A DNA stretch of 64,000 nucleotides from Carnegiea gigantea (Eukaryota > Streptophyta > Magnoliopsida > Caryophyllales > Cactaceae). The stretch covers positions 44,756-108,755 of the forward strand of contig JAKOGI010002451.1 in the NCBI GenBank assembly GCA_029747015.1, in the 5' to 3' direction. Under the pieces are notes generated by a model. The model was not told the DNA's origin. It was given only the letters and a program-made list of their open reading frames with translations, and did no database searches. Below are positions 1 through 64,000 of the stretch, piece by piece. A program made the translations under genes and the position numbers. Within the stretch, counting starts at the first letter, position 1. The number at the start of each line of letters is the position of its first letter.

Positions 1-770
1 AGGCTGATGGGGACCATCCAACCAAACCTCCCAAAACCATTACCAATGATCCATCCCCTACTAGGGAGTCCAAGGAGGCTAAAGAAGTTCATGCCTTAGT
101 CAAAAATCACATGCACAAAGAAGAAAGTGAACTGCCCAGTTCATACCGTTTTTGGCCCGGTCTTGTTTCTCTGTTGGAGCAAAATGTAGAAGGGGAAATT
201 TCCTGCACGCACCACCTCCTTGAAGGTTAAGATCTTAGCTTTCCAACAAGACCTTTTACAAAGCATTTGGAGTTCATTTGGTTAGCCAACCAAGCCAAAA
301 ACCGAAGACAGTGCACTGCAGGGTGCAATCCAGCACAGTCCGAAATAAGGGTCCGATTGGTTGACCTACTCAACTCCAACTTTTGTCAAACTTTAGGGTA
401 TGCAAAGGCATCTAAATATTTATCAAATCATGGCCCTAAAGGTGAGCTAAGGGACCAGCTTGTACTTCTTTTATCCAGCCAAAGAAGGAAGGAAATTCCT
501 TCTAGCCGGGTAAAGAGGGGAATGGGCTGCCACCTTGTTTTTGGAGTGCACTCTTGTACTTATGGCAGGTTCAAGGCCTTAAGCTACTGCACTAAGGTTA
601 TTAGATTCTTGACACCTCAATTTTGACATTAATTAAGCTAGTGAGGTGTCAAGGTTAGGCTAGATCACTTGTTTATTCAATTTGTACTTATAATCTAGCC
701 TAGGATTAGTCATTTAGTCACTTTTCAGCTTGTTTGCAGTCCCTTGGCTGAGTGAAGGGAGGTGTTGGGC

Positions 771-778
771 TATAAATA
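771..778 (+). promoter_or_regulatory. TATA box of element A LTR
   Basis: TATAAATA, about 316 bases before the LTR end. Transcription would start near 800, so the hairpins at 850-934 would lie in the RNA leader. Confidence 0.65.
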
Positions 779-849
779 CCCCCTCTCTTCCTTTTGTAAG
801 GGTCTTTTGCCAACTTGAATACAAACTTGAGCTTTGTCTCTCTCAAATT

Positions 850-934
850 CCTAGTTCTATATCTTAAGTGTGGCAACTTAAGTGATGTCTAGGTCTCTTT
901 ATCTCAATTAGGTGGTGATTCTGTATCCTAATTG
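850..934 (+). other. R-U5 double hairpin of element A LTR
   Basis: Hairpin I: CCTAG (850-854) and CTAGG (889-893) enclose CTTAAGT (863-869), loop GTGGCA, ACTTAAG (876-882). Hairpin II: CAATTAGG (905-912), loop TGGTGATTCTGTAT (913-926), CCTAATTG (927-934), a perfect 8-bp stem. The same loop with different but complementary stems occurs in the other LTR families. The conserved pair GTGGCTCC / GGATTATCTC follows at 967-988. The RNA structure is inferred from pairing and covariation. Confidence 0.65.
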
Positions 935-1089
935 ATCTAAGGAGATTGCCCAAGTGTCCAACAAGAGTGGCTCCCCTTGGATTATCTCTTGAAGGCACTT
1001 GTTCTATCAACTTGCTCTTCTTCTCATCCTCACACCCCTACTTTTCCTCCATTCACCTCCTTGGCAAGTGCAAGGTGAGATACATCAAT

Positions 1090-1101
1090 TGGTATCAGAG
1101 C
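1090..1101 (+). promoter_or_regulatory. Primer-binding site, element A
   Basis: TGGTATCAGAGC, complementary to the 3' end of initiator Met tRNA, two bases after the LTR end. Confidence 0.9.
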
Positions 1102-1227
1102 CTTGGCTACCCTCCTGAGCTTGCTTCCACCCACAAACGCATCCCCAAACACTTAGCCACAAACACCCTTAAACACATCTCCCTTCCTCTCCTTCGCACG
1201 TTCCTGCCGTGCCCCGGACAGAATTTC

Positions 1228-1336
1228 AGCAGGGGTACCCCGTGCCGTTTGGCACGACCGTGCCTCCTGCCCACTACACCCATTCGATTCCAGCAACCTA
1301 ACACGGCCAGACCGTGCCCTATAGCACGATCGTGCC
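1228..1336 (+). other. GC hairpin array in leader of element A
   Basis: Two copies about 72 bp apart. The first is degenerate in its first half and keeps GCACGACCGTGCC (1252-1264). The second runs from about 1300 to 1336 and ends GCACGATCGTGCC. It lies between the primer-binding site and gag. Confidence 0.75.
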
Positions 1337-2674
1337 CCTTGCTAACCGAACCAAAACACCACATGATGGAGACCCCTCCATGCCCTTTGATTTAAAAAAT
1401 CAAATCAAGCTAGGTAATTTCATTTTGGTGATTAAAGGGTGAATAATTCATGCTTGTTTTGTTTAAGGACCTAAAACAGCAGGTCAGGTTTGTTTTTAGC
1501 AGCAAACCCGGTTTTGAGAGGTTAATTACGTCAAACCCTTTAAGGTTTAAGTCCAATATTTTGCATTGGGATTAAAGTTCAAGAAGTCAGCTTTGCAACA
1601 AAAAAAGATTCATCCCATTTGGACTTCATTTGCCCTCTCAAATTAGCTAATAAACCCAAGATATACAAACTGTCCAGCAGGGTCAGAATGTATCCGGTTT
1701 TGTTCTTTTCGTTTCTTAAGTTATATTTTAGTATAAGTCTTGTATTTTTACATATTTTGAGTCCCCCAGATGTTATCTATGTGGTCCAAGTGATAAAAGC
1801 AAGTTAGGTCAAGTGGAAGATGAAGAACCAGGTCAATCTTCCAAACCGTGCAGACTGAGACTTAGTTCAGACCAGCCCAGCCATTTTGATATTTTCATCA
1901 GGCAAAGGAACTCCAAATTGAGTAATTCCACTTGGAGCTGTTAGAAGACTTCTCAAGCTTTCCATCCATGTGTGGCAACGCAAGTTATGACCACGTTTGC
2001 CCTGGAATACATGGCCTGCAAATCGACCCTGTAAGCTGCCAGCACATTACAGTTTACAGCAGGAAGCAGCTTTCCTTCTCCAAAGGGTTTCCTTCTCTTC
2101 AGCTGAGTGGCACACCTTCCAAGGCTTGGCACACGTCCAAGGCAACCTAGGGAAGACAACAACCAATGAGGGAAGGGCTGCAAGAAGGCTTGTCTCTTGA
2201 ATCTCATTGGAAGACAAAGAAGGTGCTCCCTTGATTCTCATTGGCTAGCCGTAAAGGGGATGGCCACTTTTTCGGCTTGCACATGGCTACTTGCTGCCTT
2301 TTGAAGCTGATTATGTTTAAGGCCAAATTAATCAAGTTGTATTAGTCATTTGTCTTGCTTTCCTAGTTAGATTAATACACTTGGTTTAGCATTAAGGAAG
2401 ATTAACAAAACTGGTTAGCATAACCGGGTGTAATTAGGCCTAATACCTTTCCTACCTAGGAAGGAAAGCTAGAGGTACTTGTGTAAGAGCTTACTTAGCT
2501 TGGTTATTTTGCTGCCTATTTAGAGGACACACGGCCAAGGCAAAAACCAGTGAGATTTGAGTTAAAACCCTCTTTGAGAGCTTTGTGCTTTCATGCCATA
2601 GTGCAAACAAATTCCAACTTGCTTATCCTTAATCTAGTCAATTAAGGTGGTGATCAAGTAGGTTTTAATCTCGA

Positions 2675-2760
2675 ATTAAGTGGTGTTTCTGTATCTTAAT
2701 CCAAGGTTAAAGACTCTAAACTTGAGTTTGGTGGTGTTTCTGTATCCATTCTTCAAGTTT
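2675..2760 (+). other. R-U5 hairpins in solo LTR S
   Basis: First: ATTAAG (2675-2680), loop TGGTGTTTCTGTAT, CTTAAT (2695-2700). Second: AAACTTGA (2718-2725) pairs with TCAAGTTT (2753-2760) around the same loop. In the related LTR at 33842 the second hairpin uses a different set of pairs (GTTTGG with CCAAAC), so pairing is kept while sequence differs. Confidence 0.6.
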
Positions 2761-3013
2761 AGCTCTATCTCATTTGATGTTTATACTCAAGGATTCAAAG
2801 AGAGTTAAAGTGAGTTTGCTAGCTTTAATTTGGAGTTAGTGAATCTTAACTTTGCTTCTCTCCCACCTTTTCTCATTTACAAGCCACTCACATATCCATC
2901 CCCATGCTTAATCAAGGCTTAGACTACCTCTAATAGTCTAGCTTCCATCACAAACCTCAAACCATACTCAACCGTGCAAAAGTAAGAAACATGGTGTCAC
3001 AAACCAGAAAAGT

Positions 3014-3050
3014 GGCACGGCCTACCCGTGCCTAAAGGCACGACCGTGCC
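3014..3050 (+). other. GC hairpin module inside solo LTR S
   Basis: GGCACGG (3014-3020), 5-base loop, CCGTGCC (3026-3032), then GCACGACCGTGCC (3038-3050). Here the module is inside the LTR, near its 3' end, rather than after the primer-binding site. Confidence 0.8.
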
Positions 3051-3360
3051 ACACCTATTCGTGTGGGTTTCACTTGGTTGCTTCATAATCTTGGTAGCTT
3101 GTAACTTGGTTCCATTCATCCCTTGTGATATACATCAAATTACATCAAACTCCCTTTTGATTTTCACTTAGAATCCCTTGATTCTAAGTTCTATTCCTCC
3201 CTCACATATTTGTTGCCTCACAACCAACATATTATGTGCCACTTTCCTTAGTTTTCTCATGATTGTATTCTCCCTTGGTTTGTAAGCTTTCACTCTTAAT
3301 TTGAGTTCTAGCCTGGACCATCGGCAGGTTCATCACCACATCTCCCACCCTATTACCATC

Positions 3361-4485
3361 ATGTCTTCAAGCCTCACACCGGAACAAGTGGCAGAGGTCA
3401 CCCTTAAGGAGAAGGCTGAGTTGGAGGCTACGGTCAAGTATCTCCAAACTCAACTAGGCCAACTCCTAGAAGAAAAGAAGAGAAGTTTGAGGGACTCTAG
3501 AAGCACCACGGAACAAGGGCCTCAGATTAATCCCGAGGAAGAAGGAAGCTATCCTCATGAATCATCTAGTGAGGAAGACGAGGGAGGAACACCGTCTCGA
3601 CCTAGTGGAGGCGGCAACCTTGACATCAAGGTCAACATACCTGAGTATGAAGGCCACCTAGACCCGGATGAGTTCCTAGATTAGCTTCGAACGGTTGAAA
3701 GGGTGTTCGACTACAAAGACATCCTAGATGAGAAAAAGGTAAAACTTGTAGCCCTTAAGCTTCGCAAATATGCTTCAATTTGGTGGGCTAACTTAGTGGC
3801 CAAAAGGGCAAGGAAGGGGAAAGGAAAAATCTGAACTTAGGCACAAATGAGAGACAAACTAAAGGCCAAATTCCTACCCACCCACTACCTTCATGACAAC
3901 TACCTCAAACTCCATAACCTCAAACAAGGCACCAAGAGTGTGGAAGAGTATACTAGGGAGTTCGAACAACTCCTCTTGAAATGTGACTTAAGGGAAGATG
4001 AGAGTGAAACCCTTGTAAGGTATTTGAGTGGATTGGACGATCAAATTGCCCATGTTATGGAGCTACATCCGTACTCTTCTCTTGATGAGCTTAGTTCCCT
4101 AGCATACAAAGTTGAACAACATCGCAAGGCTAAAGGAAAGGGGATTATGTCCAAACCTCCTCCCCCTACTCAGTCTTATCCCTTTCAAAGACCCCCAAAC
4201 ACAAATCCTAGACCCCAAGCTCCACCACCCCCACAGCCAAACCCCTCAAACGCCCAAAACACACCTCAAAGAAACCCCCCCAAACCGGAATATAGAAGGA
4301 GGTGTTTTTGGTGTCAAGGGTTAGGGCACATTGCCTCCGAGTGCCCAAACAAAAGAGTTATCACCTTGGCCGAATTTCAACCTTCCTTTGAGGAGCTTAA
4401 TGGGGAGAATGAAGAAGAGGAAGAACAAGGACCGAATGAGTCCCTAGAAGAAGTGGAAGAAGGTCCGGATGAAGGAGAACTTTTG
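3361..4485 (+). pseudogene. Element A gag (broken, truncated)
   Basis: The start at 3361 gives MSSSLTPEQVAE, matching the gag start of element O. In order: a coiled-coil-like N-terminus, an acidic stretch, a capsid-like region ([33 protein letters not shown]) and a CCHC zinc knuckle ([14 protein letters not shown], about 4303-4344). Three in-frame stops at 3682, 3832 and 3838 break it. It ends at the acidic PDEGELL before protease because element B inserted there. Gag would coat element RNA in cytoplasmic particles; this copy cannot give a full protein. Confidence 0.88.
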
Positions 4486-5595
4486 TGATGGAGACCATCA
4501 TGAGAAGCCCAAGGACCATCAAGTTCAGCCCAAGGAGGACTCACTTAAGCTTCAAGAAGTCAAGGAAGTTGCCAAACTTTGCCGGAAATTGGCATTCATA
4601 CCCGAAGAGGTAGTGCCGCCTTCATCCAGAAATTTCCCGCTTTTTGTGTGCACTTTTGGCCTACCTAAAGTGGTCCCACAACTTGAGGCTCCACATGGTT
4701 TCGAAGTTTAAGATTTCAGCTTTCAAATAAGCCCAAGTTTGTTTAATTTGGACGTTATTTGATTGGGCAAAATATCACTCAAAGATACGTTATGCTGATC
4801 CAGTCCAGTCTGAGATAGGTGCATTGTTTGGGCCATAACTTTCAAACCGCTTATCCAAATTGAGCAAATGATCCCATTCTGGAAAATAGACTTCCAGGGC
4901 TTTCTAACAAGCCCAAGAACGCATGATTTGGCCGAGTATTCTGGAAGTTATGCTCTGTTGAAGTTGAGGCAGTTGCAAAGATTAATGCTGGGAATATGAA
5001 GAGTCTTCGGTTACATATACTTGTGTGGCTGATATTGTGCACGTTTTAGATGCTTCTAGATTGATGTAATCAGCTGCAAAAATCCTAGAATATTCCTTGT
5101 AACCTCCCCAACCCCTTTTATGATGAGTCTTTTCATTTTTCTTAGACTTTTCATTAGCTAGTTTTAATTGTTAGGAGTTATTTGAGTCCTTTGATTGTCT
5201 TTTGCTGAGTCTATAAAAGGGGAGGGGTGTGTGAAGCTAATCATTCAGAATTGTAAGAAATTTCCAAAGCAATACAAGTACTTTGAGTGTGTTTCTCAAA
5301 AGTGCAACTAAATTCCTAGTTCTATATTTTGAATTGTGCCAAATTCAAGTGGTGTTCTAGGTTCTCTTCCTTTTCCAATTGGAGTGATTCCTTGGTTAAG
5401 ACAAGAGAATTAGCCCAAGGTCAAGTCATTAAGTGGCTCCGTGAAGGATTATCTCAATTACAAGATCTTGTTCTATTCCTTTTTCTTGTGTAGTGAAATT
5501 CTTCATCCATCTCATCCATCTTTCATTTCTCTTCCCAATTTGGCTTATTTGAGTTGGAGTTTGATTTGGTTCACTTGCCACCCACATATACATCA
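4486..5595 (+). repeat. 5' LTR of element B
   Basis: 1110 bp, TGATGGAGACC to CATATACATCA. The first 225 bases encode the tail KEVAKLCRKLAFIPEEVVPP..., in frame from the start of the LTR and ending at a TAA at 4708-4710. TATA box at 5212-5219; hairpin I at 5315-5361; GTGGCTCC at 5433 and GGATTATCTC at 5446. Confidence 0.88.
5212..5219 (+). promoter_or_regulatory. TATA box of element B LTR
   Basis: TATAAAAG within a G-rich context, about 380 bases before the LTR end. The same box is in the matching LTRs of C, D, E and F. Confidence 0.7.
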
Positions 5596-5597
5596 AT

Positions 5598-5609
5598 TGG
5601 TATCAGAGC
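5598..5609 (+). promoter_or_regulatory. Primer-binding site, element B
   Basis: TGGTATCAGAGC two bases after the LTR. Confidence 0.9.
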
Positions 5610-5719
5610 CAAGGTTTTTAAGTGACCCACATCACACCCACATACATCCCAAAAAGCCAAACATACAAAAAAAAAAGAGGCACAAACCGGCAAACCCAGT
5701 TTCGAAGACCAGAGAAGCA

Positions 5720-5899
5720 GCACGGTGCCCCCGTGCCATACCACACGACCGTGCCATATTCATTTTCCAGAAATCTGCAAGCCGAGACGCAGCACGGTGC
5801 CCGCGTGCCACCAAGCACGACCGTGCCACGGTAATTTTCTACATTTCTTCAAGTCGAAGCATAGCACGGCCTGCCCGTGCCCCCTTGCACGACCGTGCC
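5720..5899 (+). other. GC hairpin array in leader of element B, three units
   Basis: Units start at 5720, 5792 and 5864, an exact 72-bp period. Each has GCACGG, a 5-base loop, CCGTGCC, a short spacer and CACGACCGTGCC. The sequence between cores is much less alike. The array sits between an A-rich tract (near 5668) and the gag start at 5941. The frame through it is open and in phase with gag. Confidence 0.85.
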
Positions 5900-5940
5900 A
5901 CTTTCCCTGCTGCCTATTCTTCCTTCAAAGCACCTCCAAC

Positions 5941-8193
5941 ATGTCTACAAAGTCCACAAGAAGCGACCAAGCACGTGTGGAAGAGTTAGAAGCGCAAGTC
6001 ACTTATCTTCGAACTCAACTTGGGCAACTTTTGGAGGAAAAACGAAGGGGGGTTCATAGCCCCACTCCCTCTCGTCCTCATGAACCGGTGGTCGAATTGG
6101 AAGAAGAAGTCTTTCAATCACGAGCCAATTCTAGTGACGAAGAAGCCCCAAGGAGACGAAGGCAAGGAGGCAATATTGGTGGTGTCCGAATTGACATCCC
6201 CGAATTTGAAGGCCAACTTGACCCGGACTTATTTCTCGATTGGTTGCACACCATTGAGAGAATCTTTGAATATGAGGACATCCCGGAGGACAAGAAGGTA
6301 AAACTCGTAGCCCTTAAACTCCGCAAATATGCTTCAATCTGGTGGGCTAACCTTGGAGCGAAAAGAGCAAGGAATGGAAAGAGAAAAATCAGAACTTGGG
6401 CCAAAATGAAAGAAAAACTCAAGGCCAAGTTTCTTCCCTCTCACTATGTGCAAGACAATTATCTCAAGCTCAATCGACTCAAGCAAGGATCCAAGAGTGT
6501 GGAAGAATACACTCGGGAGTTTGAACAACTCCTACTCAAATGCGACTTGAAAGAAGATGACTCTCAAACCTTGGTAAGATACTTAACCGGACTTGATGAG
6601 TCTATTGCTCATATTGTTGAGTTGCAACCATATTCATCCCCTGATGACTTGAGTTCTCTAGCCTACAAGGTAGAGCAACAAAAGAAATCAAAGGGAAAGA
6701 GTGTCCTTTCCAAGTCTCTCTCTCGTCCTTACCCCACACAAAAGCCTCCGTACTCCCCTCCTCGTCCACAAAATTCCCCACCATCACAACCCAAAAACAC
6801 CACTCCAACCCCTCCAAAACCCTCCACACAAGAACCCAAATCAAAGGACAAGGTTCGTTGCTTTCGATGCCAAGGTATGGGACACTATGCATCTGAGTGT
6901 CCAAACAGGAGGATCGTTTCCCTAGCGGAGTACCAAGAAGCATGTGATGAACATGCCCATGACGAAGAAGAAGAAGAGCACCATGAAGAAGGAAGTTTGA
7001 AAGAAGTTGAAGAAGGCCCCGATGAAGGAGAATTGCTAGTTATCCGCCGGGCCTTGAGTGGAATTGCCACTCAAAAGGACATTGAGCAAAGAGAAGCCAT
7101 TTTTCACACCAGGTGTACCGTAGGAGACAAGGTTTGTTCCCTTATCATTGATGGAGGTAGTTGTGCTAACGTTGCCTCAAAGACTATGGTGGACAAACTC
7201 AAGCTGCAAGTCTCTCCTCGTCCAAATCCCTACACCATACAATGGTTGAATCAAGGCAAAGGTTTGCAAATTACTCACCGTTGTCTTGTTTCCCTTTCAA
7301 TTGGGAAAAACTATAAAGATGAGATTTGGTGTGATATAGTCCCCATGGATGCTTGCCATATATTATTGGGTAGACCATTGCTTTTTGATAGAAGTGTCAT
7401 CCATGATGGCCGGATGAACACTTACTCTTTTCTCAAGGACCGTAAGAAAATCACTCTTACCCCTCTCAAAAGTCCTTCCCCCCTCTAAGCCAAAAGACAA
7501 TCCTCATTTGGAAGTCTTCTTTACTACTCTTCTCAAATCTGAGCACCATGAGTATGAGTCTTTTAAAGACTTGATACTTTTACAAGAAGAGTCTAAGCCA
7601 CATCTCCCTCACATCCACTACTCACCCCTCTCCTACAAGCCTATCACCATGTTTTTCCACAAGAAATTCCACATGGCCTTCCCCCTCCAAGATCTATCCA
7701 ACACAAGATAGACCTCGTTCCCGGATCCGTACTTCCAAACAAGCCGGCATACCGGATGTCTCCAAGCGAAACACAAGAAATCCAGAGACAAGTGGATGAT
7801 CTCTTGTCCAAGGGTTTAATTCGGGAAAGTCTAAGCCCATGTGCCGTGCCCGCCCTCCTTGTTCCTAAGAAGGATGGTAGCATGCGTATGTGTGTTGATA
7901 GCCGGGCAATAAACAAGATCACTATCAAGTACCGGTATCCTATTCCCCGATTGGAAGATCTATTGGATGAATTACACGGAGCTGCTATCTTTTCTAAGAT
8001 TGATCTTAGAAGTGGCTATTACCAGATTCGCATTTTTGAATGTGATGAATGGAAAACCGCCTTTAAGACTAAAGGAGGTTTATATGAGTGGCTTGTAATG
8101 CCATTCGGATTTACTAATGCCCCGAGCACTTTTATGAGACTCATGAACCAAGTTCTCAAGCCCCTCATTGGAACTTGTGTTGTTGTTTACTTT
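5941..8193 (+). pseudogene. Element B Gag-protease and start of RT
   Basis: The start at 5941 (MSTKSTRSDQ) is the first that matches relatives; an upstream ATG at 5725 would add a Cys/His-rich piece read from the hairpin array. Gag: coiled coil, Arg-rich linker, capsid-like region, CCHC knuckle near 6860. Protease: LIIDGGSCAN near 7141. The frame ends at 7488; a frameshift follows, another lies near 7690, and RT resumes ([36 protein letters not shown]). It stops at 8193 just before the catalytic aspartates, where element C is inserted. Acts in reverse transcription of element RNA; dead copy. Confidence 0.85.
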
Positions 8194-9346
8194 TGATGTA
8201 GATGTGGGTGGGCAAGTGAACCAAATCAAACTCCAACTCAAATAAGCCAAATTGGAAAGAGAAATGAAAGATGGATGAGATGGATGAAGAACTTCACTAC
8301 ACAAGAAAAGGGATAGAACAAGATCTTGTAATTGAGATAATCCTTCACGGAGCCACTCAATGACTTGACCTTGGGCTAATTCTCTTGTCTTAACCAAGGA
8401 ATCACTCCAATTGGAAAAGATAGAGAACCTAGAACACCACTTGAAATTAGCCAAATTCAAGATATAGAACTAGGAATTTTTGAGACACAAATGAGAATCA
8501 CTCTCAAAGGTGCTTGTATTACTTTGGAAATCTCTTACAATGCTGAATGATTAGCTTCACATGCCCCTCCCCTTTTATAGACTCAGCAAAAGACAATCAA
8601 AAGACTCAAATAACTCCTAACAATTAAAACTAGCTAATGAAAAGTCTAAGAAAAATGAAAAGACACATCATAAAAGGGGGTGGGGGAGGTTACAAGGAAT
8701 ATTCTAGGATTTTTGCAGCTGATTACATCAATCTAGAAGCATCTAAAACGTGCACAATATCAGCCACACAAATATATGTAACCTAAGACTCTTCATATTC
8801 CCAGCATTAATCCTTGCAACTGCCTCAACTTCAACAGAGCATAACTTCCAGAATACTCGGCCAAATCACGCGTTCTTGGGCTTGTTAGAAAGCCCTGGAA
8901 GTCTATTTCCAGAATGGGCTCATTTGCTCAATTTGGATAAGTGGTTTGAAAGTTATGGCCCAAACAATGCACCTATCTCAGACTGGACTGGATCAGCATA
9001 ATGTATCTTTGAGTGATATTTTGCCCAATCAAATGATGCCCAAATTAAACAAACTTGGGCTTATTTGAAAGATGAAATCTTAAGCTTCAAAAGCACATGG
9101 GCCCTCAAGTTGTGGGTCCACTTGAGCTTGTCCAAAATGGTCACAAAAATCGGGTTCCGCAGGGATGAATTCGGCACCAAATTTCTAGCAAAGCTTAACC
9201 TCTTTTTGACCTCTCCATAGTGTCGCGAGTCTTTGAACTCACCTAAGAAGACCAAATAGGCACATTTCCATGCTTGATCTTCTTTGACCCTTTTCTTCTT
9301 TGAAATTGGACTTGAATAAAAATGATGCATATGGAAATATGCATCA
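8194..9346 (-). repeat. 3' LTR of element C
   Basis: 1153 bp. On the minus strand it begins TGATGCATAT, a 4-base spacer and ATATGCATCA: a 10-bp inverted repeat at the LTR start. The first ~290 bases encode the EFKDSRHYGEV tail (9330-9061). Confidence 0.88.
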
Positions 9347-11141
9347 TACTCCCCGGGTTATTTTGAGTTTGTCTCAAACTCAAAGGGTTGGCAAGCCTCT
9401 CAAGAAAGGGGTCGCGCTTACAATATGGGAGCTTTTGGGGAAGGAGGTCACAGGGCATCACCTCTAGAGAGATATAGAAGAGGGTGAGGGGAGGATGATA
9501 AAACGGGTCATCCCTGGTGAGGAGAAGAGGCGGAAGTGGGAAATCTTCTTTGGGGGCAAGGGTTTGGGAAGGATGAATGAGGGTTAAGGCTTGTCGGTCC
9601 TTTTGTGGCTTGGGGCTTTGGCACGATGGAATAGGGGTCAAGGTGATTTTTTTCTCATCCTTAATAAAGGAGTAGGTGTTGAGGCGCCCATGATGAATTA
9701 CATGGCGATCAAACATCCTTGGTCTACCCAACAATATATGGCTTGCATCCATAGGAAGAATGTCACACAATATCTCATCCTTATAGTGGTCTCCAATAGA
9801 AAGAGAAATGAGGCACTGATGAGAAATGTATATACCTTTACCTTGATTTAGCCATTGGATGCTATAAGGCTTAGGATGGGGTGTAGTCTCAAGTTTGAGC
9901 TTGTCCACCATGGGTTTGGATGCAACATTTGTACAACTACCTCCATCGATGATGAGGGTACAAACTTTCCCTTGAATAGTGCACCTTGTGTGGAAAATCG
10001 CCTCTCTTTGCTCCAAGCCTTCTTGAGTAGCAAACCCGCTCAATGCTCGCCTAATGACAAGCAACTCACCTTCATCGGGGCCTATGATAACCTCTTCTTC
10101 TTTTTCCTCCAAACTTTCCTCTTCTTCATGGTCATACTCCTCAAAAGAAGCTTGGTACTCAGCCAGGGAAACAATCTTCTTGTTAGGACACTCAGATGCA
10201 AAATGTCCCATACCTTGACAACGGAAACAACGATCCAGGTCTTTTGGCCGTGAGGGCACTTTTGTGGGAGGTGGAGGGGTGATGGGAGGGACACTTTTGG
10301 CGGGTGAAGGGGGTTGAATTTGTGGGGGAAAGTAAGGTGATTCTTGAGAAAAAGGACGGGAAGGAGTCTTGGAAAAGATGCTCTTTTCCTTAGATTTCTT
10401 TTGTTGCTCTACCTTATAGGCTAGAGAAATCAAGTCATCTAGGGATGAATAGGGTTGCAACTCAATTACATGAGCAATGGACTCATCAAGACCGGTCAAG
10501 TATCTTACCAAGGTTTATGAGTCGTCTTCTTTCAAATCACATTTGAGTAGGAGTTGTTCAAACTCCCGAGTGTATTCTTCCACACTATTGGATCCTTGCT
10601 TGAGTCGATGGAGCTTGAGATAATTGTCTTGCACATAGTGAGAGGGAAGAAACTTGGCCTTGAGTTTTTCTTTCTTTTTGGCCCAAGTTCTGATTTTCCC
10701 TTTCCCGTTTCTTGCTCTTTTCGCTCCAAGGTTAGCCCACCAGATTGAAGCATATTTTCTGAGTTTAAGGGCTACAAGCTTTACCTTCTTATCTTCCGGG
10801 ATGTCCTCATATTCAAAGATCCTCTCAATGGTGTTCAACCAATCGAGAAATAAGTCCGGATCAAGTTGGCCTTCAAATTCGGGGATGTCAATTCGGACAC
10901 CACCAATATTTCCTCCTTGCCTTCGTCTCCTTGGGGGTTCCTCATCACTTGAATTGGCATGGGAGCGATGGACTTCCTCTTCAGATTCAACCACCGGTTC
11001 ATGAGGATGAGAGGGAGTGGGGCTATGAACCCACCTTCTTTTCTCCTCCAAAAGTTGCCCAAGTTGACTTCGAAGATAAGTGAGTTGTGCTTCTAACTCT
11101 TCCACACGTGCTTGGTCGCTTCTTGTGGACTTTGTAGACAT
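9061..11141 (-). pseudogene. Element C Gag-protease running into the 3' LTR
   Basis: Starts at 11141 (MSTKSTRSDQ). A premature stop lies at 10515-10517, then the frame reopens through the CCHC knuckle (CFRCQGMGHFASEC) and protease (LIIDGGSCTN). A one-base loss just before the polypurine tract shifts the frame, so the LTR-encoded tail (EFKDSRHYGEV, 9330-9061) is no longer joined in this copy, although it is in D and E. No RT, RNase H or integrase is present. Confidence 0.85.
9347..9357 (-). promoter_or_regulatory. Polypurine tract, element C
   Basis: CCCGGGGAGTA on the minus strand, directly before the 3' LTR. Confidence 0.7.
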
Positions 11142-11181
11142 GTGGAGATGCGTTGAAGGAAGAATATGCAGCAGGGAAAGT

Positions 11182-11361
11182 GGCACGGTCGTGCAAGGGG
11201 GCACGGTCAGGCCGTGCTATGCTTCGGCTGAAGAAAATGCAGACAAGTAGAGTGGCACGGTCGTGCTTGGCGGCACGAGGGCACCGTGCTCCGTCTCGAC
11301 TTGAAGATTCTTGGAAAAAGAATATGGCACGGTCGTGTGTTGTGGCACGGGGGCACCGTGC
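11182..11361 (-). other. GC hairpin array in leader of element C, three units
   Basis: Units at 11182-11217, 11254-11289 and 11326-11361: an exact 72-bp period as in B and D. Confidence 0.85.
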
Positions 11362-11472
11362 TGCTTCTCTGGTCTTCAAGACTTCGGATTGCCGGGTTGT
11401 GCCTCTTTTTTTTTTTGTATTTTGGCTTTTTGGGATGTGTTTGGGTATGATGTGGGTCACTTAAAAGCCTTG

Positions 11473-11484
11473 GCTCTGATACCA
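11473..11484 (-). promoter_or_regulatory. Primer-binding site, element C
   Basis: GCTCTGATACCA on the plus strand, two bases from the 5' LTR. Confidence 0.9.
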
Positions 11485-11486
11485 AT

Positions 11487-12631
11487 TGATGTAGATGTGG
11501 GTGGGCAAGTGAACCAAATCAAACTCCAACTCAAATAAGCCAAATTGGAAAGAGAAATGAAAGATTGATGAAGCAACTTCACTAAACAAGAAAAAGGGAT
11601 AGAAAGATCTGTAATTGAGATAATCCTTCAACGGGAGCACTACAATGACGACTTGGGCTAATTCTCTTGGCTTACCAAGGAATCACTCCAATTGGAAAAA
11701 AAGATCGAGAACCTAGAACCACCACTTGAATTAGCAAATCAAGATCTAGAACTAGGATATTTTTGAGACACAAAGGGAACACTCTAAAGGTGCTTGTATT
11801 GCTTTGGAAATTTCTTACAATTCTGAATGATTAGCTTCACATGCCCCTCCCCTTTTATAGACTCAGCAAAAGACAATCAAAGGACTCAAATAACTCCTAA
11901 CAATTAAAACTAGCTAATGAAAAGTCGAAGAAAAATGAAAAGACTCATCATAAAAGGGGTGGGGGAGGTTACAAGGAATATTCTAGGATTTTTGCGGCTG
12001 ATTACATCAATCTAGAAGCATCTAAAACGTGCACAATATCAGCCAACACAAAATATATTGAACCTAAGACTCTTCATATTCCCAGCATTAATCCTTGCAA
12101 CTGCCTCAACTTCAACAGAGCATAACTTCCAGAATACTCGTCCAAATCACGCGTTCTTGGGCTTGTTAGAAAGCCATGGAAGTCTATTTTCCAGAATGGG
12201 CTCATGTGCTCAATTTGGATAAGCGGTTTGAAAGTTATGGCCCAAACAATGCACCTATCTCAGACTGGACTGGATCAGCAAAACGTATCTTTGAGTGATA
12301 TTTTGCCCAATCAAATGGTGTCCAAATTAAACAAACTTGGGCTTATTTGAAAGCTGAAATCTTAAACTTCAAAACCATGTGGAGCCTCAAGTTGTGGGTC
12401 CACTTGAGCTTGTCCAAAAATGGTCACAAAAATCGGGTTCCGCAGGGATGAATTCGGCACCAAATTTCTAGCAAAGTTTAACCTCTTTTTGACCTCTCCA
12501 TAGTGTCGCGAGTCTTTGAACGCACTTAAGAAGACCAAATAGGCACATTTCCATGCATGATCTTCTTTGACCCTTTTCTTCTTTGAAATTGGACTTGAAT
12601 AAAAATGATGCATATGGAATATATGCATTCA
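11487..12631 (-). repeat. 5' LTR of element C
   Basis: 1145 bp, paired with 8194-9346. It carries many small indels relative to its partner in the R-U5 part. Encodes the U3 tail at 12628-12362 with an intact frame. Confidence 0.87.
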
Positions 12632-14919
12632 ACTTGATGATCTTTGGTCCATAGCAAGACCGAGGAGGAGCATGCCAAGCATTTGCAACAAGTTTTGGAG
12701 ATTCTTTCACAAGAACAACTTTATGGCAATATGGAGAAATGCTTTTTCTTCACTCCTCAAGTGGTATTCTTTGGTTTCATTGTTTCCGCCCAAGGCCTCC
12801 AAGTTGATGAAAGCAAGATCAAGGCTATTCAAGAGTGGCCAACTCCTACATCCATCACTCAAGTAAGGAGTTTTCATGACCTAGCCTCATTTTACCGGAG
12901 GTTCATTAGAAATTTCAGCACAATTATGGCTCCTATGACTGAGGTAATTAAAGGCAAAGAGTTTTCATGGAACGAGCAAGCACAACAAGCTTTTGAAGAG
13001 ATCAAGAAGAAGCTCACTAGTTCCCCCGTTCTAGCCTTGCCCGACTTTACCAAGTCTTTGAAGTAGAGTGTGATGCATCCGGGGTAGGAATTGGAGTTGT
13101 CCTATCTCAAGAGAAGAGACCCATTGCCTTTTTCAGTGAGAAGCTCAACGATGCCAAGAAGAAGTACTCCACCTATGACAAGGAGTTTTATGCAATCATT
13201 AGAGCATTGGAGCATTGGCGTCATTACTTTGTTGGAGGTGAATTCATCCTTCATTCTGACCATGAAGCTCTCAAATACATCCACGGACAACATAAGCTCA
13301 ACCCTAGACATGCTAAATGGGTAGAGTATCTTCAGTCCTTCCACTTCACTATCCAACATAAGGCGGGAACTCTCAACAAAGGAGCTGATGCATTATCAAG
13401 AAGGTACTTATTACTCTCTACTTTAAGTACTAAAGTACTTGGATTTGAAGTTGTTAAGGATTTGTACCCAAAAGATGATGATTTCAAGGACATTTTTGAG
13501 AAGTGTCTTAAGCACCCCCATGGGTTGTTCCACTTAGAAGATGGGTTCCTATTCAAAGGTTCACGCCTTTGTATCCCTCAATGTGGATTTCGTGAACTAC
13601 TTATCCAAGAGCTACATGGAGGAGCCCTAGCTGGCCATTTTGGTGTCGAGAAGACTAGGTCAATGTTGAAGGAACATTACTATTGGCCTAAGATGTCAAG
13701 AGATGTAGAGCATTTCATCAAAAGATGTTCTACTTGTCAAATGGCTAAGAGCCATTCTTTGCCCCAAGGATTGTATTCTCCACTTCCCATTCCTCAAGCA
13801 CCTTAGGAAGATATTAGCTTGGATTTCATCACGGGTTTACCTAGAACCCAAAGGAACAAAGACTCCATTATGGGGGTTGTGGATCGATTCTCCAAGATGG
13901 CGCATTTCATCCCTTGCCACACCACTAATGATGCTACTCAAGTGGCTAGTCTTTATTTCAAGGAGATTGTGAGACTACATGTCATTCCAAAGAGCATGGT
14001 ATCCGATCGTGACTCCAAGTTTCTTAGTCATTTTTGGCTAACTCTATGGCGCAAATTGGGTACTCAACTCAAGTTTAGCACTACTTGTCACCCCCAAACT
14101 GATGGCCAAACTGAAGTCACTAATAGGACTTTGGGTACCTTACTTCGAGTCCTAGTGAAGAAGCATTTGAAGAATTGGGATGAGTTGCTACCACATGCCG
14201 AGCTTGCATTCAATCGAGTGCCTAGCAAGTCGACCCAACTCTCTCCATTTCAAGTTGTCTATGGCTACAATCCCAAGAGTCCCTTGGAACTTGTTCCCAT
14301 TCCAACTCCCACAAAATTTAGTTGGGAAGCTGAAAAAAGAGCCAAGGAGATCCAAGAACGTCATGCAAGAGTTAGAGATAACATTGCCAAGGCTAATGAG
14401 AGAGCCATGCAAAGCGCCAACAAGCATCGCAAGGAGGTACATTTTCAGCCAGGAGATTTGGTATGGCTTCACATGAGGAAGGAGCGTTTCCCTTCAAAGA
14501 GAAAATCTAAGTTGATGCCGCGTTCCGATGGTCCATTTGAAATCCTTGAGAAGGTTGGGACCAATGCATACAAGGTTGATCTACCTGGAGATTATGGAGT
14601 TTCGGCTACCTTCAATGTCTCCGATCTTAGCCCCTTTTTCGATGATGAGCCCCTTCCTAGTTTGAGGGCAAACTTTCACTTACCCGGGGGGAATGATGGA
14701 GACCATCGTGAGAAGCCCAAGGACCATCAAGCTCAGCCCAAGGAGGACTCACTCAAGCTTCAAGAAGTCAAGGAAGTTGCCAAACTTTGCCGGAAATTGG
14801 CGTTCATACCCGAAGAGGTAGTGCCGCCTTCATCCAGAAATTTCCCGCTTTTTGTGTGCACTTTTGGCCTACCTAAAGTGGTCCCACAACTTGGGGCTCC
14901 ACATGGTTTTGAAGTTTAA
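12632..14919 (+). pseudogene. Element B RT end, RNase H and integrase
   Basis: It continues B past element C. RT thumb ([25 protein letters not shown]), a frameshift near 13050, RNase H ([23 protein letters not shown]), integrase HHCC finger (H-x-H and CSTC near 13735), a stop at 13804, the integrase core ([24 protein letters not shown]) and the C-terminal domain (PGDLVWLHMRKERFPSKR, SDGPFEILEKV). The frame passes the polypurine tract and reads 226 bases into the 3' LTR to 14919. Integrase would insert the DNA copy into chromosomes; this copy is dead. Confidence 0.87.
14685..14693 (+). promoter_or_regulatory. Polypurine tract, element B
   Basis: CGGGGGGAA next to the 3' LTR start; also part of the open integrase frame. 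Confidence 0.75.
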
Positions 14920-15786
14920 GATTTTAGCTTTCAAATAAGCCCAAGTTTGTTTAATTTGGACGTCATTTGATTGGGCAAAATATCACTCAAAGATACGTTA
15001 TGCTGATCCAGTCCAGTCTGAGATAGGTGCATTGTTTGGGACATAACTTTCAAACCGCTTATCCAAATTGATAAAATGAGCCCATTATGGAAATTAGACT
15101 TCCAGGGCTTTCTAACAAGCCCAAGAACGCGTGATTTGCCCGAGTATTCTGGAAGTTATGCTCTGTTGAAGTTGAGGCAGTTGCAAGGATTAATGCTGGG
15201 AATATGAAGAGTCTTCGGTTACATATACTTGTGTGGCTGATATTGTGCACGTTTAGATGCTTCTAGATTGATGTAATCAGCTGCAAAAATCCTAGAATAT
15301 TCCTTGTAACCTCCCCCACCCCTTTTATGATGAGTCTTTTCATTTTTCTTAGACTTTTCATTATCTAGTTTTAATTGTTAGGAGTTATTTGAGTCCTTTG
15401 ATTGTCTTTTGCTGAGTCTATAAAAAGGGGAGGGGCGTGTGAAGCTATTCATTCAGCATTGTAAGAAATTTCCAAAGCAATACAAGTACTTTGAGTGTAT
15501 TTCTCAAAGGTGCAACTAAATTCCTAGTTCTATATCTTGAATTGTGGCAAATTCAAGTGGTGTTCTAGGTTCTCTTCCTTTTCCAATTGGAGTGATTCCT
15601 TGGTTAAGACAAGAGAATTAGCCCAAGGTCAAGTCATTGAGTGGCTCTGTGAAGGATTATCTCAATTACATGATCTTGTTCTATTCCTTTTTCTTGTGCA
15701 GTGAAATTCTTCATCCATCTCATCCATCTTTCATTTCTCCTCCCAATTTGGCTTATCTTGAGTTGGAGTTTGATTTGGTTCACTTG
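14694..15786 (+). repeat. 3' LTR of element B, truncated
   Basis: Matches 4486-5595 but stops at GGTTCACTTG (15786), where the minus-strand LTR of D begins. The lost 3' end seems to be at 28551-28575. Confidence 0.85.
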
Positions 15787-16976
15787 TGATGTATATGTAG
15801 GGGGGGTAAGTGAACCAAATCAAACTCCAACTCAAAATAAGCCAAATTGGGAAGAGAAATGAAAGATGGATGAGATGGATGAAGAATTTCACTACACAAG
15901 AAAAAGGAATAGAACAAGATCTTGTAATTGAGATAATCCTTCACGGAGCCACTCAATGACTTGACCTTGGGCTAATTCTCTTGTCTTAACCAAGGAATCA
16001 CTCCAATTGGAAAAGGAAGAGAACCTAGAACACCACTTGAATTTGCCACAATTCAAGATATAGAACTAGGAATTTAGTTGCACTTTTGAGAAACACACTC
16101 AAAGTACTTGTATTGCTTTGGAAATTTCTTACAATGCTGAATGAATAGCTTCACACGCCCCTCCCCTTTTTATAGACTCAGCAAAAGACAATCAAAGGAC
16201 TCAAATAACTCCTAACAATTAAAACTAGCTAATGAAAAGTCTAAGAAAAATGAAAAGACTCATCATAAAAGGGGGTGGGGGAGGTTACAAGGAATATTCT
16301 AGGATTTTTGCAGCTGATTACATCAATCTAGAAGCATCTAAAACGTGCACAATATCAGCCACACAAGTATATGTAACCGAAGACTCTTCATATTCCCAGC
16401 ATTAATCCTTGCAACTGCCTCAACTTCAACAGAGCATAACTTCCAGAATACTCGGCCAAATCACGCGTTCTTGGGCTTGTTAGAAAGCCCTGGAAGTCTA
16501 TTTTCCAGAATGGGCTCATTTGCTCAATTTGGATAAGCGGTTTGAAAGTTATGGCCCAAACAATGCACCTATCTCAGACTGGACTGGATCAGCACAACGT
16601 ATCTTTGAGTGATATTTTGCCCAATCAAATGATGTCCAAATTAAACAAACTTGGGCTTATTTGAAAGCTGAAATCTTAAACTTCAAAACCATGTGGAGCC
16701 TCAAGTTGTGGGACCACTTTAGGTAGGCCAAAAGTGCACACAAAAAGCGGGAAAATTCGGGATGAAGGCGGCATTACGTCTTTGGGCATGAACGCCAATT
16801 TCCGGCAAAGTTTTGCAACTTCTTTGACTTCTTCATGGTGTCTAAAGTCCTTGAACTCACATAATAAGAGAAAATATGAGAGTTCCCATGCACGCTCTTG
16901 TTTGACACTTTTCTTCTTGGAAGTTGACCTTAAATAAAAATAAAAATAAAAATGATGCATATGAGAATATGCATCA
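15787..16976 (-). repeat. 3' LTR of element D
   Basis: 1190 bp. Begins on the minus strand with the TGATGCATAT palindrome and ends CATATACATCA. A short TTTTTA repeat follows the palindrome. The first 301 bases are coding for the end of the Gag-protease frame. Confidence 0.88.
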
Positions 16977-18772
16977 TACTCCCCGGGTGGTTTTGAGTTT
17001 GTCCTCAAACTCAATGGGTTAGCAAGCTTCTCAAGAAAGGGGTCACGCTCACAATATGGGAGCTTTTGGGGAAGGAGGTCACAGGGCATCACCTCTAGAG
17101 AGATATAGAAGAGGGTGAGGGGAGGATGATAAAACGGGTCATACCTGGTGAGGAGAAGAGGCGGAAGTGGGAAATCTTCTTTGGGGGCAAGGGTTTGGGA
17201 AGGATGAATGAGGGTTAAGGCTTGTCGGTCTTTTTGTGGCTTGGGGGTTTGGCACGATGGAATAGGGGCCAAGGTGATTTTCTTCTCATCCTTAATAAAG
17301 GAGTAGGTGTTGAGGCGCCCATGATGAATTACATGGCGATCAAACATCCATGGTCTACCCAACAATATATGGCTTGCATCCATAGGAAGAATGTCACACA
17401 ATATCTCATCCTTATAGTGGTCTTCAATAGAAAGAGAAATGAGGCACTGATGAGAAATGTTTATACCTTTGCCTTGATTTAGCCATTGGATGCTATAAGG
17501 CGTAGGATGGGGTGTAGTCTCAAGTTTGAGCTTGTCCACCATGGTTTTGGATGCAACATTTGTACAACTACCTCCATCGATGATGAGGGTACAAACTTTC
17601 CCTTGAATAGTGCACCTTGTGTGGAAAATCGCCTCTCTTTGCTCCAAGCCTTCTTGAGTAGCAAATCCGCTCAATGCTCGCCTAATGACAAGCAACTCAC
17701 CTTCATCGGGGCCTATGATAACCTCTTCTTCTTTTTCCTCCAAACTTTCCTCTTCTTCATGGTCATGCTCCTCAAAAGAAGCTTGGTACTCAGCCAGGGA
17801 AACAATCTTCTTGTTAGGACACTCAGATGCAAAATGTCCCATACCTTGACAACGGAAACAACGAACCTGGTCTTTTGGCCGTGAGGGCACTTTTGTGGGA
17901 GGTGGAGGGGTGATGGGAGGGACACTTTTGGCGGGTGAGGGGGTTTGAATTTGTGGGGGAAAGTAAGGTGATTCTTGAGAAAAAGGACGGGAAGGAGTCT
18001 TAGAAAAGATGCTCTTTTCCTTAGATTTCTTTTGTTGCTCTACCTTATAGGCTAGAGAACTCAAGTCATCTAGGGATGAGTAAGGTTGCAACTCAATTAC
18101 ACGAGCAATGGACTCATCAAGACCGGTTAAGTATCTTACCAAGGTTTGTGAGTCGTCTTCTCTCAAATCACATTTGAGTAGGAGTTGTTCAAACTCCCGA
18201 GTGTATTCTTCTACACTCTTGAATCCTTGCTTGAGGCGGTGGAGTTTCAGATAATTATCTTGCACATAGTGTGAGGGAAGAAACTTGGCCTTAAGTTTTT
18301 CTTTCATTTTGGCCCACGTTCTAATTTTCCCTTTCCCATTTCTTGCTCTTTTCGCTCCAAGGTTAGCCCACCAGATTGAAGCATATTTGCGGAGTTTAAG
18401 GGCTAAAAGTTTTACCTTTTTGTCCTCCGGGATGTCCTCATATTCAAAGATCCTCTCAATGGTGTGCAACCAATCGAGAAATAAGTCCGGGTCAAGTTGG
18501 CCTTCAAATTCGGGGATGTCAATTCGGACACCACCAATATTGCTTCCTTGCCTTCGTCTCCTTGGCACTTCTTCGTCACTAGAATTAGCTCGAGATTGAA
18601 GGACTTCTTCTTCCGATTCGACCACCGGTTCATGAGGATGAGAGGGAGGGGGGCTATGAACCCACCTTCGTTTTTCCTCCAAAAGTTGCCCAAGTTGAGT
18701 TCGAAGATAGGTGACTTGCGCTTTTAATTCTTCCACACGTGCTTGGTCGCTTCTTGTGGACTTTGTAGACAT
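16676..18772 (-). CDS. Element D Gag-protease with LTR-encoded tail
   Basis: An intact 698-codon frame, the only long undamaged retroelement frame here. Start chosen at 18772 (MSTKSTRSDQ) by match to B and C. Residues 1-45 coiled coil; about 95-230 capsid-like; a proline-rich linker; CCHC knuckle CFRCQGMGHFASEC near residue 305; protease LIIDGGSCTN near residue 398; then about 100 residues encoded inside the 3' LTR from 16976 (EFKDFRHHEEVKEVAKLCRKL...). It makes particles and cleaves Gag but has no polymerase or integrase, so mobility would depend on other elements. Upstream ATG at 18988 is an alternative start. Confidence 0.88.
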   Translation of the reverse strand: MSTKSTRSDQARVEELKAQVTYLRTQLGQLLEEKRRWVHSPPPSHPHEPVVESEEEVLQSRANSSDEEVPRRRRQGSNIGGVRIDIPEFEGQLDPDLFLDWLHTIERIFEYEDIPEDKKVKLLALKLRKYASIWWANLGAKRARNGKGKIRTWAKMKEKLKAKFLPSHYVQDNYLKLHRLKQGFKSVEEYTREFEQLLLKCDLREDDSQTLVRYLTGLDESIARVIELQPYSSLDDLSSLAYKVEQQKKSKEKSIFSKTPSRPFSQESPYFPPQIQTPSPAKSVPPITPPPPTKVPSRPKDQVRCFRCQGMGHFASECPNKKIVSLAEYQASFEEHDHEEEESLEEKEEEVIIGPDEGELLVIRRALSGFATQEGLEQREAIFHTRCTIQGKVCTLIIDGGSCTNVASKTMVDKLKLETTPHPTPYSIQWLNQGKGINISHQCLISLSIEDHYKDEILCDILPMDASHILLGRPWMFDRHVIHHGRLNTYSFIKDEKKITLAPIPSCQTPKPQKDRQALTLIHPSQTLAPKEDFPLPPLLLTRYDPFYHPPLTLFYISLEVMPCDLLPQKLPYCERDPFLEKLANPLSLRTNSKPPGEYDAYSHMHHFYFYFYLRSTSKKKSVKQERAWELSYFLLLCEFKDFRHHEEVKEVAKLCRKLAFMPKDVMPPSSRIFPLFVCTFGLPKVVPQLEAPHGFEV
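16977..16987 (-). promoter_or_regulatory. Polypurine tract, element D
   Basis: CCCGGGGAGTA on the minus strand; also read as codons of the Gag-protease frame. Confidence 0.7.
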
Positions 18773-18813
18773 GTTGGAGATGCTTTGAAGGAAGAATAGG
18801 CAGCAGGGAAAGT

Positions 18814-18993
18814 GGCACGGTCGTGCAAGCGGGCACGGGCAGGCCGTGCTATGCTTCGACTTGAAGAAATGCAGAAAATTACCGTGGCACGGTCGTGCTT
18901 GGTGGCACGGGGGCACCGTGCTGCGTCTCGGCTTGCAGATTTCTGGAAAATGAATATGGCACGGACGTGTGGTATGGCACGGGGGCACCGTGC
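18814..18993 (-). other. GC hairpin array in leader of element D, three units
   Basis: Units at 18814-18849, 18886-18921 and 18959-18993, again 72 bp apart. Confidence 0.85.
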
Positions 18994-19118
18994 TGCTTCT
19001 CTGGTCTTCGAGACTGGGTTTGCCGGTTTGTGCCTCTTTTTTTTTTTTGTTTTTTTTTTTTGTATGTTTTGCTTTTTGGGATGTATGTGGGTGTGATGTG
19101 GGTCACTTAAGAACCTTG

Positions 19119-19130
19119 GCTCTGATACCA
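19119..19130 (-). promoter_or_regulatory. Primer-binding site, element D
   Basis: GCTCTGATACCA on the plus strand. A T-rich tract (A-rich in the RNA) near 19036-19061 lies between it and the hairpin array. Confidence 0.9.
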
Positions 19131-19132
19131 AT

Positions 19133-20321
19133 TGATGTACATGTGGGGGGGTAAGTGAACCAAATCAAACTCCAACTCAAAATAAGCCAAATTGGGAAGA
19201 GAAATGAAAGATGGATGAGATGGATGAAGAATTTCACTACACAAGAAAAAGGAATAGAACAAGATTTTGTAATTGAGATAATCCTTCACGGAGCCACTCC
19301 ATGACTTGACCTTGGGCTAATTCTCTTGTCTTATCCAAGGAATCACTCCAATTGGAAGAGGAAGAGAACCTAGAACACCACTTGAATTTGCCACAATTCA
19401 AGATATAGAACTAGGAATTTAGTTGCACTTTTGAGAAACACACTAAAAGTACTTGTATTGCTTTGGAAATTTCTTACAATGCTGAATGAATAGCTTCACA
19501 CGCCCCTCCCCTTTTTATAGACTCAGCAAAAGACAATCAAAGGACTCAAATAACTCCTAACAATTAAAACTAGCTAATGAAAAGTCTAAGAAAAATGAAA
19601 AGACACATCATAAAAGGGGGTGGGGGAGGTTACAAGGAATATTCTAGGATTTTTTCAGCTGATTACATCAATCTAGAAGCATCTAAAACGTGCACAATAT
19701 CAGCCACACAAATATATGTAACCTAAGACTCTTCATATTCCCAGCATTAATCCTTGCAACTGCCTCAACTTCAACAGAGCATAACTTCCAGAATACTCGG
19801 CCAAATCACGCGTTCTTGGGCTTGTTAGAAAGCCCTGGAAGTCTATTTTCCAGAATGGGCTCATTTGCTCAATTTGGATTAGTGGTTTGAAAGTTATGGC
19901 CCAAACAATGCACCTATCTCAGACTAGACTGGATCAGCATAACGTATCTTTGAGTGATATTTTACCCAATCAAATGACGTCCAAATTAAACAAACTTGGG
20001 CTTATTTGAAAGCTGAAATCTTAAACTTCAAAACCATGTGGAGCCTCAAGTTTTGGGACCACTTTAGGTAGGCCAAAAGTGCACACAAAAAGCGGGAAAA
20101 TTCGGGATGAAGGCGGCATTACGTCTTCGGGCATGAACGCCAATTTCCGGCAAAGTTTTGCAACTTCTTTGACTTCTTCATGGTGTCTAAAGTCCTTGAA
20201 CTCACATAATAAGAGAAAATATGAGAGTTCCCATGCACGCTCTTGTTTGACACTTTTCTTCTTGGAAGTTGACCTTAAATAAAAATAAAAATAAAAATGA
20301 TGCATATGGGAATATGCATCA
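19133..20321 (-). repeat. 5' LTR of element D
   Basis: 1189 bp, close match to 15787-16976 with scattered substitutions. Confidence 0.88.
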
Positions 20322-20325
20322 TAAA

Positions 20326-20529
20326 TGATGGAGACCATCGTGAAAAGCCCAAGGACCATCAAGCTCAGCCCAAGGAGGACTCACTCAAGCTTCAAGAAGT
20401 CAAGGAAGTTGCCAAACTTTGCCGGAAATTGGCGTTCATACCCGAAGAGGTAGTGCCGCCTTCATTCAGAAATTTCCCGCTTTTTGTGTGCACTTTTGGC
20501 CTACCTAAAGTGGTCCCACATATACATCA
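20326..20529 (+). repeat. Mini-LTR (5' LTR of element E)
   Basis: Only 204 bp: the first ~195 bases of a B-type LTR joined to its last ~14 bases at a CCCACA microhomology. The TATA box and all R-U5 hairpins are gone, but the U3 tail frame (KEVAKLCRKLAFIPEEVV) and the LTR end next to the primer-binding site remain. Confidence 0.85.
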
Positions 20530-20531
20530 AT

Positions 20532-20543
20532 TGGTATCAGAGC
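20532..20543 (+). promoter_or_regulatory. Primer-binding site, element E
   Basis: TGGTATCAGAGC, two bases after the mini-LTR. Confidence 0.9.
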
Positions 20544-20654
20544 CAAGGCTTTTAAGTCACCCACATCACACCCAAATACATCCCAAAAAGCCAAAAAAAC
20601 AAAAAAAAAAAAGCACAAACCGGCAAAAACCCAGTCCCGAAGAACAAAGAAGCA

Positions 20655-20755
20655 GCACGGTGTCTCCGTGCCTACCAGCACGACCGTGCCATATTCATTT
20701 TTCGTCAAGTCGAGACGCAGCACGGTGTCCCCGTGCCATACCACACGACCGTGCC
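20655..20755 (+). other. GC hairpin array in leader of element E, two units
   Basis: Units at 20655-20690 and 20720-20755 (65-bp spacing). Confidence 0.82.
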
Positions 20756-20837
20756 CTCCCTCCTATTCTCCAAAACAGCCTTTTCCTAGCTTAAACACAT
20801 AACCCACCCACAAAGAACCCTTAAGCATTCATCCATC

Positions 20838-22259
20838 ATGATTTCTCTTGGGAACTTGAGAAAAGAGATTTCTTTGATTGAAAAGGAGATGGTCATCCTT
20901 GAAACTCCGAAGTTTCGCGGCCAAAGGGAAGATTTTCCTTGCTAGATTTCCAAGGTGGACCAAGTCTTTGCCCGCTACAACATTGAAGAGCAAGAGAAGT
21001 TTAAGGTGGTTATCCAGAAGCTCCGAGGCCATGCTCTTGAATGGTGGGAAAAGTACAAGTATAAGAGGAAGAAGAGAGGAAAAAGTAAGATCATAACATG
21101 GGTTAAGTTAAGAGGTAAATTAATGGATACTTTCACTCCAACCTCTTACTTACACAAGCATCCTTTTCTTTCCTTTGAGGTAAACGGCTTTAATTCCTCT
21201 TCTAAAAACCTCCATTTCAACAAGGGAAGCTCAATTCCGTCCCCTCAACCCACATTTTTAGCCCCTTCCACTCCACAAAAGAAGCAAACTCCACAAACAA
21301 GCCAAGCCCTTGCAGATCGACCTAACCCCGACCCTTTGAACCTTAGGAGGTGTTCTAAGTGTCAAGGCTTTAGTCCCACACCTACGGGCTGCCCCAACAA
21401 GGAATTCATCACCATCGCCGAATGGGAAGTAGCCATGGAGGAAGAAAAGGGGGGGAACGATCAGGAGGAAAGCCTTGAAGAAGAAATTGAACTCAAGGTT
21501 GAAAAAGAAGAAATACTTCACTTAGAGAAGGTTTCTCAAAAGCCAAACGAAATTGAAGAAGAGCATGCAAATATCCATTTCAATCCAAAGGAGCAAGACC
21601 ATATCCTATCCTTTCCCCACAAAATCACATTAACCCCCATTCAACCTTCCCAAATCCTCAAACCACATAAAGCCTCACAAAATGATCTATTACTCACCTC
21701 TCTTTCCCCAACCGATTCTCACCTTAGTTTTCACCCTTCCCACACCCACTTTTATCAAACCTCTGTGCATATTGCTTTTCAAGTGCTGCCTTTTGACCTT
21801 ATTCCATCTCCCAAACCCAAAGACAGTCCTCACTTGGATGTCTTTCTCATCCCCCTCCTCTATGCCACCCTACAAATGATGCCCTTTGGCCACTTCCTAC
21901 AAGAGCTCCCATTTCATAAGCATGCCTCCCTTCATGAGAATCTTGCCAATCCTTTGAGTTTGAGGACAAACTCAAAACAACCCGGCGAGTATGATGCATA
22001 TTTCCATATGCATCATTTTTATTCAAGTACAATTTCAAAGAAGAAAAGGGTCAAAGAAGATCATGCATGGAAATGTGCCTATTTGGTCTTCTTAAGTGAG
22101 TTCAAAGACTCGCGACACTATGGAGAGGTCAAAAAGAGGTTAAGCTTTGCTAGAAATTTGGTGCCGAATTCATCCCTGCGGAACCCGATTTTTGTGACCA
22201 CTTTTGGACAAGCTCAAGTGGACCAACAACTTGAGGGCCCATGTGCTTTTGAAGCTTAA
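20838..22259 (+). pseudogene. Element E mini-Gag with LTR-encoded tail
   Basis: Start at 20838 (MISLGNLRKE). One in-frame stop at 20943. It keeps only the middle of the capsid region (KLRGHALEWWEKYKYKRKKRGKSK), skips the helical C-terminal capsid part, and has a zinc knuckle in which the histidine is replaced (CSKCQGFSPTPTGC). An acidic and then proline-rich region follows, with no protease. The frame passes the polypurine tract and ends at 22259 in the LTR (EFKDSRHYGEV tail). Close relative of F. Confidence 0.83.
21981..21991 (+). promoter_or_regulatory. Polypurine tract, element E
   Basis: CCCGGCGAGTA before the LTR, with one pyrimidine change from the CCCGGGGAGTA of C, D, F and G. Confidence 0.65.
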
Positions 22260-22760
22260 AATTTCAGCTTTAAAATAAGCCCAAGTTTGTTTAATTTGGA
22301 CATCATTTGATTGGGCAAAATATCACTCAAAGATACGTTATGCTGATCCAGTCCAGTCTGAGATAGGTGCATTGTTTGGGACATAACTTTTAAACCGCTA
22401 ATCCAAATTGAAAAAATGAGCCCATTCTGGAAACTAGACTTCCAGGGCTTTCTATCCAGCCCAAGAACACGTGATTTGGCAGAGTATTCTGGAAGTTATG
22501 CTCTGTTGAAGTTGAGGCAGCTGCAAGAATTAATTTTGGGAATATGAAGAGTCTTCAGTTACATGTGATTGTGTGGCTGACATTGTGCACGTTTTTGGAG
22601 CCTTCTAGATTGGTGTAATCAGCTAAGAAATCCTAGAATATTCCTTGTAACCTCCCCCACCCCTTTTATGATGTGTCTTTCCATTTATCTTAGTCTTTTC
22701 ATTTTACTAGTTTTAATTGTTAGGAGTTATTTGAGTCCTTTTGTTGTCTTTTGCTGAGCC

Positions 22761-22768
22761 TATATAAA
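22761..22768 (+). promoter_or_regulatory. TATA box of the shared E/F LTR
   Basis: TATATAAA, followed by a run of G. Confidence 0.65.
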
Positions 22769-22919
22769 GGGGGGGCGTGTGAGCATTGTAGATCAGATTT
22801 CTAAGGCATTTTCAAGAGTAATTCAAGCACCTTTGAGAGTGATTCTCATTTGTGTCCCAAAAATTCCTAGTTCTATATCTTGAATTTGGCTAATTCAAGT
22901 GGTGTTCTAGGTTCTCCTT

Positions 22920-22948
22920 CTTTTCTTTGGAGTGATTCCTCAGAAAAG
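22920..22948 (+). other. R-U5 hairpin II equivalent in the E/F LTR
   Basis: CTTTTCT (22920-22926) and AGAAAAG (22942-22948) around TTGGAGTGATTCCTC. In F's 3' LTR the second arm is AGAAGAG (28353-28359), which still pairs through a G-U pair. The loop is a weaker form of the TGGTG..TTCTGTAT loop. Confidence 0.5.
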
Positions 22949-23141
22949 TGAAGGGAATTAGCCCAAGACCAAGGTGTGAGTGGCTCCGGAAGGATTATCT
23001 CATACACAAAGTCTTACACTATCCATCTCTATCCTGTTTGGTGATATTCTTCATCTTTCCCATCTTTCTCTCTTTTCATTTTGTTTAGTTTGATTTGAGT
23101 TTGATTTGGATCACTTACGACCCACACATACATCAATTGGT

Positions 23142-24191
23142 ATGGTCATCCTTGAAACTCCAAAGTTTCGTGGCCAAAAAGAAGATTTTCCTTACTGGAT
23201 TTCCAAAGTGGATCAAGTTTTCACTCGCTACAATATTGACGAGCAAGAGAAGTTTAAGGTGGTTATCAAGAAGCTCCGAGGCCATGCGCTTGAATGGTGG
23301 GAAAAGTACAAGTATAACAGGAAGAAGAGAGGAAAAAGTAAGATCACAACATGGGTTAAGTTAAGAGGAAAATTAATGGATACTTTCGCTCCAACCTCTT
23401 ACTTACACAACCATCCTTTACTTTCCTTTGAGGTAAACAACTTTGATTCCTCTTCTAAAAACCTCTCTTTCAACAAGGGAAGCTCAATTCCATCCCCTCA
23501 ACCCACATTTTTAGCCCCTTCCACTCCACAAAAGAAGCAAACTCCACAAACAAGCCAAGCCCTTGCAGATCGACCTAACCCCGACCCTTTGAACCTTAGG
23601 AGGTGTTCTAAGTGTCAAGGCTTTAGTCACACACCTACGGGCTGCCCCAACAAGGAATTCATCACCATCACCGAATGGGAAGTAAACATGGAGGAAGAAA
23701 AGGGGGAGAACGATCAGGAGGAAAGCCTTGAAGAAGAAATTCAACTCAAGGTTGAAAAAGAAGAAATACTTCACTTAGAGAAGGTTTCTCAAAAGCCAAA
23801 CGAAATTGAAGAAGAGCATGCAAATATTCATTTCAATCCAAAGGAGCAAGACCATATCCTATCCTTTCCCCACAAAATCACATTAACCCCCATTCAACCT
23901 TCCCAAATCCTCAAACCACATAAAGCCTCACAAAATGATCTATTACTCACCTCTCTTTCCCCAACCGAATCTCACCTTAGTTTTCACCCTTCCCACACCC
24001 ACTTTTATCAAACCTCTGTGCATATTGCTTTTCAAGTGCTGCCTTTTGACCTTATTCCATCTCCCAAACCCAAAGACAGTCCTCACTTGGATGTCTTTCT
24101 CATCCCCCTCCTCTATGCCACCCTACAAATGATGCCCTTTGGCCACTTCCTACAAGAGCTCCCATTTCATAAGCGTGCCTCCCTTCATGAG
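23142..24191 (+). CDS. Element F mini-Gag (first part)
   Basis: The frame is open from 23106. The ATG at 23142 comes from the deletion joint and matches codon text of E's mini-Gag about 17 residues in. It keeps KLRGHALEWWEKYK and an intact CCHC knuckle (CSKCQGFSHTPTGC), an acidic block (EENDQEESLEEE-type) and a proline-rich tail. Element G interrupts it at ATGAG; text resumes at 27366, then a 16-base loss in the LTR shifts the frame soon after 27450. Confidence 0.75.
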
Positions 24192-24353
24192 TGATGTATA
24201 AGCGAGCACAAATGACCAAGACAAGATGTGTTTTTGGTTTTTTGAGGGGTGAGAACAAAGTAAAAATGAGAAAAGGATAGTTCAAGTATTTGACTAGAGA
24301 TAATCCAACTGGAGCCACTCAAGCCAAATAACTTGGGCAATCCCCTAACTCAA

Positions 24354-24443
24354 TCTAGGATACAGAAGTTAATCACCACCTAGATGAGGGAAGGGACCTA
24401 GAACACCACCTGAGAGGGCCAATTCTCAAGATATAGAACTAGG
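24354..24443 (-). other. R-U5 double hairpin of element G LTR
   Basis: Hairpin II arms TCTAGG (24354-24359) and CCTAGA (24379-24384) around a 19-base loop that reads TGGTGATTAACTTCTGTAT on the minus strand. Hairpin I lies between the CTAGG near 24439 and CCTAG at 24397, with a CTTGAG/CTCAGG stem. Repeated in the other LTR at 26204-26293. Confidence 0.6.
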
Positions 24444-24530
24444 GATTTTTGAAAGAAGAGAGTATGCAACTCAATTCTGAACTTTGCTTTTCATTTGATG
24501 AATGCTTGATTAACACAACGTGAACTATGG

Positions 24531-24539
24531 CCTTTTATA
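24531..24539 (-). promoter_or_regulatory. TATA box, element G 3' LTR
   Basis: TATAAAAGG on the minus strand; the hairpins lie about 90-185 bases downstream. Confidence 0.65.
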
Positions 24540-25074
24540 GGCTGGCCTTACACATGAAAAGACTCAAACACATAAAGACTCATTACTAGATAGAAAACAA
24601 AAAGACACGAAACTGAAATGTAACCTAAAAGACTAGAAAACCGAAAAGACACAACATACACATGGCCATTTATCTACTTAAATGACAACCTATCAACTAT
24701 CCACTTGAGAGACTTGAAAAGGTCACGTTTCAGCCTTGGAAGAAAGGGAAAAACGCAGCTTGAGCAAACCAAAAGACGTGATGGTTCATGTATACACATT
24801 CAACTCATAAACGCGTTTACACCTACAGCAGGGCCAGATTCATTGGACCATAACTCCCTGATTTGTGATCCAAATTGAATGATTCTTGATTCTCTGAAAA
24901 GCCTGAAGAGTCTAGTTTCCAATGGAAGTGGTTTCACTATATTTGGACCGTCCGTTTAAAAGTTATGGGCTGAAGAGTGCAGACTGCTCAGAACTGGACT
25001 GCATTTCAGCACTTTATGATGTGGGCCAAAGATAACCAACCAAATGGACTCCAAATGATGCGTGGCTGGTCTTA

Positions 25075-25623
25075 TTAGAAAGCTAACTCTTTAAGCTTGA
25101 ATGAGGTGAAGGACTTCATGAGAATTACCCATCTTTTCTTGCTGCAATAGACATACAAAATCGGGCCTCGGCATGGACGAACTAAGCATGAAAAGAGGGT
25201 TAAACTCCATGGCTTTGCTGAACATAAGCACAATCTCCTTGACTTCTTTGGCTGCTTGTGATCTTCCTCGAGCTTAATAGGAGTAGTGGAGTTTACGGGC
25301 AAGGAGCATGATGGTCTTGATCCCCATTTGGGAAACCCCTTGGAATAACGCACTTTGAAGTTCAAAACAAACTCTACAAAGTGTCTTGTATCATGGAACT
25401 CAAATAATGGGACCAAATATAAGTGTTTCCACGTATGATCTTGTTTGGCCTTTTCCTCCCTTGAAGTTGAGCTTGAGGAATGAAAATTATGCATATGGAA
25501 ATATGCATCATACTCCCCGGGTGGTTTGGAGTTTGTCCTCAAACTCAAGAGTTCTTTATTCTTCTCATACAAGAGGGCATATTTATGGAATGTGGTTCTT
25601 TGAGGGAAAAATTCATAAGGCAT
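25075..25623 (-). CDS. Element G end of coding region and LTR-encoded module
   Basis: An open frame from the end of the interior (MPYEFFPQRTTFHK, LSLRTNSKPPGEYDAY) across the polypurine tract into the LTR. It contains EFHDTRHFVEFVLNFKV, shared with J and K. A frameshift near 25255 separates it from a second piece in another frame (KEVKEIVLMFSKAMEFNP...) that corresponds to the KEVAKL tail of B and D. Confidence 0.6.
   Translation of the reverse strand: MPYEFFPQRTTFHKYALLYEKNKELLSLRTNSKPPGEYDAYFHMHNFHSSSSTSREEKAKQDHTWKHLYLVPLFEFHDTRHFVEFVLNFKVRYSKGFPKWGSRPSCSLPVNSTTPIKLEEDHKQPKKSRRLCLCSAKPWSLTLFSCLVRPCRGPILYVYCSKKRWVILMKSFTSFKLKELAF
25511..25521 (-). promoter_or_regulatory. Polypurine tract, element G
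   Basis: CCCGGGGAGTA on the minus strand. Confidence 0.7.
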
Positions 25624-25952
25624 CTTTTGTAAGGCTTTTTGTGGTTTGGGGTTTGGGAAGGTTGAATGGGGCTAGGTTCATGCTCATCAAATCTTGGAGG
25701 TAGGCTCCAATTTATCTCATTATCTACTTCATCATAGGCATCAAAGATGGGAGGTAGATCAAAGTTAACGTCACTATTTTCTTGATAATGGCCTTCTCCA
25801 GTTAAGACAGATGGATAGCTAACTTCTTTTTCTTCCTTCATGGCTGCTTCCCATTCGGTCAAGGTGATGAATTCCTTATTGGGGCAGTCCGAGAGTGCAT
25901 GACCAAAGCCTTGACACTTAGAACACCTTTTAATACTCATGCTAGAACTCAT
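25545..25952 (-). CDS. Element G reduced Gag: zinc knuckle plus acidic tail
   Basis: 135 codons, start at 25952 (MSSSMSIKRCSKCQGFGHAL). All capsid sequence is missing; what remains is one CCHC knuckle (CSKCQGFGHALSDC) and an acidic tail with two copies of a LPPxFD motif (DLPPIFDAYDE, SLPPRFDEHE). A frameshift separates it from the following frame that enters the LTR. The knuckle could bind element RNA; that is inferred from the family only. Confidence 0.7.
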   Translation of the reverse strand: MSSSMSIKRCSKCQGFGHALSDCPNKEFITLTEWEAAMKEEKEVSYPSVLTGEGHYQENSDVNFDLPPIFDAYDEVDNEINWSLPPRFDEHEPSPIQPSQTPNHKKPYKRCLMNFSLKEPHSINMPSCMRRIKNS

Positions 25953-26027
25953 GGTAGGACTTGATGTGTATGGGGCTGATTTGTGGATGTGTTTGGGTTT
26001 CGAAGCTTGGTCAAGTAGGCAACCTAG

Positions 26028-26039
26028 GCTCTGATACCA
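26028..26039 (-). promoter_or_regulatory. Primer-binding site, element G
   Basis: GCTCTGATACCA on the plus strand. Only about 75 bases separate it from the reduced Gag start, and no GC hairpin module is present. Confidence 0.9.
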
Positions 26040-26041
26040 AT

Positions 26042-27360
26042 TGATGTATAAGCGAGCATAAATGACCAAGACAAGATGTGTTTTTGGTTTTTTGAGGGGT
26101 GAGAACAAAGTAAAAATGAGAAAAGGATAGTTCAAGTATTTGACTAGAGATAATCCAATTGGAGCCACTCAAGCCAAATAACTTGGGCAATCCCCTAACT
26201 CAATCTAGGATACAGAAGTTAATCACCACCTAGATGAGGGAAGGGACCTAGAACACCACCTGAGAGGGCCAATTCTCAAGATATAGAACTAGGGATTTTT
26301 GAAAGAAGAGAGTATGCAACTCAATTCTGAACTTTGCTTTTCATTTGATGAATGCTTGATTAACACAACGTGAACTATGGCCTTTTATAGGCTGGCCTTA
26401 CACATGAAAAGACTCAAACACATAAAGACTCATTACTAGATAGAAAACAAAAAGACACGAAACTGAAATGTAACCTAAAAGACTAGAAAACCGAAAAGAC
26501 ACAACATACACATGGCCATTTATCTACTTAAATGACAACCTATCAACTATCCACTTGAGAGACTTGAAAAGGTCACGTTTCAGCCTTGGAAGAAAGGGAA
26601 AAACGCAGCTTGAGCAAACCAAAAGACGTGATGGTTCATGTATACACATTCAGCTCATAAACGCGTTTACACCTACAGCAGGGCCAGATTCATTGGACCA
26701 TAACTCCCTGATTTGTGATCCAAATTGAATGATTCTTGATTCTCTGAAAAGCCTGAAGAGTCTAGTTTCCAATGGAAGTGGTTTCACTATATTTGGACCG
26801 TCCGTTTAAAAGTTATGGGCTGAAGAGTGCAGACTGCTCAGAACTGGACTGCATTTCAGCACTTTATGATGTGGGCCAAAGATAACCAACCAAATGGACT
26901 CCAAATGATGCGTGGCTGGTCTTATTAGAAAGCTAACTCTTTAAGCTTGAATGAGGTGGAGGACTTCATGAGAATTACCCATCTTTTCTTGCTGCAATAG
27001 ACATACAAAATCGGGCCTCGGCATGGACGAACTAAGCATGAAAAGAGGGTTAAACTCCATGGCTTTGCTGAACATAAGCACAATCTCCTTGACTTCTTTG
27101 GCTGCTTGTGATCTTCCTCGAGCTTAATAGGAGTAGTGGAGTTTACGGGCAAGGAGCATGATGGTCTTGATCCCCATTTGGGAAACCCCTTGGAATAAGG
27201 CACTTTGAAGTTCAAAACAAACTCCACAAAGTGTCTTGTATCATGGAACTCAAATAATGGGACCAAATATAAGTGTTTCCACGTATGATCTTGTTTGGCC
27301 TTTTCCTCCCTTGAAGTTGAGCTTGAGGAATGAAAATGATGCATATGGAAATATGCATCA
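26042..27360 (-). repeat. 5' LTR of element G
   Basis: 1319 bp, nearly identical to 24192-25510, with TATA box at 26381-26389. Confidence 0.92.
26381..26389 (-). promoter_or_regulatory. TATA box, element G 5' LTR
   Basis: TATAAAAGG on the minus strand; the promoter copy that would drive the element RNA. Confidence 0.65.
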
Positions 27361-27407
27361 ATGAGAAGCTTGCCAATCCTTTGAGTTTGAGGACCAACTC
27401 AAAACAA

Positions 27408-27418
27408 CCCGGGGAGTA
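27408..27418 (+). promoter_or_regulatory. Polypurine tract, element F
   Basis: CCCGGGGAGTA directly before the 3' LTR. Confidence 0.7.
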
Positions 27419-28548
27419 TGATGCATATTTCCATATGCATCATTTTTATTCAAGTCCAATTTCAAAGAAGATCATGCTTGGAAGTGTGCTTATTTGGCCT
27501 TCTTAAGTGAGTTCAAAGACTCGCGACACTATGGAGAGGTCAAAAAGAGGTTAAGCTTTGCTAGAAATTGGGTGTCGAATTCATCCCTGCGGAACCCGAT
27601 TTTTGTGACCACTTTTGGACAAGCTCAAGTGGACCCACAACTTGAGGGCCCATGTGCTTTTGAAGCTTAAGATTTCATCTTTCAAATAAGCCCAAGTTTG
27701 TTTAATTTGGACATCATTTGATTGGGCAAAATATCACTCAAAGATACGTTATGCTGATCCAGTCCAGTCTGAGATAGGTGCATTGTTTGGGCCATAACTT
27801 TTAAACCGCTTATCCAAATTGAGCAAATGAGCCCATTCTGGAAACTAGACTTCCAGGGCTTTCTATCAAGCCCAAGAACGCGTGATTTGGCCGAGTATTC
27901 TGGGAAGTTATGCTCTGTTGAAGTTGAGGCAGTTGCAAGGATTAATTCTGGGAATATGAAGAGTCTTCGGTTACATGTGATTGTGTGGCTGACATTGTGC
28001 ACGTTTTGGAGCCTTCTAGATTGGTGTAATCAGCTAAGAAATCCTAGAATATTCCTTGTAACCTCCCCCACCCCTTTTATGATGTGTCTTTCCATTTATC
28101 TTAGTCTTTTCATTTTACTAGTTTTAATTGTTAGGAGTTATTTGAGTCCTTTTGTTGTCTTTTGCTGAGCCTATATAAAGGGGGGGCGTGTGAGCATTGT
28201 AGATGAGATTTCTAAGGCATTTTCAAGAGTAATTCAAGCACCTTTGAGAGTGATTCTCATTTGTGTCCCAAAAATTCCTAGTTCTATATCTTGAATTTGG
28301 CTAATTCAAGTGGTGTTCTAGGTTCTCTTTCTTTTCTTTGGAGTGATTCCTCAGAAGAGTGAAGGGAATTAGCCCAAGACCAAGGTGTGAGTGGCTCCGG
28401 AAGGATTATCTCATACTCAAAGTCTTGCACTATCCGTCTCTATCCTGTTTGGTGATATTCTTCATCTTTCGCATCTTTCTCTCTTTTCATTTTGCTTAAG
28501 TTTGATTTGAGTTTGATTTGGGATCACTTTCCACCCACATATACATCA
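27419..28548 (+). repeat. 3' LTR of element F
   Basis: 1130 bp, TGATGCATAT palindrome at the start, ATATACATCA at the end; close to 21992-23135 but with a 16-base loss in the coding head. Confidence 0.87.
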
Positions 28549-28575
28549 ATTCACTTGCCACCCACATATACATCA
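28549..28575 (+). repeat. Stranded 3' end of a B-type LTR
   Basis: TTCACTTGCCACCC...TACATCA matches the end of element B's 5' LTR and begins with the same TTCACTTG that ends B's broken 3' LTR at 15786. It is most simply the displaced tail of that LTR. Confidence 0.65.
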
Positions 28576-28755
28576 CAAGGGGTGGTTAAGGGCCCTAACA
28601 TCTTTCCTTGGTGGTGTTTCTGTATCCAAGGTTGGTGTTAGTTCCGGTTGCTTATCCAAGTCTAAGGTGAGTTTGTGGTTTCAAAGTTGCCTTGAACTTC
28701 TGGCACTTTGCTTACATCTTTCCCATCCTCTTGACTTTCCCTAGAGGATACATCA
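28576..28755 (+). repeat. LTR fragment of element M family
   Basis: 180 bases matching the last part of element M's LTR, including the hairpin CCTTGG / CCAAGG at 28606-28631 with its TGGTG loop. It ends GATACATCA and joins directly to pol text with no primer-binding site. Confidence 0.75.
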
Positions 28756-30738
28756 CCAAGTGAGGAGCTTTCACGGTCTAGCCTCTTTTTATAGGAGGTT
28801 TGTCAAGAACTTTAGCACAATCATGGCTCCTTTGACCGAGATTCTCAAATCCAAGAAATTTGAGTGGAATGAAAAGGCCCAAGCCGCCTTTGAAGATGTC
28901 AAGGAGAAGCTCACTAGTGCACCCATACTTGCTCTTCCAAGCTTCTCCAAGATATTTGAAGTGGAGTGTGATGCTTCGGGGGTGGGCATAGGGGCGGTCC
29001 TATCACAAGAAGGCCGACCATTAGCCTACTTTAGTGAAAAACTCAATGAGGCCAAGCGAAAATACTCAACGTATGACAAGGAGTTTTATGTCATAGTGAG
29101 GGCCTTGGAACATTAGAGACATTATTTGGTGGGGGGAGAGTTCATCCTCCACTCGGATCATGAAGCACTCAAGTTCATACAAGGTCAACACAAGCTCAAC
29201 CCAAGGCATGCTAAGTGGGTGGAATATCTTCAAGCTTTCCACTTTGTGATCCACCACAAATCCGGGCACTTAAACAAGGGTGCGGATGCCTTGTCTAGAA
29301 GATATCTACTCCTCTCCTCCCTTGACTCAAGAGTCCTTGGGTTTGAATTGATCAAGGAGTTGTACACCAAGGATGAAGACTTCAAGGAGACCTTTGAAGT
29401 ATGCTCACGGCACCCCCATGGTCCATTTCACATTGAAGAGGGGTTCTTATTCAAAGGAAACCGGTTATGTATCCCTAAAGGAGGCATTAGGGAGCTTTTG
29501 ATTAAAGAAGTGCATGGAGGAGCTTTGGCCGGCCACTTTGGCATTGAGAAGACCTCACTCATGTTGAAGGAGCACTACTATTGGCCCAAGATGGTCAAGG
29601 ATGTTGAGCATTATGTTAAAAGGTGCTCTACTTGTCAACTTGCCAAAAGCCATGTCTTGCCTCAAGGTCTTTACTCGCCCTTACCGGTCCCAAAGGCTCC
29701 TTGGGAGGATGTGAGTTTAGATTTCATTACCGGCCTACCAAGGACACAACGGAACAAGGACTCCATAATGGTGGTAGTTGATCGGTTTCGAAGATGGCAC
29801 ACTTTGTCTCATGCCATACTACCCATGATGCCACTCAAATTGCAAGCCTCTACTTCAAAGAGATCGTGAGGCTCCATGGCATCCCCAAAAGCATGGTGTC
29901 CGACCGGGATAGCAAGTTCATGAGCCATTTTTGGCTCACTCTATGGAAGAAGATGGGCACTCATCTCAAATTTAGCACATCATGTCACCCCCAAACGGAT
30001 GGCCAAACCGAGGTCACCAATAGGACCTTGGGTACTTTGTTGAGGGTCCTAGCCAAGAAGAGCACAAAGGGTTGGGATGAGTTGCTTAGCCATGCCGAGT
30101 TTGCCTACAATCGAGTGCCAAGCAAAGCCACCGGTCTTTCTCCATTCCAAGTTGTATATGGTTTCAACCCTTGTACACCTATGGACCTTACACCCCTCCC
30201 TACTCCAACCAAGTTTAGTTGGGAGGCCGAGAAGAGAACAAAGGAAATCCAAGAGCTCCATGCACAAGTGAGGGCTAAAATTGAGAAGTTCAATGATCAG
30301 ACCAAGGATCGGGTAAACAAGCACCGCAAGAAAGTCCAATTTAAGCCCGGAGATTTAGTATGGATCCACCTAAGAAAGGAGCAATTTCCTAGCAAAAGAA
30401 GGTCCAAGCTTCTTCCACGCTCGGATGGCCCATTCAAGATCCTTGAAAAAGTCAATTCCAATGCATACAAGGTTGATTTGCCCGGTGACTATGGAGTATC
30501 CGCTACATTCAATGTAGCCGATTTGAGGCCCTACTTTGATGAAGAAGACGAGCTACCAAGTTTGAGGACAAACTCTTCCCAAGCTGGGGGGGATGATGGG
30601 GATCAGCCCCAAGGGGTTCTTATAGCTCAAGAGGTCACAAAGGCTTTCCAAGGATTAGAAATCACTCAAGACACGATCACTTGCATTCTGCCGGGCTCAT
30701 CCCGCACATGGCCCGACTTTCTGACCTTGGTGACCTGA
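28756..30738 (+). pseudogene. Element H RT end, RNase H and integrase
   Basis: RT thumb ([22 protein letters not shown]), RNase H ([26 protein letters not shown]), integrase finger (HGGALAGHFGIEKT, CSTC), core ([31 protein letters not shown]) and C-terminal domain (PGDLVWIHLRKEQFPSKRR, SDGPFKILEKV). Broken by a stop at 29114-29116 and a one-base frameshift near 29788. The frame enters the LTR at 30594 and ends at 30738 with QEVTKAFQGL...PGSSRTWPDFLTLVT. Confidence 0.86.
30586..30593 (+). promoter_or_regulatory. Polypurine tract, element H
   Basis: GGGGGGGA before the LTR. Confidence 0.7.
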
Positions 30739-31372
30739 TGACCTGAGGCTTTAAAGCCAAACTTTTGGTATGTCTGGAAAGATTGGAGAGTTAGCTGCCC
30801 AATAAATCAAGTTTCAGCCCATTTGGATGTCATTTGCCCATCCAAACCCTTTGTTAAAGCCAAACTGTCCAAAACTGTTTTCCAGGTCAGATTTTGTCCG
30901 GTTTTGGGAGCCCATTTTCCCCAACCTAAAGTAACCCTAACAACCTGGAATTTTAACCCCTAGATCCTTTTTGAATTGGCTAAAAGGGTGGGAAAAGAAA
31001 CCAGAGTCAAACGTGTCCCAAGGAGGCTAAAAGCAAGGAAACTTCTAAAGCTGCTTTTGGGAAGTCAGCCTGCACCATCTCACTTGTTCTGTTTATATCT
31101 CCTGAACGGCTGCACCAAATGAGCTCCAAAAGTAGTCATATGAAAGAACACTTCTAAGCTTTCTAATAAGGTATGTTGGAGCCAATTTGGGTAAGTAAGG
31201 ACGAAGATACAGCTGCTGAAAGTTGACCCTGCAATCTGGAAAACTGGACAGCAACTGTCAACATCACCTTTTGTACTTTTCTTGCTTTTTGTGCTTCCCT
31301 TTTGTCTTGATCCGTTTGGCTTGCATTGTAACCCATGTAATCTGAATTTTGAGGCTCCCTCCTATATAAGGG

Positions 31373-31380
31373 ACCTTTAG
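31373..31380 (+). promoter_or_regulatory. TATA box of element H LTR
   Basis: TATATAAG, followed about 130 bases later by hairpin II. Confidence 0.65.
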
Positions 31381-31446
31381 GAATGTAAGAAGGCAGCTTT
31401 GAATATCATGCAATGAAATCTGAGTGTTTTACTCTCCATTGAAACT

Positions 31447-31538
31447 CCTAGTTGCTTTAGCTTGAATTGGCTAGTTCAAGTGGTGATCTTCTAGGTTCCT
31501 TTCTCTTGCTTATGGTGGTGATATTCTGTATCCATAAG
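31447..31538 (+). other. R-U5 double hairpin of element H LTR
   Basis: Hairpin I: CCTAG (31447-31451) and CTAGG (31491-31495) enclose CTTGAA / TTCAAG (31461-31480). Hairpin II: CTTATGG (31509-31515), loop TGGTGATATTCTGTAT, CCATAAG (31532-31538). Confidence 0.65.
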
Positions 31539-31724
31539 TGAAGAAGGAATAGCCCAACTTCTCCTCTAAGTGGCGCCTTTGGCTTATCTTAGACAAGAGA
31601 GTTGCACACTATCCATCAAGACCGGGTGAGCTCATTGTTCTTTTCGGTTTTTTGCTTGTCCTTGTTTTCAATCTTCCCCATCATACATTCTCATCTTTGA
31701 CATTCCCATGGTTAACATACATCA

Positions 31725-31796
31725 TTCTTGGACTCCCTAGCGGGGGATGGATCATTGGCAATGGCTTTTGAAGGTTTGGTGGGATGGTCTCCATCA
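31725..31796 (-). repeat. LTR head fragment of element O type
   Basis: 72 bases matching the first part of element O's LTR in reverse (the plus strand reads ...GGTCTCCATCA at its end). It touches element H's LTR with no duplication, so it is a leftover of an older insertion. Confidence 0.7.
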
Positions 31797-32131
31797 GTTC
31801 TGGTGGTCATCCCTCACTTCCAGAATGTTTCGGCAAGAACCAAAAATCAAAACCAAGCCTAGACATCAAAATACACCATGCTGCCAGGTCAGATTGCACT
31901 TAACCATGAAATCTGGTTATGGTCACCTAATTTTGGGGTGACTTAAGTCCTTAATTTTGGTGTTCTCATAAACCCTAGGATGTTAGGTTTCTAATAAAAC
32001 AAGTTTCAGCCTCATTGGAGTTCATTTGCTCATCCAAAATCTATGTTTAAGTCAAACTGCCCTGAAGACAGTTTACATCCAGATTTTACCCGGTTTTGGA
32101 GATTATATTTCTTAATCTTCCATGAGGTTTA
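31797..32131 (+). repeat. Degraded LTR-like sequence, family not identified
   Basis: 335 bases with the style of an LTR U3 (GTTTCAGCCTCATTGGAG, AACTGCCC, TTTTACCCGGTTTTGG) similar in spots to solo LTR S and element H's LTR, but matching none well. No open frame or RNA gene seen. It is the left flank of element J. Confidence 0.4.
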
Positions 32132-32332
32132 TGATGTATAAGTGGGTGGTAAGTGAACCAAATCAAACTCAAATAAACCCAAATAAGAATTGAACCAACG
32201 TAAAGAGAAAATGGGAGGTTGATTGAGATGGAATGAAAATAATAACAAAAAAAAGAACAGAGGATAAACAAGACCTTGCACTTGAGATAATCCTTCGCGG
32301 AGCCACTCAAGGACTTGATCTTGGGCAAATCC
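32132..32332 (-). repeat. 3' LTR of element J, outer piece
   Basis: The last 201 bases of the LTR (R-U5 end), including the reverse of the GGATTATCTC / GTGGCTCC pair. Ends at AATCC, the target of K. Confidence 0.82.
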
Positions 32333-33669
32333 TGATGGAGGGTTGTAAGAAGAAGAAACCAACTCACAACTTGCCTCAAAGTGGAATCTAAAACAAGAAG
32401 AAGGAAAAAACAGCAAGGGAGAGGAGAAATCAAGAGTTTGGATAGTCAAGTGACCTTGCAAGGGATAATCCGAGGAGCCACCCTTGGAGAACACTTGGGC
32501 AAGCTCTTTGTATCAACTAGTTACAGAATTTAATCACCTTCTAGTTGAGAGAAAGAGACCTAGAGACCCACTTGAGTTGCCAAGCTTAAGATATAACACT
32601 AGGAATTTTTGTGGAGAGAGTTTAAGAACTCACAAGCTCATACATTCAAAGTTGTTTACAAAATGAGAAGCCATCTGATTTTATGCTAGGATGGCCGAGT
32701 CTCCTCCCCCTTCCCATGCAGCAAAAACAAGGCCAAGTACATTTAGGAGAGGGGAAACACATTACATCCATCACTCACCTAGCTTAACACCTCACCACTA
32801 GCTTAATCTACTTCATTAGGGGCCATGATGCCTCCTAAATGATGTGTCAAGCTTACAATGGTTCTAAAATCAGCAAAAGCAATCAACTCAGCAAGTGGAT
32901 GAAGCAAAACCCAAGAAATCAGCCCACTTGTACCGGCTAGGAAGAAACCGGTTAAAGGGGTGTTTTGTTTGTCCTTTTGGCTGGGTAAAACCGACACAAG
33001 GGGGTGCTTTGGATGGGGTTTGAACCCTTGACTTGATAAATATTTATGTCCCCTTTCATGCTGTAAAATTTGACAAAAGTTGGAGTTGAGGAAGTCCACC
33101 AATTAGGGCCTTATTTCGGACTATGCTGGATTGCGCCCTGCAGTGCGCTGTCTCAGGTTTTGGCTTGGTTGATTGACCAAATGGACTCCAAATGCTTTGC
33201 AAAAGGTCTTGTTGGAAAGCTAAGATCTTAAGCGTTAAGGGGGTGGTGCGTGCAGGAAATTTCCCCCTCTATATTTTGCTCCAACAGCGACACAAAACCG
33301 GGCCAGAAACTGAACGAACTGGACAGTGCATCTTCTGCTGTGTACATGAGTTTTCTGACCAAGGCATGAACTTCTTTGGCCTCCTTGGGGGTTGAATGGG
33401 TGTGAGGGTTTGCTGAATGTGTGGATGAAGCTTGGGCACGATGGTCCCCATCATCCTTTGAAATGGATGGTACTTGTGATCCCCATTTGGAAAACCCCTT
33501 CGGATAAGGCACTTTGAAGTTCAAATAAAACTCCATAAAGTGTCTTTTGTCATGAAACTCAAATTGTGGGACCAAAGAAAAGCCTTGCCATGCTTGAATT
33601 TGTATGGAGCTTACCTCCCATGAAGTTGAGTTGAAAGAATGAAAATGAGGCCCTTGAAAATATACATCA
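32333..33669 (-). repeat. 3' LTR of element K
   Basis: Minus strand starts TGATGTATATTTTC. It holds two coding modules: EFHDKRHFMEFYLNFKV and then, after an internal GGATGATGGGGACC that looks like an older polypurine tract plus LTR start (about 33447-33462), KEAKEVHALVRKL. Confidence 0.9.
32514..32547 (-). other. R-U5 hairpin II in element K LTR
   Basis: CAACTAG (32514-32520) and CTAGTTG (32541-32547) around a loop that on the minus strand reads AAGGTGATTAAATTCTGTAA. The stem differs from every other family but pairs fully (7 bp). The copy in element O's 5' LTR has lost one arm. A weak TATA-like sequence is at 32678-32685. Confidence 0.6.
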
Positions 33670-33841
33670 AACCCTCTCTCTTCGAAAAGAATTGTCCTCA
33701 ATTCTTGTTGTGAATGAGGGCATTCTTCTTGACTCAAGAGTTCCTCAATTTCACCCACAACCTCACATGGCTCCAAATCGGACACTTGGGGTTCTTCAAC
33801 TTCAAGCTTATCAAACTTTGGAGGTGAGTTAACTAGGATTG
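33228..33841 (-). CDS. Element K: end of Gag-like frame and LTR-encoded modules
   Basis: From 33841 the frame contains SPPKFDKLEVEEP, a serine/glutamate region and HSQQELRTILFEERG, then crosses into the LTR at 33669 and goes on through NSTSWEVSSIQIQAWQGF, EFHDKRHFMEFYLNFKV and KEAKEVHALVRKL to a stop at 33228: about 147 codons inside the LTR. It is the second part of the frame that starts at 54497. Confidence 0.7.
33670..33684 (-). promoter_or_regulatory. Polypurine tract, element K
   Basis: CGAAGAGAGAGGGTT on the minus strand, different from the CCCGGGGAGTA type. Confidence 0.65.
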
Positions 33842-34964
33842 TGATGGAGATCCCTCCATGCCCTTTGATTTAAAAAATCAAATCAAGCTAGGTAATTCAT
33901 TTTGGTGATTAAAGGGTGAATAATTCATCCTTGTTTTGTTGAAGGACCTAAAACAGCAGGTCAGGTTTGTTTTCAGCAGCAAACCCGGTTTTGAGAGGTT
34001 AATTAAGTCAAACCTTTTAAGGTTTAAGTCCAATATTTTGCATTGGGATTAAAGTTCAAGAAGTCAGCTTTGCAACAAAAAAAGTTTCATCCCATTTGGA
34101 CTTCATTTGCCCTCTCAAATTAGCTAATAAACCCAAGGTGTCAAAACTGCCCAGCAGGGTCAGAATGTACCCGGTTTTGTTCTTTATATTTCTTATGATA
34201 TATTTTGGTTTAAATCTTGTATTTTACATATTTTGGGTCCCCAAGATGTTAGCTACGTGGTCCAATTGATAAAATCAAGTTAGGTCAAGTGGAAGATGAA
34301 GAACCAGGTCAATCTTCCAAACTGTGCAGACTGAGACTCAGTTCAGACCAGCCCAGCCATTTTGATATTTTCATCAGGAAAATGAACTCCAAATTGAGTA
34401 ATTCCACTTGGAGCTGTTAGAGGACTTCTTAAGCTTTCCAACCATGTGTGGCAAGACAAGTTATGACCACGTTTGCCCTGGGAAACGTGGCTTGCAATCA
34501 GACCCTGCATTCTGCCAGCACAACCTGGTTTTAGCATGAGGTGTTTTTCCTTCTCAAGTGGGTTTTCCTAGCTGCTTGGTTGCTTGCCTACATCACACCA
34601 CGTCCAAGGCTTGCTAGAAACACAATAATTTGCTGCTAAGAAGGCTTTGAAATGTGTGAACCAATGAGAAAACAAAGGAGAAAACAGCACCATGCAATCT
34701 GATTGGTGAGCCGAAAAGGGGAAGGCACTTTACGGCTGCCCAATAGGAATTCAGCAAGCAAATCAGCATGTTTAAGCTTGGTTTATGAGTAGATTAATGT
34801 ATAATAAGTATTAATAATGTTTTTACTTCATGTTTAGAATGTATCAGACTAGTTTAAGCAAGCTTGTATTTTAGATTAGCACAAATCAGCTTGTTTAGCT
34901 CTTAATACCTTTCCTCCTTATGAGGGAAAGGTGACGTGTGTGCTTGTGTGGCTACTAGCTTTCT

Positions 34965-34972
34965 TATTTAAA
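34965..34972 (+). promoter_or_regulatory. TATA-like box of element L LTR
   Basis: TATTTAAA in front of a short C run, about 820 bases before the LTR end, which puts the GC hairpin inside the RNA leader. Confidence 0.5.
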
Positions 34973-35076
34973 GGCACACGGCCCCCCCTTGTAACATATA
35001 TCAGATTTTGAAAGAAAACCTCTTTGAGAGCTTTGTGCTTTCATGCCTTAGTGCAACCAAATTCCAACTTGCTTAT

Positions 35077-35213
35077 CCTTAATCTAGTCAATTAAGGTGG
35101 TGATCAAGTAGGTTTTAATCTTGAATTAAGTGGTGTTTCTGTATCTTAATCCAAGGTTAAAGACTCTAAACTTAAGTTTGGTGGTGATATCTGTATCCAA
35201 ACATTGAGTTTAG
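35077..35213 (+). other. R-U5 hairpins of element L LTR, three in a row
   Basis: Hairpin I: CCTTAAT (35077-35083) with ATTAAGG (35091-35097). Hairpin II: ATTAAG (35125-35130), loop TGGTGTTTCTGTAT, CTTAAT (35145-35150). Hairpin III: GTTTGG (35176-35181), loop TGGTGATATCTGTAT, CCAAAC (35197-35202), with outer arms CTAAACT / AGTTTAG (35166-35172, 35207-35213). Confidence 0.65.
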
Positions 35214-35463
35214 CACTATCCAACTACCTTGATAATCTTCAAGTATTCAAAGAGAAGTGAAGGAAGATTTGCTAGCTTAAATTGAGTTAGTGAATTCTTA
35301 TCTTTAATTCTCCTTCATTCCATACATTTACAAACCTTCATTCATCCATTACCATGCTGATGCAAGGCTAAGGATAGCCCCTTTGGCTTAGCTTTCCACA
35401 CAAACACAAAGCCAAACTCAAACCGTGAAACACCACAAAACCGGCCATGCTTGGCAGCAATAT

Positions 35464-35500
35464 GGCACGGCCACACCGTGCCTAAGTGCACGACCGTGCC
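35464..35500 (+). other. GC hairpin module inside first LTR of L
   Basis: GGCACGG, loop CCACA, CCGTGCC (35464-35482), then GCACGACCGTGCC (35488-35500). One unit, 287 bases before the LTR end. Confidence 0.82.
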
Positions 35501-35791
35501 ACCCTTGCCGTGTGGTTTTTTTCTTGTTTGCTTCGTGTTTAGCTTGGTTATCTTCTACCCTTCATACGTCCAACACAATCCCCTTGAAGATATCCCAAAG
35601 TTCCCTTTAGATTTTTACTTAGAATCCCTTGATTCTAAGTTCCATTCCTCCCTCACATGTTTGATGCTTCACAACCATCATATTATGTGTCCACTTTCCT
35701 TGGTTTTCCCTTGATTGTATCTACCTTTGGATTATAAGGTTTCACTCTTAATTTGAGTTTTAGCTTGAACCATCGGCAGGTACATCATATT

Positions 35792-35803
35792 TGGTATCAG
35801 AGC
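35792..35803 (+). promoter_or_regulatory. Primer-binding site, element L first interior
   Basis: TGGTATCAGAGC, four bases after the LTR. Confidence 0.9.
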
Positions 35804-35900
35804 AAGTTCAGAACTTGGCCTGAAACCCACGCCATCCACACGCCAAAAGCTCCTCAAAACACAAATCCAAATTCATTCCCTCAAAACACCCACTTTCGCA

Positions 35901-36188
35901 ATGAGAATTGGGAAAGATATGTCCCTTAGAAAAATCCTCAAACTACAAAAAGAGCTTGAAGCATTTGACCACAGAACACAAGAAATAAACTGGGAAATGC
36001 AACAGCAAGAAAGAGAACTTGATCTACTCGCCCTCTGGTTTGAAGAAAGAAGAAAATCCAATCAGCCCTTTGTTTCACCAGAGATAGATCAAAGTCACAA
36101 AGTTAGTGAGGTTACCATCAACTTACCTCCCAAGTTTGATGAACATGAAGATGAACAAGAGGAAATCAAGGAGGAAGAAAAGGAGGAT
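35901..36188 (+). CDS. Element L small protein, first part
   Basis: The start at 35901 (MRIGKDMSLRKILKLQKE) is the first ATG after the primer site. The first ~60 residues look like one long charged helix or coiled coil (KELEAFDHRTQEINWEMQQQ); then comes NLPPKFDEHE and an acidic EEIKEEEKE run. Element M interrupts it at AGGAT, and the frame continues unchanged at 49387. I recognise no known family; there is no zinc knuckle or enzyme motif. Confidence 0.75.
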
Positions 36189-37322
36189 TGATGGAGGTCC
36201 ATCCCCTAACATGATCCATGGCCATCAAGGGAGCCCAAAAGATCCAAACCTCATGTCCAAGATGCAAGAGATCAACCTAAGGGAACAAGGAAATTATTTC
36301 CTCAAAACTGGAATTTCAGGCGTGCACAAACCCGGTTTTGTGCACGTTATTTCCTAAACTTCCCAAGGCTAAAATGGGGTTGCAGGAAGCCTAAGTTTAA
36401 GTTCAAGATGTGCTCTTTCCATCAAGACCTCTTGCAAGTCATTTGGAGTTCATTTGATACCTCAAAACCTCAAGCGAAGTTAATCACTACATCCTGGCGC
36501 TGAACTGGGCAGGGCTGAAACAAGAGGTTGTTTGGTGGCCCATTTCTCCTCTATTTGGGTTGAAACTTTTATGGTTTGAAAGTACTTTAAAAATATTATC
36601 AAGTGACCATAAAAAACCTCAGCCAAATTACACTCATGAGGAGCTATTAACCACCAAAACAAGGGAAGAAACACCCTTTTAACCGGGTAATGGGGCAGCC
36701 GGGTACAAGAGAGAAGAGTGAGGTGTTTTATTGCTCTAACCCATGCTTAGCCACTTGCAAGAGTCATCATGAAGGGTACTTAGCTGCCAAGAAGCTTCCA
36801 TTCACCCCTAGGCCGACACATCATCCTCAAGATTAGCATTGAAGAGGTGTCAAGTGGAGGATGCATCTACCCTTTTTTGTTTTGATATGATCTATGTATT
36901 TTTGCCTAGTTTAGCTTATAGTGCAACCTAGGGCCTATGATTTGTACTTGGAACTTTTGTATTAATACCCCCACAAGCCCCTTGGCCGGCCACTAAGCTT
37001 GTTTATTGAATGAAAGTTGAGCTTTGCTCCTTTGAATCCTCAAACTCTCTTCTAGCTTATCTCATCTTTTGGCCAAGTTGAGTGGTGATCTAGTAAGAGT
37101 CTTAACTTCCTTCTTGGTGGTGTTTCTGTATCCAAGAGGTTGTTAAGGGCCCTAACATCAAACCTTGGTGGTGTTTCTGTATCCAAGGTAGGTGTTAGTT
37201 CCGGTTCTATCCTTCCCAACTCAAGGTGAGTTTGTGAATTCAAAGTTGCCTTGTTGTTACCTTCCATTGCTTTCATCTCACCCTCGTTCCTATCCTCTTG
37301 GGTTTTCCTTGAGGATACATCA
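36189..37322 (+). repeat. 5' LTR of element M
   Basis: 1134 bp, TGATGGAGGTCC to GGATACATCA. The first 168 bases are open in one frame (SPKDPNLMSKMQEINLREQG...KPGFVHV), again an LTR head with coding character. Weak TATTAATA at 36960. Confidence 0.9.
37112..37198 (+). other. R-U5 hairpin II pair in element M LTR
   Basis: First: TCTTGG (37112-37117), loop TGGTGTTTCTGTAT, CCAAGA (37132-37137). Second: CCTTGG (37163-37168), same loop, CCAAGG (37183-37188), with outer CTAACA / TGTTAG (37152-37157, 37193-37198). Two copies with different stems in one LTR. Confidence 0.65.
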
Positions 37323-37326
37323 TATT

Positions 37327-37338
37327 TGGTATCAGAGC
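37327..37338 (+). promoter_or_regulatory. Primer-binding site, element M
   Basis: TGGTATCAGAGC, four bases after the LTR. Confidence 0.9.
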
Positions 37339-37452
37339 TAAGGCTTCCCTAGGCCCAAGCTTACTGCCCAGCACCCTTCCAAACACCCCAAACACATTCC
37401 CCCTCAAAAAACACCAAACCGTGCTCCACGGTTTTTCACCATCCAGAAAATC

Positions 37453-37659
37453 GGCACGGTCAGCCCGTGCCAAAGAGCACGACCGTGCCACCCTCACATT
37501 CCAGCCACACTTCCTTCTCCATCCACACCCAGTACTTCAGCACGGCCACCCTGTGCCATGTCGCACGACCGTGCCACCCCTTTCCCAGCCACATCTCAAC
37601 TTCGCTCCCGTCCAGAACCAGAGCACGGCCACCCCGTGCCTAACAGCACGCCCGTGCCA
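37453..37659 (+). other. GC hairpin array in leader of element M, three units
   Basis: Units at 37453-37489, 37540-37575 and 37623-37659, spaced 87 and 83 bp. Spacers do not match those of B, C and D, while the cores do. Confidence 0.85.
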
Positions 37660-38326
37660 CATTCAGGCCGTAAAGTTCCTGCTTGTTTCAACGTGAGCAC
37701 TACTAGTATGACCATGGAGGAGAAGTTTGAGGCTCTTATGAGGAATTATGAGGCCTTGAAGCTACAGAATGAAGAGATCAAAGGTCAGAACGAGTATTTG
37801 AGGCGATAACTTGGAGACTCCTTGAAGCAAAAACGAACTCTGAACCGGAAGCAAGAGAAGCCCCACACTTGAGCTCGTCAAGTGAAGAGGAGGCTTATGG
37901 AAGATCAAGAAGAGGAAGGCGGACAACCTCTCACCAAGGAGACATTCGAGTGGAGATTCCAGAATTTGAAGGGAAACTAGACCCCGATGAGTTCTTGGAA
38001 TGGATGCAAACCGTTGAGAGAATCTTTGACTACAAAGAGATTTCCGAGGGAAATAAGGTAAAACTTGTGGCCCTTAAACTTCGTAAATATGCTTCTCTTC
38101 GGTGGTCCAACCTTTGTGCTAAGAGAGTTAGGCAAGGGAAGGGAAAGATTCGAACATGGGAAAAAATGAAAACCAAACTCAAAGCCCGTTTCCTACCCCC
38201 ATCTTACCTACAAGACAATTATTCCCAACTTCACAATCTGATGTAAGTCTCAAGGGTAGGAACAACCCAAGCTAACTTACAACAGGAACACAACCAAAAC
38301 AAGTGGGAAACTCTCGAACCAGGGGT

Positions 38327-38363
38327 GGCACGGTCGTGCTTCAAGGCACGGGGGCACCGTGCC
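38327..38363 (-). other. GC hairpin module inside solo LTR N
   Basis: GGCACGGTCGTGC (38327-38339) and GGCACGG...CCGTGCC (38345-38363), close to the LTR's 3' end as in S and L. Confidence 0.8.
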
Positions 38364-38671
38364 AACTTGCTGCCTAAGCACACCTAGTTTGTGATTTTCA
38401 CGGTTTTTGAGATGGCTTTTGTGTTTGGGCTCAAAACTGAATCAAAGCAAGAATTCTTGGCCTTGATTAAGCTTGAAATGAATATGAAAAGAAAAAAAAG
38501 AAGAGAGGAATGAAGTTCACTGATTAGAACATGAAAAAAGGAGAGCTTTGGTTTAAGGAACCCAAAGCTAACTTCATGAACTCTAAGTGAATTCAATGGA
38601 ATCTGGATAGTTCTAAGCCTTGTGATTAGATAAGATACACCACTAATCACTTAGCTTAGGGCCCTTAACCT

Positions 38672-38703
38672 TTGATTAGGATACAGATGCACCACCTAAT
38701 CAA
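38672..38703 (-). other. R-U5 hairpin II in solo LTR N
   Basis: TTGATTAGG (38672-38680) and CCTAATCAA (38695-38703), a perfect 9-bp stem; on the minus strand the loop reads TGGTGCATCTGTAT. Confidence 0.65.
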
Positions 38704-41700
38704 TGATTAAGACTCACTTGGACACCACCGTAATCGGCCTAATTAAGGATAAGCAAGTTAAGTGTTTGAGAGGAACACAAGACACAAAGTCTTTTCTTAA
38801 TTTCAATACTCAAGCTTGTTGTTTTACAAAAGAGCAACCAAGGCACTTATATAGCCTTGTGATTACATGAAAAGAGCTTTCCTTCTAGGCAAGGAAAGTC
38901 ATTAAACTAATCCTATGCTTAGTAATACACGGTTTAAGCTAAAACATACATAAGCTGAAAGTTTAAGCTACAAAACACAAGATTTCCTTCTTAAACTCTT
39001 TCCTAAGTATTAAGAAACCTTGTTGACTCAATTTCCCTTCAAGGAAGGTAAGAGAGCATGGCTGCCACCTCAAAAGGATTGAAAATTGCATGTGTGCCAT
39101 GTCATGCTTGAGTGGTCGAATGAGAGCTTGCAAAATGGTGGCGTTTCACTAGCTCCACGTGTCTCTCTCTCAAGTAGCTGAGTGGTGCTTAATCAAGCAG
39201 CTCAAAATGACCTGCTTGGCAGCCTTCCACCTTAAGCAAACCCCTTGAAGGAGGAAAACTACTAGGCTAAGTAACCGGATGTCAGTCAGCCAGTTTCTGC
39301 CTCAACTTGCAATGCATGTTTGACACATCAAATGCTGACTAATTGCTACGTTTCTTACATGGTTGGAAACCTCAAGATGTCTAGTTTACCCTCCTTTTTG
39401 AATCGTAGCAATCGGACGTCGTTTACCCCTTGAATGAGCCTGATTCCCCAAACTATGCAGATTGGACTCCAAAACAGCACAGGTTTACTAATTAGCTTAG
39501 TTCACTAACCAATTGAACTCCAAATCTGGTAATTCCAATTGGAAATGAAAGCTAAGATCTTGGGGACCCAAAATATGTAAAAATTCAAGACTTAAGCTAA
39601 ACTATATCATAAGAAATAAAAAGAACAAAACCGGGTTCATCCTGGCCCTGCTGGGCAGTTTTGACACCTTGGGTTTAATTGCTGATTTGAACGACCAAAT
39701 GAAGTCCAAATTGGATGAAACTTGATTTGTTGGAAAGCTAACATCTTGATCTTCAAATCCATCAAAAAATATTAGACGTAAACCCTTAGTATGTTTGAGA
39801 AATTAAGCACACAAAAACGGGTTAGCTACTGGATTTAACCCTTGCCCTGCAGTTTCAATGTTTAATCAAAACTTAGATGATTTATTCATCCTTAAACCAG
39901 CATAATAAGATTACCTAATTGATTTGATTCGTTTTTAACAAAAGGGATGGCGGGATTTCCATCACAATCTCACCCAGGGGAACTTGAGTGTTGAGGAGTA
40001 CACTAGGGAATTTGAGAAGTTGTTAATCAAGTGTGACTTGAGAGAGCCCGAAGAGCAAACCATAGTGAGATATTTGGGTGGGTTAGATCCTAGGTATGCC
40101 CATGTGGTGGAATTGCAACAATACACCACTTCTGATGAGGTGTGTGTCTTAGCCCACAAAGTTGAGCAACAAAGGAAATCCAAGCTCTACAAAAGAGAAC
40201 CTCCCAAATCCTTTCCCAAGAGCCAACCTTTCAACAAGGGGAGCTCTTATCCACCTCCCAAACCCACGGTTACTACACCCTCACCTCCACAAAAGAACCA
40301 AGTCCCACAAAAGACTCCACCTTCCCAAAACCGTCCCAACCCTAAGCCAAATGACCAAAGGAGATGTTTCAAGTGTCAAGGTCTTGGGCACATTGCTTCG
40401 GAGTGTCCAAATAGGAGAGTTATCACCTTGGCCGAGTGGGATGAGAGAAGAGAAGAAGAGGGAGAAGAGGAGGAAGAAAGAGAAGGTGTGTATTACATGG
40501 AGGAACAAGAAGAAGTGATTGGGGAAGCGGATGAAGGAGAGTTACTTGTATTGAGGAGAGCTTTGAGTACCAAAAGAGGAGAGCATGAAGAACAAAGGGA
40601 GAACATTTTCCATACACGTTGCACCATTCAAAGCAAAGTGTGTTCCCTCATCAATGATGGTGGGAGTTGTGCAAATGTGGCTTCCGTGACTATGGTGGAG
40701 AAGCTTGGCCTTCAAGCTTCGGCTCATCCTCACCCTTACAACATCCAATGGCTAAATCAAGGTAAGGGGTTGCAAGTTAATTCAAGATGCCTGATTTCAT
40801 TTTCAATTGGGAAGCACTATCATGATGAATTGTGGTGTGATATCATCCCCATGGATGCATGTCACCTTTTGTTGGGGAGACCTTGGTTGTTTGATCGGAA
40901 GGTCATACATGATGGCTATCTAAACACCTACACCTTCCACAAAGATGGGAAAAAGATCACCCTTGCCCCATTAAGCCCTTCCCAACTCCACAAAAGTAAG
41001 CCCCAACCAAGCCATGACCATTCGGACATGCTTCTAGCCGTAAGTGAGCCTCTCCTTAAGGCTTCTCACCATGAATTCAAGGCCTTCAAGGAGTGGATCC
41101 TAGCCACCCTTGAAGAATCCGAAACCTCCACTCCATCACACCCCCTAGCCCTTTCCCTTCTTGAACACTTTAGCCATGTCTTTCCCGAGGAAATACCTCC
41201 CGGCTTACCACCACAAAGAACCATCCAACACCACATAGACCTCATACCCGGTTCCATTCTCCCAAACAAACCGGCTTATCGGACAAACCCCAAAGAAACC
41301 ATGGAAATCCAAAGGCAAGTTGATGAGCTTATGGATAAGGGGTTGATTAGAGAGAGCTTGAGCCCTTGTGCGGTTCCGGCCCTCCTTGTGCCAAAGAAAG
41401 ATGGGAGCATGCGTATGTGTGTTGATAGTCGAGCAATCAACAAGATAACCATCAAGTATAGATATCCAATTCCCCGCCTTGAGGATATGCTTGATGAGTT
41501 ATATGGTTCTAGTGTGTTCTCTAAGGTGGATTTGAGAAGTGGTTACTACCAAATCCGCATTAGAGAGGGAGATGAATGGAAAACGGCCTTCAAAACCAAA
41601 GGAGGCTTGTATGAGTGGCTAGTCATGCCATTCGGATTGTCAAATGCTCCAAGTACCTTCATGCGACTCATGAACCAAGTGTTCCAGCCCTTCATTGGCA

Positions 41701-43769
41701 AATTCGTTGTGGTGTATTTTGATGACATCCTCATCTATAGCAAGAATGAAGAAGAGTACCTTCAACATCTCACACAAGTCATGAAGGTTCTAGAGAAGGA
41801 AAAGCTCTTTGGTAACCTCAAGAAGTGTGCATTTTTCACTCATGAGGTAACCTTCCTTGGTTACATTGTCACAAGTGAAGGCATCAAAGTTGATGAGAGT
41901 AAAGTGGAAGCAATTCGGTCTTGGCCAACCCCCAAGAGTATTCATGATGTGCGAAGTTTCCATGGGCTTGCCTCATTCTATAGGCGGTTCATTAGAAACT
42001 TTAGTACCATTATGGCCCCTATGACCGAGGTTATCAAAGGTGCATCGTTCAAGTGGACTCCCAAGGCTCAAGAAGCCTTTGAAACCATCAAGTCCAAACT
42101 CACCCAAGCACCGGTTCTTGCCTTGCCATGCTTTGATAAAGTGTTTGAGGTAGAGTGTGATGCGTCGGGAGTTGGCATTGGAGGAGTCCTCACTCAAGAG
42201 GGGCGGCCCTTAGCCTTCTTTAGTGAGAAGCTTTGTGACTCAAGGAGGAAGTACTCCACTTATGATAAGGAGTTCTATGCAATAGTGAGGTGCCTTGAGC
42301 ATTGGAATCATTACTTGGTGGCTAGTGAGTTCATCTTGCACTCCGATCATGAAGCCTTGAAATACATTCAAGGGCAACATAAACTTAACTCACGACATGC
42401 CAAGTGGGTGGAGTTCCTCCAATCTTTCAACTTCACCATCAAGTATAAGTCCGGAAAACTCAACCAAGGAGCCGATGCCTTGTCAAGGAGGCACTTATTG
42501 CTATTCCAACTTGATGCTTGCATTCTTGGGTTTGAGCATTTGAAGTCCCTCTATGAGAATGATGAATATTTGGGAGAGCTCTACAAGGAGTGCCTTCGAC
42601 ATCCCAAAGGTGACTTCCTTGTCCAAGATGGATTTTTGTTCAAGGGATCGAGATTGTGTGAGCCTAAGTGTGGCACAAGAGAGTTACTCATACGTGAGGT
42701 CCATGGAGGATCTCTTGCCGGTCACTTTGGAGAAAACAAGACCCTTATGATGTTAAGGGAACATTATTATTGGCCGAGTATGAGCAAAGATGTCCAAGAT
42801 GTGTTGAAGAGATGTGCAACTTGCCAAGTTGCCAAAAGTCACCTCCTACCCCACGGTCTTTACACACCCCTACCCACTCCCAATCATCCTTGGGAAGATG
42901 TAAGCATGGACTTCATCCTTGGCCTTCCAAGGACACAAAGGGGTAAAGATTCGATCTTTGTTGTTGTTGATCGTTTTTCTAAGATGGCCCATTTCATACC
43001 TTGTACCAAGACCAATGATGCCACCCACATTGCCGAATTATACTTCAAGGAAGTAATGAGGCTACATGGCATCCCTAGATCCATTGTTTCGGATAGGGAT
43101 ACCAAGTTCCTTAGCCATTTTTGGGTGACACTTTGGAAGAAGATGGGAACCAAGCTCAAGTATAGCACTTCATGCCACCCTCAAACGGATGGGCAAACCG
43201 AAGTCACCACCGGACTTTGGGAACCCTCTTAAGAGTGCTAGTGAAATCCAACATCAAAGCTTGGGACTTAGCCTTGCCACAAGCCGAATTCGCTTTCAAC
43301 AAGTCACCTAGCAAGGCCACGGGCTTATCTCCATTCAAGGTAGTCTATGGGATGGATCCTTTGAGTCCCCTTGATCTTGCTCCAAGAGAAATGAATGAGA
43401 AGCCTCACATGGAGGCTAGCAAACAGGTGGAGGAGATCCAGAAGCTCCATGAAACCGTGAAGGCCAAAATTGAGAAGGCCAATGCCTCGTACAAAGACCA
43501 TGCCAACAAGCATAGAAAGAAGATGGTGCTTCACCCCGGTGATTTGGTATGGGTTCACTTAAGGAAGGAACGGTTTCCTTCTAAGAGGAAGAGCAAATTG
43601 ATGCCAAGGGCCGATGGTCCTTTTGAAGTGTTGGAACGCATCAATGATAATGCATACAAGATCAATTTGCCCGGTGAGTATGGAGTTTCGGCTACTTTCA
43701 ACGTAGCCGACCTTAGCCCTTATGAGGAGGATGATAATCTTATCAATTTGAGGGCAAATTCTCTTCAAT

Positions 43770-43779
43770 AAGGGGAGGA
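43770..43779 (+). promoter_or_regulatory. Polypurine tract, element M
   Basis: AAGGGGAGGA before the 3' LTR. Confidence 0.75.
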
Positions 43780-44319
43780 TGATGGAGGTCCATCCCCTAA
43801 CATGATCCATGGCCATCAAGGGAGCCCAAAAGATCCAAACCTCATGTCCAAGATGCAAGAAATCAACCTAAGGGAACAAGGAAATTATTTCCTCAAAACT
43901 GGAATTTCAGGCGTGCACAAACCCGGTTTTGTGCACGTTATTTTCTAAACTTCCCAAGGCTAAAACGGGGTTGCAGGAAGCCTAAGTTCAAGTTCAAGAT
44001 GTGCTCTTTCCATCAAGACCTCTTGCAAGTCATTTGGAGTTCATTTGATACCTCAAAACCTCAGGCAAAGTCAATCACTACATCCTGGCGCTAAACTGGG
44101 CAGGGCTGAAACAAGAGGTTGTTTGGTGGCCCATTTCTCCTATATTTGGGTTGAAACTTTTATGGTTTTAAAGTACTTTAAAAATATTATCAAGTGACTG
44201 TAAAAAACCTCAGCCAAATTACACTCATGAGGAGCTATTAACCACCAAAACAAGGGAAGAAACACCCTTTTAACCGGGTAATGGGGCAGCCGGGTACAAG
44301 AGAGAGGAGTGAGGTGTTT
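43780..44319 (+). repeat. 3' LTR of element M, first piece
   Basis: Matches 36189-36730; interrupted by element O at TGTTT. Confidence 0.9.
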
Positions 44320-45445
44320 TGATGGAAGGTTGTAAGGAGAAGAACCAACTCACACTTGCCACAAAGTGAAATGCTTGAAAACAAGAAGAAGGAACACAAC
44401 AATGGAAAGGAAAACAAGAGTTTGGATAATCAAGTGACCTTGCAAGGGATAATCCGAGGAGCCACCCTTGGAGAACACTTGGGCAATCTCTTTGTATCAA
44501 CTAGTTTCAGAATTTAATCACCTTCTAGTTGAGAGAAAGAGACCTAGAGACCCACTTGAGTTGCCAAGCTCAAGATATAACACTAGGACTTTGTTTTTGA
44601 GAGAGTTTGAAAACTCACAACTTCATTCCTTCAAAAGTTGGTTACAAATGAAGGCCAAGCTGCCTTTTAACAAGCCATGGACGAGTTCCCACCCTTCCCT
44701 AGCAGCAAAATCAAAACCAAGTACATTTGGGGAAGAGTTACATAACTAATCATCCAATACTAGCTAAACACCTCACTACCTAGCTCAATCTACCTCATTA
44801 GGGGTTATAATGCCTCCCAAATGAGGTGTCAAGCTTACAATGGTCCTAGGATGCAGCAACATGACTCATTCAGCAAGTGGGGAGGCAAGGGGACAAGCAA
44901 AACCCAAGAAAATCAGACCTTGTACCGGTTTGGGGAGAACCGGGTAAAAGGATGATTTTTATGTCCTTTTGGCTGGTTAATACCAACACAAGGGGGTGCT
45001 TTGGATGGGATTTGAACCCATGACCTGATAAATATTGGTGTCCCCTTTCATGCTGCAAAATTTGACAAAAGTTGGAGTTGAGGAAGTCAACCAATTAGGG
45101 CCTTATTTCGGACTGTGCTGGATTGCGCCCTGCAGTGCGCTGTCTCAGGTTTTGGCTTGGTTGATTGACCAAATGGACTCCAAATGCTTTGCAAAAGGTC
45201 TTGTTGGAAAGCTAAGATCTTAAGCTTCAAGGGGGTGGTGCGTGCAGGAAATTTCCCCTTCTACATTTTGCTCCAACAGAGAAACAAAACCGGGACAGAA
45301 ACGGTATGAACTGGGCAGTTCACTTTCTTCTTTGTGCATACATTTTCTGACTATGGCATGAACTCCTTTGGCCTTCTTGGACTCCCTAGCGGGGGATGGA
45401 TCATTGGAAATGGCTTTTGAAGGTTTGGTGGGATGGTCTCCATCA
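44320..45445 (-). repeat. 3' LTR of element O
   Basis: Minus strand starts TGATGGAGACCATCCC and encodes, in an open frame, a KEFMP / RFCPGFVSLLEQNVEG-type tail like that of A and K. Confidence 0.9.
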
Positions 45446-45456
45446 TTCTCCCCGGG
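45446..45456 (-). promoter_or_regulatory. Polypurine tract, element O
   Basis: CCCGGGGAGAA on the minus strand. Confidence 0.7.
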
Positions 45457-47379
45457 TTAGTTGGAGTTTGGCCTCAAACTCGACAACTCTTCATCTTCAC
45501 CATAGCAAGGGCTCAAGTCGGCCACATTGAAGGTGGCGGGCACCCCATAATCACCGGGGAGGTCAATTTTGTAAGTACCTGGGCCAACCTTCTCAAGGAT
45601 TTCGAAAGGCCCATCCGATCTTGGCATTAATTTGGATTTCCTCTTGTTAGGAAATCTCTCCTTCCTCAATTGGGCCCATACTAGGTCCCCAGGCTGAAAA
45701 TGAGCTTTTTTTCTTTTCTTGTGAGGTGCGAACTCATGCATTTGGGATTTGGAGAGGGTGGTGAGAAAGAGATCTCTTTGTGAGCTTGCCTTGGATTTTG
45801 AGGGGGCGGTTGGTTTGATGGGAGTGAGGGTGATCCTCTTGTGACCTTTGGTGAAGGTGTAAGTGTTCATGTGGCCATCATGCGTGACGCTCCTATCAAA
45901 GAGCCAAGGGCGACCCAACAAGACATGGCACGCACCCATGGGGATAAGGTCACACCAAATCTCATCTTTATAAGTTTTCCCAATGCTTAAGGATAAGAGG
46001 CACTGAGACGAGATTTGCAAACCTTGGTTTTGATTAAGCCATTGGATGGTGTATGGCTTTGGGTGGGGAGTCACCGGAAGTTTGAGTTTGTTCACCATGG
46101 ATTGTGAGGCCACATTCGTACAACTTCCCCCATCAATGATAAGGGAGCACACCTTGCCGCCTACGGTGCACCTTGTACGGAAGATGGATTCTCTTTGTTC
46201 AAGCTCATCATGGGAAGCTAGGCCACTCAAGGTCCTCCGAATGACCAAAAGTTCTCCTTCATCCGGGCCCTCCTCAACCTCCTCTATGGTTTCATTCAAA
46301 TACACCTCTTTCTCTTCCTCCCCCTTCCCTACCTCCTCTTCTAGCTCCTCTAGGGAAGCTTGATACTCGGCTAGAGAAACCATTCTCTTGTTGGGACACT
46401 CGGAAGCATAGTGTCCAAGGCCTTGGCAACGAAAACACCGGATTTTGCTAGAGGGTTTTGGGGGTGGTTGTTTGGAGGGAGTTTATGGAGTGGTGTTTTG
46501 TGGGGGTTTTGGGTTTGGAGGTGGGAAGACATCTTGAGGAATGCATGGAGGGTTTTGGAAACCGTAAGGCCGTGGAGTAGGTTTGGAGGTGGGGCTCTTG
46601 CCTTTGATCTTCTTTTGCATTTCGACTTTGTGGGCTAAAGCACTTAGCTCATCAAGGGATGTGTAAGGGTGTAGTTCAACAATATGAGCAATTTGTTCAT
46701 CAAGTCCACTCAAGTATCGAATCAAGGTTTGGGAGTCATCCTCCTTCAAATCACATTTCAAGAGGAGTTGTTCAAAGTCCCTAGTGTACTCTTCTACCCT
46801 TTTGAAACCTTGTTTGAGGTGGTGGAGTTTAAGGAAATTGTCTTGGAGGTAATGTGGGGGTAAGAATTTGGCCTTTAGTTTGGACTTCATCTTCTCCCAA
46901 GTCTTAATCTTACTTTTCCCCTTTCTTACTCTTTTAGACACAACATTGGACCACCAAATAGATGCATATTTGCGAAGTTTCAAGGCCACTAGCTTTACCT
47001 TTTTGCCTTCCGGGATGTCTTTGTACTCAAAGACTCGCTCCACCGTTTGCAACCAATCGAGGAAGACATCCGGATCAAGTGGTCCTTCAAACTCCGGGAT
47101 ATCAACTTTGAAATCTCCATAACCTCGTTCATGTTGCCTTTGATGTCGGCGGGGACGTCTACCTTGCTCTTCTTCGCTTGAATCTCCAAAGGGGTTGCTT
47201 CCCTCGGAGTCGTCCGAGTCCCTATGCTTGCTTGAGCTTCGAGAACTCCATTGGTTCCGGCTCTTTTCTTCCATGAGTTGTCCAAGTTGCTTTTGGACAT
47301 ACTTTAGTTGAGCTTCTACCTCGGCTTTCTCCCTCAGGGCTTGCTCGGCCACTTGCTCGGGTGTGAGGCTAGAAGACAT
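45457..47379 (-). pseudogene. Element O Gag-protease fused to integrase C-terminal domain
   Basis: Start at 47379 (MSSSLTPEQVAEQALREK). Coiled coil, capsid-like region, a single stop at 46483, CCHC knuckle (CFRCQGLGHYASEC) near 46438, protease (LIIDGGSCTN) near 46120, then at about 45720-45745 the text jumps from the protease-RT linker to the integrase end (HFQPGDLVWAQLRKERFPNK, SDGPFEILEKV). The joint keeps the frame. The kept integrase domain is the GPY/F-type module that in relatives binds DNA or other integrase molecules; what it does without the core is unknown. Confidence 0.88.
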
Positions 47380-47425
47380 TTTGGCTTTGGAATAGAGAAA
47401 GAGTGTTTTGGGACGGGGAGAGGTA

Positions 47426-47535
47426 GGCACGGTCGTGCTAGCAGGCACGGCCTGACCGTGCTGAGCTACTGGCGAAGAAGTGCTGGGCTGGAATTATGGC
47501 ACGGTCGTGCTCAGGTGGCACGGTGTGCCCGTGCC
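47426..47535 (-). other. GC hairpin array in leader of element O, two units
   Basis: Units at 47426-47461 and 47499-47535 (73-bp spacing); a further GGGCACGGC half copy at 47548. Confidence 0.82.
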
Positions 47536-47652
47536 AACTTTCTGGTTGGGCACGGCTGAGATTTTGTGGAGGATGTGTTTGGGCTGTTTTTGTGGTTCTT
47601 GTGTTTGGGAGTGTGTTTGGGTGATGGAAGCTTGGCCAAGATGGTAGCCTAA

Positions 47653-47664
47653 GCTCTGATACCA
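47653..47664 (-). promoter_or_regulatory. Primer-binding site, element O
   Basis: GCTCTGATACCA on the plus strand, three bases from the LTR. Confidence 0.9.
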
Positions 47665-47667
47665 ATT

Positions 47668-48782
47668 TGATGGAAGGTTGTAAGGGAGAAGAACCACTCA
47701 CAACTTACTTCAAAGTGGATTGCTTGACACAAGGAGAAGGAAAACCACAACGGATAGGAAAATTAAGAGTTTGGGATAATCAAGTGGCCTTTCAAGGGAT
47801 AATCCTAGGAGCCACCCTTGGAGAACACTTGGGCAATCTCTTTATATCAACTAGTTACAGAATTTAATCACCGAGAGAAAGAGACCTAGAGACCCACTTG
47901 AGTTGCCAAGCTCAAGATACAACACTAGGAATTTTGTGGAGAGAGTTTGAGAACTCACAATTGCATTTCATTCAAGTTGTCTTACAAAATGAGGGCCAAG
48001 CTGGTTTTTATGCTTGATGGCCGAGTTTCCCACCCTTCCCAAGCAGCAAAATCAAAACTAAGTACATTTGGGGAAGAGTTATCTAATCAACCAATGCTAG
48101 CTAAACACCTCACTACCTAGCTTAATCTACCTCATTAGGGGTTATAATGCCTCCCAAATGAGGTGTCAAGCTTACAATGGTCCTAGGATGCAGCAACATG
48201 ACTCATTCAGCAAGTGGGGAGGCAAGGGGACAAGCAAAACCCAAGAAAATCAGACCTTGTACCGGTTTGGGGGGAACCGGGTAAAAGGATGATTTTTGTG
48301 TCCTTTTGGCTGGTTAATACCAACACAAGGGGGTGCTTTGGATGGGATTTGAACCCATGACCTGATAAATATTTATGTCCCCTTTCATCCTGCAAAATTT
48401 GACAAAAGTTGGATTTGAGGAAGTCAACCAATTAAGGCCTTATTTCGGACTGTGCTGGATTGCACCCTGCAGTGCACGGTTTCAGGTTTTGGCTTGGTTG
48501 ACTGACCAAATGGACTCCAAATGCCTTGCAAAAGGTCTTGTTGGAAAGCTAAGATCTTAAGCTTTAAGGGGGTGGTGCGTGCAGGCAATTTCCCCTTCTA
48601 TATTTTGCTCCAACAGAGAAACAAAACCGGGTCAGAAACGGTATGAACTGGGCAGTTCACTTTCTTCTTTGTGCATACATTTTCTGACTATGGCATGAAC
48701 TCCTTTGGCCTTCTTGGACTCCCTAGCGCGGGATGGATCATTGGCAATGGCTTTTGAAGGTTTGGTGGGATGGTCTCCATCA
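47668..48782 (-). repeat. 5' LTR of element O
   Basis: 1115 bp. A short loss near 47872 removes one arm of hairpin II that is intact in the 3' LTR. Confidence 0.9.
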
Positions 48783-49381
48783 TGTTTTATTGCTCTAACC
48801 CATGCTTAGCCACTTGCAAGAGTCATCATGAAGGGTACTTAGCTGCCAAGAAGCTTCCATTCACCCCTAGGCCGACACATCATCCTCAAGATTAGCATTG
48901 AAGAGGTGTCAAGTGGAGGATGCATCTTCCCTTTTTTGTTTTGATATGATCTATGTATTTTTGCCTAGTTTAGCTTATAGTGCAACCTAGGGCCTATGAT
49001 TTGTACTTGGAACTTTTGTATTAATACCCCCACAAGCCCTTGGCCGGCCACTCAAGCTTGTTTATTGAATGAAAGTTGAGCTTTGCTCCTTTGAATCCTC
49101 AAACTCTCTTCTAGCTTATCTCATCTTTTGGCCAAGTTGAGTGGTGATCTAGTAAGAGTCTTAACTTCCTTCTTAGTGGTGTTTCTGTATCCAAGAGGTT
49201 GTTAAGGGCCCTAACATCAAACCTTGGTGGTGTTTCTGTATCCAAGGTAGGCGTTAGTTCCGGTTCTATCCTTCCCAACTCAAGGTGAGTTTGTGAATTC
49301 AAAGTTGCCTTGTTGTTACCTTCCATTGCTTTCATCTCACCCTCGTTCCTATCCTCTTGGGTTTTCCTTGAGGATACATCA
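48783..49381 (+). repeat. 3' LTR of element M, second piece
   Basis: Starts with the duplicated TGTTT and matches 36730-37322 of the 5' LTR, ending GGATACATCA. Repeats the hairpin II pair near 49174-49260. Confidence 0.9.
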
Positions 49382-49386
49382 AGGAT

Positions 49387-49800
49387 CGAGAAGAGAAAGA
49401 TGGGAATACATTTGAAGAGAAAAAGCTTGAGGCGGAAGAAGGTGAAATACTCACCTTAGTCACCCACCATCCACCAAAAGACAAGAACCATCATAACCAT
49501 CTTTTCATTCCTTTTGGTGAACCATCAAAACTTTCACCCACTCCACCCCCACCCAAAGCACTCAAACAAACCTTCTGTCAAAAGCATTCAAGGCCAGTAC
49601 TTACAACTCCTAATCTTGAATTAAGAGTAAGTGAGGAAGTGGTTCATGACATGTTTAAAGAGTCCCCCATATACAACATCCAAATCAGCAAGGGGCATGA
49701 AGAGAAGAGAGCCTCCAAGATCAAAGGCAAGTTATTCGAATGGTTGATTCTGTTTCAGCCATACAACGAATCAAGAAGAGGAGGTAATTACCTAAATTGA
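49387..49800 (+). CDS. Element L small protein, second part
   Basis: Continues the frame of 35901-36188 after the AGGAT duplication: 137 codons to a TGA at 49798. Acidic at first (REEKDGNTFEEKKLEAEEGE), then a His/Pro stretch (THHPPKDKNHHNHLFIP), a region with SEEVVHDMFKESPIYNIQIS, and a basic end (KIKGKLFEWLILFQPYN). Together about 233 residues with no break apart from M. Function unknown; intactness suggests either recent insertion or use. Confidence 0.75.
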   Translation, partial: REEKDGNTFEEKKLEAEEGEILTLVTHHPPKDKNHHNHLFIPFGEPSKLSPTPPPPKALKQTFCQKHSRPVLTTPNLELRVSEEVVHDMFKESPIYNIQISKGHEEKRASKIKGKLFEWLILFQPYNESRRGGNYLN

Positions 49801-49820
49801 TTTGAGGACAAATCTTTTTA

Positions 49821-49832
49821 ACAAGGGGAGGA
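49821..49832 (+). promoter_or_regulatory. Polypurine tract, element L
   Basis: ACAAGGGGAGGA before the middle LTR, similar to that of M. Confidence 0.75.
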
Positions 49833-51779
49833 TGATGGAGACCCCTCCATGCCCTTTGATTTAAAAAATCAAATCAAGCTAGGTAATTTCATTTTGGTGA
49901 TTAAAGGGTGAATAATTCATCCTTGTTTTGTTTAAGGACCTAAAACAGCATGTCAGGTTTGTTTTCAGCAGCAAACCCGGTTTTGAGAGGTTAATTACGT
50001 CAAACTCTTTAAGGTTTAAGTCCAATATTTTGCATTGGGATTAAAGTTCAAGAAGTCAGCTTTGCAACAAAAAAAGTTTCATCCCATTTGGACTTCATTT
50101 GCCCCCTCAAATTAGCTAATAAACCCAAGGTGTCAAAACTGCCCAGCAGGGTCAGAATGTACCCGGTTTTGTTCTTTATATTTCTTATGATATATTTTGG
50201 TTTAACTCTTATATTTTTACATATTTTGGGTCCCCAAGATGTTAGCTACGTGGTCCAATTGATAAAATCAAGTTAGGTCAAGTGGAAGATGAAGAACCAG
50301 GTCAATCTTCCAAACCGTACAGACTGAGACTCAGTTCAGACCAGCCCAGCCATTTTGATATTTTCATCAGGAAAATGAACTCCAAATTGAGTAATTCCAA
50401 TTGGAGCTGTTAGAGGACTTCTTAAGCTTTCCAACCATGTGTGGCAAGACAAGTTATGACCACGTTTGCCCTGGGAAACGTGGCCTGCAATCAGACCCTG
50501 CATTCTGCCAGCACAACCCGGTTTAAGCATGAGGTGTTTTTCCTTCTCAAGTGGGTTTTCCTAGTTGGTTGGTTGCTTTCCTACATCACACCACGTCCAA
50601 GGCTTGCTAGAAACACAATAATTTGCTGCTGAGAAGGCTTTGAAATGTGTGAACCAATGAGAACACAAAGGAGAAAACAGCACCATGCAATCTGATTGGT
50701 GAGCCAAAAAGGGGAAGGCACTTTACGGCTGTCCAATAGGCATTCAGCAAGCAAATCAGCATGTTTAAGTTTGGTTTATGAGTAGATTAATGTATAATAA
50801 GTATTAATAATGTTTTACTTCATGTTTAGAATGTATTAGACTAGTTTAAGCAAGCTTGTATTTTAAATTAGCGCAAATCAGCTTGTTTAGCTCTTAATAC
50901 CTTTCCTCCTTACGAGGGAAAGGTGAGGTGTGTGCTTGTGTGGCTGCTAGCTTGCTTATTTAAAGGCACACGGCCCCCCCTTTAACATATATCAGATTTG
51001 AGTTAAAAACCTCTTTGAGAGCTTTGTGCTTTCATGCCTTAGTGCAACCAAATTCCAACTTGCTTATCCTTAATCTAGTCAATTAAGGTGCTGATCAAGT
51101 AGGTTTTAATCTTGAATTAAGTGGTGTTTCTGTATCTTAATCCAAGGTTAAAGACTCTAAACTTAATTTTGGTGGTGATATCTGTATCCAAACATTGAGT
51201 TTAGCACTATCCAACTACCTTGATAATCTTCAAGTATTCAAAGAGAAGTGAAGGAAGATTTGCTAGCTTAAATTGAGTTAGTGAATTCTTATCTTTAATT
51301 CTCCTTCATTCCACACATTTACAAACCTTCATTCATCCATTACCATGCTGATGCAAGGCTAAGGATAGCCCCTTTGGCTTAGCTTTCCACACAAACACAA
51401 AGCCAAACTCAAACCGTGAAACACCACAAAACCGGCCATGCTTGGCAGCAATATGGCACGGCCACACCGTGCCTAAGTGCACGACCGTGCCACCCTTGCC
51501 GTGTGATTTTTTTTCTTGTTTGCTTCGTGTTTAGCTTGGTTATCTTCTACCCTTCATACGTCCAACACAATCCCCTTGAAGATATCCCAAAGTTCCCTTT
51601 AGATTTTTACTTAGAATCCCTTGATTGTAAGTTCCATTCCTCCCTCACATGTTTGATGCCTCACAACCATCATATTATGTGTCCACTTTCCTTGGTTTTC
51701 CCTTGATTGTATCTACCTTTGGATTATAAGGTTTCACTCTTAATTTGAGTTTTAGCCTAGACCCTCGGCAGGTACATCA
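49833..51779 (+). repeat. Middle LTR of element L
   Basis: 1947 bp, near-identical to 33842-35787; serves as 3' LTR of the first unit and 5' LTR of the second. Confidence 0.9.
51455..51491 (+). other. GC hairpin module inside middle LTR of L
   Basis: Same sequence as 35464-35500. Confidence 0.82.
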
Positions 51780-51783
51780 TATT

Positions 51784-51795
51784 TGGTATCAGAGC
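51784..51795 (+). promoter_or_regulatory. Primer-binding site, element L second interior
   Basis: TGGTATCAGAGC, four bases after the middle LTR. Confidence 0.9.
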
Positions 51796-51892
51796 AAGTT
51801 CAGAACTTGGCCTGAAACCCACCCCATCCACACGCCCAAAGCTCCTCAAAACACAAATCCAAATTCATTCCCTCAAAACACCCACTTTCGCA

Positions 51893-52498
51893 ATGAGAAT
51901 TGGGAAAGATATGTCCCTTAGAAAAATCCTCAAACTACAAAAAGAGCTTGAAGCATTTGACCACAGAACACAAGAAATAAACTGGGAAATGCAACAGCAA
52001 GAAAGAGAACTTGATCTACTCACCCTCTGGTTTGAAGAAAGAAGAAAATCCAATCAGCCCTTTGTTTCACCAGAGATATATCAAAGTCACAAAGTTAATG
52101 AGGTTACCATCAACTTACCTCCCAAGTTTGATGAGCATGAAGATGAACAAGAGGAAATCAAGGAGGAAGAAAAGGAGGATCGAGAAGAGAAAGATGGGAA
52201 TACATTTGAAGAGAAAAATCTTGAGGCGGAAGAAGGTTTAAGTCCAATATTTTGCATTGGGATTAAATTTCAAGAAGTCAGCTTTGCAACAAAAAAAGTT
52301 TCATCCCATTTGGACTTCATTTGCCCTCTCAAATTAGCTAATAAACCCAAGGTGTCAAAACTGCCCAGCAGGGGCAGAATGTACCCGGTTTTGTTCTTTA
52401 TATTTCTTATGATATATTTTGGTTTAAATCTTGTATTTTTACATATTTTGGGTCCCCAAGATGTTAGCTACGTGGTCCAATTGATAAAATCAAGTTAA
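51893..52498 (+). pseudogene. Element L small protein, second copy, cut and fused to LTR
   Basis: Starts MRIGKDMSLRKILKLQKE as at 35901 and follows it to EEKNLEAEEG, then at an AAGGT shared by both sides (52233-52237) it runs into LTR sequence 178 bases from the LTR start. The last ~88 codons are LTR read by chance. About half of the protein, the polypurine tract and the LTR start were deleted. Confidence 0.8.
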
Positions 52499-54005
52499 GT
52501 CAAGTGGAAGATGAAGAACCAGGTCAATCTTCCAAACCGTGCAGACTGAGACTCAGTTCAGACCAGCCCAGCCATTTTGATATTTTCATCAGGAAAATGA
52601 ACTCCAAATTGAGTAATTCCACTTGGAGCGGTTAGAGGACTTCTTAAGATTTCCAACCATGTGTGGCAAGACAAGTTATGACCACGTTTGCCCTGGGAAA
52701 CGTGGCCTGCAATCAGACCCTGCATTCTGCCAGCACAACCTGGTTTAAGCATGAGGTGTTTTTCCTTCACAAGTGGGTTTTCCTAGCTGCTTGGTTGCTT
52801 GCCTACATCACACCACGTCCAAGGCTTGCTATAAACACAATAATTTGCTGCTGAGAAGGCTTTGAAATGTGTGAACCAATGAGAAAACAAAGGAGAAAAC
52901 AGCACCATGCAATCTGATTGGTGAGCCGAAAAGGGGAAGGAACTTTACGGCTGTCCAATAGGAATTCAGCAAGCAAATCAGCATGTTTAAGCTTGGTTTA
53001 TGAGTAGATTAATGTATAATAAGTATTAATAATGTTTTACTTCATTTTTAGAATGTATTAGACTAGTTTAAGCAAGCTTGTATTTTAGATTAGCACAAAT
53101 CAGCTTGTTTAGCTCTTAATACCTTTCCTCCTTAGGAGGGAATGGTGAGGTGTGTGCTTGTGTGGCTGCTAGCTTGCTTATTTAAAGGCACACGGCCCCC
53201 CCCTTGTAACATATATCAGATTTTGAAAGAAAACCTCTTTGAGAGCTTTGTGCTTTCATGCCTTAGTGCAACCAAATTCCAACTTGCTTATCCTTAATCT
53301 AGTCAATTAAGGTGGTGATCACGTAGGTTTTAATCTTGAATTAAGTGGTACTTCTGTATCTTAATCCAAGGTTAAAGACTCTAAACTTAAGTTTGGTGGT
53401 GATATCTGTATCCAAACATTGAGTTTAGCACTATCCAACTACCTTGATAACCTTCAAGTATTCAAAGAGAAGTGAAGGAAGATTTGCTAGCTTAAATTGA
53501 GTTAGTGAATTCTTATCTTTAATTCTCCTTCATTCCATACATTTACAAACCTTCATTCATCCAGTACCATGCTGATGCAAGGCTAAGGATAGCCCCTTTG
53601 GCTTAGCTTTCCACACAAACACAAAGCCAAACTCAAACCATGAAACACCACAAAACCGGCCATGCTTGGCAGTAATATGGCACGGCCACACCGTGCCTAA
53701 GTGCACGACCGTGCCACCCTTGCCGTGTGGTTTTTTTTTTCTTGTTTGTTTCGTGTTTAGCTTGGTTATCTTCTACCCTTCATACGTCCAACACAATCCC
53801 CTTGAAGATATCCCAAAGTTCCCTTTAGATTTCTACTTAGAATCCCTTGATTCTAAGTTCCATTCCTCCCTCACATGTTTGATGTTTCACAACCATCATA
53901 TTATGTGTCCACTTTCCTTGGTTTTCCCTTGATTGTATCTACCTTTGGATTATAAGGTTTCACTCTTAATTTGAGTTTTAGCTTGAACCATCGGCAGGTA
54001 CATCA
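52233..54005 (+). repeat. Third LTR of element L, 5' truncated
   Basis: Lacks the first ~178 bases; otherwise like 49833-51779 and ends CATCA next to the GCTTG duplication. Confidence 0.88.
53679..53715 (+). other. GC hairpin module inside third LTR of L
   Basis: GGCACGG...CCGTGCC and GCACGACCGTGCC, same as in the other two LTRs. Confidence 0.82.
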
Positions 54006-54497
54006 GCTTGTAACTTCCTCCCCAAGGATCTTTTCATCCTTGTTGGTGTTAGGGGTCTCCAAACAAAGGAAGGGAGTAGAATTATGGATGCAAGCGCTCA
54101 TGGGACGCCCCTTGTTGAGAGGAATGTCTTTAGAAAAGAAATTAAGGCCATTTCCCGCAAAGGGAGGAAAAAGATGCGTGTGCAAGTAAGAGGTTGGAGC
54201 AAAAGCACACTCTGGTTTACCCCGCAACTTATCCCAAGTTTTGATCTTACTCTTCCCTCTCTTCTTCCTCTTATACTTGTACTTTTCCCACCATTCAAGT
54301 GCATAGCCTCGGAGTTTCTTACTAACCACCTCAAACTTCTCGTGCTCTTCAAGGTTGTGGCGAGTGAAGACTTGCTCCACCTTGGAAATCCAGTGAGGGA
54401 ATTCTTCCTTTTGGCCATGGAACTTTGGAGTTTCAAGGCTGGCCAACCCTTTTGCAATCAAGGCAGTCTTTTTCCTCAAGTTTTCAAACGAGCTCAT
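54006..54497 (-). CDS. Element K mini-Gag, first part
   Basis: Start at 54497 (MSSFENLRKKTALIAKGL). It has KLRGYALEWWEKYKYKRKKRGKSK, the same capsid middle as E and F, then AFAPTSYLHTHL and a low-complexity stretch, and reaches element L's boundary; the frame resumes at 33841. No zinc knuckle is seen in either part, unlike E, F and G. Confidence 0.75.
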
Positions 54498-54591
54498 GAT
54501 GGATGAATGCTTAAGGGTTTGTTTAGGTTAAGGGAAGAAGCAGGATTGTAGTAGAGTAGGCAGTGTGGTGTTTCGGGGTTGGGAGCAAGGA

Positions 54592-54699
54592 GCACGGTCG
54601 TGCTTTAAGGCACGGTGTAACCGTGCTGAGCTGCGGGAATGGGGGTGCTGCAGGTTAGGGGTGGCACGGTCGTGCGGGTGTGGCACGGTGTGCCCGTGC
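54592..54699 (-). other. GC hairpin array in leader of element K, two units
   Basis: Units at 54592-54626 and 54663-54699 (71-bp spacing). Confidence 0.82.
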
Positions 54700-54815
54700 T
54701 GAATCTCTGGTTAGGCACGGCTGCAAATTTCGTGGTGGAGTGTTTGGGTTGTTTTTGTGAGTTTGGTGTTTGGACGTGTTTGGGCAAGGAAGCTTGGCCA
54801 AGAAAGATAGCCTAA

Positions 54816-54827
54816 GCTCTGATACCA
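54816..54827 (-). promoter_or_regulatory. Primer-binding site, element K
   Basis: GCTCTGATACCA on the plus strand, three bases from the LTR. Confidence 0.9.
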
Positions 54828-54830
54828 ATT

Positions 54831-56165
54831 TGATGGAGGGTTGTAAGAAGAAGAAACCAACTCACAACTTGCCTCAAAGTGGAATCTAAAACAAGAAGAA
54901 GGAAAACAGCAAGGGAGAGGAGAAATCAAGAGTTTGGATAGTCAAGTGACCTTGCAAGGGATAATCCGAGGAGCCACCCTTGGAGAACACTTGGGCAAGC
55001 TCTTTGTATCAACTAGTTACAGAATTTAATCACCTTCTAGTTGAGAGAAAGAGACCTAGAGACCCACTTGAGTTGCCAAGCTTAAGATATAACACTGGGA
55101 ATTTTTGTGGAGAGAGTTTAAGAACTCACAAGCTCATACATTCAAAGTTGTTTACAAAATGAGAAGCCATCTGATTTTATGCTAGGATGGCCGAGTCTCC
55201 TCCCCCTTCCCATGCAGCAAAAACAAGGCCAAGTACATTTGGGAGAGGGGAAACACATTACATCCATCACTCACCTAGCTTAACACCTCACCACTAGCTT
55301 AATGTACTTCATTAGGGGCCATGATGCCTCCTAAATGATGTGTCAAGCTTACAATGGTTCTAAAATGCAGCAAAAGCAATCAAATCAGCAAGTGGATGAA
55401 GCAAAACCCAAGAAATCAGCCCACTTGTACCGGCTAGGAAGAAACCGGTTAAAGGGGTGTTTTGTTTGTCCTTTTGGCTGGGTAAAACCGACACAAGGGG
55501 GTGCTTTGGATGAGGTTTGAACCCTTGACTTGATAAATATTTATGTCCCCTTTCATGCTGTAAAATTTGACAAAAGTTGGAGTTGAGGAAGTCCACCAAT
55601 TAGGGCCTTATTTCGGACTGTGCTGGATTGCGCCCTGCAGTGCGCTGTCTCAGGTTTTGGCTCGGTTGACTGCCCAAATGGACTCCAAATGCTTTGCAAA
55701 AGGTCTTGTTGGAAAGCTAAGATCTTAAGCTTTAAGGGGGTGGTGCGTGCAGGAAATTTCCCCTCTATATTTTGCTCCAACAGCGACACAAAACCGGGCC
55801 AGAAACTGAACGAACTGGACAGTGCATCTTCTGCTGTGTACATGAGTTTTCTGACCAAGGCATGAACTTCTTTGGCCTCCTTGGGGGTTGAATGGGTGTG
55901 AGGGTTTGCTGAATGTGGGGATGAAGCTTGGGCACGATGGTCCCCATCATCCTTTGAAATGGATGGTACTTGTGATCCCCATTTGGAAAACCCCTTCGGA
56001 TAAGGCACTTTGAAGTTCAAATAAAACTCCATAAAGTGTCTTTTGTCATGAAAATCAAATTGTGGGACCAAAGAAAAGCCTTGCCATGCTTGAATTTGTA
56101 TGGAGCTTACCTCCCATGAAGTTGAGTTGAAAGAATGAAAATGAGGCCCTTGAAAATATACATCA
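54831..56165 (-). repeat. 5' LTR of element K
   Basis: 1335 bp, near-identical to 32333-33669, next to the AATCC duplication. Confidence 0.92.
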
Positions 56166-56170
56166 AATCC

Positions 56171-57311
56171 TCTTGTCTTCACCAAGGAATCACTCTAATT
56201 GGAAAAGAAAAGAGAACCTAGAACACCACTTGAACTTGCTAAAATTCAAGATATAGAACTAGGGATTTTTTTTTGGGACACAAATAAGAATCACTCTCAA
56301 GGTGTTTGTACTACTCTTGGAAAAGCTTACAACTCTGAATTCAAATGCAACTATATAACCCACCTATTTATAGGCTAAACAAAGATAACCAAAAGACTTA
56401 AAAACTCCTAGCAATTGAAACTAGAAAATTGAAAAGGCTTGGAAAATGGGAAAGACTCAACATAAAGGGGTGGGGGAGGTTATAAAGAATATTTTAGGCT
56501 TCCAATCAGCTGAAAACATCCATCTAGAACACTCCAAGTCGTGCATGATGTCATCCACATGATGTCATGTAACCAAAGTCTCTTCATTTGCCCAGCATTT
56601 AATCCTTGCAGCAGCCTCCAATTCAACTGAGCATAACTCTCAGCACACACGTCCAAATCAGGTGATTCTGGGCTTGTTGGAAAGCCCTGGAAATCTATTT
56701 TCCTGAATGGGCTCATTTGCTCACTTTGGATAAGTAGATCAAAAGTTATGGTCCGAACATTACACCTATATCAGAACTGGACTGGAGCAGGACAACTTCC
56801 CTTTGAGTGCTACTTTGCCCAATCAAATGGCGTCCAAATTAAATAAAATTGGGCTTATTTTAAAGCTGACATCTTAAGCTTCAAAACCATGTGGCCCCTC
56901 AAGTTGTGGGTCTACTTGAGCTTGTCCAAAAGTTGCCACAGAAATTACCTTCCGCAGGGATGAATCGGGCACTAATTCTTTCGGAAGGAATAAAACTTTT
57001 CTACAGAGTTTTGCCACGTCTTTGACTTCTTGAAGCTTGATTGGGTCTTCCTTGGGCTGGGCTTGTTGGTCTTTGGGCCGTTCATGATGGTCTCCATCAT
57101 TGAAATGCAAGGTACTCTTGATCCCCATTTGGAAAACCCGTTTGGAAAAGGCACTTTGAAGTTCAAATAAAACTTCATAAAGTGTCTTTTGTCATGAAAT
57201 TCAAATATTGGAACCAAAGAAAGGCCTTGCCATGCATGAATTTGTATGGAGCTTACCTCCCATGAAGTTGAGTTGAAAGAATGAAAATGATACCCTTGAA
57301 AATATACATCA
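56171..57311 (-). repeat. 3' LTR of element J, inner piece
   Basis: Continues the LTR from 32332 across element K. It starts (minus strand) TGATGTATATTTTC and, like K's LTR, holds an inner AATGATGGAGACCATC (57089-57104) that matches the very start of element B's LTR. Confidence 0.85.
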
Positions 57312-57976
57312 ATCCCTTTCTCTTCGAAAAGAATTATCCTCAATTCTTGTTGTGAATGAGGCCATTCTTCTGGAAGCAAGAGTTGCTTAAATTCTTCAAC
57401 AACCCAACAAGGTTTTAACTCGGGCACTTCGAGTTCTTCAACTTCAAGCTCATCAAATCTTAGAGGTAAGTCACAATTCACCTCATCGTTTTCATGACAT
57501 CCTTCTTTAAAGATCAAGGGTTCTCCATGTTCGCCTTCCTTATCTATCCCTGTTGGTTGCTCCTCAGTTGTGTTTCCCATTTGTCCCCCCATGGTTATAA
57601 GTTCGGCTAGTTCAGGTTCTAATTGTGGGGATAATGGAGCAATGAAATTGTCATAACAAGGATCAAAGTGAGCAGCACATGCTATTCCCTTATGTAAATG
57701 GTGATCTAGCACAAGTGTCGAAGGACATGAATAGTCTTCTTGTCCCTCAAGTTCAAAGGTCTCATCATCACCATGGTTATCAAAAACAGGAGGTAGGTCA
57801 ACTAGGCTTGAAGCTTCCTCCCCAAGGATCTTTTCATCTGTGTAGGGGTTAGGTTTCTCCAAACAAAGGAAGGAAGTAGAGTTAGAGATACAAGCACTTA
57901 TGGGATTCCCCTTGTTGACATGGAGGTTTTTAGAAGAGGATTTAAAGTCGTTTACCTCAAAGGAAAGAAAAGGATG
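56874..57976 (-). pseudogene. Element J Gag-like C-terminal region and LTR-encoded modules
   Basis: Cut at 57976 by element P. It has the acidic region with two LPPxFD-type motifs (DLPPVFDNHGDDE, DLPLRFDELEVEE), HSQQELRIILFEEKG, then in the LTR SWEVSSIQIHAWQG and EFHDKRHFMKFYLNFKV. One frame ends at 56972; after a shift near 57100 the second module (LQEVKDVAKLCRKVLFLPKE) reads on to 56874. Confidence 0.72.
57312..57326 (-). promoter_or_regulatory. Polypurine tract, element J
   Basis: CGAAGAGAAAGGGAT on the minus strand, like that of K. Confidence 0.65.
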
Positions 57977-59107
57977 TGATGTATGTTAACCATGGGAATG
58001 TCAAAGATGAGAATGTATGATGGGGAAGATTGAAAACAAGGACAAGCAAAAACCGAAAAGAACAATGAGCTCAACCGGTCTTGATGGATAGTGTGCAACT
58101 CTCTTGTCTAAGATAAGCCAAAGGCGCCCCTTAGAGGAGAAGTTGGGCTATTCCTTCTTCACTTATGGATACAGAATATCACCACCATAAGCAAGAGAAG
58201 GGAACCTAGAAGATCACCACTTGAACTAGCCAATTCAAGCTAAAGCAACTAGGAGTTTCAATGGAGAGGAAAACACTCAGATTTCATTGCATGATATTCA
58301 AAGCTGCCTTCTTACATTCCTAAAGGTCCCTTATATAGGAGGGAGCCTCAAAATTCAGATTACATGGGTTATAATGCAAGCCAAACGGATCAAGACAAAA
58401 GGGAAGCACAAAAAGCAAGAAAAGTACAAAAGGTGATGTTGACAGTTGCTGTCCAGTTTTCCAGATTGCAGGGTCAACTTTCAGCAGCTGTATCTTTGTC
58501 CTTACTTACCCAAATTGGCTCCAACATACCTTATTAGAAAGCTTAGAAAGTGTTCTTTCATATGACTACTTTTGGAGCTCATTTGGTGCAGCCGTTCAGG
58601 AGATATAAACAGAACAAGTGAGATGGTGCAGGCTGACTTCCAAAAGCAGCTTTAGAGGTTTCCTTGCTTTTAGCCTCCTTGGGACACGTTTGACTCTGGT
58701 TTCTTTTCCCACCCTTTTAGCCAATTCAAAAAAGGATCTAGGGGTTAAAATTTCAGGTTGTTAGGGTTACTTTAGGTTGGGGAAAATGGGCTCCCAAAAC
58801 CGGACAAAATCTGACCTGGAAAACAGTTTTGGACAGTTTGGCTTTAACAAAGGGTTTGGATGGGCAAATGACATCCAAATGGGCTGAACCTTGATTTATT
58901 GGGCAGCTAACTCTCCAATCTTTCCAGACATACCAAAAGTTTGGCTTTAAAGCCTCAGGTCATCAGGTCACCAAGGTCAGAAAGTCGGGCCATGTGCGGG
59001 ATGAGCCCGGCAGAATGCAAGTGATCGTGTCTTGAGTGATTTCTAATCCTTGGAAAGCCTTTGTGACCTCTTGAGCTATAAGAACCCCTTGGGGCTGATC
59101 CCCATCA
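57977..59107 (-). repeat. 3' LTR of element P
   Basis: 1131 bp, the same length as H's LTR. The first 145 bases (59107-58963) encode the end of the integrase frame. Confidence 0.92.
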
Positions 59108-62100
59108 TCCCCCCCAGCTTCGGAAGAGTTTGTCCTCAAACTTGGTAGCTCGTCTTCTTCATCAAAGTAGGGCCTCAAATCGGCTACATTGAATGTAGCG
59201 GATACTCCATAGTCACCGGGCAAATCAACCTTGTATGCATTGGAATTGACTTTTTCAAGGATCTTGAATGGGCCATCCGAGCGTGGAAGAAGCTTGGACC
59301 TTCTTTTGCTAGGAAATCGCTCCTTTCTTAGGTGGATCCATACTAAATCTCCAGGCTTAAATTGGACTTCCTTGCGGTGCTTGTTTACCCGATCCTTGGT
59401 CTGATCATTGAACTTCTCAATTTTAGCGCTCACTTGTGCATGGAGCTCTTGGATTTCCTTTGCTCTCTTCTCGGCCTCCCAACTAAACTTGGTTGGAGTA
59501 GGGGGGGGTGTAAGGTCCATAGGTGTACAAGGGTTGAAACCATATACAACTTGGAATGGAGAAAGACCGGTGGCTTTGCTTGGCACTCGATTGTAGGCAA
59601 ACTCGGCATGGCTAAGAAACTCATCCCAACCCTTTGTGCTCTTCTTGGCTAGGACCCTCAACAAAGTACCCAAGGTCCTATTGGTGACCTCGGTTTGGCC
59701 ATCCGTTTGGGGGAGACATGATGTGCTAAATTTGAGATGAGTGCCCATCTTCTTCCATAGAGTGAGCCAAAAATGGCTCATGAACTTGCTATCCCGGTCG
59801 GACCCCATGCTTTTGGGGATGCCATGGAGCCTCACGATCTCTTTGAAGTAGAGGCTTGCAATTTGAGTGGCATCATGGGGAGTATGGCATGAGACAAAGT
59901 GTGCCATCTTCGAAAACCGATCAACTACCACCATTATGGAGTCCTTGTTCCGTTGTGTCCTTGGTAGGCCGGTAATGAAATCTAAACTCACATCCTCCCA
60001 AGGAGCCTTTGGGACCGGTAAGGGCGAGTAAAGACCTTGAGGCACGACATGGCTTTTGGCAAGTTGACAAGTAGAGCACCTTTTAACATAATGCTCAACA
60101 TCCTTGACCATCTTGGGCCAATAGTAGTGCTCCTTCAACATGAGTGAGGTCTTCTCAATGCCAAAGTGGCCGGCCAATGCTCCTCCATGCACTTCTTTAA
60201 TCAAAAGCTCCCTAATGCCTCCTTTAGGGATACATAACCGGTTTCCTTTGAATAAGAACCCCTCTTCAATGTGAAATGGCCCATGGGGGTGCCGTGAGCA
60301 TACTTCAAAGGTCTCCTTGAAGTCTTCCTCCTTGGTGTACAACTCCTTGATCAATTCAAACCCAAGGACTCTTGAGTCAAGGGAGGAGAGGAGTAGATAT
60401 CTTCTAGACAAGGCATCCGCACCCTTGTTTAAGTGCCGGATTTGTGGTGGATCACAAAGTGGAAAGCTTGAAGATATTCCACCCACTTAGCATGCCTTGG
60501 GTTGAGCTTGTGTTGACCTTGTATGAACTTGAGTGCTTCATGATCCGAGTGGAGGATGAACTCTCCCCCCACCAAATAATGTCTCCAACGTTCCAAGGCC
60601 CTCACTATGGCATAAAACTCCTTGTCATACGTTGAGTATTTTCGCTTGGCCTCATTGAGTTTTTCACTAAAGTAGGCTAATGGTCGGCCTTCTTGTGATA
60701 GGACCGCCCCTATGCCCACCCCCGAAGCATCACACTCCCCTTCAAATATCTTGGAGAAGCTTGGAAGAGCAAGTATGGGTGCACTAGTGAGCTTCTCCTT
60801 CACATCTTCAAAGGCGGCTTGGGCCTTTTCATTCCACTCAAATTTCTTGGATTTGAGAATCTCGGTCAAAGGAGCCATGATTGTGCTAAAGTTCTTGACA
60901 AACCTCCTATAAAAAGAGGCTAGACCATGAAAGATCCTCACTTGGTGAATAGAGGAAGGAACCGGCCATTCCCGGATGGATTGAACTTTGCTCTCGTCCA
61001 CTTGTATACCATGGGCTGAAACAACATACCCTAAGAAAACAACTTGGGGAGTGAAGAAGTGGCACTTCTCCAAGTTGCCATATAACTTCTCTTGGGAGAG
61101 CACATCAAGAACTTGTTGAAGGTGATTAGCGTGCTCCTTCTCCCCTTGGCTATAAACCAAGATGTCATCGAAATAGACCACTACAAACCTCCCAATGAAA
61201 GGCTTGAGGACTTGATTCATTAGACGCATGAAAGTGCTTGGAGCATCGGTAAGGCCGAATGGCATGACCAACCATTCATATAGTCCCCCCTGGGTCTTGA
61301 ATGCCGTCTTCCATTCATCCCCTTCATAGATTCGAATTTGATAGTAGCCACTCCTAAGATCAATCTTAGAGAAAATGGTGGCCCCATGCAACTCATCAAG
61401 TAGGTCCCCCAATCTAGGGATGGGATAGCGGTACTTAATAGTGATTTTGTTGATAGCCCGACTATCCACACACATCCTCATGCTTCCATCCTTCTTTGGT
61501 ACCAATAAGGCCAGAACGGCACAAGGACTCAAGCTTTCCCGAATCATTCCTTTGGCCAAAAGTTCATCCACTTGCCTTTGGATTTCTTGGGTTTCTTGTG
61601 GATTCATTCTATAGGCCGGTTTATTTGGAAGGGTGGATCCGGGAATGAGGTCTATTTTGTGTTGGATGGTTCTTTGAGGGGGTAGGCCATGGGGAATTTC
61701 TTGCGGGAACACATGGTTATAGGCTTGGAGAAGTGGGATGAGGAGGGGATGGGCGTGAGTGACGGTTTCGGTTTCACCTAGGCCAAGTAGGAGCCACTCC
61801 TTGAATGACTCATACTCATGGTTTTCGGCCTTGAGGAGGTTAGTGAGTAGGATGTCTTTTTGTGGGGTTTCTTTTGGCTTGAGGAGTTGGGGAGGACGAA
61901 TGGGGGTAAGGGTGATTTTCTTGTGGTCTAGGATGAAGGAGTAGGTGTTCATTCGGCCATCATGCATAACATTTCTATCAAAGAGCCACGGTCTACCAAG
62001 GAGTACATTACATGCATCCATGGGAATCACATCACACCAAATTTCATCCTTATAGTTCTTTCCAATGCTCAAAGAAACTAAACAACGAGATGAGACTTGG

Positions 62101-63436
62101 ATACCTTTGCCTTGATTGAGCCATTGAATGGTGTATGGAAAAGGGTGTGGAGATGCCGTGAGTTGAAGCTTGTCCACCAAGGTCTTAGATGCCACATTTG
62201 TACAACTCCCTCCATCAATGATGAGGGAACATACTTTGCCTCCTATGGTGCACCTCGTGTGAAAGATGGCCTCCCTTTGTTCATTCCCGTCTTGAGTAGC
62301 CAACCCACTCAAAGCTCGCCTAACCACCAAGAGTTCACCTTCATCCGGGCCCTCCTCTACTTCTTCTAGGGCCTCATTCAAGTACAACTCCCTTTCTTCT
62401 TCCATTTCTTCTTCAAAAGATGCTTGGTACTCGGCTAGGGTGACCACTCTCTTGTTTGGACATTCGGATGCAATATGTCCAAGTCCTTGGCACCTAAAGC
62501 ACCTCCTTGTCTCCTTTGGTTTTGTGGACATTTGAGGGGCTGTTTTGGGGACCGAAGGGGGAGGAGGTTTTGGGTTTGGAGGGGTAAAGGGCTTTGGCGT
62601 GGTGTATGAAGGCCTTTGGGGAGTGTAGGCACGATTTTGTGGTTTAAAGGCTTCACTCTTTCCCTTAGTCTTCTTTTGTAGTTCCACCTTGTGAGCTAGA
62701 GAACTTAACTCATCAAGGGTGGTGTATGGGTACAACTCTACTATATGGGCTATCTTCTCATCCAACCCACAAAGATACCTCACCAAAGTTTGTTCCTCAT
62801 CCTCTTTAAGGTCACATTTTATGATCAATTGCTCAAACTCCCTTGTATATTCCTCCACACTTAAAGACCCTTGTCTCAAATGGTGAAGTCTAGAAAAGTT
62901 GTCTTGAAGGTAGTGAGATGGAAGGAACTTCTCTTTGAGTTTTTCTTTCATTTTCCTCCAAGTTTAATCTTCCCCTTCCCTTTCTTGGCCCTCTTAGATA
63001 AAACATTAGCCCACCAAGTAGAAGCATACTTTCTAAGTTTAAGGGCAACTAGTTTTACCTTCTTTTCATTCGGGATGTCCTTGTAGTCGAACACCCTCTC
63101 CACGGTTTGTAGCCAATCCAAGAACTCGTCCGAGTCAAGCTTGCCTTCAAACTCGGGGATGTCAACTTTGAAGTCGTTGAATCCACCTCCTTGATGCCTT
63201 TCTTGTCTCCTTGATCCTCTACTAGCTCTTCCTTGTGACGCAAAAGGGTTGAAATCCGAATCACTTTCACCCGGGTCACTAGATTCACTTGGAATAGGTG
63301 AATCCCTCAAGTTGTCTCTCCTTTCCTTCATGAGCCTTTGAAGTTGAGTTTGCAAGTACTTGCCTCTAGCTTCCATTTCGGCCTTTTCTCTTAAGGCTTG
63401 TTCGGCCACTTGCTCGGGTGTTTGGCTAGAAGACAT
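58963..63436 (-). pseudogene. Element P Gag-Pol polyprotein gene (few breaks)
   Basis: Start at 63436 (MSSSQTPEQVAEQALREKAE). Coiled coil, capsid-like region, a one-base frameshift near 62950, CCHC knuckle ([14 protein letters not shown]) near 62500, protease (LIIDGGSCTN) near 62215, RT about 61640-60960 with YFDDIL near 61170, RNase H about 60740-60500, a second one-base frameshift near 60435, integrase finger (CSTC), core with changes at two conserved spots ([15 protein letters not shown]), the C-terminal domain (SDGPFKILEKV), and a tail in the LTR (QEVTKAFQGL...). Few breaks, so fairly young; the core changes may also impair it. Confidence 0.9.
59108..59115 (-). promoter_or_regulatory. Polypurine tract, element P
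   Basis: GGGGGGGA on the minus strand. Confidence 0.7.
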
Positions 63437-63487
63437 GATATGTGGGCTTTGTGGGAGAGAAGCACAAGATTTGGCTGAGAATGGGGT

Positions 63488-63596
63488 GGCACGGTTGTGC
63501 CGTGGGACACGGGCTTCCCGTGCCAAGTTACTGCCGTGACAAAAGTGCAGAAAAGAGGTGGCACGGTCGGGCCTTAAAGCACGGGTAGGCCGTGCC
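63488..63596 (-). other. GC hairpin array in leader of element P, two units
   Basis: Units at 63488-63524 and 63559-63596 (71-bp spacing). Both are more diverged than in other elements, but GGCACGG / CCGTGCC pairs remain. Confidence 0.78.
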
Positions 63597-63690
63597 ACAA
63601 TTCTGTCCCGTGCGGATAGAGAAAGGATGTTTTGTGGTTTGTGTTTGAGAAATGTATTTGGGTGGAAGCTTGGCCAAGAGGGTAGCCTAA

Positions 63691-63702
63691 GCTCTGATAC
63701 CA
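63691..63702 (-). promoter_or_regulatory. Primer-binding site, element P
   Basis: GCTCTGATACCA on the plus strand. Confidence 0.9.
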
Positions 63703-63705
63703 AGA

Positions 63706-64000
63706 TGATGTATGTTAACCATGGGAATGTCAAAGATGAGAATGTATGATGGGGAAGACTGAAAACAAGGACAAGCAAAAAACCGAAAAGAACAATGAGC
63801 TCACCCGACCTTGATGGATAGTGTGCAACTCTCTTGTCTAAGATAAGCCAAAGGCGCCACTTAGAGGAGAAGTTGGGCTATTCCTTCTTCACTTATGGAT
63901 ACAGAATATCACCATCATAAGCAAGAGAAAGGAACCTAGAAGATCACCACTTGAACTAGCCAATTCAAGCTAAAGCAACTAGGAGTTTCAATGGAGAGTA
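63706..64000 (-). repeat. 5' LTR of element P, partial
   Basis: Matches 57977-58271 with about nine differences by eye; cut by the window edge. Confidence 0.9.

Follow-up and report, generated by a model that had tools for sequence, protein, structure and literature searches.

Why does one GC-rich compound palindrome recur in LTR retrotransposons whose surrounding DNA is otherwise unlike, and is it read as DNA or as RNA? The question is raised by a 64-kb stretch of the saguaro (Carnegiea gigantea) genome, here called the window, which has 43% GC and is densely filled with nested LTR elements. A first-pass annotation of this window had described the motif as a double hairpin in the RNA leaders of the elements and had proposed that it may be the signal by which non-autonomous RNAs are packaged. 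The evidence assembled here leads us to favour a different reading, to which we assign a probability of roughly 0.6, namely that the module is a DNA-level cis-regulatory (promoter or enhancer) array of LTR retrotransposons.

The module is built as GCACGG-N5-CCGTGC-C-N5/6-GCACG-NN-CGTGC, and this one form is found at all 14 places in the window to which the motif had been assigned, so that sequence and positions are confirmed throughout (14/14). The array pattern stands as well, with the earlier count of about 26 units becoming 27 modules in a scan that allows one or two substitutions per part; 18 of the 27 match the scan pattern exactly and nine carry one or two substitutions. In 100 Markov simulations of the window the mean number of modules was 0.0. 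Exact GGCACGG..CCGTGCC stems number seven in the window, and exact GCACGACCGTGCC is present 18 times (10 on the plus and eight on the minus strand). A CAG lies exactly 7 bases upstream in 79 of 145 modules, and most of the arrays sampled below consist of one to three modules with two palindromes per module. The features of the window are collected in Table 1.

Table 1. Modules and accompanying features of LTR elements in the 64-kb window.
Feature	Position	Strand	Remark
Module 1, family A leader	5720..5754	+	
Module 2, family A leader	5792..5826	+	72 nt on; one arm base different
Module 3, family A leader	5864..5898	+	72 nt on
Primer-binding site TTGGTATCAGAGC	5597..5609	+	directly after LTR 4486-5577 (partner LTR 14694-15786)
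TATA box GAGTCTATAAAAGGGG in 5' LTR	5212..5217	+	508 nt upstream of first module
gag frame (Retrotrans_gag, Ty3_capsid, zf-CCHC)	5941..7488	+	from ATG after modules
Two modules (1229, 1301)	1229..1335	+	primer site at 1089
One module, LTR-like copy, family N	3015..3049	+	
Three modules, family A leader	11183..11361	-	element LTRs 8193-9344 and 11486-12628
Three modules, family A leader	18815..18993	-	element LTRs 15787-16978 and 19133-20323
Two modules, family A fragment	20655..20754	+	primer site at 20531
One module, LTR copy, family S	35465..35499	+	327 nt upstream of primer site
Three modules, family K leader	37454..37657	+	element LTR 36182-37322
One module, family X	38328..38362	-	about 490 nt downstream of GGCTATATAAG
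Two modules, family M leader	47427..47534	-	element LTRs 44318-45446 and 47666-48783
One module, LTR copy, family S	51456..51490	+	328 nt upstream of primer site
One module, LTR copy, family S	53680..53714	+	
Two modules, leader, family M relative	54592..54699	-	
Two modules, family Z leader	63489..63595	-	between primer site 63703 and gag
First modules of the nine places with exact TTGGTATCAGAGC	1229, 5720, 11361r, 18993r, 20655, 37454, 47534r, 54699r, 63595r		
Places with a 72- or 73-nt period	5720-5898, 11183-11361, 18815-18993, 47427-47534, 54592-54699, 63489-63595, 1229-1335		

Nine of the window places have an exact TTGGTATCAGAGC primer site, with 108-140 nt from its start to that of the first module; the modules at 3015, 38362r and 53680 lie within LTR-like copies. 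Of eight window frames scanned, five matched Ty3-type families (gag, reverse transcriptase or integrase) above the cut-off, and a sixth match fell below it. Tandem leader modules recur with a period of 72 or 73 nt in several window families, the DNA between them looking different; the spacing is 83-86 nt in family K and 65 nt between 20655 and 20720, and independent cases are few for the pattern as a whole. Helical phasing of the spacings was considered and rejected (resultant length 0.54 at 10.5 bp and 0.58 at 10.75, from only 10 deduplicated spacings). In the region 36182-49381, the element at 44318-48783 appears to split the 3' LTR of the element at 36182 near position 44320.

Across the saguaro genome the exact full module has 2,980 matches (1,460 + 1,520), some of them overlapping within one array, and the reversed module pattern used as a control has none. 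The stem GGCACGG-N3..8-CCGTGCC is matched 8,259 times and its reversed control 5,897 times, which we put down to tandem units; since the reversed stem control is not empty, the full module is the cleaner genome test. Forty-three loci were sampled, 23 from the first stem matches on C1 and C2 and 20 from module matches with differing loop or spacer, and because all were selected for stem or module they are uninformative on the frequency of the module among LTR elements. A lipase frame in one of them, L005, shares 99% identity over 80% of its length with Carnegiea gigantea Cgig2_008012. With the modules masked, the flanks of 75 CAG-marked arrays from these loci and the window fall into four groups that take in 73 of the arrays (I, 28 arrays; II, 19; III, 17; IV, 9), plus a pair of 2. 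Even at loose settings the best flank matches between groups are 28-56 nt long, with a lowest E-value of 1.6e-9, and we read them as mostly unmasked extra arms. The four groups have little in common except the module, in agreement with the earlier observation that flanks are unlike while the core is alike.

Pfam matches place seven group II loci in Ty1/copia (L002, L006, L008, L013, L018, L020 and L021). Group I, an ATHILA-type gypsy group, combines an ATHILA-family ORF with protease and gag of Ty3 type (L004 and L009, by Pfam), and group III comprises the Ty3 families of the window. None of the five group IV frames scanned gave a Pfam match; its primer site is TGGCGCCGTTGCCGGGGA or close to it, which is also present in group I, and for this reason the two groups may be kin despite their differing flanks. 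We take this primer site to be typical of Athila-type gypsy elements. That the module belongs to LTR elements is borne out in 42 of the 43 sampled loci, all selected for stem or module, which fall into flank groups containing LTR elements, L001 joining the copia group. The only sampled locus with flanks matching no group beyond the module, L019:4867-4900, may represent a further carrier lineage.

The groups were then compared by the position of the module relative to the promoter and the primer site. In the copia group (II), 18 of 19 arrays have a TATA-type box 139-195 nt downstream of the start of the CAG-marked module. The distance from the module to the downstream primer site is 479-536 nt in six arrays, 904 nt in L008 and 1,152 nt in the second L013 array. 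Counted from the 5' end of the LTR, L020 and L006 have their first arm at 33-35 nt and the CAG-marked module at about 110 nt, and neither shows a TATA before the first arm. Being near the LTR start, with a TATA box downstream and none before the first arm, the copia module lies in U3. Eight of nine group IV arrays have a CTATTTAA-type box 64-118 nt downstream of the point where the module starts. None of the 28 group I arrays matched the TATA patterns used, and the primer site of this group lies 969-1,031 nt downstream of the module in 10 arrays; L004 and L009 have further modules that follow the gag-protease ORF and precede the ATHILA-family ORF (PF03078), and L017 shows the same order, but with a second ORF lacking a Pfam match. 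For group III, a TATA-like box was found about 310-670 nt upstream of the module in families A, M, S and X; such a box was not found for window families K and Z, and family N has only a weak TATAAG far upstream. The module lies about 327 nt before the primer site in three group III arrays (including those at 35465 and 51456, where it is inside the LTR), and the distance is 1,354 nt in L038, where the flank beyond the module resembles, by eye, a reversed family A LTR end. Relative to the primer site, 33 of the 75 arrays are sense-only, none is antisense-only, two are both, and 40 have no primer site in range.

These positions divide the earlier claim of an RNA-leader location, which is supported in the window's Ty3 group by the primer site, by gag and by the TATA-like box upstream, but does not extend to copia. 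They also bear on the proposed function. A leader signal for RNA dimerisation or packaging, on which non-autonomous elements draw in trans, would suit the window's Ty3 modules, each of which is placed either in the stretch from primer site to gag or in an LTR that has a TATA-like box upstream of it, and would agree with the stable RNA folds predicted for single modules and with the sense orientation seen wherever it is readable. Short 5' palindromes are described as supporting Ty3 RNA dimers in yeast in the available part of PMC11381356. The leader location expected of such a signal is found in the window's group and is lacking in copia, whose arrays sit in U3, outside the leader; furthermore, copia and gypsy Gag come from different protein families, so that one common packaging tag is unlikely.

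A packaging signal would also be expected to keep its pairing by compensatory changes, and such changes are nearly absent. Genome-wide, a change at arm base 3 was accompanied by the matching change in the partner arm in 0 of 44 cases and a change at arm base 2 in 0 of 37; because first and last arm are partners in the predicted RNA folds, the nested partner was freed as well, and compensation was again 0 of 44. In a set of 120 unique modules, paired changes on both sides make up one of 94 changed arm cells under the side-by-side fold and three of 88 under the nested fold, and a looser scan of 136 units with 173 changed pairs yielded 170 that were one-sided, one both-sided and paired, and two both-sided and unpaired. 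An excess of paired over unpaired changes, the test named beforehand, was thus not seen, which speaks against a pairing constraint. The double hairpin has to be redrawn as well, as the fold predicted for each of four single modules (-14.4 to -25.9 kcal/mol, z -2.6 to -5.4) is nested, arm 1 pairing with the last arm and arm 2 with arm 3, with a 5-6 nt bulge.

The 120 modules were found by their arms, so that arm conservation (1.3-2.0 bits) is partly built in, whereas the loops, which were not selected, carry 0.05-0.57 bits. The loops would be the kissing part of a dimerisation signal, and their variability counts against that role. Among the 120 modules, A is never seen at loop base 1 and T is seen at loop base 5 in four; T..A across the loop occurs 14 times, and bases facing each other across the loop pair no more than in shuffled sequences. 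This symmetric limit on loop bases 1 and 5 fits a palindromic protein site. Young copies are poor at showing compensation, and the stronger point is that the same arm letters are found with differing loops across groups with unlike flanks. As a general account, leader packaging is rejected because of the copia U3 arrays and the nearly absent compensation, and we regard a packaging role for the module as unlikely.

Some small pairing signals do exist. Spacer base 2 and the next-to-last spacer base pair in 74 of 120 modules (one of 2,000 shuffles as high), the outer pair up10-dn3 in 61 (22 of 2,000) and R3-A4 in 104 (39 of 2,000), all by shuffles that ignore kinship. We read the spacer signal as lineage structure, because spacers of ACGT or ATGT type are characteristic of whole groups, and the R3-A4 signal as two CpG-type changes. 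A change to T at arm base 4 is common and leaves a G-U pair possible; one amplified lineage with this change (GCATGGCCTAGCCGTGCCACGCGG...) supplies many of the listed GCATGG modules, for example C13:1656471 and C32:1185248, and several listed GCATGGCCTAGCCGTGCCACGCGG copies are about 6 kb apart, as expected of LTR pairs.

The small pairing signals, together with the sense orientation wherever readable, could also be accommodated by an RNA element active anywhere in the transcript, in leader or 3' UTR, and serving nuclear export, stability or translation. The U3 region is present at the 3' end of LTR-element RNA, so that U3 copies would act there, and the arrays of groups I and III also precede reading frames. 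Constant sense orientation and the leader site make an RNA role possible. Yet the arms are fixed and the loops variable, there is almost no compensation, and a TATA-type box stands close downstream in groups II and IV, and we judge such an element rather improbable. A shared leader peptide was rejected, since some gag-frame ORFs cross the modules but their translations differ between families.

Two further explanations were weighed. The module could be a host-silencing structure, either as GC-rich inverted repeats feeding small RNAs or as CpG-dense palindromes that set the methylation state. The predicted RNA fold of the L020 copia array is strong (-64.6 kcal/mol, z -7.5), a CpG is present in every arm, the most frequent arm change is R3 G>A (16), and GCATGG modules, with T at arm base 4, are found at 278 places in all; silencing nevertheless leaves unexplained why arm sequence and spacing are common to groups with unlike flanks, and appears very unlikely to us. 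A functionless small inserted repeat or satellite carried by LTR elements seems more improbable still. An element can acquire a short repeat by chance and the arrays are tandem in several families, but the orientation is steady, the position is near-constant within each group, the four flank groups share little but the module, and loops are free where arms are fixed.

Constraint was also considered within elements. Divergence between the LTRs of ten pairs is 7/128 at CpG and 11/560 at other positions in the modules, and 57/711 and 293/10,861, respectively, in the flanks; modules therefore diverge about as much as, or slightly less than, their flanks. Inserted copies look little constrained, and constraint acts on replicating lineages and is seen only between lineages.

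The reading that we prefer, a DNA-level regulatory palindrome, draws on the U3 position before TATA, the fixed arms and free loops, the symmetric base limits and the scarcity of compensation, which together indicate a DNA-binding dimer. The palindromic half-sites (GCACGG and its complement), held at fixed spacing, would most likely be recognised by a dimeric sequence-specific host DNA-binding protein, and the array, lying within roughly 700 bases of the retrotransposon promoter, would drive or gate transcription. The same module would have reached Ty1/copia and Ty3/gypsy through exchange between elements or would have arisen by convergence. Sequence, positions, orientation, the four flank groups and the near lack of compensation are direct observations; protein binding, transcriptional effect and mode of spread are inferred. 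The leader copies of group III are compatible with a DNA site, because the leaders of LTR elements can hold activators, as described in the available part of PMC2829016. Several observations count against a regulatory palindrome: the sense orientation is constant, which an orientation-free enhancer does not need; the group III module is downstream of the TATA-like box, and the ATHILA-type group has no TATA match; the modules diverge only slightly less than their flanks between paired LTRs; and there are the small pairing signals.

We suggest only tentatively, and with some doubt, that one trans-acting host factor controls several major LTR lineages through this one shared compound site, whether passed between Ty1/copia and Ty3/gypsy or convergent. 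If this is true, the module would be a shared regulatory password. The occurrence of an identical compound site in both copia and Ty3-type elements within a single plant would indicate that regulatory sites are able to cross superfamilies. The module also provides a single bait sequence for seeking the putative binding factor. In addition, it offers a caution against calling a palindrome in the leader of a retrotransposon a packaging signal before other lineages are checked.

Traces of the module were sought beyond saguaro. The viral contigs searched gave no match, a translated search with the family A leader gave none with an E-value up to 1 among 209 candidates, and neither Rfam nor the tRNA search gave a match. 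The ENA protein P0005 is 62% identical to the family Z gag, and its upstream peptide fits two translated modules, so that the module may be present in another data set. No report was found in a literature search for GCACGACCGTGC, nor one of this motif among the titles listed for GGCACGG and retrotransposon or, by title, in the literature on Carnegiea LTR retrotransposons; publications beyond the literature searched could exist. The GC-rich arrays at L001:6688-6784 and L014:529-644, with GCACGG and CCGTGC arms, a different spacing and a common GGCTTCGGCCACCGG stretch, are apparently another repeat.

Among known systems, the dimerisation palindromes of Ty1 and Ty3 resemble the module in being short palindromes in the 5' region of the RNA (available parts of PMC11381356 and PMC4974528), the Ty3 site lying in the apical part of a short hairpin (PMC11381356). 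Unlike these sites as described there, the saguaro module has variable loops and fixed arms, and its copia copies lie outside the leader.

The Su(Hw) insulator of gypsy sits in the untranslated leader. The symmetric activator in the copia 5' UTR and box I of Tnt1, both cited in the available part of PMC2829016, are like the module as protein sites that are symmetric or arrayed and lie in U3 or leader. In contrast to the module, each of these three is known from one element, and the likeness is one of type.

The RM boxes in the Ty1/copia LTRs of Sireviruses, in the available part of the report by Bousios et al. (2010, PMC2829016), have a palindromic CGG-CCG core and form clusters both upstream of TATA and before ENV. 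That part describes motifs that vary between elements, several being near-identical in distant species, and at least eight copies in each RM-bearing element; it reports the motif as absent from classic Ty1/copia and identifies no common binding factor. Like the RM boxes so described, the saguaro module is palindromic, repeated and CpG-bearing with a CGG-CCG core, lies in the LTR upstream of TATA in groups II (18/19) and IV (8/9), and is found before the ATHILA-family ORF of L004 and L009 as RM boxes are before ENV. Unlike them, it is a single compound motif whose spacing is fixed and whose polarity is sense, it is carried by both Ty1/copia and Ty3-type elements, and it has a leader site in one group; group I has no TATA matches (0/28), and the TATA-like boxes of group III are upstream of the module. 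The copia carrier L020 also differs from Sireviruses, with a length of 5.4 kb, about 100 nt separating the end of the ORF and the 3' LTR, and one visible polypurine tract; it is the sole copia carrier tested for a linker with several polypurine tracts, and is without such a linker. Later work is said to have dealt with the palindromes of maize Sireviruses. By this comparison, the saguaro module is similar in kind to the Sirevirus RM boxes but spans Ty1/copia and Ty3-type groups.
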